DNA of 34,680 nt from a virus (IMGVR_UViG_3300042860_002944:1-34680), one strand, 5' to 3'; counted from the first letter of the stretch, positions 1-34,680 are shown. Notes: generated by a model from the letters alone, not told the origin. Made by a program: numbers and translations.

Positions 1-1
1 T

Positions 2-199
2 GAGCGAGGTGTTATCGAACTCAACGGGATGCCGGACTATAGAATGCAAATGCAGGATTTTTACAGTAAGAGGTTCAGAGATGTTTATCTCTTTGACAAC
101 TTCATGCAGCTTAAAACTGCAATCAATGACTTAGATTACTGTCGCTGGCTGACAAACCAACCCTGTTACATTAAGGATGATTACAATGAAGAGAACTGA
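2..199 (+). CDS. Unknown protein, C-terminal part (gene enters from left edge)
   Basis: A frame open from the left edge gives 65 residues before a TGA at 197-199. The visible part is polar with many aromatic residues (DYRMQMQDFYSKRF, DLDYCRWLTNQPCY) and has no membrane segment. The next gene starts inside it, with a 14-base overlap, as is usual in packed phage operons. The start and most of the protein may lie outside the window. I do not recognise the family. Confidence 0.5.
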   Translation, partial: ERGVIELNGMPDYRMQMQDFYSKRFRDVYLFDNFMQLKTAINDLDYCRWLTNQPCYIKDDYNEEN

Positions 200-335
200 C
201 CCCACATTTAAAGAGCACACTGTGAACGACCAGGAAAATCTGGACTTTCTCGATGAGATGTTTGAGATGCTTTTTGATCGTGACGATGTGAGTGAAAACT
301 CAGACAAAGTGCCGGATTTGAGTAAGTTTCGGTAA
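186..335 (+). CDS. Small acidic protein, 49 aa
   Basis: ATG at 186 overlaps the end of the upstream gene, suggesting translational coupling; it stops at TAA 333-335. The 49 residues contain 14 Asp/Glu against 7 Lys/Arg, concentrated in the middle (NLDFLDEMFEMLFDRDD), where a short amphipathic helix is likely. There are no cysteines or membrane segment. The inverted repeat of the next promoter begins 2 bases after the stop, so this gene closes the operon that enters from the left. Small acidic phage proteins often bind host enzymes, but nothing here identifies a target. Confidence 0.5.
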   Translation: MKRTDPTFKEHTVNDQENLDFLDEMFEMLFDRDDVSENSDKVPDLSKFR

Positions 336-336
336 A

Positions 337-391
337 GTTCGGGAAACCGAACCGTTGGCCTCTTGACTTTTCAGGGGCACCGTGCTATATT
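337..391 (+). promoter_or_regulatory. Promoter with class A inverted repeat
   Basis: Operator GTTCGGGAAACCGAAC at 337-352 has perfect 6-bp arms around 4 bp. The -35 TTGACT is at 363-368, the spacer is 17 bp, and the extended -10 is TG-C-TATATT with its hexamer at 386-391. It drives the gene at 423 through a leader carrying AAAGGAG. Confidence 0.8.
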
Positions 392-422
392 ACATTCAAT
401 AAACAACAAAGGAGAAAAACAA

Positions 423-1256
423 ATGGTTGCGTTTGCAATGCAAGACAAGCTGGATTGGACCGTCAGCAAGCGCACGCTGTGCTTTATGACGAGCAACGGT
501 GAGTTGCAGGCTTGGGATGAGAAAAAGGCTGTGGTTCGCGATGATAATGATGTTGCGCTCGGTGTAGTCTCACCTGGATATGAGCTGGTGCAAAATGAGG
601 ACCTGAAGCAGTTGGTTGCCCCGATGATTGGGGAGGGATTGCTCACGGTGAAGAATCAAGGGTACCTTAACAAGGGTGCAAAGGTGTTTATTCAGGCTGA
701 AGTTGCACAGGATTTTCAAGTTGCGGGTGAGAGCTACAAGGGACTGATTACGTTGCTTAACGGTCATACTGGTAACGCATCTGTTGCCATTGGGACTACG
801 GCAACGCGGGTTATTTGCTCAAACACGTTTGCTATGGCGTATAGCGACATCGGGACGAAATTCCGTCACTCGGAAGGTGTCACCGACCGTGTGTTGTCGT
901 CGACTGTTGTTATCGACTATGTCAATGACGCAATGCGGAAGTATGCAGAGTATGTGGAGAAGTTGGATACCACGCCGTGCTCACCTGCACAGTTTAAGCA
1001 AGCTGTTGAGGCTATCTACGGTCAGCCTGCTGACAAGATGCGTGGCTCTTTTGTGGATCAGCTGAATAGCTTGTTTTACAATGGTAAGGGTAACTCTGGT
1101 AAGACTTTTTATGATGGCTTCAATGCCATCACGGAGTATGCCACGCATTATTCTCGGAAAAGTGCCGACGGCAGGTTTAACTACTCGAACTTTGGTAAGG
1201 GCGCTGACATTAACAGGCGTGCTCTGGCTGTGTTCGCCGAGATGGCCACGGTATAA
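423..1256 (+). CDS. DUF932-family phage/plasmid-like protein
   Basis: The product is 277 aa. It resembles the DUF932 (phage/plasmid-like TIGR03299) family: early motifs around SPGYELVQNEDL, a central globular part with GLITLLNGHTGNASVAIGTT, and the characteristic TRVICSNTFAMA stretch near residues 130-141, followed by a helical C-terminal half. DUF932 proteins are frequent on phages and plasmids and have no settled biochemical role. The frame is open further upstream to 363, but ATG 423 is chosen because AAAGGAG lies just before it and because 363 falls on the promoter -35. It has its own class A promoter and no obvious operon partner. A role in replication or host takeover would be guesswork. 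Confidence 0.75.
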   Translation: MVAFAMQDKLDWTVSKRTLCFMTSNGELQAWDEKKAVVRDDNDVALGVVSPGYELVQNEDLKQLVAPMIGEGLLTVKNQGYLNKGAKVFIQAEVAQDFQVAGESYKGLITLLNGHTGNASVAIGTTATRVICSNTFAMAYSDIGTKFRHSEGVTDRVLSSTVVIDYVNDAMRKYAEYVEKLDTTPCSPAQFKQAVEAIYGQPADKMRGSFVDQLNSLFYNGKGNSGKTFYDGFNAITEYATHYSRKSADGRFNYSNFGKGADINRRALAVFAEMATV

Positions 1257-1260
1257 CAAA

Positions 1261-1316
1261 GTTCGGTAACCCGAACCTCGTGGGGGCTTGCGTTGCGGGC
1301 CCTTTCGTGCTATATT
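1261..1316 (+). promoter_or_regulatory. Promoter with class A inverted repeat
   Basis: Operator GTTCGGTAACCCGAAC at 1261-1276 starts 4 bases after the preceding stop. The -35 TTGCGT is at 1288-1293, the spacer is 17 bp, and the -10 TATATT at 1311-1316 is preceded by TGC. The leader carries ACGGAG before ATG 1346. Confidence 0.8.
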
Positions 1317-1345
1317 ACACTCATACAAACAACGGAGAAAACCAA

Positions 1346-1774
1346 ATGGTTACGCTGACTGTGAGCTACAGAGACACCCTCAAGCCTGCAACTGTTGCAT
1401 ACATTGACGAGCTGTGCGGTGATGGTGGTGAGTATGGTTTGCCCTGCGCACTTGAGTTTATTGATGAGTACGGTGAGGAGAACTTTGCAGAGTTTTATGA
1501 ACTGTATGTGGAGCAAGGTGAGGAACTTGGATACGATGTTGTGGATGCCTGGGTGTCAGAAAATGACTTTGACAAGCTGAATCGGTTGGAAGATGCGTAC
1601 GTTGGCGAGTTTGCCAACGGTGCAGAGCTTGCAATGCACATTGCCGACGAGGAGGGTGTCTACATTCCTGACTTCATTTCCGTTGACTGGGATGAAACCT
1701 ACGATAACCTCCGCAGTGATTACACCGAGATCGATTACGACGGAAAGACTTTTTTCTTTCGGCGTTGGTTCTGA
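1346..1774 (+). CDS. ArdA-like antirestriction protein
   Basis: A 142-aa, strongly acidic protein. It matches the ArdA pattern as I know it: FIDEYGEENFAEFYELYVEQ, then LGYDVVDAWV, then LEDAYVGEF, and a C-terminal DWDETYDNLRSDYTEID with an aromatic end (FFFRRWF). ArdA proteins are elongated acidic dimers that mimic B-form DNA and block type I restriction enzymes. It is a little shorter than classical ArdA (about 165 aa). ATG 1346 is chosen over an upstream GTG at 1280 because GGAG precedes it and the GTG lies inside the promoter. It heads a short operon with genes at 1807 and 1978. The protein at 5486-5980 shares its C-terminal part. Confidence 0.7.
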   Translation: MVTLTVSYRDTLKPATVAYIDELCGDGGEYGLPCALEFIDEYGEENFAEFYELYVEQGEELGYDVVDAWVSENDFDKLNRLEDAYVGEFANGAELAMHIADEEGVYIPDFISVDWDETYDNLRSDYTEIDYDGKTFFFRRWF

Positions 1775-1783
1775 GTTAATAGG

Positions 1784-1791
1784 TATAAATA
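1784..1791 (+). promoter_or_regulatory. TATAAATA octamer, possible T4-type late promoter
   Basis: TATAAATA lies 15 bases before ATG 1807. It matches the late promoter consensus of T4-type phages. I see only one other clear copy (9354-9361), and that one sits inside a diverged 25-bp element, so this may be chance. Confidence 0.3.
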
Positions 1792-1806
1792 CTTACGTTA
1801 CGCAAA

Positions 1807-1962
1807 ATGAAAGAATTCGCCACTCAAACTCTCGCACTGATTCTCACCTGCGCAGTGCTAATCATCGGTTTCCCAATCGTAATGAAATTGCTCTTTACGA
1901 TCGGTCCGGTTGCACTGCTGGTGTTGGTTGTTGGAGTACTATTTGTGATGGCAACGAGGTGA
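1807..1962 (+). CDS. Small membrane protein, 51 aa
   Basis: ATG 1807 opens 51 codons ending at TGA 1960-1962. After a short polar start (MKEFATQT) the chain is almost wholly hydrophobic, in two segments of about 17-20 residues: LALILTCAVLIIGFPIV, then LLFTIGPVALLVLVVGVLFV after a single Met-Lys. This predicts a two-pass inner or thylakoid membrane hairpin with short ends. No good Shine-Dalgarno sequence is visible. It lies 32 bases after the ArdA-like gene and 15 bases before the next gene, so cotranscription is likely. A holin-like role is possible from size and topology but nothing proves it. Confidence 0.55.
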   Translation: MKEFATQTLALILTCAVLIIGFPIVMKLLFTIGPVALLVLVVGVLFVMATR

Positions 1963-1977
1963 TTTCTGGAGGTTACC

Positions 1978-2160
1978 ATGAGAGTTTCAAACTGGGAGCA
2001 CAACTCGGGAAAGCGTAAGCAAACTCGGGGAATGTGTAAGGGTAAGCTGAGAGCGAGAAAGCAAAGTCTGCAGGCTCTGAAAAACAAATTGAAGGTTCGG
2101 GAAACCGTACCGCCTAACCCCTTGACTGTTGAGGGGTTTTCTGGTATATTGGTTCTATGA
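1978..2160 (+). CDS. Small basic protein, 60 aa
   Basis: ATG 1978 has an excellent ribosome site (GGAGG, 5 bases upstream). The N-terminal 40 residues are very basic (GKRKQTRGMCKGKLRARKQ), suggesting nucleic acid or membrane-surface contact. The C-terminal third is encoded by the DNA that also forms the promoter of the next gene, and its TGA overlaps the next ATG at 2157. The overlap with a promoter makes the last residues poorly constrained. The strong ribosome site argues it is expressed. No family is recognised. Confidence 0.45.
   Translation: MRVSNWEHNSGKRKQTRGMCKGKLRARKQSLQALKNKLKVRETVPPNPLTVEGFSGILVL
2095..2150 (+). promoter_or_regulatory. Promoter with class A inverted repeat, leaderless type
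   Basis: Operator GTTCGGGAAACCGTAC is at 2095-2110, -35 TTGACT at 2122-2127, spacer 17 bp, -10 TATATT at 2145-2150 with TGG before it. Exactly 6 bases separate the -10 from ATG 2157, so the transcript should begin at or within a base or two of the start codon. The spacer lies in an AGGGG/CCCCT inverted repeat. Confidence 0.75.
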
Positions 2161-2651
2161 CTGAAAACAACGCAATGAGTGACAAGTTTGTTTATTACAT
2201 CGGGGATTTGTGTTTCGTGCTCACTGACACCGAGTGGGACACACTTTGTGCGCAGGTGCCCTCAAAGGGTGACATGCTTGACGACATTGAGAGCGAAGAT
2301 GGCTATGACAATGAGTTTTTTCTTGATGTGGAAAGGCTCAGTGCGTATGCTGTGAGTTTGGACGGTGAGGACTACGAAGCGGCGCGGCCCTTTGTGTGTT
2401 TTAGTACGGCGTATGGTGATGGTCAGTATAACGATTTAGATGGCAATCCCTACGCTGTTGATAGCGGCACGATCGGAATGATTGATGTTAGGTATATCTC
2501 GGACAGTGCGAAGTTGGAGCGTGCTGTGCAGAATGGATTGGGGCACTTGGTTGAGGCTGACGCACCGATTGACCCGTCAGAGAGCTACTACGATGAGGGT
2601 GTGATTACGTTTGGGGCGATGAGTGTGGGGGTGGAGATTGATACTAATTGA
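2157..2651 (+). CDS. Unknown acidic protein, 164 aa, probably translated from leaderless mRNA
   Basis: A 164-aa acidic protein with 15 or more aromatic residues. Its centre has FSTAYGDGQYNDLDGNPYAV followed by DSGTIGMIDV, a glycine and aspartate rich stretch I associate with uncharacterised phage and bacterial proteins of unknown role. There is no signal peptide or membrane segment. ATG 2157 lies 6 bases from the -10, leaving no room for a ribosome site; ATG 2175 is an alternative but also lacks one. A G/C-run terminator follows the stop codon, so the gene is a single transcription unit. Function not assigned. Confidence 0.65.
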   Translation: MTENNAMSDKFVYYIGDLCFVLTDTEWDTLCAQVPSKGDMLDDIESEDGYDNEFFLDVERLSAYAVSLDGEDYEAARPFVCFSTAYGDGQYNDLDGNPYAVDSGTIGMIDVRYISDSAKLERAVQNGLGHLVEADAPIDPSESYYDEGVITFGAMSVGVEIDTN

Positions 2652-2675
2652 TTTATTTTGAGATAAAATCGTACT

Positions 2676-2712
2676 GGGGGGAGGGGGAGCCCCCCCCCCT
2701 CTTTACGTTTTT
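2676..2712 (+). terminator. Rho-independent terminator with homopolymer G/C stem
   Basis: A run of G (2676-2681), A, then GGGGG, a short turn, then ten C and TC, followed by TTTACGTTTTT. The G and C runs can pair in several registers. It sits 24 bases after the stop of the 2157 gene and before the differently organised gene at 2797. Confidence 0.65.
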
Positions 2713-2756
2713 AAATTTACTGCTACCGAAAAAGTTTATATTAATGGTGTTATCTT

Positions 2757-2790
2757 TAGAGAAGTTTCGTGGTGAATCTTCTCTCTTTTC
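2757..2790 (+). terminator. Hairpin in leader of the 2797 gene (attenuator or terminator-like)
   Basis: AGAGAAG and CTTCTCT arms enclose a 13-base loop and are followed by CTTTT. It lies just before ATG 2797. It could be a terminator for read-through from the left or a control hairpin in the 2797 leader. The pairing is seen directly; the role is inferred. Confidence 0.4.
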
Positions 2791-2796
2791 ACCACA

Positions 2797-3435
2797 ATGA
2801 AGTTTTTTAAGAATACGATGGCGGAACTCACGGCGATACACGAAACGCTGGAATGGTTGGAAGCTCAAGCACTGCAGCTTGGCGTTCCTTCGGACAATGT
2901 TACCATCACAAATTCTCGCCAGAAAGTAGATCGAATTGTGCGCGAGTGGCAGAGAGCAGAGCAAACCGCACGAGAGATCGGTTATAACTCATTGCCGATT
3001 GCGTTGAAAGCACTGAAGCAAATAAAGAGGACACAAATTGCAGGCTTGAGTAACTTACCGGAGGTGTTTCACACCGTTCCCAATATCTGGTTGTCTGGAA
3101 AGGTGGATACGAGAAAGAACCCTGGATTTAAGCCAATGTCGCTCTCAGCAGCTCTTAGGAAGCATAGAGTTGTGCAACCACTGTTAATCGAGGCTTGGCA
3201 ACTTTCAGAAGGTGACGAGCAGATTCAAACGCAAATCGAGAGAGAGTATCTTACGGTTTCAGCAGACGACTTTGAGAAGGCTCTGTATCGTTATATTTAC
3301 GACCTGGAGGAGGTTACTTTAGAGGAGGAGTTCTCAAACATGCTTCCTGCTACAGAGGAGGATGTTGCAGCCTCACTGAAACTGGCAACCGATCCAGACA
3401 GGATTTACGGAGTGCAGAAAAAGAGCAAAAACTAA
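2797..3435 (+). CDS. Unknown helical protein, 212 aa
   Basis: A 212-aa soluble protein of mixed charge. The first 90 residues look alpha-helical (AELTAIHETLEWLEAQALQL, then VDRIVREWQRAEQTAREI). The C-terminal 70 residues are acidic with DDFEKALYRYIYDLEEVTLE. ATG 2797 gives MKFFKNTM; ATG 2818 (MAELT) is an alternative start, and neither has a clear ribosome site. The region 2713-2796 holds the TATATT-like sequence at 2734-2739 but no class A, B or C operator, so this gene is regulated differently from its neighbours. A 230-base non-coding region follows it. I do not recognise the family. Confidence 0.6.
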   Translation: MKFFKNTMAELTAIHETLEWLEAQALQLGVPSDNVTITNSRQKVDRIVREWQRAEQTAREIGYNSLPIALKALKQIKRTQIAGLSNLPEVFHTVPNIWLSGKVDTRKNPGFKPMSLSAALRKHRVVQPLLIEAWQLSEGDEQIQTQIEREYLTVSADDFEKALYRYIYDLEEVTLEEEFSNMLPATEEDVAASLKLATDPDRIYGVQKKSKN

Positions 3436-3664
3436 CAAAAATCTCCGCAAAAAGAGCGCCAAACCTTCACACCACCGTCCCCACGATTCGGCTTCGGGGC
3501 ACACACCGCCCAGGGCATTATCCCCCGTGGGCATTATCAACAGGGTGCATTATTGAGAGGGGATTATTATACAGAGTGCCCCGAGCGCATTATCCCCAGC
3601 GCAAAAAGCACAGTTTCATTATACTCATTATAGCACCACCCACCAACTGTAACCCACCCAGAGA
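3436..3664. repeat. Non-coding region with seven repeated ATTAT boxes
   Basis: No convincing gene is present. Between 3515 and 3632 the motif GCATTATC and close variants recur, with the A of ATTAT at 3517, 3533, 3549, 3563, 3589, 3618 and 3627; the first three spacings are 16, 16 and 14 bases. The boxes are separated by C/G-rich words such as CCCCCGTGG. The -10 of the next promoter, CATTAT at 3715, resembles the same word. Iterated sites of this spacing occur in protein-binding arrays and replication origins. Confidence 0.5.
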
Positions 3665-3720
3665 GTTCGGTTATCCGTACCTCCGCACCCCTTGCAAAAC
3701 CTGCGGTTTTGTGCCATTAT
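3665..3720 (+). promoter_or_regulatory. Promoter with class A inverted repeat
   Basis: Operator GTTCGGTTATCCGTAC is at 3665-3680, -35 TTGCAA at 3692-3697, spacer 17 bp, -10 CATTAT at 3715-3720 preceded by TGC. The spacer contains a perfect AAAACC-tgc-GGTTTT repeat. The predicted leader to ATG 3745 is about 18 bases and has no ribosome site. Confidence 0.75.
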
Positions 3721-3744
3721 ACACTCATACGACACAACACCGCA

Positions 3745-3954
3745 ATGGCCCTCTCAACTAAAGCCCTCAATCTCCTCGCTGACAGTCTCGCCCCCAAAAT
3801 CGCAGAGGAGCTTTATAGCTCCGAGGCATTTATAGAGTTTATGCATCGCCAGGTTCCTGCCATTATTGACAGCGAGATCGGAGAAATGGACGACGATCTA
3901 ATGTTTGACCTTGCACTGATGTGCATGGAGCGCATTATCCTCAAGGCCATCTGA
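3745..3954 (+). CDS. Small acidic helical protein, 69 aa
   Basis: A 69-aa protein: an amphipathic N-terminal half (ALNLLADSLAPKIAEELYSS), then an acidic patch (DSEIGEMDDDLMFDL), ending in a short helix with two Met and a Cys (ALMCMERIILKAI). It is predicted almost all alpha. The frame is open further upstream to 3709, but ATG 3745 is the first ATG after the predicted transcription start. It is the first gene of a two-gene cassette, followed by a 25-bp A/T-rich element and the gene at 3986. No family is recognised. Confidence 0.55.
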   Translation: MALSTKALNLLADSLAPKIAEELYSSEAFIEFMHRQVPAIIDSEIGEMDDDLMFDLALMCMERIILKAI

Positions 3955-3960
3955 TTATAA

Positions 3961-3985
3961 CAAAAAAGTTTCAAACACTATTCTC
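3961..3985 (+). promoter_or_regulatory. 25-bp intercistronic A/T-rich element, copy 1
   Basis: CAAAAA, then AGTTTCAAACAC, then TATTCTC, ending directly at ATG 3986. The same 25-bp pattern stands before the genes at 5486, 6491 and 7045. No Shine-Dalgarno sequence accompanies it. It may act as a promoter, a ribosome-recruiting leader or an RNA processing site. Confidence 0.55.
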
Positions 3986-4147
3986 ATGATTATCAACAAC
4001 CGCGAAACAGAGCGCTTCACCTCATTTACAGAGGCAGTGCAATGGGTTATGGCAAAGTGCGACTGTTCTAATCAAACCGCCACGCACATTGTGTGGGACA
4101 AGCAATTTACAATGGGCACAGATCGTGCGATCTGGATTACACTTTGA
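3986..4147 (+). CDS. Small protein, 53 aa
   Basis: ATG 3986 follows the 25-bp element at once, and the frame runs 53 codons to TGA 4145-4147. The sequence includes FTSFTEAVQWVMAKCDCSNQ and a Trp-rich end (HIVWDKQF, AIWITL). The operator of the next promoter begins 3 bases after the stop, the tight packing seen throughout this region. Its position after a repeated element and in a cassette supports it as a real gene. Function unknown. Confidence 0.5.
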   Translation: MIINNRETERFTSFTEAVQWVMAKCDCSNQTATHIVWDKQFTMGTDRAIWITL

Positions 4148-4150
4148 GAG

Positions 4151-4206
4151 GTTCGGTTACCCGTACCTGCAACCCCCTTGCAAAACCGCAGGTTTTGTGC
4201 CATACT
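4151..4206 (+). promoter_or_regulatory. Promoter with class A inverted repeat, leaderless type
   Basis: Operator GTTCGGTTACCCGTAC is at 4151-4166, -35 TTGCAA at 4178-4183, spacer 17 bp containing AAAACC-gca-GGTTTT, -10 CATACT at 4201-4206 after TGC. Six bases lie between the -10 and ATG 4213. Confidence 0.8.
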
Positions 4207-4212
4207 ATGACT

Positions 4213-4422
4213 ATGGAAATTCAAACTTTATTCGGCGCCCTCGCCGTAACTTACTACCTCGCATTTGCAGACTGTGGCGTTATCTGTGAGGATGAGGAAT
4301 TCACCAGCCTCGATAGAGCAAGGGACTGCGCTTTTGATATCTCTGCGGAGACGAATCGCAGGGTTAATGTCATTGAGTGCTTTGGTCAAAGTGAGCACTT
4401 GGTTGAGTCAATCCTGGCTTAG
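4213..4422 (+). CDS. Small protein, 69 aa, predicted leaderless
   Basis: A 69-aa protein starting with a short hydrophobic stretch (LFGALAVTYYLAFADCGVI), too weak for a clear signal peptide but possibly membrane-associated, followed by an acidic segment (CEDEEFTSLDRARD). The rest reads like a small alpha/beta fold (FDISAETNRRVNVIECFG). ATG 4213 is placed by the 6-base rule shared with six other promoters here; ATG 4207 is in frame but lies before the expected transcript start. Function unknown. Confidence 0.55.
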   Translation: MEIQTLFGALAVTYYLAFADCGVICEDEEFTSLDRARDCAFDISAETNRRVNVIECFGQSEHLVESILA

Positions 4423-4441
4423 GTTATACTTTGCCCCGTGC

Positions 4442-4491
4442 GTAACGATTTGTTACAGCCTCTTGACTTCTCACCCGAACTGTGCCATACT
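4442..4491 (+). promoter_or_regulatory. Promoter with class B inverted repeat, leaderless type
   Basis: Operator GTAACGATTTGTTAC is at 4442-4456, 6 bases before -35 TTGACT (4463-4468). The spacer is 17 bp and the -10 CATACT (4486-4491) follows TGC. Six bases (TAAACC) separate it from ATG 4498. Confidence 0.8.
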
Positions 4492-4497
4492 TAAACC

Positions 4498-5178
4498 ATG
4501 GACAAAACAAAAATGAACAACAATTTCGCAGACCTTCTTTCCTTTGCCGGTTATACTGAGGCACAAATCGACAGGTATTTCAAACTCGTCGCACGTAAGC
4601 GTAACTTTGGCCCTGGCTCTTTGAATGTTTCTGACCGCAGATTTCTGCTCAAAGCTGTTGCTGAGGCTCGCGCCGCAGAGGCTAAACTTGAGTCGCAAAT
4701 TGCTGCTGCACAAAAAGCACGAGTGAGCGGCAAACAGCCCGTTGAGACTAAACTTCATTACCGTTGGATTGACGCTGAACGCGAGATTGCGTCGCAACTC
4801 ATTGAGATCAAACCCGGAGAATTGAGCGCCTACGTTATCATTCGTGAGGAGCAACTTCGCGCACTTTCAAAGTATCAACCTGTCCTCGATCAAGTTGATA
4901 CCTCAAAGCGTTCGATGTTTAACAAAAACGAATCTGAGTTGCTGACACTCGCGGCGCAGTTTGGTCGGATCGCCCAATTCGACAAAGTTTTGTTCACACA
5001 GCAACTCTCTGCCGCATTCAATGAGCAGTGGAATGATAGGTGGAGTACCGGACTTGGGGTAGATTGTGATACTCTTGGCGCCGTTATTCCTGACACTTTC
5101 GAACTCGAGTTTCGTGAGTTGGTAAGGTCGGAGGTCGAAACATTTACCAGCACGGTGTTTCCCTCCGTTGCTGTTTGA
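4498..5178 (+). CDS. Unknown protein, 226 aa, predicted leaderless
   Basis: A 226-aa soluble protein. Residues 8-70 look helical (FADLLSFAGYTEAQIDRYFK, then FLLKAVAEARAAEAKLESQI) with an Ala-rich segment that may form a short coiled coil. A central part (HYRWIDAEREIASQLIEI) is followed by an acidic, aromatic C-terminus. It is the only gene of its unit: a class B promoter precedes it and another class B promoter follows. The start is set by the 6-base spacing from the -10; ATG 4510 is a second possibility. No family is recognised. Confidence 0.6.
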   Translation: MDKTKMNNNFADLLSFAGYTEAQIDRYFKLVARKRNFGPGSLNVSDRRFLLKAVAEARAAEAKLESQIAAAQKARVSGKQPVETKLHYRWIDAEREIASQLIEIKPGELSAYVIIREEQLRALSKYQPVLDQVDTSKRSMFNKNESELLTLAAQFGRIAQFDKVLFTQQLSAAFNEQWNDRWSTGLGVDCDTLGAVIPDTFELEFRELVRSEVETFTSTVFPSVAV

Positions 5179-5217
5179 GATTGTAGATTATGCAAAGTTA
5201 CGGGGTTAAATGTAATT

Positions 5218-5267
5218 GTAACAAATTGCAACAACCCCTTGACTTCCCGCCCGAACCGTGCCATACT
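5218..5267 (+). promoter_or_regulatory. Promoter with class B inverted repeat, leaderless type
   Basis: Operator GTAACAAATTGCAAC is at 5218-5232, 6 bases before -35 TTGACT (5239-5244). The spacer is 17 bp and -10 CATACT is at 5262-5267. Six bases (TAAAGC) lead to ATG 5274. Core and initial region nearly copy the promoter at 4463-4491, spacer included. Confidence 0.8.
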
Positions 5268-5273
5268 TAAAGC

Positions 5274-5444
5274 ATGAACAAAACACAGACCTTTTTCGTT
5301 GCACAGTTCCAGCCTCATTCTCAGGAGGTGGAGATCCTCTGGGAATGCACCAGTGAGCAACAAGCAGAGGACGCATGTGAGAGGTTAAACTCTAACCTTG
5401 CCCTTGCAGGGATTCCCGGCGAGTATTATGCATACGTTCTCTGA
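5274..5444 (+). CDS. Small protein, 56 aa, predicted leaderless
   Basis: ATG 5274 opens 56 codons to TGA 5442-5444. The protein begins with a beta-like stretch (TQTFFVAQFQP), has an acidic helix (SEQQAEDACERLNSNLA) and ends GEYYAYVL, consistent with a small ferredoxin-like alpha/beta fold. The C-terminal tyrosine-rich end is typical of small cyanophage proteins, though I cannot name a family. A 25-bp element and the cyAbrB/ArdA-like gene follow in the same cassette. Confidence 0.5.
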   Translation: MNKTQTFFVAQFQPHSQEVEILWECTSEQQAEDACERLNSNLALAGIPGEYYAYVL

Positions 5445-5460
5445 CTGACCACACTTTCAA

Positions 5461-5485
5461 CAAAAAGGTTTAAACATTTTTCTCT
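5461..5485 (+). promoter_or_regulatory. 25-bp intercistronic A/T-rich element, copy 2
   Basis: CAAAAAGGTTTAAACA followed by TTTTTCTCT, abutting ATG 5486. It matches the copies at 3961, 6457 and 7015 at most positions. Confidence 0.55.
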
Positions 5486-5980
5486 ATGAATCAAACCATC
5501 ATTCCTACACTGACCGGCGCCGAACTGCTCACCAAGGTTAACGCAATGCGTGAGGCTAATGCGACCAACAGTGAGATTGCGCACGCTTGTGGTTATACTC
5601 GGGACAATGGCAATCCTGCCTTCACTGACTTTTACACTGCGCTAATCGCTGCCAAGTTTCCTGATGGCATCCCTGTTGAGGATGACGCTGAAGCCGACGC
5701 AAAGGTCATTGAGCTCGCAGAGAGTTACCCAATGGGTGCCATTGAGGCCTTCTGTGATTACTGGAGCACCGACGATTTGGAGAGCTTTGAAGAGGCTTAC
5801 AACGGGGAATGGGAGAGCGGAGCAGAGTTCGCCAAGGATCTTGTGGAAGGTTGCTATAACTGTGACGCCCTCAATCTGCCTTACTGGGTTACAGTGAGGA
5901 TTGATTGGGAGGACACTTGGGATAACCTACGTGACGACTACATTGAGCTTAACGGTTACATTTTCTCTTTGAATTGGTAG
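5486..5980 (+). CDS. Fusion of cyAbrB-like N-terminal domain with ArdA-like domain
   Basis: A 164-aa protein in two parts. Residues 9-56 carry TGAELLTKV, then SEIAHACGYT and FTDFYTALIAAK, which match the N-terminal segment of cyanobacterial AbrB-like regulators (pattern: LTG.ALL.KV, RETAK.CGY, N.TDFYDA.L.AK). Residues from about 70 on are acidic, with FEEAYNGEWESGAEFA, DWEDTWDNLRDDYIE and a final FSLNW, matching the C-terminal part of ArdA antirestriction proteins and the gene at 1346. The AbrB DNA-binding swapped-hairpin domain is absent. It could be a DNA mimic directed at host cyAbrB or restriction enzymes; that is inference. A 25-bp element, not a ribosome site, precedes the ATG. Confidence 0.65.
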   Translation: MNQTIIPTLTGAELLTKVNAMREANATNSEIAHACGYTRDNGNPAFTDFYTALIAAKFPDGIPVEDDAEADAKVIELAESYPMGAIEAFCDYWSTDDLESFEEAYNGEWESGAEFAKDLVEGCYNCDALNLPYWVTVRIDWEDTWDNLRDDYIELNGYIFSLNW

Positions 5981-5992
5981 GTTGAGGTTGCG

Positions 5993-6038
5993 GTAGTACA
6001 GGTGTACTAGCCGCCCGGGTCGGTAGTACAAGCGTACT
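5993..6038. repeat. Cassette-boundary palindrome, double copy
   Basis: An imperfect GTAGTAC-N4-GTACTAG at 5993-6010, then GCCCGGGTCG, then a second degenerate copy at 6023-6038. This is the first and only doubled example of the boundary palindrome that recurs at 6712, 7434, 7890, 8229, 8519, 9003 and 9581. It sits 13 bases after a stop codon. Confidence 0.7.
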
Positions 6039-6097
6039 GTGACAGTCGGCAAACTGGCACAAGACCCCTTGCAAAGGGCGGGCAAACGTGCCATACT
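6039..6097 (+). promoter_or_regulatory. Promoter with class C operator
   Basis: The 22-bp class C operator is at 6039-6060 (GTGACA-N10-TGGCAC), 8 bases before -35 TTGCAA (6069-6074). The spacer is 17 bp and the -10 CATACT is at 6092-6097 after TGC. TTGC-N9-GCAA spans the -35 and spacer. The leader is AACAAGCAAAGAAAAGCA before ATG 6122. Confidence 0.8.
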
Positions 6098-6121
6098 ATG
6101 TTCAACAAGCAAAGAAAAGCA

Positions 6122-6442
6122 ATGCGCAAGATTGAAGAGCAAATGAACGACGCCATCACTGCCAGCAAGGATTGGCAGGGTGACAATACCACGGTAACTA
6201 ACACCGAAGGTGTTTCCACGGTGTTGCTTCACGGTAACAAGATTGCAGAGGTTGGTGATACTTGGCTGCGCCTTTTTGATGGAGGTCATCGCAGTGCCAC
6301 TACTAAGTCTCGCCTGAACGCTATTCTGCGTGTGCATGGTTGTAACTTTGACGGTGTCTTTCAGAAGAAAGGTGAATGGTTCTTTCATGACTCTGCAAGG
6401 TCCATTGACCTGCCCTTTGAGAGTGGTATGGTTGTGGGTTAG
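6122..6442 (+). CDS. Conserved phage protein of unknown function, 106 aa
   Basis: A 106-aa protein. The core reads VSTVLLHGNKIAEV, then WLRLFDGGHRSATTKSRLNA and VFQKKGEWFF. From memory, this arrangement (V.LHGN.IA, LFDGG..T.TTKSRLNA, GVFQK..EW) is shared by small uncharacterised proteins of several phage groups. It looks like a compact beta-rich fold. An in-frame ATG at 6098 is rejected because it directly abuts the -10 and would not be transcribed. A 25-bp element and the gene at 6491 complete the cassette. Confidence 0.65.
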   Translation: MRKIEEQMNDAITASKDWQGDNTTVTNTEGVSTVLLHGNKIAEVGDTWLRLFDGGHRSATTKSRLNAILRVHGCNFDGVFQKKGEWFFHDSARSIDLPFESGMVVG

Positions 6443-6456
6443 GCTCTGAACTTTCG

Positions 6457-6481
6457 CAAAAACATTTCAAACATTTTTCTC
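6457..6481 (+). promoter_or_regulatory. 25-bp intercistronic A/T-rich element, copy 3
   Basis: CAAAAACATTTCAAACA followed by TTTTTCTC, 9 bases before ATG 6491. Confidence 0.55.
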
Positions 6482-6490
6482 AAAAACACA

Positions 6491-6709
6491 ATGGCAATCT
6501 GGCATCAAGCTTCTTCTCTCGCAACACGTGAAACCATCTGGGTGTCTACGAATGTTGTAAAGCAACGGCCTCAACTAAACTCCCATCGTAGCGAGTGTTA
6601 TGCACGGGAGGGTATTGATGGGTTCAGTGCGTTAGAAATTGCAGGTCTGCACACTGACTACGTAGGTAATGACTGGCAGTCAAAGTATGTAGGATTCATG
6701 GCGAGGTGA
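6491..6709 (+). CDS. Small protein, 72 aa
   Basis: A 72-aa protein beginning MAIWHQASSLATRETIWVST and ending DWQSKYVGFMAR. The N-terminal half is basic and mixed; the second half (GFSALEIAGLHTDYVGND) may form one helix and a loop. It lies 9 bases after the third 25-bp element, and its stop is 3 bases before the next boundary palindrome, the usual cassette spacing. No family is recognised. Confidence 0.5.
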   Translation: MAIWHQASSLATRETIWVSTNVVKQRPQLNSHRSECYAREGIDGFSALEIAGLHTDYVGNDWQSKYVGFMAR

Positions 6710-6711
6710 GA

Positions 6712-6740
6712 GTAGTACGCCGGTACTACCGGCCCGGGCC
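6712..6740. repeat. Cassette-boundary palindrome with CCCGGG core
   Basis: GTAGTAC-gccg-GTACTAC at 6712-6729 is a perfect 7-bp stem with a 4-base loop. It is followed by GGCCCGGGCC at 6731-6740, itself a perfect palindrome. No T-run follows. Confidence 0.75.
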
Positions 6741-6745
6741 GCCCT

Positions 6746-6804
6746 GTGCCAATCCAGAAACTGTCACAACCCCCCTTGCGCTTGGCCCTGAACCGTGCCA
6801 TACT
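6746..6804 (+). promoter_or_regulatory. Promoter with class C operator
   Basis: The 22-bp operator GTGCCA-N10-TGTCAC is at 6746-6767, with an 8-base gap, -35 TTGCGC at 6776-6781, spacer 17 bp, -10 CATACT at 6799-6804. The leader AACAAGGAAAGGAAAGCA has a good ribosome site before ATG 6829 and is nearly identical to the leader at 6104-6121. Confidence 0.8.
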
Positions 6805-6828
6805 ATGTTCAACAAGGAAAGGAAAGCA

Positions 6829-7008
6829 ATGCAAGTCTATTCGGTGATGGGTGGTTGGGACTACGAGGGTTTTGACGGTGAGTCCCTGCGACTGTTTGAC
6901 TTCAAGTCTGCTGCTGAGGCTTACGCCGAAGGTCTCAAAGATGAGAACTACGACTATGTCACGGTCAAGGTGATGGATGTCTGCATGCAGTCGGCAATCC
7001 TGCCCTGA
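6829..7008 (+). CDS. Small protein, 59 aa
   Basis: A 59-aa protein: MQVYSVMGGWDYEGFDGESL, a helix with SAAEAYAEGLKDENYDYV, then a beta strand VTVKVMDVCM. The beta-alpha-beta order and the Y-x-V-x-GGWDYEG start resemble small cyanophage proteins I cannot name further. A clear ribosome site (AAGGAAAGG) supports ATG 6829. Two further genes at 7045 and 7200 follow after a 25-bp element. Confidence 0.6.
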   Translation: MQVYSVMGGWDYEGFDGESLRLFDFKSAAEAYAEGLKDENYDYVTVKVMDVCMQSAILP

Positions 7009-7014
7009 GTAACA

Positions 7015-7039
7015 CAAAAAACTTTCAAACATTTTTCGC
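7015..7039 (+). promoter_or_regulatory. 25-bp intercistronic A/T-rich element, copy 4
   Basis: CAAAAAACTTTCAAACA followed by TTTTTCGC, 5 bases before ATG 7045. Confidence 0.55.
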
Positions 7040-7044
7040 TAACT

Positions 7045-7203
7045 ATGAAACAACTTCACACTGAAAACGAACTGAGCTCCGAGGTCATTGCGATGCTCGC
7101 TGACTTTGACACGCCAAACTTTGACGCAGACGGTGACAACTTGATTGATGACAGCTGGCTCGACAGCTTTGTCGAGGATCGCTTTGGCGGAGACTTTGAA
7201 TGA
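7045..7203 (+). CDS. Small very acidic protein, 52 aa
   Basis: 52 residues with 15 Asp/Glu and only two basic residues (Lys2 and Arg46). The second half (NFDADGDNLIDDSWLDSF) is loaded with Asp at 2-4 residue intervals. Such charge is seen in DNA-mimic proteins and in RNA polymerase-binding phage peptides, but no motif proves either. It follows the fourth 25-bp element, and its TGA overlaps the ATG of the next gene (ATGA at 7200), implying translational coupling. Confidence 0.5.
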   Translation: MKQLHTENELSSEVIAMLADFDTPNFDADGDNLIDDSWLDSFVEDRFGGDFE

Positions 7204-7433
7204 ACTACACTTCCCCCAACGGTAACATTTACGAGGTCACAACCGAGGTCCTCACTCGCACTGACTATGGCACCTTTGGTGATCCTGACAGTGTGTTTCA
7301 AACGGAACACACGCAGTATTCGATATACTTTGAAGGTCAAATGGTTCAGTTCTGTTTCAGCGAAGGTGAGGTCCCTGCTGCTGTTGCAAGGTTTGAGAGT
7401 CCTGTTGCTGGCATAGGTTCGCGCTGGGACTGA
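7200..7433 (+). CDS. Small beta-rich protein, 77 aa
   Basis: A 77-aa protein translated from an ATGA overlap. Strand-like segments alternate with turns: MNYTSPNGNIYEVTTEVL, then TEHTQYSIYFEGQMVQFCF, ending AVARFESPVAGIGSRWD. This suggests a small beta sheet. It has one Cys, no signal peptide and no membrane span. The boundary palindrome begins at the base after its stop codon. Function unknown. Confidence 0.55.
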   Translation: MNYTSPNGNIYEVTTEVLTRTDYGTFGDPDSVFQTEHTQYSIYFEGQMVQFCFSEGEVPAAVARFESPVAGIGSRWD

Positions 7434-7463
7434 ATAGTACGGGTGTACTATTGGCCCGGGCCA
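7434..7463. repeat. Cassette-boundary palindrome with CCCGGG core
   Basis: ATAGTAC-gggt-GTACTAT at 7434-7451 has a perfect 7-bp stem in which both arms changed together relative to GTAGTAC/GTACTAC. TGGCCCGGGCCA follows at 7452-7463. The matched change in both arms suggests selection on the stem. Confidence 0.75.
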
Positions 7464-7464
7464 T

Positions 7465-7523
7465 AGGCCAGTTGGCAAAGTGGCACAGTGCCCCTTGCGG
7501 TTGCTCCGCAACCGTGCCATACT
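7465..7523 (+). promoter_or_regulatory. Promoter with class C operator, leaderless type
   Basis: The operator is at 7465-7486 (AGGCCA-N10-TGGCAC), then an 8-base gap, -35 TTGCGG at 7495-7500, spacer 17 bp, -10 CATACT at 7518-7523. TTGC-N9-GCAA spans the -35 and spacer. Six bases (ACGTAC) lead to ATG 7530. Confidence 0.8.
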
Positions 7524-7529
7524 ACGTAC

Positions 7530-7883
7530 ATGAACAACGAAACCCCCATGACCAAGCGCACCGTTGCTCTCCTGGCTGCTGCCGCTGTTGTTGTGGTCGG
7601 TGCCCTGGCCCAGAACCAGGTCACTCAGCGTGATAGGGAGGCTGCCCTTGACGCCTACAAAACGCAGCAGGCCATGGCTCAGCTGGATAAGACCCTGGCA
7701 GCGGCGGAGGTTGCCCCTGAACCCGAACCCGCTCCCTCCTTCCGCGATGGTCTCAGCTACACAGACAAACTTGTGTATGATGCCGCTCAGCGTCAGGTTG
7801 AGAAGTGCGATCAGGACTGGCTGCCCTCCACTTGCGCCAAGATGCGTGCGGACTTCAAAGCCCAGATGGGTTGGGAGTTCTGA
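7530..7883 (+). CDS. Membrane-anchored or secreted protein, 117 aa, predicted leaderless
   Basis: A 117-aa protein. Residues 8-28 (TKRTVALLAAAAVVVVGALA) form one strong hydrophobic segment after a short basic start: a signal anchor or signal peptide. A helical, charged part (REAALDAYKTQQAMAQLDKT) and a Pro/Glu linker (APEPEPAPS) follow, then a small C-terminal domain with two cysteines (EKCDQDW, STCAK) that could form a disulfide outside the cytoplasm. This layout fits a periplasmic or inner-membrane accessory protein such as a lysis or superinfection factor; the role is not shown. The start follows the 6-base rule. Confidence 0.6.
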   Translation: MNNETPMTKRTVALLAAAAVVVVGALAQNQVTQRDREAALDAYKTQQAMAQLDKTLAAAEVAPEPEPAPSFRDGLSYTDKLVYDAAQRQVEKCDQDWLPSTCAKMRADFKAQMGWEF

Positions 7884-7889
7884 GGCCAA

Positions 7890-7917
7890 GTAGTACGCCG
7901 GTACTACCGGCCCGGGG
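7890..7917. repeat. Cassette-boundary palindrome with CCCGGG core
   Basis: GTAGTAC-gccg-GTACTAC at 7890-7907 is perfect and identical to the copy at 6712. CGGCCCGGGG follows. Confidence 0.75.
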
Positions 7918-7921
7918 CCAT

Positions 7922-7980
7922 GGGCCAGTTGGTAAAGTGGCACAACCCCGCTTGCAAAAGGCTTGGCAACGTGCCATACT
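7922..7980 (+). promoter_or_regulatory. Promoter with class C operator
   Basis: The operator is at 7922-7943 (GGGCCA-N10-TGGCAC), with an 8-base gap, -35 TTGCAA at 7952-7957, spacer 17 bp, -10 CATACT at 7975-7980. The leader is ATACCAAAGGAAAAAACC before ATG 8005. Confidence 0.8.
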
Positions 7981-8004
7981 ATGGGCATACCAAAGGAAAA
8001 AACC

Positions 8005-8220
8005 ATGTACGCACTCAACACCTCCTACTCCGACGCTGCCTGCGAGGTCACCCTCAACCCCTTCGCTGGCACCGCCAAGGTGTGGTTCTGGCAGGGAGGT
8101 CCCTACACCTACAAGCGTGTCTCCCGTCGTGCCATTGCCAAGGCTATCGTCACCGACGTGGTGACCGGAGGTCTGCCCTCGGTGGGCCAGTGGCTGCACG
8201 CCAACTGCATCAACCGCTGA
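8005..8220 (+). CDS. KTSC-like small protein, 71 aa
   Basis: A 71-aa protein. The pattern VTLNPFAGTAKVWFWQGGPY, TYKRVSRRAIAKAIV and SVGQWLHANCI resembles the KTSC domain: a strand, a Gly-turn, Y-x-Y-x-x-V, a helix, then S-x-G-x-[WF]-x-x-x-[IH]. KTSC domains are small, common in phages and bacteria, and lack a settled function. Match strength is moderate since the family is short and I judged it by eye. A clear AAAGGAAA ribosome site supports the start. Codon use here is visibly more G/C-rich than in the genes before 7 kb. Confidence 0.5.
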   Translation: MYALNTSYSDAACEVTLNPFAGTAKVWFWQGGPYTYKRVSRRAIAKAIVTDVVTGGLPSVGQWLHANCINR

Positions 8221-8228
8221 GGTCTCGG

Positions 8229-8257
8229 GTAGTACTTCTGTACTACCGACCCGGGCC
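8229..8257. repeat. Cassette-boundary palindrome with CCCGGG core
   Basis: GTAGTAC-ttct-GTACTAC at 8229-8246, perfect 7-bp stem, followed by CGACCCGGGCC. Confidence 0.75.
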
Positions 8258-8261
8258 CTGT

Positions 8262-8311
8262 GTTACGGTTTGTAACAACCCCTTGACAACGGGGGCCAGG
8301 TGTGCCATACT
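8262..8311 (+). promoter_or_regulatory. Promoter with class B inverted repeat, leaderless type
   Basis: Operator GTTACGGTTTGTAAC is at 8262-8276, a 6-base gap, -35 TTGACA at 8283-8288, spacer 17 bp, -10 CATACT at 8306-8311. Six bases (AACAGT) lead to ATG 8318. Confidence 0.8.
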
Positions 8312-8317
8312 AACAGT

Positions 8318-8503
8318 ATGGAAAACCAAATCAGCCTCACCTACGCCGTCCAACCCGCTGGCTGGACTGCCCTTGACCCGCAGAAGGCTCTGTGGGCCCT
8401 TGACGTTGAAGACGCACGTCGCTGTGCCCACCTGCTAGGTCAGCACTGCCTCCTGTGGGTTGCCCCTGTCGTGGGCGCACCTTACGCCCTCTGCCACCTG
8501 TAG
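8318..8503 (+). CDS. Small protein, 61 aa, predicted leaderless
   Basis: A 61-aa protein (MENQISLTYAVQPAGWTALD) with a helical middle (ALWALDVEDARRCAHLLGQH) and a hydrophobic end containing two Cys (CLLWVAPVVGAPYALCHL). The end might touch a membrane but is interrupted by Pro and Gly. The start is set by the 6-base spacing; there is no ribosome site. It is alone in its cassette, between two boundary palindromes. Function unknown. Confidence 0.5.
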   Translation: MENQISLTYAVQPAGWTALDPQKALWALDVEDARRCAHLLGQHCLLWVAPVVGAPYALCHL

Positions 8504-8518
8504 GTTGCCGAGGTCAGA

Positions 8519-8546
8519 GTAGTACATGGGTACTACCGACCCGGCC
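8519..8546. repeat. Cassette-boundary palindrome
   Basis: GTAGTAC-atgg-GTACTAC at 8519-8536, perfect stem. The following core is CGACCCGGCC, lacking one G of the usual CCCGGG. Confidence 0.7.
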
Positions 8547-8549
8547 CGT

Positions 8550-8600
8550 GTAACGAAGTGTGACAAGGCCTTGACCCACCCCTGGCAGGTGTGCCATACT
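8550..8600 (+). promoter_or_regulatory. Promoter with class B inverted repeat
   Basis: Operator GTAACGAAGTGTGAC is at 8550-8564, a 6-base gap, -35 TTGACC at 8571-8576, spacer 18 bp (the only one not 17), -10 CATACT at 8595-8600. The leader ATACCAAAGGAAAGAC nearly matches the one at 7987-8004 although the operator class differs. Confidence 0.75.
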
Positions 8601-8622
8601 ATGAGCATACCAAAGGAAAGAC

Positions 8623-8745
8623 ATGGAATTCGAAACCCTCGACCAAGACATCATGAGCCTGCTCGCAGGTCTGGAGGCTGACCTCGGCTGCGACCTGGAC
8701 GTGCTAGACTTCAACCCTGACGAGGACCTTGACGAGGTGGCCTGA
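8623..8745 (+). CDS. Tiny highly acidic protein, 40 aa
   Basis: 40 residues with 14 Asp/Glu and no Lys or Arg. The first half (DQDIMSLLAGLEADL) can form an amphipathic helix; the second half (DFNPDEDLDEVA) is almost pure acid. A clean ribosome site (AAAGGAAAG) and a complete promoter show that the phage invests in expressing it. DNA mimicry, or binding to a basic face of a host protein, is plausible but unproven. A promoter for the next gene lies inside its 3-prime end. Confidence 0.55.
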   Translation: MEFETLDQDIMSLLAGLEADLGCDLDVLDFNPDEDLDEVA

Positions 8746-8758
8746 GGCCTGCTACACT
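8729..8758 (+). promoter_or_regulatory. Probable promoter embedded in the end of the 8623 gene
   Basis: TTGACG at 8729-8734, spacer 18 bp, then TGC-TACACT with the hexamer at 8753-8758. It has the extended -10 of the other cassettes but no operator and no boundary palindrome. It would serve the gene at 8780. Confidence 0.45.
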
Positions 8759-8779
8759 AAAACCACAGCAAACGAAACC

Positions 8780-8995
8780 ATGGTCACAACCGCCCTTTCC
8801 CGCCTCTCCGACGAAACCCTGGAATCCCTGTGGGACCGCTATCAGGTGACCGCTCAGTACGACCTGCAGGAGGATGTGCTCAAAGTGCTGCTCACCCGCG
8901 AGGACTTTCACCCGCAGTCCTACGACCTGCTGTGGGAGCTGCAGGACGCTGGCTGGAACGGAGGCTGCACCCAGGAAGACCGCGACGCTCGCTGA
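8780..8995 (+). CDS. Small acidic helical protein, 71 aa
   Basis: A 71-aa protein: LSRLSDETLESLWDRYQV, AQYDLQEDVLKVLLTREDFH, YDLLWELQDAGWNGG. It is predicted mostly helical with regular Leu and Trp spacing and net negative charge. The frame is open upstream to 8729, but ATG 8780 is the first ATG after the predicted promoter. The next boundary palindrome starts 7 bases after its stop. No family is recognised. Confidence 0.55.
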   Translation: MVTTALSRLSDETLESLWDRYQVTAQYDLQEDVLKVLLTREDFHPQSYDLLWELQDAGWNGGCTQEDRDAR

Positions 8996-9002
8996 GGTCA
9001 CA

Positions 9003-9030
9003 CTGGTACGGGCGTACTACCGCCCCGGGC
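9003..9030. repeat. Cassette-boundary palindrome, degenerate left arm
   Basis: CTGGTAC-gggc-GTACTAC at 9003-9020 keeps GTAC/GTAC but has lost the outer pairs. CGCCCCGGGC follows. Confidence 0.6.
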
Positions 9031-9036
9031 GCCCCT

Positions 9037-9095
9037 GTGCCAATCCGCAAACTGGCACACACCCGCTTGCGATCTGCCCCCGCCTGTGCCATACT
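9037..9095 (+). promoter_or_regulatory. Promoter with class C operator, leaderless type
   Basis: The operator has perfect arms GTGCCA-N10-TGGCAC at 9037-9058, an 8-base gap, -35 TTGCGA at 9067-9072, spacer 17 bp, -10 CATACT at 9090-9095. Six bases (ACCAGT) lead to ATG 9102. Confidence 0.8.
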
Positions 9096-9101
9096 ACCAG
9101 T

Positions 9102-9344
9102 ATGAACAAAGCAATCCTCACTGCCCTCAGCGGCCTGGCCCTGTCCCTCCCCGCTCTGGCAGCACCGATCCCTCCCCTCCCTCCCGTTGACAACGGGCTA
9201 ACTACAACTGTCCCACACTTCGGCGTCTCCCGCATCGAGACTGTCTCCATGTGCCTGACTGACGCGGGCGTACAGCGCTACCAAGATCTGATCACTGACA
9301 TGCACTGGGAATCCTTCACTGACTGCATGACCAGCAATACTTGA
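9102..9344 (+). CDS. Secreted or periplasmic small protein, 80 aa, predicted leaderless
   Basis: An 80-aa protein with a textbook signal peptide: MNK, then AILTALSGLALSLPALAAP, with an A-L-A cleavage motif near residue 21. The mature part starts with a proline-rich stretch (PIPPLPPVDNG), and its C-terminal half has two Cys (SMCLTDAG, FTDCMTSNT) that could form a disulfide. It is probably exported to the periplasm. Phages use such proteins in lysis control or in blocking competing phages, but no specific family is visible. A leaderless start at ATG 9102 is predicted. Confidence 0.6.
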   Translation: MNKAILTALSGLALSLPALAAPIPPLPPVDNGLTTTVPHFGVSRIETVSMCLTDAGVQRYQDLITDMHWESFTDCMTSNT

Positions 9345-9346
9345 TC

Positions 9347-9370
9347 GAAAACATATAAATATATTCTCTC
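9347..9370 (+). promoter_or_regulatory. Diverged copy of the 25-bp A/T-rich element, containing TATAAATA
   Basis: GAAAACATATAAATA then TATTCTCTC resembles the element at 6457 (CAAAAACATTTCAAACA, TTTTTCTC). It also contains the T4-type late promoter octamer TATAAATA at 9354-9361. It lies 15 bases before ATG 9386. Confidence 0.35.
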
Positions 9371-9385
9371 ATACATCACACACAC

Positions 9386-9562
9386 ATGGCATCCTACTAC
9401 GAACCCATAATCGCACATCTCAATGTGCCCGAAAACAGAATCAAATACTGCTATCAATTCATGCACAGTTTTGAACACACTGACCGTGCCATGTACGGGC
9501 TCGCACTACAACGAGCGTGCGACTGGATCGCTGTTGCTGCCGATGAAGAATCGCACTACTAA
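9386..9562 (+). CDS. Small protein, 58 aa
   Basis: ATG 9386 opens 58 codons to TAA 9560-9562. The protein has one central helical stretch (RIKYCYQFMHSFEHTDRAMY) followed by GLALQRACDWIAVAADEESH. No ribosome site is visible; a diverged 25-bp element precedes it, as for other second genes in cassettes. The last boundary palindrome follows 18 bases later. Function unknown. Confidence 0.45.
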   Translation: MASYYEPIIAHLNVPENRIKYCYQFMHSFEHTDRAMYGLALQRACDWIAVAADEESHY

Positions 9563-9580
9563 CTAACACAAACCCGTGTC

Positions 9581-9608
9581 GTAGTACAAACGTACTACCG
9601 ACCCGGGC
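9581..9608. repeat. Last cassette-boundary palindrome
   Basis: GTAGTAC-aaac-GTACTAC at 9581-9598, then CGACCCGGGC. Unlike the others it is not followed by a class A, B or C promoter. It marks the right end of the cassette region. Confidence 0.7.
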
Positions 9609-9730
9609 TGCCACGAACTTTGTGTCCCTCGTGGGAATGGGTCCCTTCAGGAGACCCTCGTGAATTTAGGCCCGGGTTCGCCTGTGGCGGGACATACGGG
9701 TAGGAATGCAGGTGAGAATCCCCCCGCCCA
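9609..9730. other. Non-coding stretch rich in short hairpins
   Basis: Successive inverted repeats: CCACGA and TCGTGG around 12 bases near 9611-9634, GGGTC and GACCC around TCAGG near 9640-9658, GGC-N7-GCC near 9669, and GGCGGG (from about 9687) with CCCGCC near 9725. No convincing gene is present on either strand until the minus-strand gene ends at 9731. It could be a structured RNA or the remains of a cassette. The pairing is seen; the role is not known. Confidence 0.35.
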
Positions 9731-10048
9731 TCACACATCCACAACCAATCCTTCACCTTCCCTTAACCTGTTATTCCGGGTCCCCTCTAAATGGGTCCCC
9801 TCTGGGGGCAACCCCAAATTCCCAGGCAACCCTCCTTCAACAATCGCGCACACATCAATAATTTCCGGCGCAATTCGCAGCATCCTCCGGTAGGTGCGAC
9901 CTGGGTACATGCATGCAAGCTCCATGGCATCCCTTTCAGTACCGCAATGACAAATTAGGGTCCCATCTCCCCTGAGCACTTCCCAAATTTCCATTTCGCC
10001 CTTTGCATTCATCAAAAGTATTATAATATATTCTCGCGCATGTAGCAT
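9731..10048 (-). CDS. Unknown protein on minus strand, about 105 aa
   Basis: The only probable minus-strand gene. The sequence has protein-like features: EYIIILLMNAKGEMEIWEVL, GTLICHCGTERDAMELACMY, GRTYRRMLRIAPEIIDVCAI, then a Gly/Glu-rich tail. Start choice is uncertain: ATG at 10048 gives MLHAREY, while ATG at 10012 (MNAKGEM) lies 7 bases from a TATAAT and would be near-leaderless like genes to the left. The frame extends to 10084. It diverges from the methyltransferase at 10114. No family is recognised, and a non-coding reading is possible. Confidence 0.45.
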   Translation of the reverse strand: MLHAREYIIILLMNAKGEMEIWEVLRGDGTLICHCGTERDAMELACMYPGRTYRRMLRIAPEIIDVCAIVEGGLPGNLGLPPEGTHLEGTRNNRLREGEGLVVDV

Positions 10049-10063
10049 GCGGGTTACCGCACC

Positions 10064-10091
10064 TTTACTTTTCACCACCCGCACCTACACT
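10064..10091 (+). promoter_or_regulatory. Probable promoter of the methyltransferase-topoisomerase operon
   Basis: TTTACT at 10064-10069, spacer 16 bp, TACACT at 10086-10091. A TGCGG/CCGCA inverted repeat lies just upstream near 10049-10062. It has no extended -10 and none of the three operators, so this unit is regulated apart from the cassettes. Confidence 0.4.
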
Positions 10092-10113
10092 ATGCCCATA
10101 ACCCCGAGCCGCA

Positions 10114-11061
10114 ATGAGTAAGCACAGTGCCACCGTAGATGAGTTCTATGCGACTTCGTTCGAGACAGCTCAGTGGCTCCTCGATGAGCTTCGCTCTCGA
10201 TACATCCTCACCGACCGCACCGCATTGGAACCCTGCGTTGGGGGGTGGGTATTTCCGGATGCATCCCCAGAGTTGCAATGGGTAACCAACGACTTGAATC
10301 TCTGGACAGAGCGCGAACCGAACTATCACTGTGACTTTCTCTCAACCGAATTTGCCTGTACCGACTTCGTAATTACAAATCCTCCGTTCGGCCCCAACAA
10401 CAAACTCGCATTCGCATTTCTGGAAAAGGCTGCGACCCTGGCAGAAGTGGTTGCAATGATTGTCCCCTCCAGCATGGGTATGCTTACTCCCAGGCTCCAC
10501 AAAATCCTCCCCCCCGACTTCAAACTGGTACTCTCGGAGCGTTGCCCCAATCAATTCTTTGAGCTACCTGACGGCACGCGCCGCCCCGTACGTACTCATG
10601 GCATTATCTGGGAAAGGGTGCCTGGGTACAAACGGAAACCTCCCGCTAAGCCCATTCTCGACTCACGCACAGACATCCTCGAATTCACCGAGGACGGGGA
10701 CTTTGCAATTAGGGTATATGGCGATGGCATCGGAGACCTCAAACCAACCGATGAAACCGTCGGCGGCACCTGGGCCAGAATGAAGTTCAAACGCAACAAG
10801 CAGTGCATCGGTCTCAAACTATTAATGAGCTATCCGTGGCGTTGGCACTACGGATCCTCTGGCAAAGGTCGCGCCCCCTGGGATGGGTCCCCCGGCGTCG
10901 TCCCCGCCATTTCCACTGCCAAATTGCTTCATTTCGTCAATACAATGGCAGTGTTAGAAGGCCGAATGGACCCAATACCTGGCATCCACTACGACGCTTT
11001 TCTCAACGAATACATCGAAAACCAATCAACCGGTTTAACCATCCCCACCAACAACCAATGA
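10114..11061 (+). CDS. DNA N6-adenine methyltransferase
   Basis: A 315-aa protein. Residues 38-45 (ALEPCVGG) fit the SAM-binding motif I of N6-adenine methyltransferases in degenerate form. Residues 86-93 (VITNPPFG) are the catalytic [DN]PP[FYW] motif with Asn89. The N-terminal SATVDEFYATSFETAQWLLD resembles the start of phage and type I/II adenine methyltransferases that use a wait-for-cut-free strategy. No endonuclease gene is adjacent, so it probably modifies phage DNA to evade host restriction. It leads an operon with ATGA overlaps to the next two genes. The leader is about 16 bases with no ribosome site. Target sequence unknown. Confidence 0.75.
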   Translation: MSKHSATVDEFYATSFETAQWLLDELRSRYILTDRTALEPCVGGWVFPDASPELQWVTNDLNLWTEREPNYHCDFLSTEFACTDFVITNPPFGPNNKLAFAFLEKAATLAEVVAMIVPSSMGMLTPRLHKILPPDFKLVLSERCPNQFFELPDGTRRPVRTHGIIWERVPGYKRKPPAKPILDSRTDILEFTEDGDFAIRVYGDGIGDLKPTDETVGGTWARMKFKRNKQCIGLKLLMSYPWRWHYGSSGKGRAPWDGSPGVVPAISTAKLLHFVNTMAVLEGRMDPIPGIHYDAFLNEYIENQSTGLTIPTNNQ

Positions 11062-11642
11062 AGTTCCAATTCACCGAAGACTGGTTCTCACCCAACATTC
11101 CCGTCTGGGAACTTGCCGTTCGCGAGCTTGCTGAATGCGACGCCATCCTCGAAGTTGGCTCCTATGAAGGTAGGAGCACAGTGTGGATGCTCGAAAACGC
11201 CCTCAGCCCCTCCGGGACGCTAACAGCCATCGACACATGGGAAGGCGGTGAAGAACATCGTGCGGTTGGTACCGATATGGGCTCCGTAGAGGATCGCTTT
11301 GATCACAACGTTTTTGTTGCCAAGACACAGTTACCGAATCAAACCGTTATCAAGTTAAAAGGCACCTCATTTGAGCATCTTCGCCAGTTGCCACTGGAAA
11401 CATTCGATTTAGCCTACATCGATGGCAGTCACATTGCGCGCGACGTTTTATCCGACGCCTGCCTCACCTGGCCCCTGCTAAAACAGGGCGCCTTCCTAAT
11501 CTTCGACGACTACCTTTGGGGAGACCCTCGGGATGCCCTCCACCGACCGAAGATCGCAATTGACTCCTTCATAAATATCTACGCAGAGGAACTCTCACTG
11601 TTCCACATCGGGAATCAACTTACCCTGAGGAAAACCAAATGA
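11058..11642 (+). CDS. Class I SAM-dependent methyltransferase (Methyltransf_24 type)
   Basis: A 194-aa protein. AILEVGSYEGRSTVWML (residues about 30-46) is the glycine-rich SAM-binding loop; TAIDTWEGG follows as the acidic post-II element; DLAYIDGSHIARDVLSD (about 119-135) and FLIFDDYLWGD match the conserved IDG.H and DD of Methyltransf_24 enzymes. These methylate small molecules, sugars or protein groups, so the substrate cannot be set from sequence. The long upstream open frame is ignored because ATG 11058 overlaps the upstream stop (ATGA). Its own stop overlaps the topoisomerase start in the same way, showing tight coupling in one operon. Confidence 0.75.
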   Translation: MKFQFTEDWFSPNIPVWELAVRELAECDAILEVGSYEGRSTVWMLENALSPSGTLTAIDTWEGGEEHRAVGTDMGSVEDRFDHNVFVAKTQLPNQTVIKLKGTSFEHLRQLPLETFDLAYIDGSHIARDVLSDACLTWPLLKQGAFLIFDDYLWGDPRDALHRPKIAIDSFINIYAEELSLFHIGNQLTLRKTK

Positions 11643-13585
11643 GTGACATTACAACTGACCTAACATCCCAAGTTAAAACCGACTACCTCGCCTATTCGAT
11701 GGCAGTGCTCATCGGAAGGGCCATTCCTTCCCTCACTGACGGTCTCAAGCCGGCCCAACGCCGTGTGCTCACTGCAATGAAATGGCTAGGTTTGAAACCA
11801 GACGGCAAATACATGAAGTCCGCCCGCGTTGAGGGCGAAACCATGGGTAAGCTTCACCCACACTCTGGCTCTTACGGAGTCATGGTCACCTTGGCATCCC
11901 CATGGAGCAACAACGTCCCACTCATCGATGGTCACGGTAACTGGGGAAGCTCCGTTGATGGTGCCGCTGCATCCCGCTACACCGAATGCAAACTATCCCC
12001 ATTCTCCTGGGAGTGTTTGCTTGACGATGCTGACACCTGGGTAACCACGGACAATTACGATGGGTCCCTTCAAGAGCCCATTGAACTAAACGCAAAGATT
12101 CCCACCGTTCTTCTGAACGGACAAGACGGCATCGGGGTTGGATTCGCAACCAAAATCCCTCCCCACTCCCTCCGTGACATTTGTGATGCAATCACAAAAG
12201 GTACCCCACTCACACCCTCTTTCCCCACGCAATGCCATGTTGTTCGAGACGAAGGACTTGATAGTTATGTTCGCACCGGGATTGGCAGTTTGCGCCTTCG
12301 CGCTAAGTGCGAGGTTGCTATTGAGGAGAAAAACGGTAGAAAGAAGGAAAAGACAACGGTAACATTTACAAACCTGCCCCACGGTACAAACCCAGAAAAA
12401 GTCGGAGAACAAATTGCCTCTGCTCTAGAAAAAGGAACACTCAATGGCATCACCGCAGTCATCGATGAGTCTGATCTGTCCGGAGACCGTATCAGTGTTA
12501 CTGCAAAATCTGGGACCGACATCGCACTACTCACTCGCCAACTCTACCACTACACTGACCTGGACACTAAGTATTCGGCGCGGCTATTGGTTGTGGACGG
12601 GACGAAACCTGTCGAACTCTCTCCAAGTGAACTTCTTGCGCGTTGGTGTAACTGGAGAATGGATCGGCTGGGTACGAAATTTCGGCACGAACTAGATGCC
12701 TCCGAAACCCGTCTAGAAATTGTGCGCGGTTACCTGAAGGCAATCGACAAGATTGATACCGTCATCGCAATTATTCGCAAGGCTGCCTCCCCAAAAGAAG
12801 CTCTGATCGAACTCGTTAGCAATAAGGCACTCAAATTCACGGGAGACCAAGCCCGAGCAATCCTCGAAATGCGCCTCCGTGCCCTAACTAACCTAGACTC
12901 TGAAGAACTCCGTACAGAGGAAAGGTCCCTTTGTGTCCGGATCGAAGAACTTGATGAGCTCGTTAAAAACGAAAAGACTCGAAAAGCATATATGCTCAAA
13001 GAAATCAAGGCAATTGGCGTTCGGCATGGTGATGCCAACCGCTCCGAACTAATTGATCCTCCGGAGGGACTCACCGTGGAGAAAGGGTCCCAAAACCGCA
13101 CAGCACCCGTATCCAGACCGAAATTCATCAAGATCGACACCAAACGAGGCGTAGCAGAGCAAGTCAAGGGACCCCGGGGGGCAATCGTAATGGAAAAAAC
13201 AGATAAACTCGTCACAGTAACCCAAGATGGCACGATCAAAAAACTTCCCGCTAACTACAAAGGCCCTCTTAGCACTGGATTCAGCCCAGTTGTTTTGGCG
13301 AAAAAAGAATCCGATGTCACTTCTCGGAAATACCTCGTGGTGTTCACGCTGGAGGAAGCACTTAAAGCTATGGTTGTCAGTGGTGAGGATCTCACCAAGG
13401 TAACCTCGAAGGGGAAATCCCTTCTCCCCGAAGGAGCCACCCTGATTCACTTTGGTGAAGGCGCCTATGATGTTCCCTGGGTGTCTGCCCGGAAGAAACC
13501 CTTGAAACTCGACCTTAGCACCAAGGCAGGCCGACCCGGAGCAAAGGGTATAAAGGTGGCCGCACTTACTGAAATTCAGCTGTAA
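11639..13585 (+). CDS. Type IIA topoisomerase subunit A (GyrA/ParC-like)
   Basis: A 648-aa protein. Residues 16-45 hold YSMAVLIGRAIPSLTDGLKP and AQRRVLTAM, the winged-helix breakage domain. KSARVEGETMGKLHPHSGSY is the quinolone-region equivalent, and AASRYTECKL contains the catalytic tyrosine, Tyr114. GIGVGFATKIPPH follows as in all GyrA/ParC. A coiled-coil tower lies around 340-470. The C-terminal part (from about 490, PKFIKIDTKRGVA onward) contains only a few beta-pinwheel blades, shorter than cellular GyrA (about 870 aa) or ParC (about 750 aa). It cuts and rejoins DNA during replication. The partner ATPase subunit is not in this window. Confidence 0.9.
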   Translation: MSDITTDLTSQVKTDYLAYSMAVLIGRAIPSLTDGLKPAQRRVLTAMKWLGLKPDGKYMKSARVEGETMGKLHPHSGSYGVMVTLASPWSNNVPLIDGHGNWGSSVDGAAASRYTECKLSPFSWECLLDDADTWVTTDNYDGSLQEPIELNAKIPTVLLNGQDGIGVGFATKIPPHSLRDICDAITKGTPLTPSFPTQCHVVRDEGLDSYVRTGIGSLRLRAKCEVAIEEKNGRKKEKTTVTFTNLPHGTNPEKVGEQIASALEKGTLNGITAVIDESDLSGDRISVTAKSGTDIALLTRQLYHYTDLDTKYSARLLVVDGTKPVELSPSELLARWCNWRMDRLGTKFRHELDASETRLEIVRGYLKAIDKIDTVIAIIRKAASPKEALIELVSNKALKFTGDQARAILEMRLRALTNLDSEELRTEERSLCVRIEELDELVKNEKTRKAYMLKEIKAIGVRHGDANRSELIDPPEGLTVEKGSQNRTAPVSRPKFIKIDTKRGVAEQVKGPRGAIVMEKTDKLVTVTQDGTIKKLPANYKGPLSTGFSPVVLAKKESDVTSRKYLVVFTLEEALKAMVVSGEDLTKVTSKGKSLLPEGATLIHFGEGAYDVPWVSARKKPLKLDLSTKAGRPGAKGIKVAALTEIQL

Positions 13586-13589
13586 AACC

Positions 13590-13763
13590 ATGGCAACATT
13601 CACCATCCACACTCCCAAAGATCTAATTTGGGACCCGCAACCCGACATCACCACTTACGAACTCGCCCTGTGCATTCCTTTATTCTCCACCGTCGGCCAC
13701 CAGCATCATTTCTACACTCAACTCCCCCCGGAAGCTCAACGCCACTGGAAAATGCAAGGGTAA
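13590..13763 (+). CDS. Small protein, 57 aa
   Basis: ATG 13590 lies 4 bases after the topoisomerase stop and opens 57 codons. The sequence (MATFTIHTPKDLIWDPQPDI, then TTYELALCIPLFSTVGHQHH) has four His and an aromatic-rich C-terminus. No ribosome site is evident, so coupling to the upstream gene is likely. Its last codon and stop overlap the first GGGTAAAA octamer. Function unknown. Confidence 0.5.
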   Translation: MATFTIHTPKDLIWDPQPDITTYELALCIPLFSTVGHQHHFYTQLPPEAQRHWKMQG

Positions 13764-13807
13764 AACCCCTTGAGCCCCCTTTACCTGGGACTCAAAGTCA
13801 CTATACT
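13758..13807 (+). promoter_or_regulatory. GGGTAAAA octamer and candidate sigma-70 promoter
   Basis: GGGTAAAA at 13758-13765 overlaps the previous stop codon. A separate sigma-70-like pair, TTTACC at 13780-13785 and TATACT at 13802-13807 with a 16-bp spacer, lies between it and GTG 13828, which has GGAG about 9 bases upstream. Confidence 0.45.
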
Positions 13808-13827
13808 GCATCGCTGGAGTAATACTT

Positions 13828-14376
13828 GTGACTGAGATTTTTTATCCTGTCGAGCGCTTGTTTGCAAACCCCCGCATCTTTTTTGCCATTGCAAACGCCT
13901 TAGACGGGCCAGATGGCGAGACCCTGAAGCAAGCCTTTTACGAACTGATGGAACATGGGTTCTCAGAGTTTGAAGACCCAGAAGACATCGAATTCTTGGC
14001 GGATGAGGTTTGCTTCTCGATCAATCCAGAAGACGGTGAAGTTCAAATTACCCTAAATACCGGCCTTGCCTCAATTCTAAAACCAATTGAAGGCGAACTC
14101 AAAGCCCAGATCACCAACGATCACGAGATGGCGGCAGCCAGCGCCATTTACGACCGCATCGTCAAGTCTATAGTAGAAGCAAACCCTGACTTCGACGGTG
14201 ACATCGCCCTTTGCTCCCCCCCTACCCCTGGCAACAGCTACCTCCGCTCAGACGATGGCGAACGCTTTGAAGGTGCTTTCCATCTTCTGAGTGACCCCGA
14301 AAGGCAATTCGCCTTCAGCGTCCATATCGTCGATGTCCAACGAGATATCCTCCACGCAACCTACAAACCTATCTGA
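13828..14376 (+). CDS. Unknown acidic protein, 182 aa
   Basis: A 182-aa protein with a GTG start preceded by GGAG. It begins MTEIFYPVERLFANPRIFFA and has acidic stretches (FSEFEDPEDIEFLADEVCFS, INPEDGEVQITLNTGLASIL). The C-terminal half reads as beta strands (FHLLSDPERQFAFSVHIVDV). No signal peptide or membrane segment. It is followed 3 bases later by the coiled-coil gene at 14380, so the two likely form one unit. I cannot assign a family. Confidence 0.65.
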   Translation: MTEIFYPVERLFANPRIFFAIANALDGPDGETLKQAFYELMEHGFSEFEDPEDIEFLADEVCFSINPEDGEVQITLNTGLASILKPIEGELKAQITNDHEMAAASAIYDRIVKSIVEANPDFDGDIALCSPPTPGNSYLRSDDGERFEGAFHLLSDPERQFAFSVHIVDVQRDILHATYKPI

Positions 14377-14379
14377 GAA

Positions 14380-15210
14380 ATGCTTGACAACCTACTCACA
14401 GCAACCAGCACCACACGCACCTCTCTCACTAATCTAAAAAAGAAACTGTCAAAACTCCGCATTCAGGTGGAGGAGTTCGGAGCAGATCTAGAAAAGATCG
14501 ACACAAAGTTTGAAAATGTTTTGTCGCAAGCAGAGATATACAAAGCAAAACTCGAACGGGAAATGGGTCGGGAAGTGCGCCGCCTTGAGAAAGAGCTAGC
14601 ATTGCTCCGTGCAGGGACCTCCAAGCTTACTGCAATGGGCCCCATCACAGAGACCGATCTAAAAGTTGCCACAACCGTAGGCATCTTCGACACCATGCTC
14701 CGACACATGTGCGAGGGGGCAGAGGATTTCCGCCTTGCCTCAGAAGCATTCCTCTTCCCTGTTATCTATGAGAGGGTAATGGAAGGCACTGAAGAAGCCT
14801 ATTACATGGAGGAAATCCCCGTCGTTGCCCCCCTCATCATACAACGTGGTAAGGAGTACATCGAATGGACTCGCACTAAATATGATACTCACATCACCGA
14901 CCCTGACACTTGGACTGAGGCAGTGGAGTACATTACGGAATGGTGGCGAAATGACGCTCTACCCATGATCTATGGGGCCCGCGATGAACAGTGGGATATT
15001 GACATGCCGCTTTCCCTCCCAGAGATACTACTTTGGCGAGAATCCCCCGGGGACCGACCTTTAAATTTTCCTAAAATTTTTGACGCTTACGAAATCTATC
15101 GCAAACACAAGGATGAAATTTATGAAACCTCAGGACTCCGGGACTTTGAGCTCAAACTCTTTACTTTCGAAGCTGAAGAAGCCTCACAGTCACGCTTTAA
15201 ATCCCGTTGA
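14380..15210 (+). CDS. Unknown protein with N-terminal coiled coil, 276 aa
   Basis: A 276-aa protein. Residues about 15-85 form a long coiled coil with heptad spacing (TSLTNLKKKLSKLRIQVEEF, then KAKLEREMGREVRRLEKELA). The remainder is a globular, Trp- and Glu-rich domain (EYIEWTRTKYDTHITDPDTW, TEWWRNDALPMIYGARDEQW). Its position between replication genes and virion genes fits either a structural accessory or a DNA-associated scaffold. No family is recognised. The gene at 15239 follows after 28 bases. Confidence 0.65.
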   Translation: MLDNLLTATSTTRTSLTNLKKKLSKLRIQVEEFGADLEKIDTKFENVLSQAEIYKAKLEREMGREVRRLEKELALLRAGTSKLTAMGPITETDLKVATTVGIFDTMLRHMCEGAEDFRLASEAFLFPVIYERVMEGTEEAYYMEEIPVVAPLIIQRGKEYIEWTRTKYDTHITDPDTWTEAVEYITEWWRNDALPMIYGARDEQWDIDMPLSLPEILLWRESPGDRPLNFPKIFDAYEIYRKHKDEIYETSGLRDFELKLFTFEAEEASQSRFKSR

Positions 15211-15238
15211 TCACCTCATCGCCAAGGTTGGAATTGGC

Positions 15239-15445
15239 ATGGTGGATACCATCGAGAGATACTACAGAAAGTATTGTGAGAAACCCGACGAAGCTAATGC
15301 CCGTGCTTACTGCCTTTGGCGCCTCAGGTTGCATCGACGCCTCAAAAACGACAAAGTACTACTTGACTCTATTAACGAGGCAAGGAATTTGGGTCTTGAC
15401 GATGATCGACCAGGGAAAACTTGCTGGGACTGTGAGTTTAGTTAA
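15239..15445 (+). CDS. Small basic protein, 68 aa
   Basis: From ATG 15239: MVDTIERYYRKYCEKPDEAN, then ARAYCLWRLRLHRRLKNDKV and a C-terminal CWDCEFS. Four Cys occur, including a C-x-x-C at the end. The same frame is open back to 15080, overlapping the upstream gene by more than 100 bases; I prefer the later start because such an overlap is unusual here. No ribosome site is strong. A GGGTAAAA octamer follows 2 bases after its stop. Confidence 0.45.
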   Translation: MVDTIERYYRKYCEKPDEANARAYCLWRLRLHRRLKNDKVLLDSINEARNLGLDDDRPGKTCWDCEFS

Positions 15446-15446
15446 A

Positions 15447-15454
15447 GGGTAAAA
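15447..15454 (+). promoter_or_regulatory. GGGTAAAA late-type element
   Basis: GGGTAAAA lies 23 bases before ATG 15478, followed 4 bases later by TATATT (15459-15464). Confidence 0.55.
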
Positions 15455-15477
15455 ACACTATATTTCAAAGTCGCGCA

Positions 15478-16221
15478 ATGATCCCCCGGACAGTGCAAAT
15501 GGCAAAGGCGGTTGAGGCCACCTTTACAACTCCCCAAGTGGAAGACTACGGGAACGTGATCCTTAACGGATATCTCTCCGTTGTTCCCAACACAATTAAC
15601 AAAAAAGCTTGGCAGTATAAGGAAACCGCAACCGCTCCTGTAAATCTCCCTTCTCTAACTGAGGTTCAACCTGCCCTTAAGGGGTGGACCACCAACTACA
15701 TGGAGTATTACACTCAAATTCCTCCGAACGGTTACGGGGTTAATCCGGGTGATCCCACCATGTTTGAGTATAGTGTCCACTCCTTCACAATTCCTGCTGG
15801 ACCCATTGCCACAATCGGGGGATTGAAAGGCGGTTCCGCCTACACTGCTGGATCTTACACCAATCTACCAACCATAGGTGGTGCAGGAACCGGTGCAACT
15901 CTCGACATTGTTGTGGGTCCCGGTGGTTTTGTGTCCTCGGTCACCTTGAACAGTGCCGGGTCCGGATACAATGCTGGCGACACTCTCTTCTGCCCTACTA
16001 TTCCCTCGGGCGGTTCCGGAGACGGCTTCCAGGTGTCCGTGTTTACAATTACAGTAGTTACGCCTTTGGGGAACCCGAAGTGGGCTCAACCTCCTCGGCG
16101 CTTCAACCAGCTGACTGTCGGCACCTTCACTCCTCCAACTCGCCAGTCCAACGCTATCCAATACTCGTATATGTACCCGGTCGCTGACAACCTCAACGCA
16201 CCTCCGATCGACGTACTCTAA
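15478..16221 (+). CDS. Probable virion protein with Gly-rich beta repeat, 247 aa
   Basis: A 247-aa protein. Residues about 110-175 hold two linked motifs: SAYTAGSYTNLPTIGGAGTG followed by VSSVTLNSAGSGYNAGDTLF. This Y.aG.Yt..p..GGsGtGa.....v..G.v..v....gG.GY..Gd.l pattern is frequent in cyanophage tail and baseplate proteins, and a related copy sits in the tail sheath insertion (about residues 890-930 of that protein). The ends (FTPPTRQSNAIQYSYMYPVA) look like structural loops. It is likely a decoration or tail surface protein. It has its own GGGTAAAA element and stands just before the polymerase, away from the main virion block. Confidence 0.6.
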   Translation: MIPRTVQMAKAVEATFTTPQVEDYGNVILNGYLSVVPNTINKKAWQYKETATAPVNLPSLTEVQPALKGWTTNYMEYYTQIPPNGYGVNPGDPTMFEYSVHSFTIPAGPIATIGGLKGGSAYTAGSYTNLPTIGGAGTGATLDIVVGPGGFVSSVTLNSAGSGYNAGDTLFCPTIPSGGSGDGFQVSVFTITVVTPLGNPKWAQPPRRFNQLTVGTFTPPTRQSNAIQYSYMYPVADNLNAPPIDVL

Positions 16222-16222
16222 G

Positions 16223-16249
16223 TTTACGGCAGGGCAAACCACCTATACT
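16223..16249 (+). promoter_or_regulatory. Probable promoter of DNA polymerase, leaderless type
   Basis: TTTACG at 16223-16228 and TATACT at 16244-16249, spacer 15 bp (short). Six bases (ACAAAC) separate the -10 from ATG 16256, the same spacing as at the leaderless accessory genes. Confidence 0.45.
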
Positions 16250-16255
16250 ACAAAC

Positions 16256-19036
16256 ATGAAAAACTCAACGTCCATGCGAAAAACGCCACTCGGATACCCA
16301 GTCCTTTCGAGCGATTTGCACGAGAGGATTTTTGGTAAGGAAAAGCCAAAAGAAATGACCCGACTCTCTAAGCAAAAGGCTGAAAATCTTCTTCGAGAGT
16401 TCAACATTGCCACTCCCGTTGATTACCCCGATCATCTCTATGACGGTCCCCTACCCCTCCCCGATCTAAAAGGTGAGAACCTAGGGGAACACTTTGAGCA
16501 GATTGCAAGAAAGCAAATCGGAGAGTATAAAGAGCTTGCCGATGACTTCGCAGAAGCCCCCCTCCCAGAACTCCCACCAAGGGAAGAACTTGTCTTCAAA
16601 CCAGGTTGGGTGCGATACACAAAAGTACGCAACAAGTGGAAAACGGAATCCGTTCCGTATCCTCTGGAAAAGGCATTTACGTTTGACACTGAGACTTTTG
16701 TGCATGGCGGTGCGTTTCCGATTATTGGCACTGCGTTATCTGCCAAGGCGGCTTACATTTGGCTGGCTTCTGAGCTTATTGATCCGTCTTTGCCGGAAGA
16801 TAGCTGGGACCAACACTCGCTGATTCCGATTGGTGAGAATCGCTTTGTAGTTGGCCATAACATTAGCTATGATCGCGTCCGTGCACGCGAAGGTTACTCT
16901 CTAGATCGTACCAAACCCGAAAATTTCTATTTCGACACGCTCTCGGCGCATATTGGTGTGTCTGGTTTGGCTGCTGGACAACGCTGGCTGTATGTGCTTG
17001 CTGGTAAAGACCCAGAGGATCTAACCCCTGAAGAAAAACTCAAGTTGCGATATGCTCCCAAGTGGCTAGAAGAAGGTTCCACTAATTCACTCGTAGCAAC
17101 TTATAATTTTCATGTTTATGAAGTAAGAAAGTTTTTTGGAGATGATGCTCAACCATTGGGGGCCGGGGATAAAGCTGTTCGCGACATATTTGTAAAAGCA
17201 ACCCATCTGGGTCAAATTCGTCAAATGCTGACGGATGCCGTTGATTACGCCATCAAAGACGCTTTCTATACTGCAGAACTGTTTCAGGCCCTTTGGCCCA
17301 AGTATATGGATGCTACTCCCAGCCCAGTTGCTTTGTGTGGGCACTACCACCTGAATGGGTCGATCGTTCCACTGGTTCCGCAATGGGAGGAGTGGATTCA
17401 GAACGTAGAGCGAGTTTTCGAAGAGCATAATCAAGAAATGACAAAGCTCTGCCAAGATCTGGTATGGGCCAACTACGACGAGTGGCGTGGTCTTTATTTT
17501 GCTGAGCCAGGAATGGCCGAATCTTGGATTGCCAAAGATCCTTGGCTATCTCAACTTGACTGGGAAGTGAAGACCGAAAAGGGAAAGTATGCCCATGTTC
17601 CGAACTGGGTGCGCCCTTTCATTAAAGATCCGAAAACACACATTGGCGTAAAGTCTAACCTATCTCACTTGCTTCTCAAGTTGCAATGGGAAGGGTCGCC
17701 GATGATTCTTACGAAGGATATGGGATGGTGTTTCCACGGCGAAGGCGGAGTTCTGACCAAAATCCCTCACCCCAAAGGTAACGGGGATAACGTGGGTGGT
17801 GTTCTCTCAAAAGACTTTGTCGATGACATGAAGGTCGGACGACTAAACTCGGATCTTCCAGAAGCAAAGCGTGCTCTGGAAATTGCGAATGCGGTATCCT
17901 ACTGGACTTCGGTACGTAAGCGGGTCATGGACCGAATCTTTCTGCCCGCCGCTAATCCTCACGGCACTGATGCTTTGGTTACCTTGCCGGAAATCCTGTG
18001 CCACGGCACCGTGACTCGCCGCACCGTGGAATCCCTCATGGTTACCATGTGTTCCACCAAGAACTGGCGCATTGGCACAGAGTTGAAAGCCAGGGTCCAA
18101 GCTCCCGACGGTTGGAAGATTGTCGGCGCTGACTTTGATGGTCAAGAAATGCAGATTGCTGCGATTTACTCGGATAAATGGGAAGGCGGACACGTTGGGT
18201 GTTCTCCGTTCGGCTACAATGTGTTATCGGGGAGTAAAGAGGCAGGCACGGACCCGCATTCCGCGCTCGCGAAGCTCGCGGGCGTAGACCGTGACACTGC
18301 CAAGATTGCCGGCTTCGCTGTGCTTTACGGCGCCGGTGTTCGTGCGGTTCAAACTTACATTCGTCGGAAATACCCGGACAAATCACCAACGGAAGTCAAA
18401 AACTTTGCCTACCGCATTCTTGAAGGTAAAAAAGGCAAACAACGCAACGGACTGTATGAGGGTGGTTCTGATAGTGGTTGTTTCAACTTTATGGAGGAAA
18501 TCGCAATGAGGTCTCGGGTGCCAACGCTCCCGTGCCTCGGAACTAAGATCTCAACCGCAATGCGACCCGCCGCTGTCGGTGATGACTTCAAGACGGGCCG
18601 TGTCAACTGGACCATTCAGTCGTCTGGTGCTGAGATTCTCTCGATCATGCTCACTGCTGTGCATTGGTTGACGGGGGAATACAGAATCCCTGCTCGTTTC
18701 GTGCTTAGCATCCACGACGAGATCTGGTTCATGACTCCCGAACGATATGCAGAGCAATTTGCAGTACTCTTCCAGATTGCTCACATGTACACCTGGTCCC
18801 TCTTTCACTCGGCAGTAGGGATTCCCGATCTCCCCTTATCCCGCGCCTACTTCTCAAGCGTGGCCATCGACGATCGGCTTCGCAAATCCCCCAGGGAGAG
18901 CACGGTAACCCTTTCAAATCCCGGGGGCATCAACGAACCGCAAGGTGTTGAATACTCAATGATGGAACTCTCGGAAATCGGAGCCATCGACAAACTTAAA
19001 AAACGCTACGACGCAATTCAAAAAGGAGTCATCTAG
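16256..19036 (+). CDS. Family A DNA polymerase, mitochondrial gamma-like, with 3-5 exonuclease
   Basis: A 926-aa replicative polymerase. Exonuclease motifs: FDTET at 143-147, VVGHNISYDR with Asp206, and Y331-x3-D335. Polymerase motifs: A (VGADFDGQE, Asp626), B (RDTAK with Lys683, then VLYGAG), C (SIHDEIWF, His820-Asp821-Glu822). Several stretches follow polymerase gamma rather than Pol I or T7: FDTLSAHIGVSGLAAGQRW after ExoII, GCSPFGYNVLSG with GTDPHS after motif A, RVNWTIQSSGAEIL before motif C. It has no 5-3 exonuclease domain. It would replicate the phage genome. From memory, S-TIM5 cyanophage carries a polymerase of this type. A 6-base gap to a TATACT suggests a leaderless mRNA. Confidence 0.9.
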   Translation: MKNSTSMRKTPLGYPVLSSDLHERIFGKEKPKEMTRLSKQKAENLLREFNIATPVDYPDHLYDGPLPLPDLKGENLGEHFEQIARKQIGEYKELADDFAEAPLPELPPREELVFKPGWVRYTKVRNKWKTESVPYPLEKAFTFDTETFVHGGAFPIIGTALSAKAAYIWLASELIDPSLPEDSWDQHSLIPIGENRFVVGHNISYDRVRAREGYSLDRTKPENFYFDTLSAHIGVSGLAAGQRWLYVLAGKDPEDLTPEEKLKLRYAPKWLEEGSTNSLVATYNFHVYEVRKFFGDDAQPLGAGDKAVRDIFVKATHLGQIRQMLTDAVDYAIKDAFYTAELFQALWPKYMDATPSPVALCGHYHLNGSIVPLVPQWEEWIQNVERVFEEHNQEMTKLCQDLVWANYDEWRGLYFAEPGMAESWIAKDPWLSQLDWEVKTEKGKYAHVPNWVRPFIKDPKTHIGVKSNLSHLLLKLQWEGSPMILTKDMGWCFHGEGGVLTKIPHPKGNGDNVGGVLSKDFVDDMKVGRLNSDLPEAKRALEIANAVSYWTSVRKRVMDRIFLPAANPHGTDALVTLPEILCHGTVTRRTVESLMVTMCSTKNWRIGTELKARVQAPDGWKIVGADFDGQEMQIAAIYSDKWEGGHVGCSPFGYNVLSGSKEAGTDPHSALAKLAGVDRDTAKIAGFAVLYGAGVRAVQTYIRRKYPDKSPTEVKNFAYRILEGKKGKQRNGLYEGGSDSGCFNFMEEIAMRSRVPTLPCLGTKISTAMRPAAVGDDFKTGRVNWTIQSSGAEILSIMLTAVHWLTGEYRIPARFVLSIHDEIWFMTPERYAEQFAVLFQIAHMYTWSLFHSAVGIPDLPLSRAYFSSVAIDDRLRKSPRESTVTLSNPGGINEPQGVEYSMMELSEIGAIDKLKKRYDAIQKGVI

Positions 19037-19224
19037 TGAAAAAACAGAAAAAGTCCCGTGTTGAAAACGTTGGTGTCATGCTTTTTCAAGGAGTGATTGA
19101 CACCTACTACCTTACTATCCCTTATGACAAAAAGAATCGCGTGATCCCTTCCTCGGTGGAATGCGCATATAACTCCCGCTACTTTTCTCCTCAACAAACT
19201 ATTAACATGCTTCGAGCACTATAA
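19036..19224 (+). CDS. Small basic protein, 62 aa
   Basis: GTG 19036 shares its G with the polymerase stop codon and has AAAGGAG (19022-19028) 7 bases upstream, a strong ribosome site. The protein starts very basic (MKKQKKSRVENVGVMLFQGV), contains strand-like IDTYYLTIPYDKKNRVIP and ends RYFSPQQTINMLRAL. It is translationally coupled to the polymerase, so a replication accessory role is possible by position only. Its stop overlaps the next ATG by one base. No family is recognised. Confidence 0.6.
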   Translation: MKKQKKSRVENVGVMLFQGVIDTYYLTIPYDKKNRVIPSSVECAYNSRYFSPQQTINMLRAL

Positions 19225-19469
19225 TGGCGTTGCCTCTTCCAATTGATCCAGACTTTCGCAAGATGTGTGTCGAGTTTTGGCTTGATGATGTCGATGATCG
19301 TCTAGATCTGGGGCGTATGAACGACGCTGAACTCAGTTGGAAAGAAGCCAATACCATCTACCTTTCCCTTCCTGCGGGGTTCGGTGACATGGCGCTCGAA
19401 GACAGAATCTACGAACAGCGGGTAAAAATTGACAAACGCATTAACGCAACCAATGAGAACAATTTCTGA
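19224..19469 (+). CDS. Small protein, 81 aa
   Basis: An 81-aa protein overlapping its upstream neighbour by one base. It is acidic in the middle (VEFWLDDVDDRLDLGRMNDA) and helical at the end (LEDRIYEQRVKIDKRINATN). It starts MALPLPIDPDFRKM. It overlaps the next gene by 17 bases. A GGGTAAAA octamer lies inside it (19420-19427), 25 bases ahead of the tail chaperone start, so the gene may also carry a promoter. Function unknown. Confidence 0.55.
   Translation: MALPLPIDPDFRKMCVEFWLDDVDDRLDLGRMNDAELSWKEANTIYLSLPAGFGDMALEDRIYEQRVKIDKRINATNENNF
19420..19427 (+). promoter_or_regulatory. GGGTAAAA late-type element inside the 19224 gene
   Basis: GGGTAAAA lies 25 bases before ATG 19453, matching the 23-29 base spacing seen at four other virion genes. 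Confidence 0.45.
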
Positions 19470-19776
19470 CGACTCGGTACAAGCTACGCCGGCAACCAAA
19501 AAGAAACCAATGCCAAAACTAGAGACATTCACTACCACCCTGAGCGATGGTCGCGAAATCACCATTCGAGAAATGACTGGCCGTGACTTGATTTTTCTTG
19601 AGAAAGACACCAAGTCCGGTGATGTGGAAAAAGGGATGAAGGTGATCGAACGACTCATTGTAGGAGATGAGAAAATCACTTATGACGAGATTCTTGACCT
19701 CGGCGTAAAAGACTTTCGAAAACTCAGTGACCTGGTAGCTAAAGCCAACGGCACGGACGAAGAAGACCCAAACTAA
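19453..19776 (+). CDS. Tail assembly chaperone, short form (G-type)
   Basis: A 107-aa protein. The core KLETFTTTLSDGREITIREM, TGRDLIFLEKDTKSGDVEKG, then MKVIERLIVGDEKITYDEIL and KDFRKLSDLVAKANG fits phage tail assembly chaperones (Phage_TAC; lambda gpG, Mu and P2 analogues): a strand-rich start, R-[DE]-L, a helix and a final DF..L..... It helps arrange the tape measure protein during tube assembly. The N-terminus is extended (MRTISDDSVQATPATKKKPM). ATG 19453 is used; an in-frame TTG at 19429 is rejected. It ends in a slippery site that makes a longer product. Confidence 0.75.
   Translation: MRTISDDSVQATPATKKKPMPKLETFTTTLSDGREITIREMTGRDLIFLEKDTKSGDVEKGMKVIERLIVGDEKITYDEILDLGVKDFRKLSDLVAKANGTDEEDPN
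19767..19773 (+). promoter_or_regulatory. Programmed -1 frameshift site, C CCA AAC
   Basis: In the zero frame the bases are GAC CCA AAC TAA, giving the classic heptamer X-XXY-YYZ as C-CCA-AAC immediately before the stop. The -1 frame is open from 19743 through 20198. Slipping yields Pro-Lys then LTVEDQEDF. Confidence 0.8.
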
Positions 19777-20198
19777 CTGTTGAGGACCAGGAGGACTTTA
19801 CTTATTTTCTTCATTTTCCGAATGGTCCTACACTTCACTTTCGTGAGGTGACTCCAAAAGACTTTTACTTGGCTCAAGTTTTGCGACAGTCAGAACGTAG
19901 TCAGCTCGAGTTAGTCTCCCGCCTTCTACTCAACCCTGAAGTGTTAGATGCGATGACATCGACACAGTTTAGACAGAGCATGAAGTGGGTTGGTGAAACC
20001 CTGTTAGATCAAACAATCCTCACCGTGGAAAACTGGTTAGAGGTTGCTTATCACCTCTGCAAACAACGTTGGGATTCCTCAATCGACTGGCTTGAAACTC
20101 AACCAATGAGTAAGATTCAAACCATGATTGAAATCGTCAAGAAGCATGCGGAAGATCAAGAAAAAGAAATGAAGAAAAACGCTCGGAAAAAGAGATGA
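19773..20198 (+). CDS. Tail assembly chaperone, frameshift extension (T-type)
   Basis: The -1 frame downstream of the slippery site. The fused G-T product would be 248 aa (19453-20198 with one base re-read). The extension begins LTVEDQEDFTYFLHFPNGPT, then helices LAQVLRQSERSQLELVSRLL and LLDQTILTVENWLEVAYHLC, and a very basic end (EKEMKKNARKKR). A free-standing start (GTG 19848) has no ribosome site and would cut off the N-terminal part, so frameshift expression is preferred. This G/GT arrangement is conserved across long-tailed phages and requires a low frameshift frequency. The next gene overlaps by 4 bases (ATGA). Confidence 0.75.
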   Translation, partial: LTVEDQEDFTYFLHFPNGPTLHFREVTPKDFYLAQVLRQSERSQLELVSRLLLNPEVLDAMTSTQFRQSMKWVGETLLDQTILTVENWLEVAYHLCKQRWDSSIDWLETQPMSKIQTMIEIVKKHAEDQEKEMKKNARKKR

Positions 20199-20608
20199 TT
20201 CGTTTCAAAGTTACCGGCAACGGTCTCACACCCATGAACCTTAACTGGTGGCGTCCCACCAAGGAAGAGTGGGTGCCTGTTCTTCTTGACGATCACCCCC
20301 AGTTCTGGAAACAGCAGGTTGATCCTACTTACAAACGTCCTTGGGCGCGGCTAACGCCAAAATACGCCAATTGGAAAGATCAGCGTTATCCAGGCCAACC
20401 GATCCTCAGGGCAACGGGGCTTATGCAGGATCTTGCTCATATCACAGTCCGGGGAAATGTGTTTTCTGTGAAAAGCACTGACTACGGCAAGTACCAACAG
20501 TTTGGTACCTCTAAGATGCCTGCCAGACCCTGGATGGGCGTCCCTGACATCTCCCTCAAGCAAATCGTCCCGATTTCTTGGCGCAACATACTCTCTCGCA
20601 AACGTTAA
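20195..20608 (+). CDS. Tail completion / virion morphogenesis protein (Mu gpG, P2 gpS type)
   Basis: A 137-aa protein. WARLTPKYANWKDQRYPGQP, ILRATGLMQDLAHITVRGNV, VKSTDYGKYQQFGT and MPARPWMGVPDISLKQI reproduce the phage virion morphogenesis family: W..L...Y...K, IL..TG.L...I, YA..hQFG, .PARP[FW].G. These proteins finish the tail and join it to the head. Length agrees with the family (about 140-170 aa). ATG 20195 overlaps the frameshift product stop, indicating coupling in the tail operon. Confidence 0.75.
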   Translation: MIRFKVTGNGLTPMNLNWWRPTKEEWVPVLLDDHPQFWKQQVDPTYKRPWARLTPKYANWKDQRYPGQPILRATGLMQDLAHITVRGNVFSVKSTDYGKYQQFGTSKMPARPWMGVPDISLKQIVPISWRNILSRKR

Positions 20609-20610
20609 TC

Positions 20611-20967
20611 ATGTCTCGTCGCACCACTCGCACTGAAAAACCCGCACCTGCGGCCTCTGATCTAAAGGTGACTCCAGAGGAAAGCCGGATCATCAACGAA
20701 GAACCCTCGGCACCCGTAAATCTCGAAGTTGAGACTCCTTCGGAAGAACCCGTAGCCGCCCCCGAGGCGACTCCTGCTGAAGTCATTCAGACGGATGTTC
20801 GCGAAAAACTTTCGAAAAAGTCTGTTGAAGAAAACGTGTTTGTCCCTACAAATCCCGTAGCTCTTGAAAAAGCAGCCGCCCAAGTTGCACAAGAAAGCGG
20901 TTTTGAACTCACCCGTGGCACTTCGATCGGTGCTCGTCTCATCGCTAGATCTCAGAAAAGGGTATAA
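20611..20967 (+). CDS. Low-complexity protein, 118 aa
   Basis: A 118-aa protein starting at ATG 20611, 2 bases after the previous stop. The first two thirds are rich in Pro, Glu and Ala (VNLEVETPSEEPVAAPEATP) and probably disordered. The last third (ALEKAAAQVAQESGFELTRG) may be helical and ends in a basic tail. Its position between tail completion and baseplate-like genes suggests a virion or assembly role. An upstream TTG at 20578 in the same frame is less likely. No family is recognised. Confidence 0.5.
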   Translation: MSRRTTRTEKPAPAASDLKVTPEESRIINEEPSAPVNLEVETPSEEPVAAPEATPAEVIQTDVREKLSKKSVEENVFVPTNPVALEKAAAQVAQESGFELTRGTSIGARLIARSQKRV

Positions 20968-21341
20968 TGACCGTATCGTTCCCATTCCAACCGCAATTTA
21001 CCTGGAGAAAACTCGGGTATTTGGCCTACACTAGCTCTACGGATTATCGAGAGGTTCTAGAACAGAACCCACAGTGGTCGGTTTGGGAACTGCCCCCCGA
21101 GGGTTCTCAACTTCGACTTTCCCAAATCGGAAATTCTTCGGGCACCCCCGGAACTCTCTCTCAAGGGTCTTTCATCACTGGCCTTCCCGTAGGTCAATTT
21201 AGTGACGCAATATTCCCCTACTCGACTGCAGAAGAATATAACTCTGCTCTTTATCGATACACTTTGCAGGGAGTCGTAGATCGGGAGTCCCTCAACGGCA
21301 TCACATTTGACAGCACACAAGCAATCACAGGAATCCAGTAA
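20967..21341 (+). CDS. Probable tail or baseplate protein, 124 aa
   Basis: A 124-aa protein overlapping its neighbour by one base (TAATG). SSTDYREVLEQNPQWSVWEL and PPEGSQLRLSQIG resemble the part of LysM / tail X-like proteins that reads Y..[IV]...NP....... L..G..L.lP. A Ser/Gly-rich linker and an acidic C-terminal helix follow (YSTAEEYNSALYRYTLQGVV). LysM-like phage tail proteins sit at the hub or tail tip. Assignment rests on this short pattern and on its place before the sheath. Confidence 0.4.
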   Translation: MTVSFPFQPQFTWRKLGYLAYTSSTDYREVLEQNPQWSVWELPPEGSQLRLSQIGNSSGTPGTLSQGSFITGLPVGQFSDAIFPYSTAEEYNSALYRYTLQGVVDRESLNGITFDSTQAITGIQ

Positions 21342-21343
21342 CC

Positions 21344-21351
21344 GGGTAAAA
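21344..21351 (+). promoter_or_regulatory. GGGTAAAA late-type element of the sheath gene
   Basis: GGGTAAAA lies 101 bases before ATG 21453. The longer distance comes from the structured leader that follows. Confidence 0.55.
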
Positions 21352-21452
21352 GTAACCGTTGAATAACCCGAAACCCTGGCCCACGGGCACCACGATGGAA
21401 TCGCCTTCGCCATCACAGGGAGACGGAACGGAAGGATTCCCCTCATAAAAAC
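21352..21452 (+). other. Structured leader of the tail sheath gene
   Basis: CCCTG at 21374-21378 can pair with CAGGG at 21416-21420, enclosing GATGG at 21394-21398 with CCATC at 21410-21414. GGAAGGA at 21430-21436 is the only ribosome-site-like stretch, 16 bases before the ATG, so distance may be closed by folding. Confidence 0.35.
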
Positions 21453-24400
21453 ATGGCAACTTTTTCTCTCGGGACCAGTGGTGTAACTCCTGGGGCTCCC
21501 GGTGTATATATTAACGAGCAGCCTGGTAAGGTTGCTTTTGGAGGTATCGCAGATTTCAGCACAGTATATATGCTGGTTGAAACTGAGGAAGACGTACCCG
21601 TAACTCGCTTCCCCTTCAACACTCCGATTGCGATTTCCTCGCTGAATGACTATAAGGAACTGATTCGCGTCGGAACTTCAACAGTCCCGGAAAGCCGCAT
21701 CCCTCTCCTGAGCTACAACTGCGTCAATGAATTTTTCCAGAACGCAGTAACCGGTGATCTGCGCGTTGTTCGCGTTGGAACCCCCGACCAAATCGTTGAG
21801 GTCGAATTCTTTCCTTCTGCCACCAAGATCAACAGCACTTCTCTGCCCTCTTCTTTGCAAGCTGGCAACAAAGTATTCGTGCAGATGATCCTCAACGGTC
21901 AAAAACTGGTTGCTGGCGACGGCTCCACCGGCTACACCGCTGACGGCGAGTGGCTGGGTGTCCCCGTAACAATCCCCGTGTCCTACGTTGCCGGCGACGA
22001 AGCCAACAACCGTAAGATCTCGGCTGCGATTGCCGCCGCTGTTTCCGAGGCCATCGAGTCCAATCCCGCCATTCGCAGCTCCGTATATGTTCGTCGCACC
22101 GGCATGGTGAACGACCTGGATCCTTCCAGCAACTCGGAGAACAGCTACGTTACCCTGTCCTCCACAACCTTCAACGGCAACGTTTCGGTAATCACTGAGG
22201 TTCTGCCCGTCGGTAGCAACTTCGTGTTCATGCAGAATGCCTATGATGTTGGTAACATTGTCGGCGGTAGCGTATCTTTGGAGCGTGTCCCTCAGGACTA
22301 CACCCAGACCATTTCCACTGCTTTTGACGGTGTTCAAGATCAAGGTTATCTGATCACCCCGACCGCTTACGCTCAGTTTGATGCCGCTGGTCGTGCTCTC
22401 GTTGGCGCTGCTGCGGCTGCTCATTGCGAGAATAACAACTTCAAGTGGATGGCTCTGGCCGACCCCGGTCCTTTCCTGGTTACCGACATCAATGAGTATC
22501 AGGACTACACTCCTCACCAGCCTGCTGCAGACCTGGTAACCGGACTCAAGTATCTGGTGGATAACGCCATTTACGAGTGGGTTGGTACCGACGTTAGCTA
22601 CAATAAGCTCGCCTACCAGACCATCGTGTTTGGTGAGTCTGCTCAGACCGCAGTTAACCAGTCCGCCAACATTGTGGCCGGGTCATCCTCATCCACAACT
22701 AAAGTTGGTTTGCTTGACAACGCTCAGTACACCATCAACGCTGTTCCGACTGCTATCGACGGTGTATTCCAGCTCGATACCGATCAGTATTGGCCTGTAA
22801 CCCTCCCTGTACAGCAAGTTACTCTGACTGGTGCTGGCACTGGAAATGACTTCACAACCGTCAATATTCAGGGCAGCCCTGTTGTTAGCAACGTCAATCT
22901 CAACGGAACCGAAGTGTTCGTTGTTGCACCCCCGTACAACACCGCGACCGACTCCGAATATTCGCTGAACTACGTGTTTCTGGCGCTTACAGCTCAGGAC
23001 GCTTCTGCGATCTATAACTTCATCGTTCTGCAAGGTGGTACCGCAGCTTGGCTCGCCACAGCTCCTGCTGCTCCCCCGAACGGTGCTGTGTTCATGGGTG
23101 CTCCTGGCCCTGTTGCTTCCGGTGACACCGCTCTGCTGACCTACGCCGATCCTTACTGGGATCTGCCTGTAACTATCAACGGGCAAACTTCCGACCTGAT
23201 TGAGAACATCTCCGGAGCTCCCGCTGGCGTCAATACCCTCCACCTTCCCGGAACTCTTCAAGATGCCACCCAGACCTACGCCCTGAATTGGGTTTCTCGG
23301 ACCATCTTTGATCCCTCCGCAGGTCTGATTTCGGCTTATTCCGGGACAGTTGGCGTCACTGTAAATCCGGCCCAGTTTGCAGTTCCTAACCACGGTCTGA
23401 TCAGCGGTCAGAAGATTTACTTCACCCAGCCGATCACTGTTACCAACGCTGGTGCAACCTCCAACTTCGTAAGCGCCACCACCAAAATGGTGAGCAATGC
23501 CTACTATGTTCGGGTTGTAGATGCTAACACTTTTGTGCTTGCTTCTACTCAAGCCAACTACACTAGCGGCGTTTATATGGTGGTGCCCTCTGGCACATTT
23601 AGCTCCACTCCCTCGATCTTCTATTCGCAAGTTCTGGGTCGTGGCCTCACCACCATCTCTCCGATCGAACTCATTACTCTTCCGATGATTCGCGGACGCA
23701 AGTATGAGTTTGACTCCAACAGCATCTTCAACCAAGCCGCTGACGCCTCTCTTGCTCCGGCTGTTGTTGCCGGCACACCCGGTGCATCGATCTTCCTGAA
23801 TAACAGCGCTGTGATTCTGGGCGAAGACCAGATCACCCCGTATGGCGAAGACCTGTCTTCCCCTTCCCTCTGCGGTTGGCTGCCTAGCCTCAATCTGGTG
23901 GGTCCGACTACTTCCCCTGTGGCTGGCATTTTCAATGCCTACGCCACTCCGACTGTAGATCAGTTCTTCCAGCCTGAAGCTTACTTCGTGCCTGCGATTG
24001 ACCCGATTGCAGTTGGAACTTACACGACTAACGTTTCCGGTACAATCGGACCTGCAACCACTCTCTCGGTGACTGTGGCTGGTGTTGTCACTCTTCCCGA
24101 CGCTTCCTATCCCGGAATCTCCATTCCCGGTGGTTCTGGAACCGGACTGGTTGCCACTGTGACTATCAGCGCAGGTGGAACCGTGATGACCGCAACAGTA
24201 ACCAGCGGTGGTCAAGGTTATACAACTGCTGCACCCAACCTGGGTCTTGCTCTGCCTTCCGGGTTCGGTACCTCTACTGTGGATGTTACTGGCGTGAATC
24301 TGGTCGGCGGATCCGTGACTGCTGTTGCGGGCAACTCTTACGACGTTCAGCTTGGCCTGTTAAGCGGCGAATCCGCTGCTCAACTTCAAGCTACCCGGTC

Positions 24401-25469
24401 GCTCCTGGTTGGAACCTACTTTACTGTTGCTGGACCTAATGGTTTTGCTCCTGACGGAACAACTCCCGTGGTTGCCGGTGATCGTCTGGCACTCACCTAT
24501 GATGGATCCACCTATACCTGGGTGGCTGTTCCTGCCGCTACCGCTGGCGGTGATCTGACCTCTGTGGGTCAAGTGTGCTATAACTCTCAAGTTGAGCTGA
24601 TATTCACCCCTGAGCAAGGAGTTCCCTCCAATCTGTGGCGCTTTGATGCCATCACCTCCACTGAAATCATCGACGACGCTCTGCGTGGCGTTGGCTTCGG
24701 TGGCGTCCCCCAAGCTGTGTTTATCGAAGCCGGTGTTGACAACGTCAATCGCCTGCTCGACGACTCTCAGCGTTACGGTAACCCCTTCGGATTCATTGCC
24801 TATTACGGTCCGTACATCGAGAACGGTGCTGGACAGTTTATTCCTCCGTCGCCCTATGTGACTGGTGTTGCTGTTCGTCGCTACCGTGCTGAAGGTTACC
24901 AGTTCCCGCCTGCTGGCGTCAAGTACCAGCTGCGCGACGCTGTGGCCGTTCAGATTCCGGTTAGCTCGGCTCAACAGAACCTGCTCAACCCCAAGGGTTG
25001 CAACGTGGTTCGCACTCTCCCCGGATACCCCGATCAGGCGGTATTCATCTGGGGTGGTCGCACTCGTCTGCTCAATCCCGACGACGCTCAGCAGAAACTG
25101 TACCAGTTCGTCAATACTCGCGTTATTCTTAACGTGGTATATGGCTCTCTGCGTACTGCGTTCGACAGCCAGATCTTCAATGTGATCGACGGCTTCAACG
25201 TGATCTTCAACCAGATCGTACTGATTGGTAACAGCATTCTGAACCAGCTGTACGTTCGCGGTGCTCTGTTCGGTGCTCGTCCGTCCGATGCCTTCCAGGT
25301 TATCTGCGATCCTCGCATCAACCTGCCCGAAGACCTCGAGAACGGTATTGTCAATGCCAAGGTGTTCGTAACTCCGGTTCCGACACTCGAGCGCATTCAG
25401 ATCGACCTCATTCGTGTGGCTATCGGTCAAATGCAGAACGAACTCGACATCCAAGGTCTGGGTCAGTGA
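21453..25469 (+). CDS. Giant contractile tail sheath protein
   Basis: A 1338-aa protein. The N-terminus (TPGAPGVYINEQ) is the canonical sheath start, with PGVY. WMALADPGPF and a Tyr-rich loop lie near 335-385. Residues from about 1085 form the conserved sheath C-terminal domain: FGGVPQAVFIEAG, GCNVVRTLPGYPDQAVFIWG, GGRTRLL, FVNTRVILNVVYGSLR, FDPS-type FDSQIFN, RGALFGARPSDAFQVICDPR, ending AKVFVTPVPTLERIQIDLIR. T4 gp18 is about 660 aa, so roughly twice the usual length. The extra part (about 430-1080) includes Ig-like or beta-solenoid segments and a Gly-rich GGSGTG...GGQGY motif (890-930). These would decorate the outside of the sheath. It drives tail contraction during DNA injection. Confidence 0.9.
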   Translation: MATFSLGTSGVTPGAPGVYINEQPGKVAFGGIADFSTVYMLVETEEDVPVTRFPFNTPIAISSLNDYKELIRVGTSTVPESRIPLLSYNCVNEFFQNAVTGDLRVVRVGTPDQIVEVEFFPSATKINSTSLPSSLQAGNKVFVQMILNGQKLVAGDGSTGYTADGEWLGVPVTIPVSYVAGDEANNRKISAAIAAAVSEAIESNPAIRSSVYVRRTGMVNDLDPSSNSENSYVTLSSTTFNGNVSVITEVLPVGSNFVFMQNAYDVGNIVGGSVSLERVPQDYTQTISTAFDGVQDQGYLITPTAYAQFDAAGRALVGAAAAAHCENNNFKWMALADPGPFLVTDINEYQDYTPHQPAADLVTGLKYLVDNAIYEWVGTDVSYNKLAYQTIVFGESAQTAVNQSANIVAGSSSSTTKVGLLDNAQYTINAVPTAIDGVFQLDTDQYWPVTLPVQQVTLTGAGTGNDFTTVNIQGSPVVSNVNLNGTEVFVVAPPYNTATDSEYSLNYVFLALTAQDASAIYNFIVLQGGTAAWLATAPAAPPNGAVFMGAPGPVASGDTALLTYADPYWDLPVTINGQTSDLIENISGAPAGVNTLHLPGTLQDATQTYALNWVSRTIFDPSAGLISAYSGTVGVTVNPAQFAVPNHGLISGQKIYFTQPITVTNAGATSNFVSATTKMVSNAYYVRVVDANTFVLASTQANYTSGVYMVVPSGTFSSTPSIFYSQVLGRGLTTISPIELITLPMIRGRKYEFDSNSIFNQAADASLAPAVVAGTPGASIFLNNSAVILGEDQITPYGEDLSSPSLCGWLPSLNLVGPTTSPVAGIFNAYATPTVDQFFQPEAYFVPAIDPIAVGTYTTNVSGTIGPATTLSVTVAGVVTLPDASYPGISIPGGSGTGLVATVTISAGGTVMTATVTSGGQGYTTAAPNLGLALPSGFGTSTVDVTGVNLVGGSVTAVAGNSYDVQLGLLSGESAAQLQATRSLLVGTYFTVAGPNGFAPDGTTPVVAGDRLALTYDGSTYTWVAVPAATAGGDLTSVGQVCYNSQVELIFTPEQGVPSNLWRFDAITSTEIIDDALRGVGFGGVPQAVFIEAGVDNVNRLLDDSQRYGNPFGFIAYYGPYIENGAGQFIPPSPYVTGVAVRRYRAEGYQFPPAGVKYQLRDAVAVQIPVSSAQQNLLNPKGCNVVRTLPGYPDQAVFIWGGRTRLLNPDDAQQKLYQFVNTRVILNVVYGSLRTAFDSQIFNVIDGFNVIFNQIVLIGNSILNQLYVRGALFGARPSDAFQVICDPRINLPEDLENGIVNAKVFVTPVPTLERIQIDLIRVAIGQMQNELDIQGLGQ

Positions 25470-25486
25470 TTTTACTAGGGAGTCAA

Positions 25487-25768
25487 ATGTACCGGGATTT
25501 AAATCTACAAATTCCCGACTCCCTTCTCTCTACCCTCGAAGAAAAGGCAAAAAAGCAGGGTGTTTCCTTGGAAGCACTCTGCCTCTCACTTCTCTCGGGA
25601 GAAAACGACGAAGGGGGTCTGATCGACCCAAGTTATTACGAGTCTTTAAGTTTAGAGACTTTGCGTAAGGAAATTCGCAGAGTCATCGAAGGAGAACTAC
25701 CCAAAGAGGAAGTTCGTAAGCGAGTAAATGCACTAGAGTTTCAAATCTCACGGAGATACATTCGATGA
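25487..25768 (+). CDS. Ribbon-helix-helix-like small protein, 93 aa
   Basis: A 93-aa protein. Residues 4-36 (DLNLQIPDSLLSTLEEKA, then KKQGVSLEALCLSLLSG) show the strand-helix-turn-helix pattern of Arc/MetJ/CopG ribbon-helix-helix proteins, where the strand contacts DNA. A second helical part (LETLRKEIRRVIEGELPKEE) follows. GGGAG lies 5 bases before ATG 25487, a good ribosome site; an upstream GTG at 25466 is rejected. Placed between sheath and gp25-like genes, it may be a local regulator or a small structural accessory. The match is by pattern only. Confidence 0.5.
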   Translation: MYRDLNLQIPDSLLSTLEEKAKKQGVSLEALCLSLLSGENDEGGLIDPSYYESLSLETLRKEIRRVIEGELPKEEVRKRVNALEFQISRRYIR

Positions 25769-26142
25769 ACGAGGTAACTATAATGTCACCGTCGGTAAGA
25801 GGATTAACATACCCTCTTACCGTCACTAATGGAAACCTTGCAACAAGCACTGACTACGACCTGGTTACTCAGCAAATTCGAAGCGTGTTGGAAACAAGAT
25901 ATTATGAGAGAGTAATGAGGGCGAGTTATGGTATTGGGGATTACGTGTTAGAAGTTCTCGATCCGGGCCAAATTAACTCGGCAATCCAATACAGTATTTT
26001 GCAAAACGTTGAAGGTCTAAGCGAATTGAGTGTGCAAGGGGACTGGATATCAGAAGGGGAAGACGGAGTGTATAAAGTTGTGATTAACTACGCAGTCAAT
26101 GGGGCCACACAGGCACCTTTGAATTACACTTTGGCCAACTAA
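25765..26142 (+). CDS. Baseplate wedge protein, gp25-like
   Basis: A 125-aa protein. SPSVRGLTYPLTVTNGNLAT, STDYDLVTQQIRSVLETRYY, ERVMRASYGIGDYVLEVLD and INSAIQYSILQNVEGLSELS match the gp25/W-like family of baseplate wedges: a G.PF/L start, a helix with V..Q...ILlT..GeR...p.yG, and a final beta segment. T4 gp25 (132 aa) starts sheath assembly on the baseplate. Length fits. ATG 25765 overlaps the upstream stop (ATGA). A hairpin at its stop codon and a GGGTAAAA octamer separate it from the endonuclease gene. Confidence 0.85.
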   Translation: MNEVTIMSPSVRGLTYPLTVTNGNLATSTDYDLVTQQIRSVLETRYYERVMRASYGIGDYVLEVLDPGQINSAIQYSILQNVEGLSELSVQGDWISEGEDGVYKVVINYAVNGATQAPLNYTLAN

Positions 26143-26157
26143 ATCGCTGCGCGATTT
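26141..26157 (+). other. Short hairpin at the gp25 stop codon
   Basis: AAATCGC-tgc-GCGATTT, 7-bp perfect stem with a 3-base loop, overlapping the TAA of the gp25-like gene. No T-run follows beyond the arm, so termination is uncertain. Confidence 0.4.
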
Positions 26158-26173
26158 ACGAAGACTGGTAACG

Positions 26174-26181
26174 GGGTAAAA
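26174..26181 (+). promoter_or_regulatory. GGGTAAAA late-type element
   Basis: GGGTAAAA lies 23 bases before the GTG start at 26205, with TATAAA 5 bases after it (26187-26192). Confidence 0.55.
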
Positions 26182-26204
26182 TAAGTTATAAACGCTGTTG
26201 CCGT

Positions 26205-26792
26205 GTGATTACCTACGCTGCGATAAATTTAACCAACAAGAAGTTCCAGGTTGGGAGTACAACCGACTTTGAGCGGAGGTGCAGGGAGCACCATAACTCC
26301 GACATGAATCCAGAGTTTCATCGTGCTCTTTGTAAAGATCCGGAGAACTTTTACTGGATTGCAGGGGAGGACGATGGTCTAAACGACCGTAGCGAGGAAC
26401 AGTATTATCTGGACTTTTACTACGGGACTGCCTGGTGCTATAACTCCAACCCGAATGCTACCGAACCTCCTTCTCAAGAAGGTACCTGCTGGTGGAATAA
26501 CGGCGTAGAGCAAGTAAAAGTATTCGAATGCCCTGGAGAAGGGTGGGTGCGAGGGCGCCTCGGTAAGTGGTGGAACAACGGCATCGAAAATCGATTCGGT
26601 GCATACCCTCCTTTTGAGGGTTGGGTCCTTGGGCGAGTACAAGTAGAAAAAACAGCGGAACGTCAAAGTTCATCAGGAACTGGTAACGTCTGGTGGAATG
26701 ACGGTAAAAAAGCAACACGATCGAAAACTTGCCCCGGTGAGGGTTGGGTCAGAGGCAGACTTCCCATGACTTGGTTATTCGGAGCAAAGTAA
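26205..26792 (+). CDS. GIY-YIG homing endonuclease, free-standing, with C-terminal Trp repeats
   Basis: A 195-aa protein with a GTG start. Residues 3-31 (TYAAINLTNKKFQVGST, then DFERRCREH) carry the GIY-YIG layout in altered form: the second motif is FQVGS, with conserved Arg in ERR..EH. EEQYYLDFYYGTAWCYNSN supplies the later Glu and CYN. From about 92 three repeats follow, each W-W-N-[ND]-G then P-x-E-G-W-V-x-G-R; such repeats are common DNA-binding tails of phage homing nucleases. It stands in the virion operon directly before the intact portal gene, with no gap, so it is a free-standing invader and not an intron product. It would cut alleles lacking it. Confidence 0.75.
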   Translation: MITYAAINLTNKKFQVGSTTDFERRCREHHNSDMNPEFHRALCKDPENFYWIAGEDDGLNDRSEEQYYLDFYYGTAWCYNSNPNATEPPSQEGTCWWNNGVEQVKVFECPGEGWVRGRLGKWWNNGIENRFGAYPPFEGWVLGRVQVEKTAERQSSSGTGNVWWNDGKKATRSKTCPGEGWVRGRLPMTWLFGAK

Positions 26793-28424
26793 ATGGCGTC
26801 CAGATTCAAAACTGCCCCAGTCCCTAGTGGGGAGGTAGCAAGATATACTTCTGACCCGTACAACCTTTCAAGTTTGTACATGTTCGGAAGTTCCTCACCC
26901 TTTACGGGTGCAGGAAATACAATTGTCCGACCCAATGATGATTTGCTTATCGCCAAGGGAGGTAACCGCGCCCTCATAGTCTATCAAAGATTGCTTTACG
27001 ACGAATCAGTCCAGGCGTCGTTTCGAAAACTTCTTCAAGAAGTAACTTCAAGGCCGTGGTACGTTCAACAATACTCGGATAAGCCTGGAGACCTTGCAGT
27101 TCGCGACTTTGTCGCCGAGGTCTTGGAAGAGATGCCACTTGACGACATCTACATCGGCATGGCAGAAGCAATGATCACTGGTTTCTCCGTAGGAGAGATC
27201 ATGTGGAAGAAAACAAAAAGAGGTGTAATCCCGTTCGATGTACGAATGCGGGACCAACGCCGTTTTGTTTTCCAAGAAGAGCAGGACGCAGTAAATGGAT
27301 TTACAATGCGCTGCCTAACTTTTAACCGTATGTTTGAAGGTGTAGAGCTCCCTCAACGTAAATTCATTGTTTCCCGATATTATGTTTCGCACAATGGCGA
27401 CCCGTATGGCTCTGCGTTGGGTCGAATCCTTTACCCACTTGTCAAGTTTCGTCGTCGCGCCATCGAGTCATACGTACTCTACGGTGACCGTTACGCTACG
27501 CCAACAGCTGTCGCAAAGGCTCCGCTCTCCGCAAGCACGCGAGAGTTGGACACACTTTACGGGCACCTTTCCAACCTCTCCCAAGAAACAGCAATGATTC
27601 TGCCCGAAGGGTACGAACTTGAGTTTGTTGTGCCGTCCGGATCCCCTGAAGTTTTCAAGAACCTCATCGAATACATTGACAAGGAAATTTCCCTCGTTAT
27701 TTGCGGTGAGGATGAGGCGGGTCAAGCCGAGGCGGGCTCCCGAGCATCGTCGCAAGTTGCCAATACGATCCGCGTAGTGCGTGCCAGCGAAATCTCTGAG
27801 ATGCTGTCGCAAACCCTCACGCAAACCCTTGTTCGCTGGATTGTTGATCTCAACTTCGGGACAGACGTTGCCGCTCCAGTTCTCACTCGTGAGTTCCGCA
27901 TTGAGGAGTCTCCGCTCACAATGCCTGATGTTTCCCTCTTAATTCAGTCGGGTTACACCCCGCGCAAGGAGTGGATCGAACGCCACTTCCGTGTGGAACT
28001 TGAAGAAAAGAGCAAGAAAGAGGAAGAAACAGAATCCACAACCTTCGATCCACAGCAAGATCAAGACTTGTTTGGATCTATCTTCGGTGGTGAGGCTCAG
28101 CCAACGCAGGGACAACAACAAGCCGCCACCACTGACTTGGAGGCAGCTGCAGGAGAGATGGCGTCTCCTCCAGGTGCAACTCCGGAGGAGTCCCAAGCAG
28201 ATGCAATTAACAGTCCTTCCGCAGAAGAACTTACCAATGAGCTTGTGGGTGACACCGGAGAGACTACTCCACAAGAAATGGAACTCGATCAAGAACTTGC
28301 TGATCTCTGGGACAACGAACCCGAGGAAAGTATCGGTGAAGGTGACGAGGAAGAGACCCCGAAGAAACCTTTCGGCAATCAGGGCATTACAGAAGATGAA
28401 GCAGTAGAGATGGATCGTAAATAG
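26793..28424 (+). CDS. Portal protein (DUF935, Mu gp29-like)
   Basis: A 543-aa protein. After a short N-terminus come RPNDDLLIAKGGNRALIVYQ, WYVQQYSDKPGDLAVRDFVA, GFSVGEIMWKK, FDVRMRDQRRFVF, KFIVSRYYVSHNGDPYGSAL with GRILYPLVKFRRRAIESYVL, then MILPEGYELEFV and ISLVICGEDEAGQAEAGSRA: the standard order of DUF935/Mu gp29 portals. Residues about 400-543 form a Glu-, Gln- and Ser-rich acidic tail, probably disordered. Twelve copies form the vertex through which DNA is packaged. ATG 26793 follows the endonuclease stop directly. The terminase is not in this window. Confidence 0.9.
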   Translation: MASRFKTAPVPSGEVARYTSDPYNLSSLYMFGSSSPFTGAGNTIVRPNDDLLIAKGGNRALIVYQRLLYDESVQASFRKLLQEVTSRPWYVQQYSDKPGDLAVRDFVAEVLEEMPLDDIYIGMAEAMITGFSVGEIMWKKTKRGVIPFDVRMRDQRRFVFQEEQDAVNGFTMRCLTFNRMFEGVELPQRKFIVSRYYVSHNGDPYGSALGRILYPLVKFRRRAIESYVLYGDRYATPTAVAKAPLSASTRELDTLYGHLSNLSQETAMILPEGYELEFVVPSGSPEVFKNLIEYIDKEISLVICGEDEAGQAEAGSRASSQVANTIRVVRASEISEMLSQTLTQTLVRWIVDLNFGTDVAAPVLTREFRIEESPLTMPDVSLLIQSGYTPRKEWIERHFRVELEEKSKKEEETESTTFDPQQDQDLFGSIFGGEAQPTQGQQQAATTDLEAAAGEMASPPGATPEESQADAINSPSAEELTNELVGDTGETTPQEMELDQELADLWDNEPEESIGEGDEEETPKKPFGNQGITEDEAVEMDRK

Positions 28425-28431
28425 GGTAAAA
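28424..28431 (+). promoter_or_regulatory. GGGTAAAA late-type element
   Basis: GGGTAAAA overlaps the portal stop codon and lies 27 bases before the GTG start at 28459. Confidence 0.55.
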
Positions 28432-28458
28432 CTGAACAATGGGTCACTAAATAACAAG

Positions 28459-31155
28459 GTGTTTACAAAACGCATCCACGTATTCAAGGCGGGAGATCAA
28501 ACGTCTGCCCAAGGTGTTCAGAGAAACTTCTCTGACAAGGACCTTCAGCAGGTAGTTGATAACTACGACCCGTCGATACATGAGGCACCCCTCGTAATCG
28601 GTCACGCTGGTGACAATGACAGCCTTCCCGCATATGGTTGGATCAAAGGATTCGCCAAACAGGGGGGCAATTTATATGCCGACGTGGCTTTTACGGACAC
28701 GGCCAAAGATCTGGTGAAAGATGGGCACTACCGTAAGGTATCTATCTCATTCTATTCCCCAGACTCTGCCATTAACCCTCACAAGGGTAAATGGAGTGCC
28801 CGACACCTGGCCTTGCTGGGGGCCTCTCCCCCGGCGGTAAAAGGTTTGGAACCCTTCTCCTTTTCGGAGGCGGAAGGAGTCTACGATTTTGCCGTAGCTC
28901 TGTCCCCATCGGATATCTTTGATGAGGAACTTGGACCGACACTCATTGTCGAGAAAAGCCCCCTTGAAATGCTCCGAGAGAAACTTGAAGCTGTTCGAGA
29001 GGACGTTTCGGGTGCGGTAAAAGAACTACAAGGCAATCAACAATCACAACCTACCGAGGAGTTGATGGATGCCTCCGCTTCGTCTGTGACGGAGCAGCCC
29101 GAACTTGGGCAGATGGCAAACCCAGACGCACCTCAATTTAAAGAAACCAGCAAACACGTGGGTCGCGAAGGAACTGAAATCGCTCAGCAGACGGCTGACC
29201 TCGAAACTCAATTTCCGGAAGAGGAATTTATGGACCAAGGAAAAATCAGCCGGAAGCACGCTAAAGGTGCCCACGGCCAAGTCATGCAAGTTGTAGAGAA
29301 TGTCTACGACGAAGCTCACAAAGAATCGACCGCCGAGCGCAAAGAAGCTGCTGATCGCGGTTTCGAGGCCAAGCGCCAAAAGAAAGAAGGTCACAAGGGT
29401 GAAGCCCATGAGACCAAAGAACTTATGAAAATGAAGGACAAAAAACTGTCAGAAGATCACAAAGAACTCCCTCCGGCCCTCAAAGCCCGCTCCGAGCAAG
29501 TGAAAAAGCAAGGACACTTTGCTGAGGACCACGCTGAGATGGATTACGAAGAGGATCCCACTGGCCGTTACGAAACCGCTCGCTCCTCCGAGAATGGTTA
29601 CGTGGATCGAATGCGAACTGGAAAAGCCGGCGCAGGCGCGGAAACAGGTCGCTTCAAGACCGCTAAGAGCAGCGAACAAGATACCGATCGCATGCACACT
29701 GCTGAAAGCGGTGAGCAAGATGAAGATCGCATGCACACTGCTAAGGATCCCGAGATGGCTTCTGATGGTGCTGAGCGTTGGGCTGGACAGGCTGACAACT
29801 ACGAACGTGTTAACAACATGGACCAGTACGACGTAGATGCTAAGAGCTACGGCGTAAACGCTCCCAAAGTTTCTGACGGCACTGACCCCTACGGTCGTGA
29901 TGAGACCGAGACCAAGATGCCGACCGAGTCGGAAGAAATGCCGGATGACGAAGTGTTTGCTGTCGGCATGACCAACGTTATGTCCGATAAGAACATGCGT
30001 GTTCTGCGTCAAAAGAGCTCCGATGCCCGCGCTAAGTCCGTTGGCACTCACAATCTGCTCTATGCTGAGCCCCAAGCCGACGAAATGACTGGTGAAGACG
30101 GTGTAACTACCGCTCGCAAGTCCATGAAAGGCGACAAAATGGTTGAGCACGCTGAATACGAGACCGGTAACATCTCTGGTGAAGCCAGCCTGGAAACTCT
30201 CCGTGAAGAAATCGGCGACGGTAAAAAAGCTAAAGCCAAGCAACTTCAGCCCGGTGCAATGGATAACACCGATGAGCCTGGACAAATCGTTGGCCCTGAC
30301 GGCGCTTACGCTGAGTCTTACAAGGGTGAGCCCAAGGCCAAGTCTAAGCAGCTGACTCCCGGTGCCCAGGACAGCATCGACGATCCCAATCAGATCACCG
30401 GCCCCAGCGGTGTTTATGGCGAAGCCTCTCTCGAGAGCCTGCGCGAAAACATCGGTGACGGCAAGAAGTCCAAGGCCAAGCAACTGACTCCTGGTGCCCA
30501 GGACTCCCTGACCGACCCTGCCGAGATTTCGAAAAAATCTGGTGGCGTCTACGCTGAAGAGCACGGTGAGAAGAAAGATCCCTACACCAAGACTGGTTTT
30601 GGCTCTACTTACGAGGAAGGTGAAGGCGACGACGGTGTAGATGAAGGCGAAGAGTCTTATGGTGAATACTCCACCGATCATTGCGGTATGGAGTATGGTA
30701 ACATGGGATCCATGGGCCAAGCCCGTGCCGTTGGCTTCCCTCAGCAAATGTACGAAGAGCTGATGTCTCTGAAGAACAAGTATGCTGAGCTCGAGCGCAA
30801 GCATCGTGAGGAGAAGATGAACTTCCGTCGCATGCAGATGTCCGAGGCCATTGGACACCTCTATACTGAAGGTCGTCTGACCGACGGCATCATGCCTGAG
30901 CAGGAACTGGTTTCCTACGTTGAGGGTCTGGAGTTTGGAACCCTGGAATTCTCCGAGGGCGAAACTGCCGCTACCAAGCTTCTGTCTCTTCTGAGCAAGC
31001 TGCCTCCGATGGTTTCCTTCGGTGAAGTTGCCGGTGGAACCTTCCAGTACGCAGAAGAGGATCTGGACCCTCACGCCAAGGCTCTCCGTATGGTTGAAGA
31101 ATCCGAAGGTGCCATTGATTACGTCGAGGCCCTTAAGAAGACAATGTTTAGCTGA
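28459..31155 (+). CDS. Prohead protease/scaffold fusion with internal repeats (Mu gpI-like)
   Basis: An 898-aa protein. Residues 1-145 (QRNFSDKDLQQVVDNYDPSI, EAPLVIGHAGDNDSLPAYGW, HYRKVSISFYSP, HLALLGASPPAVKGL) match Mu gpI-like prohead proteases. Residues about 180-770 are highly charged and disordered-looking. Within them, TGRFKTAKSSEQDTDRMHTA-like units recur near 370-440, and three related blocks with GDGKK[AS]KAKQL[QT]PGA.D or PKAKSKQLTPGAQD occur near 575-700. Residues about 775-898 (coiled coil LKNKYAELERKHREEKMNFR, then Glu-rich helices) look like a scaffold core. Mu gpI is about 360 aa. The protease would process the scaffold and capsid. It begins at GTG 28459, preceded by AAGG. Confidence 0.75.
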   Translation: MFTKRIHVFKAGDQTSAQGVQRNFSDKDLQQVVDNYDPSIHEAPLVIGHAGDNDSLPAYGWIKGFAKQGGNLYADVAFTDTAKDLVKDGHYRKVSISFYSPDSAINPHKGKWSARHLALLGASPPAVKGLEPFSFSEAEGVYDFAVALSPSDIFDEELGPTLIVEKSPLEMLREKLEAVREDVSGAVKELQGNQQSQPTEELMDASASSVTEQPELGQMANPDAPQFKETSKHVGREGTEIAQQTADLETQFPEEEFMDQGKISRKHAKGAHGQVMQVVENVYDEAHKESTAERKEAADRGFEAKRQKKEGHKGEAHETKELMKMKDKKLSEDHKELPPALKARSEQVKKQGHFAEDHAEMDYEEDPTGRYETARSSENGYVDRMRTGKAGAGAETGRFKTAKSSEQDTDRMHTAESGEQDEDRMHTAKDPEMASDGAERWAGQADNYERVNNMDQYDVDAKSYGVNAPKVSDGTDPYGRDETETKMPTESEEMPDDEVFAVGMTNVMSDKNMRVLRQKSSDARAKSVGTHNLLYAEPQADEMTGEDGVTTARKSMKGDKMVEHAEYETGNISGEASLETLREEIGDGKKAKAKQLQPGAMDNTDEPGQIVGPDGAYAESYKGEPKAKSKQLTPGAQDSIDDPNQITGPSGVYGEASLESLRENIGDGKKSKAKQLTPGAQDSLTDPAEISKKSGGVYAEEHGEKKDPYTKTGFGSTYEEGEGDDGVDEGEESYGEYSTDHCGMEYGNMGSMGQARAVGFPQQMYEELMSLKNKYAELERKHREEKMNFRRMQMSEAIGHLYTEGRLTDGIMPEQELVSYVEGLEFGTLEFSEGETAATKLLSLLSKLPPMVSFGEVAGGTFQYAEEDLDPHAKALRMVEESEGAIDYVEALKKTMFS
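30181..30530 (+). repeat. In-frame repeats within the protease/scaffold gene
   Basis: Three related blocks start near 30181, 30318 and 30421. The first and third share EASLE[TS]LRE then IGDGKK and KAKQL; all three share KQL[QT]PGA.D and a following DP or DEP with a GP or SGG turn. The DNA differs at silent positions, so the repeats are not recent perfect copies. Confidence 0.65.
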
Positions 31156-31162
31156 GGTTAGT

Positions 31163-31927
31163 ATGGATCTCCTCTCGATGGTCGGAATGGCTGCCAAGCG
31201 GAGATCCGACTATTTCTCACAGGCCAAAACTCTGGCGAAAAAATACAAATCGCAGCCCAATCTGGAAGAACGGATGAAGGCAGAGTCCCTTGGCCTCGTG
31301 AAGGGGCTCCGGGATAAGCTGATGAAGTGGAACGAGTACGAGCGAACAATGCTTGACAAAACGCTTGTTTCCGCCCTCGCAGCTTGCATCCTGGGCCTCA
31401 AAGACAAAGCAACCGATCAGAAGTTGGAAAAGTGTTGGCCCATTATCGTGGGCGACATGCTCCCACCTCTTACAAAGTTCTTGGCAGAGACCAAGGAATA
31501 CATTGACTCTGGTGTGTTACGCTTAGGCGATCAAACCGTTGACTTTGCAGATTATGATCTGCTCGGTGCGGTCCCCGGAGCAATTGATCTCGATGCTGAC
31601 GTGATCGAGGGTGTAAATCCCGAAGAGGCTGGAACTCTTGAAGCAAAGCAGCAACGAGCACAAGGTCGAACTTGGCCTTCCCTAGCAGGGAGAGTATCTC
31701 GCTATCTTGCGACTCCTACTTTTTCTTTTTTCACGCTCGGTGAGTATATGGTAGCCCAGGACCTGGGCTTCAGAGAAATGCGGAGGGTGGCAAAAGAGGA
31801 TAAGAAGACCTGTATTGACTGCCGGACTTATGGTCAACAAGGTTGGGTCTCAATTGGGGAGATGCCCATGCCTGGCAAAGGTTGTCGTTGTTACGACCGA
31901 TGTCGGTGTTACATTGAATACCGTTAG
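31163..31927 (+). CDS. Head morphogenesis protein with Mu F-like C-terminal domain
   Basis: A 254-aa protein. The N-terminal two thirds are helical and charged (ERMKAESLGLVKGLRDKLMK, DQKLEKCWPIIVGDMLPPLT). The C-terminus, from about 215, is KKTCIDCRTYGQQGWVSIGE, PMPGKGCRCYDRCRCYIEYR, matching the Cys-rich Mu F / SPP1 gp7 minor head motif C..C.....GW...G.LP.PG..C...CRC...Y, a probable metal-binding knuckle. Mu gpF-like proteins are minor head components associated with portal and DNA entry. ATG 31163 has GAGG 6 bases upstream; the same frame runs back to 31022 inside the previous gene but that start is rejected. The GGGTAAAA octamer overlaps its stop. Confidence 0.75.
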   Translation: MDLLSMVGMAAKRRSDYFSQAKTLAKKYKSQPNLEERMKAESLGLVKGLRDKLMKWNEYERTMLDKTLVSALAACILGLKDKATDQKLEKCWPIIVGDMLPPLTKFLAETKEYIDSGVLRLGDQTVDFADYDLLGAVPGAIDLDADVIEGVNPEEAGTLEAKQQRAQGRTWPSLAGRVSRYLATPTFSFFTLGEYMVAQDLGFREMRRVAKEDKKTCIDCRTYGQQGWVSIGEMPMPGKGCRCYDRCRCYIEYR

Positions 31928-31934
31928 GGTAAAA
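31927..31934 (+). promoter_or_regulatory. GGGTAAAA late-type element
   Basis: GGGTAAAA overlaps the TAG of the Mu F-like gene and lies 83 bases before ATG 32018. A CTAGG/CCTAG inverted repeat follows in the leader near 31949-31971. Confidence 0.55.
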
Positions 31935-32017
31935 CAGATTATTGCAACTAGGTGACAAAACAAGTCCTAGAGCAAACAAAATACAAACTTTGAAGTCCCT
32001 TATACAAGGAAAAGATT

Positions 32018-32479
32018 ATGGCTACTAATGCCGCTCCGATTTACGGAAAGCAGTACATCCGTTACGCTGAGACCTGGGAAGCTGCCGTCGATGACCAAGC
32101 CGGTAACCCCGGTGTGGTTGAAGTCGGCGAACTTCGCGCTGTTTCTTACGCTACTTGGGCTGGCCCCAACGTGGCTGCTCCCCCAGTTTATTTCACTGGT
32201 CCTGTTACCACTATCTGCGGTATCAACCAGGCTTACATGCCTACCGCTCTGGCTCAGCCTTACACCGCTCGTCAGCTGACCGTGGCTACCTCTGGTCTGC
32301 TGCTGGTTGAAGTTGATCCCGTTTCCGCTGTGATCGGCCTGAACACTGCTCTGCAAATCAATGGCTTGGGCCAAGCCACTGCCGCTGGCACTTCGGTCCT
32401 GCTCGATGGCACCACTCCTCTGATCCGCGAGAACGTGAACATCGGCGGTCGCCGTCTGGTACTGGTATCCTTCGCCTGA
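32018..32479 (+). CDS. Probable capsid decoration protein, 153 aa
   Basis: A 153-aa protein rich in Ala, Val and Gly (TWAGPNVAAPPVYFTGPVTT, YTARQLTVATSGLLLVEVDP) predicted to be nearly all beta. It has no Cys except one in TTICGIN and ends NIGGRRLVLVSFA. Its position between the Mu F-like gene and the major capsid gene, its size, and its high-expression codon pattern (runs of GCT, CTG, GTT) match head decoration or cement proteins of other phages. AAGGAAAAG precedes ATG 32018. Pattern and synteny only; an uncharacterised tail-attached role remains possible. Confidence 0.55.
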   Translation: MATNAAPIYGKQYIRYAETWEAAVDDQAGNPGVVEVGELRAVSYATWAGPNVAAPPVYFTGPVTTICGINQAYMPTALAQPYTARQLTVATSGLLLVEVDPVSAVIGLNTALQINGLGQATAAGTSVLLDGTTPLIRENVNIGGRRLVLVSFA

Positions 32480-32580
32480 TTCTTAATCTGGCTATTTACA
32501 TTTGGCTGGGCATCCGCAAGGTATAAGCCCCAGCCCTGTGTGCACACATTTGAAGACAAAGATTACGGAGACTCCCTCCC
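32480..32580 (+). other. Leader of the major capsid gene with hairpin and palindrome
   Basis: GGCTGGG at 32504-32510 pairs with CCCAGCC at 32529-32535 (18-base loop). TGTGTGCACACA at 32537-32548 is a perfect 12-bp palindrome. ACGGAG stands about 10 bases before ATG 32581. No octamer was seen here, so capsid mRNA probably starts upstream. Confidence 0.4.
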
Positions 32581-33633
32581 ATGATGAACCTGCAACAAAC
32601 CTACGCAGGTGTAGATCCGATTCTGACTACACTTGCCCAAGGTTTCATGCTGCCGGCGACTAACATTGCGAACTTTATCGCTCCCGTCGTCGACACCCCC
32701 ACTCGTGCTGGCCGCATTCTGCGCTTCGGCAAAGAGCAGTTTGCCATCAACGACTTCCGTCGTGCGTATGGCACCAATATTCCTTACGTTCAAAGCCGCT
32801 ATGACTCGGAGCCCTATGCTCTCGAGCAAGAAGTCGTGGCTTGGGAACTGCCGGAAGAAGTCATCGAGAACGCTGGCGAAGGCCCCGCTCAGGTTGACCT
32901 GCGTGCGATCGAAACTCGCAACGCCATGTCTCGTCTAATGAACGCCTATGAGTACACCGTTTCTCAGGCTGTTACCGTAACCGGTACCTACAACCCTTAC
33001 GAGCCGAACACCGGCGCTGGCACTCAAGACGGTCTGGGCTTCACCAGCTGGAGCACCTTCTCCGCTGCTTACACCACCGCTGCTGGCCCCTCTGCTTGGT
33101 CCTCCCTGACCTCCAACCCGATCGAAGACGTTCTGACTCTGAAGCGCTCTGTCGCTAACCAGATTGGTATTCGTCCGAACTCGATGGTTGTTGGTACTGC
33201 TGTGTTTGACCAGCTGCTGACCAACCAGGCGATCCTTGAGCGTATCAAGTACACCACCGCTGACAGCATCGACACCGACATGCTGGCCCGTTACTTCGGT
33301 CTCGAGCGTGGTCTGCGTGTGGCTGAGGGTCGTTATCTGGCCACCGACGGTAGCCTGCAGCCTGTGTTCCCTGAGAACGGCATCCTGCTGTTCTACAGCC
33401 CGAACGGTCCTTCCGATTCCGTCATGCCTGCCGGCGGCGCTAACGCTGCTACCCCCGCCTTCGCTTACACTTATCAGCTGACTGGCACCCCTGCCGTTCG
33501 CCCTGAGTACTACATTCGTGAGCGTCGCGTTGTTCGCGCTGAAATCACTGTTGAGCGTGTTGTTAACCTCGTGGGCCTGGGTGCAACTGGCCTGATCGGA
33601 TCGGGAGCTATGGTTACCGACATCCTGTCCTGA
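32581..33633 (+). CDS. Major capsid protein
   Basis: A 350-aa protein. It opens with TYAGVDPILTTLAQGFMLPA, TNIANFIAPVVDTPTRAGRI and LRFGKEQFAINDFRRAYGTN, a start typical of HK97-fold major capsid proteins of the phage E/Mu-type group: F.A..ifP.v.V....g....y. Later ALEQEVVAWELPEEVIENAG and AMSRLMNAYEYTVSQAVT form the long spine-helix region, and the end has a beta-rich P-domain (YYIRERRVVRAEITVERVVN). Codon use is the most biased in the window, fitting a very abundant protein. ATG 32581 and ATG 32584 are adjacent; the first is used. It lies in the expected position after the decoration gene. Confidence 0.8.
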   Translation: MMNLQQTYAGVDPILTTLAQGFMLPATNIANFIAPVVDTPTRAGRILRFGKEQFAINDFRRAYGTNIPYVQSRYDSEPYALEQEVVAWELPEEVIENAGEGPAQVDLRAIETRNAMSRLMNAYEYTVSQAVTVTGTYNPYEPNTGAGTQDGLGFTSWSTFSAAYTTAAGPSAWSSLTSNPIEDVLTLKRSVANQIGIRPNSMVVGTAVFDQLLTNQAILERIKYTTADSIDTDMLARYFGLERGLRVAEGRYLATDGSLQPVFPENGILLFYSPNGPSDSVMPAGGANAATPAFAYTYQLTGTPAVRPEYYIRERRVVRAEITVERVVNLVGLGATGLIGSGAMVTDILS

Positions 33634-33661
33634 TTAGGAAGGAAAATAAGGAGGTGTTACC

Positions 33662-34138
33662 ATGGCTATTCTTCGTCCGTTAACAAAAGCTCAATACGAA
33701 GTGAGCTTTACCGCGCTCTCTAATGCAGGAGCGCCTGCCGCGACTTTCGTTTCGGTTTTCACCCAATTCAGTGGAATCAACGATTCCTCCGACAGCAGCA
33801 CCTACGCTAACGGTACAGGCAACCGCCTTTACCACGTTGTGGGACCCCGTACTGCTGACAACATCACGTTGACCGCCCCGTACGACCCCACCATCTTCAA
33901 GTCCCTCGAACAGTTCTGGCTGGATTACAACTGTAATCCCATCACTGTGACTGTGACTCCGACATCTTGCGACGGTAGTTACCAGCAAGCGTTCTCCGGA
34001 TTCGCAACTACAAGTGGCCAGTATATCTGCTATGAGTGCCAGTTTGTTTCGATCACTACTGCTGACGTCGATCGCGAGAGCGGCGATGTGCAGACGATTG
34101 AGATTGAATTGACAGTCAATTATTGGGAGCGTACTTGA
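33662..34138 (+). CDS. Probable tail tube or tail structural protein, 158 aa
   Basis: A 158-aa protein. It starts MAILRPLTKAQYEVSFTALS, has FTQFSGINDSSDSSTYANGT, GPRTADNITLTAPYDPTIFK and SLEQFWLDYNCNPITVTVTP, and ends VDRESGDVQTIEIELTVNYW. The order (short beta, .F....G....s....y.nG, .....i.l..p.dp.....l..w, then beta ending in l......) resembles tail tube proteins of the gp19/Phage_T4_gp19 superfamily. Taken with its strong ribosome site (TAAGGAGGTG) and its following terminator, this suggests an abundant tail protein. Its separation from the sheath gene by about 8 kb is unusual, so a head-tail connector role is also possible. Confidence 0.6.
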   Translation: MAILRPLTKAQYEVSFTALSNAGAPAATFVSVFTQFSGINDSSDSSTYANGTGNRLYHVVGPRTADNITLTAPYDPTIFKSLEQFWLDYNCNPITVTVTPTSCDGSYQQAFSGFATTSGQYICYECQFVSITTADVDRESGDVQTIEIELTVNYWERT

Positions 34139-34168
34139 TTTTTAATCGAGTTGATTCCTACTTTAAGC

Positions 34169-34194
34169 ACCCTCGCCTCGGCGGGGGTCTTTTT
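34169..34194 (+). terminator. Rho-independent terminator
   Basis: ACCCTCGC-ctcg-GCGGGGGT followed by C and TTTTT: an 8-bp stem (one T-G pair), tetraloop and T-run, 30 bases after the tail tube stop. It is the clearest intrinsic terminator in the window. Confidence 0.85.
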
Positions 34195-34201
34195 GTAGGT
34201 A

Positions 34202-34209
34202 GGGTAAAA
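34202..34209 (+). promoter_or_regulatory. GGGTAAAA late-type element after the terminator
   Basis: GGGTAAAA lies 29 bases before ATG 34239 and just downstream of the terminator, as expected for the start of a new transcription unit. Confidence 0.6.
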
Positions 34210-34238
34210 CCAGGTAACGTGGGATAGTTATCAGTCGT

Positions 34239-34680
34239 ATGGCAAAAACGACATTTTCAAGTGGCGTTATCGTTACCTCTGCCTGGTTGAACGGTGCCCA
34301 GCAAATCTATTTTGATGGTCAAGACCTCGACTGGCACTATGCCCCGCTCGGTCTGAACTCGCTTGTTCGCACTGGCCCGAACGGTTTAGACTCCGCCTAT
34401 GTCACACTAGGCACCAACCAACCTGAACTCGACAGCACCGGGTTGCTGATTAGCGGTGCTCCAATCAATGGCGACAAAGTCGTCTCCGGAATGTGGAACT
34501 TTGGCTACGACCCTTTAGTCGTAGGTAACCCTACCAACATCCGTGCCAACGCACCCCGCAGCTACACCACTAACGACAAGTTTAATTATGCGAATGGAGT
34601 CCCAACTCCGGACCCTGCTCAAAAGTTCGCCGCGTTGATTGCTGCGGATATCGTCACGAAAGAAGTCTTAGAAACCTGGG
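34239..34680 (+). CDS. Probable tail fibre or appendage protein, N-terminal part (runs off right edge)
   Basis: 147 codons are visible with no stop. The N-terminus (MAKTTFSSGVIVTSAWLNGA) matches a pattern common at the start of phage tail fibre and tail spike proteins: F..G..VT..WLN. The following segment (GLNSLVRTGPNGLDSAYVTL, then Gly- and Asn-rich loops) looks like a virion attachment domain followed by surface repeats. A new transcription unit is supported by the terminator and octamer upstream. Receptor-binding parts would lie further right. Confidence 0.55.
   Translation, partial: MAKTTFSSGVIVTSAWLNGAQQIYFDGQDLDWHYAPLGLNSLVRTGPNGLDSAYVTLGTNQPELDSTGLLISGAPINGDKVVSGMWNFGYDPLVVGNPTNIRANAPRSYTTNDKFNYANGVPTPDPAQKFAALIAADIVTKEVLETW

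Follow-up and report, generated by a model that had tools for sequence, protein, structure and literature searches.

Which protein reads a palindrome that recurs upstream of one phage promoter after another, and what does its binding do? The question is raised by IMGVR_UViG_3300042860_002944:1-34680, an IMG/VR virus entry whose whole stretch of 34,680 bases was analyzed and is called the window below. It encodes a portal, a head protease, a major head protein, a very long tail sheath, a DNA polymerase and a type II topoisomerase, and among named phages Synechococcus phage S-CBWM1 comes nearest (portal 61% identity, topoisomerase 47% identity). Because of this set of structural and replication genes and this nearest neighbor, the window is, judged from its genes, a T4-like cyanomyovirus fragment. 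Its first 9.6 kb contain small genes encoding a DUF932 protein, two ArdA-like anti-restriction proteins, the Kyanoviridae protein Gp96 and mostly unknowns. None of the window's promoters or operators is present in S-CBWM1, and a search of IMG/VR with the DUF932 gene found no relative.

A sequence-only reading of the window had described fourteen near-identical promoters in this region. The core pattern TTG[AC]-N16/17-TGN-[CT]AT[AT][ACT]T occurred 14 times on the forward strand and 0 times on the reverse strand, against 0.1 per strand (maximum 2) in 300 dinucleotide shuffles of the window, and all fourteen promoters were found where they had been described. The features of a sigma-70 extended -10 promoter (a TTG -35, a spacer of 16 to 18 bp, and TGN followed by a TATAAT-like -10) were found in 14 of 14. 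The spacer was 17 bp in 13 promoters and 18 bp at the -35 of 8571, which also agrees with the earlier description. Upstream of each core lies a palindrome of class A, B or C. The features are given below; each promoter line begins with the first base of its operator, and the positions of the -35 and -10 elements are those of their first bases.

337 to 391, + strand: class A promoter 1; operator GTTCGG-GAAA-CCGAAC at 337-352; -35 TTGACT at 363; -10 TATATT at 386; predicted for the DUF932 gene at 423-1256.
1261 to 1316, + strand: class A promoter 2; operator at 1261-1276; -35 TTGCGT at 1288; -10 TATATT at 1311; predicted for the ArdA-like gene at 1346-1774.
2095 to 2150, + strand: class A promoter 3; operator at 2095-2110; -35 TTGACT at 2122, within the hairpin CCCCT-AGGGG, which is followed by TTTTCT; -10 TATATT at 2145.
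3665 to 3720, + strand: class A promoter 4; operator at 3665-3680; -35 TTGCAA at 3692; spacer hairpin CAAAACC-TGC-GGTTTTG; -10 CATTAT at 3715.
4151 to 4206, + strand: class A promoter 5; operator at 4151-4166; -35 TTGCAA at 4178; spacer hairpin CAAAACC-GCA-GGTTTTG; -10 CATACT at 4201.
4442 to 4491, + strand: class B promoter 1; operator GTAACGATTTGTTAC; -35 TTGACT at 4463; -10 CATACT at 4486.
5218 to 5267, + strand: class B promoter 2; operator GTAACAAATTGCAAC, imperfect; -35 TTGACT at 5239; -10 CATACT at 5262.
6039 to 6097, + strand: class C promoter 1; operator at 6039-6060; -35 TTGCAA at 6069; -10 CATACT at 6092; predicted for the gp96 gene at 6122-6442.
6122 to 6442, + strand: gp96 gene, Kyano_Gp96 (PF23790, phrog_554), downstream of the first class C promoter; chosen for the cross-phage test.
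6746 to 6804, + strand: class C promoter 2; operator at 6746-6767; -35 TTGCGC at 6776; -10 CATACT at 6799.
7465 to 7523, + strand: class C promoter 3; operator at 7465-7486, left arm eroded; -35 TTGCGG at 7495; -10 CATACT at 7518.
7922 to 7980, + strand: class C promoter 4; operator at 7922-7943, left arm eroded; -35 TTGCAA at 7952; -10 CATACT at 7975.
8262 to 8311, + strand: class B promoter 3; operator GTTACGGTTTGTAAC; -35 TTGACA at 8283; -10 CATACT at 8306.
8550 to 8600, + strand: class B promoter 4; operator GTAACGAAGTGTGAC, imperfect; -35 TTGACC at 8571; 18-bp spacer; -10 CATACT at 8595.
9037 to 9095, + strand: class C promoter 5; operator at 9037-9058; -35 TTGCGA at 9067; -10 CATACT at 9090.

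The three types of inverted repeat stand at the gaps from the -35 that the sequence-only reading had assigned to them (10 or 11 bp for A, 6 bp for B and 8 bp for C). Inspection of each site also bore out its statement that the -35 is TTGAC at all B sites and TTGCN at all C sites; class A is mixed (TTGAC in two, TTGC in three). The class A pattern GT.CGG-N4-CCG.AC, with 5 copies in the window, is expected 0.03 times by chance. The class B pattern by itself is weak, with about one match expected per strand, so the case for class B rests on its fixed spacing. The full class C site, TGTGMCAGTT-N4-AACTGKCACA, is longer than the 22 bp first noted.

The three gaps collapse to two geometries when the dyad centers are measured from the -10. 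Class A is 16 bp long and class C 22 bp, and their gaps to the -35 are also unequal, yet they share a dyad center, which precedes the -10 by 42.5 bp counted to its first base (4 of 5 A sites and 5 of 5 C sites; the A site at 337 has 41.5). The class B center lies 37 bp before the -10, or 38 bp with the 18-bp spacer, and even there its 6-bp gap to the -35 is constant. Thus A and C are fixed to the -10, and B is fixed to the -35. If the -10 is taken to begin at -12, the centers fall at about -54 for A and C and about -49 for B.

We then scanned IMG/VR for the class C operator alone, with no -10 in the pattern, and obtained at least 120 stretches. Among the matches listed, there were 356 distinct oriented sites from 178 palindromes, and a near-consensus -10 lay downstream at 30 bp in 79 and at 31 bp in 45 of the oriented sites, whereas other offsets averaged 1.6. 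Because each palindrome was counted in both directions, this means that about 70% of the palindromes listed are followed by a near-consensus -10 at one of these two distances. In 257 Gb of cellular genomes this operator pattern matched 104 stretches against about 60 expected by composition-free chance, and a -10 stood at 30 and 31 bp in 2 and 3 of 161 cellular matches, with no peak. These results show that both the site and its spacing are specific to phages. Class C also reaches far wider than one phage.

The core downstream of the operator varies in a regular way. Among the matches listed, TTG occupies the -35 place in 58 of 92 sites of the 31-bp form and in 18 of 105 of the 30-bp form. The -10 is TATAAT in 40% of the listed C promoters without TTG and in 14% of those with it, CATACT in 0% and 14%, respectively, and the extended TG is present in 26% and 56%. 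This trade-off between the -35 and the -10 is what is expected for a core that reaches workable strength by either route.

The sequence-only reading had considered that the operators might be missing or misaligned in related phages; for class C the outcome was the opposite. A search with the topoisomerase gave 38 relatives. Among the closest of them, C sites stand in L014 and L017, and L020 has a B site that shows the 6-bp gap and a TTGACT -35. In relatives farther off (L029-L031, L033 and L035), the C sites are followed after about 30 bp by a -10 but have no -35. Among isolates, loose C sites numbered 4 in S-PM2, 3 in P-SSM2, 5 in S-SSM7, and 1 each in S-SKS1 and S-CAM1, with the -10 at 29 to 31 bp in most. 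The same scan found no C site in Syn9, S-CRM01, S-TIM5, Ma-LMM01, S-RSM4, S-SM2 or S-CBWM1.

Homologues of gp96 were retrieved by protein, blind to DNA motifs. A C-like operator scoring at least 15 of 18 was present in 28 of 50 distinct gp96 upstreams, with the -10 at 30 or 31 bp in 26 of the 28; a score of 15 was reached by 1 of 1000 shuffled upstreams. When the variant half-site TGGACA was allowed, 42 of 57 upstreams (isolates included) had an operator and a placed -10, a more permissive count without a shuffle baseline. In the isolates S-M1, S-RIM8 and S-ShM2, the gp96 operator scored 17, 17 and 18 of 18. The class C site is thus conserved at one orthologous gene.

The first strict A and D patterns had zero matches in IMG/VR. 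Scanned against all of IMG/VR, the full class A promoter had a single match, about the number expected by chance, and this match, in a 135-kb cyanophage (L410), lies directly upstream of gp96 with its dyad center at 41.5. We take this, on one example, as a genuine exchange of A for C. A match from the class B scan (L407) carries A and B operators in tandem on one promoter, its A sites being displaced by about one helical turn, inward or outward, relative to those of the window. Since gp96 bears C, a variant of C or, in one phage, A at the same center, the operators do swap, as the sequence-only reading had proposed. Its interpretation stood in part: the operators are real, recurrent, aligned to the -10 and swappable, but three regulators that time sets of takeover genes go beyond these data.

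We infer that the palindromes serve activation, that the protein reading them is of phage origin, and that it acts at early or middle times. More fully, the pattern of sites suggests phage-encoded, probably dimeric activators that dock upstream of promoters used by the host RNA polymerase of the sigma-70 type, at about -54 for A and C, and we give this reading a probability of about 0.58. A phage activator would bind the upstream palindrome, and the host enzyme would use the core. At A and C the activator, centered about 54 bp before the start, would lie within reach of sigma region 4 or the alpha C-terminal domain, and its contact with either would compensate for a -35 that is poor or absent. 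The readers of A and C would be activators, or DNA-binding domains, that differ in sequence preference and are equal in contact geometry, so that one site could substitute for the other at a gene. Class B, tied to a full TTGAC -35, may represent a second mode, either closer contact or repression.

Several points weigh against phage activators. The searches did not find a regulator gene: no helix-turn-helix regulator appeared among the first 25 of 91 protein families common near C sites, those listed having structural, DNA-processing and metabolic T4-like functions. Some cyanomyoviruses (Syn9, S-TIM5, S-CRM01, S-RSM4, S-SM2 and S-CBWM1) are without a strict C site, and the A-for-C exchange is known from one phage. 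Activation is perhaps unneeded at some C promoters because these also carry a good -35.

Could a single phage DNA-binding protein of relaxed specificity read A, B and C, the classes being products of drift? The half-sites of B (TTGTAAC, TGTGAC) do resemble that of C (TGTGMCA), and the C variant TGGACA exists. Class A (GTTCGG), however, has little in common with C, and in the window the three classes are discrete, with no intermediates. We regard one such protein as unlikely, though it is the strongest of the alternatives.

A slightly poorer prospect is that the palindromes are repressor operators, through which a phage protein silences early promoters at a later stage of infection. Many palindromic operators of phages are repressor sites, and class B promoters, having a full TTGAC -35 and an extended -10, need no help. 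A repressor would tolerate more placements, however, and usually overlaps the region from -35 to +20. Here none of the 14 operators overlaps the core, each stopping 6 to 11 bp short of the -35; A and C are locked within 1 bp relative to the -10, and many C promoters lack the -35 altogether.

The phage might instead be borrowing a host regulator to bind these sites, much as S-PM2 uses host PhoB on its own promoters (PMC10976474). Cyanobacterial genomes and MAGs are indeed over-represented in the cellular scan, with about 25 of the 80 cellular C matches listed, but these are mostly filamentous or other non-host lineages and have no common downstream gene and no -10 peak. In 300 genomes of the picocyanobacterial family we found 2 C sites, one of them adjoining an integrase-like gene, where about 2 are expected by chance, and a host regulon for class C was rejected in picocyanobacteria on this frequency. 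Classes A, B and C are also unlike the NtcA site GTA-N8-TAC; no copy fits it, one B site being GTA-N9-TAC, and we rejected NtcA as the reader. A host regulator is therefore improbable, although a host protein with weak natural sites may be the reader.

Equally improbable are composite units of terminator and promoter, of the PeSL kind, serving recombination or insulation, with the palindrome acting as an RNA stem or recombination tract. Of 120 C promoters, 9 have a perfect hairpin with a T-run between operator and -10, compared with 0.17% of shuffles; stems below -6 kcal/mol occur in 41% against 18%, and stems are present in class A spacers, one of them followed by TTTTCT. Most C promoters, however, have no terminator, which led us to reject intrinsic termination as the general meaning of the palindromes; a T:T mismatch that disrupts an RNA stem is kept in 3 of 5 class A sites, the bases themselves are conserved from phage to phage, and the transcript of each promoter would begin downstream of the operator. 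CRP-type and sigma-54 readings were rejected because the spacing does not match.

A phage activator is favored over a repressor, a host factor and an RNA stem because of the fixed phase with the -10, the place upstream of the -35, the frequent lack of a -35 and the absence from hosts. Considered as an activator site, class C points to a viral on-switch, not described before, for genes that come into use early in infection. T4-like cyanophages are among the most abundant marine viruses, and control of their transcription matters accordingly. An element that is phage-specific, phased with the -10 and tied to an orthologous gene across genera can serve as bait for purification of its regulator. 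If true, a change of class at one position would show that regulation can be rewired without gene movement.

How do these promoters compare with known systems? Activator-type operators on phage promoters are known already; what is new is a position-locked, swappable set in cyanophages, of which we found no description in the open-licence literature. The late promoters of P2, P4 and 186 are activated by the zinc-finger proteins Ogr and Delta from a TGT...ACA dyad near -55, often have no -35 and use the host RNA polymerase. The promoters described here resemble them in the dyad center at about -54 (41.5 or 42.5 bp before the -10) and in the minority of 30-bp sites that have TTG. They differ in that C is TGT-N18-ACA and not TGT-N12-ACA, with a dyad of 24 bp rather than 18, in that A is GTTCGG-N4-CCGWAC, and in the genes served, which are small unknown genes here and late genes there. 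No Ogr_Delta domain (PF04606) scored over the cut-off in any of 24 phage records, and on this result an Ogr/Delta regulator was rejected as the reader.

The middle promoters of T4, which depend on a MotA box and AsiA, are similar in that an element of the phage stands in for, or adds to, the -35 of a sigma-70 promoter. The MotA box, however, is at -30 and non-palindromic, and the dyad here lies at about -54, upstream of the -35 place. Neither motA nor asiA is present in cyanomyoviruses (PMC2984593, PMC5780444), and a review calls the control of early and middle transcription in T4-like cyanophages without Alt, MotA and AsiA unclear (PMC2984593). According to the same review, Syn9 and P-SSM4 have a putative T4-like middle promoter and P-SSM2, S-PM2 and S-RSM4 do not (PMC2984593), and the distributions of that promoter and of C sites look complementary, on few phages. 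Activator sites of the C and A type are possibly the replacement for MotA and AsiA in cyanophages. It is conceivable, and we hold it tentatively, that T4-like cyanophages have one promoter class in common, in which a phage activator family at about -54 took over the middle mode, its specificity being exchanged by swapping reader and palindrome together. The presence of the element in S-PM2 and P-SSM2, reported to have no T4-like middle promoter (PMC2984593), offers a testable promoter in culturable hosts.

The promoters of the window resemble the early ones of T4 in that both sets are large, their members are nearly identical and of the strong extended -10 type, and each small gene has its own; we know of no swappable palindromic operators at T4 early promoters. 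T4-type PeSL cassettes likewise combine an early promoter with a stem-loop between small variable genes, to our knowledge without a position-locked operator. Terminators are in the minority here, unlike in those cassettes, and the units are partly PeSL-like because terminator-like stems, although enriched, are rare (9 of 120). Recurring inverted repeats beside numerous small genes are also a feature of the actinophage arrays, the stoperators of cluster A and the SAS/ESAS of cluster K; stoperators block transcription at any place, and SAS/ESAS lie near start codons. Finally, an upstream regulator site is shared with the host-factor promoters of cyanophages (PhoB on S-PM2 and the NtcA predictions), but those are host sites, whereas class C occurs at chance level in host genomes.

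The repeat search revealed a recurrent element in the window, GTAGTAC-N4-GTACTAC followed by CNGNCCCGGGC, whose copies lie 1 to 19 bp after a stop codon. The repeats, late promoter motifs and tail sheath gene of the window are as follows.

5993-6038, 6712, 7434, 7890, 8229, 8519, 9003, 9581: GTAGTAC-N4-GTACTAC with CNGNCCCGGGC
3961-3983, 5460-5482, 6457-6479, 7015-7037: AAAAA-NN-TTT-N-AAA-CATTTTTC, just before start codons
3500-3620, 9600-9860: GCATTAT-rich repeats; GGGTCCC(T/C)T-rich intergenic repeats
1784, 9354: T4-type late promoter motif TATAAATA
11570: its variant CATAAATA
21453-25469: tail sheath gene, product of 1338 aa

The GTAGTAC-type element is also present in three other DNA stretches, L013, L014 and L017. 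The core of the element matches the cyanobacterial LexA box, AGTACWNWTGTACT (PMC3091678), but the arms co-vary in L014 (GTGGTAC/GTACCAC and CTGGTAC/GTACCAG), a pattern consistent with an RNA 3'-end hairpin. In L013 and L014 the element is followed by a GGGTCCC sequence resembling the GGGTCCC(T/C)T-rich repeats of the window; comparison of the repeats at 3500-3620 and 9600-9860 with Rfam gave no matches.

We also observed that AAAAA-NN-TTT-N-AAA-CATTTTTC directly precedes start codons of genes without a sigma-70 promoter of their own; it is a candidate additional inverted-repeat class or else a leader.

A further recurrent cyanophage promoter, ATCTCGACGAGAC...TTGCAATCTCGTCGAGCTTTGTGCTATAAT, carries CTCGACGAG palindromes both upstream of the -35 and within the spacer (stretches L079, L085, L103, L112, L124, L139, L150, L294 and others), often with a second conserved promoter (GAGGATTATGCACGAGAT...) about 190 bp beyond. 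The class-C-like palindrome GTGACA[CG]TT-N4-AA[CG]TGTCAC was enriched in cyanobacterial genomes, chiefly filamentous, and lacked -10 phasing there (L172-L247, among the matches listed); this could be a repeat or an operator of an unrelated kind.

The 1338-aa tail sheath is far longer than T4 gp18; the Synechococcus phage S-CBWM1 likewise has a sheath gene of 4.5 kb.
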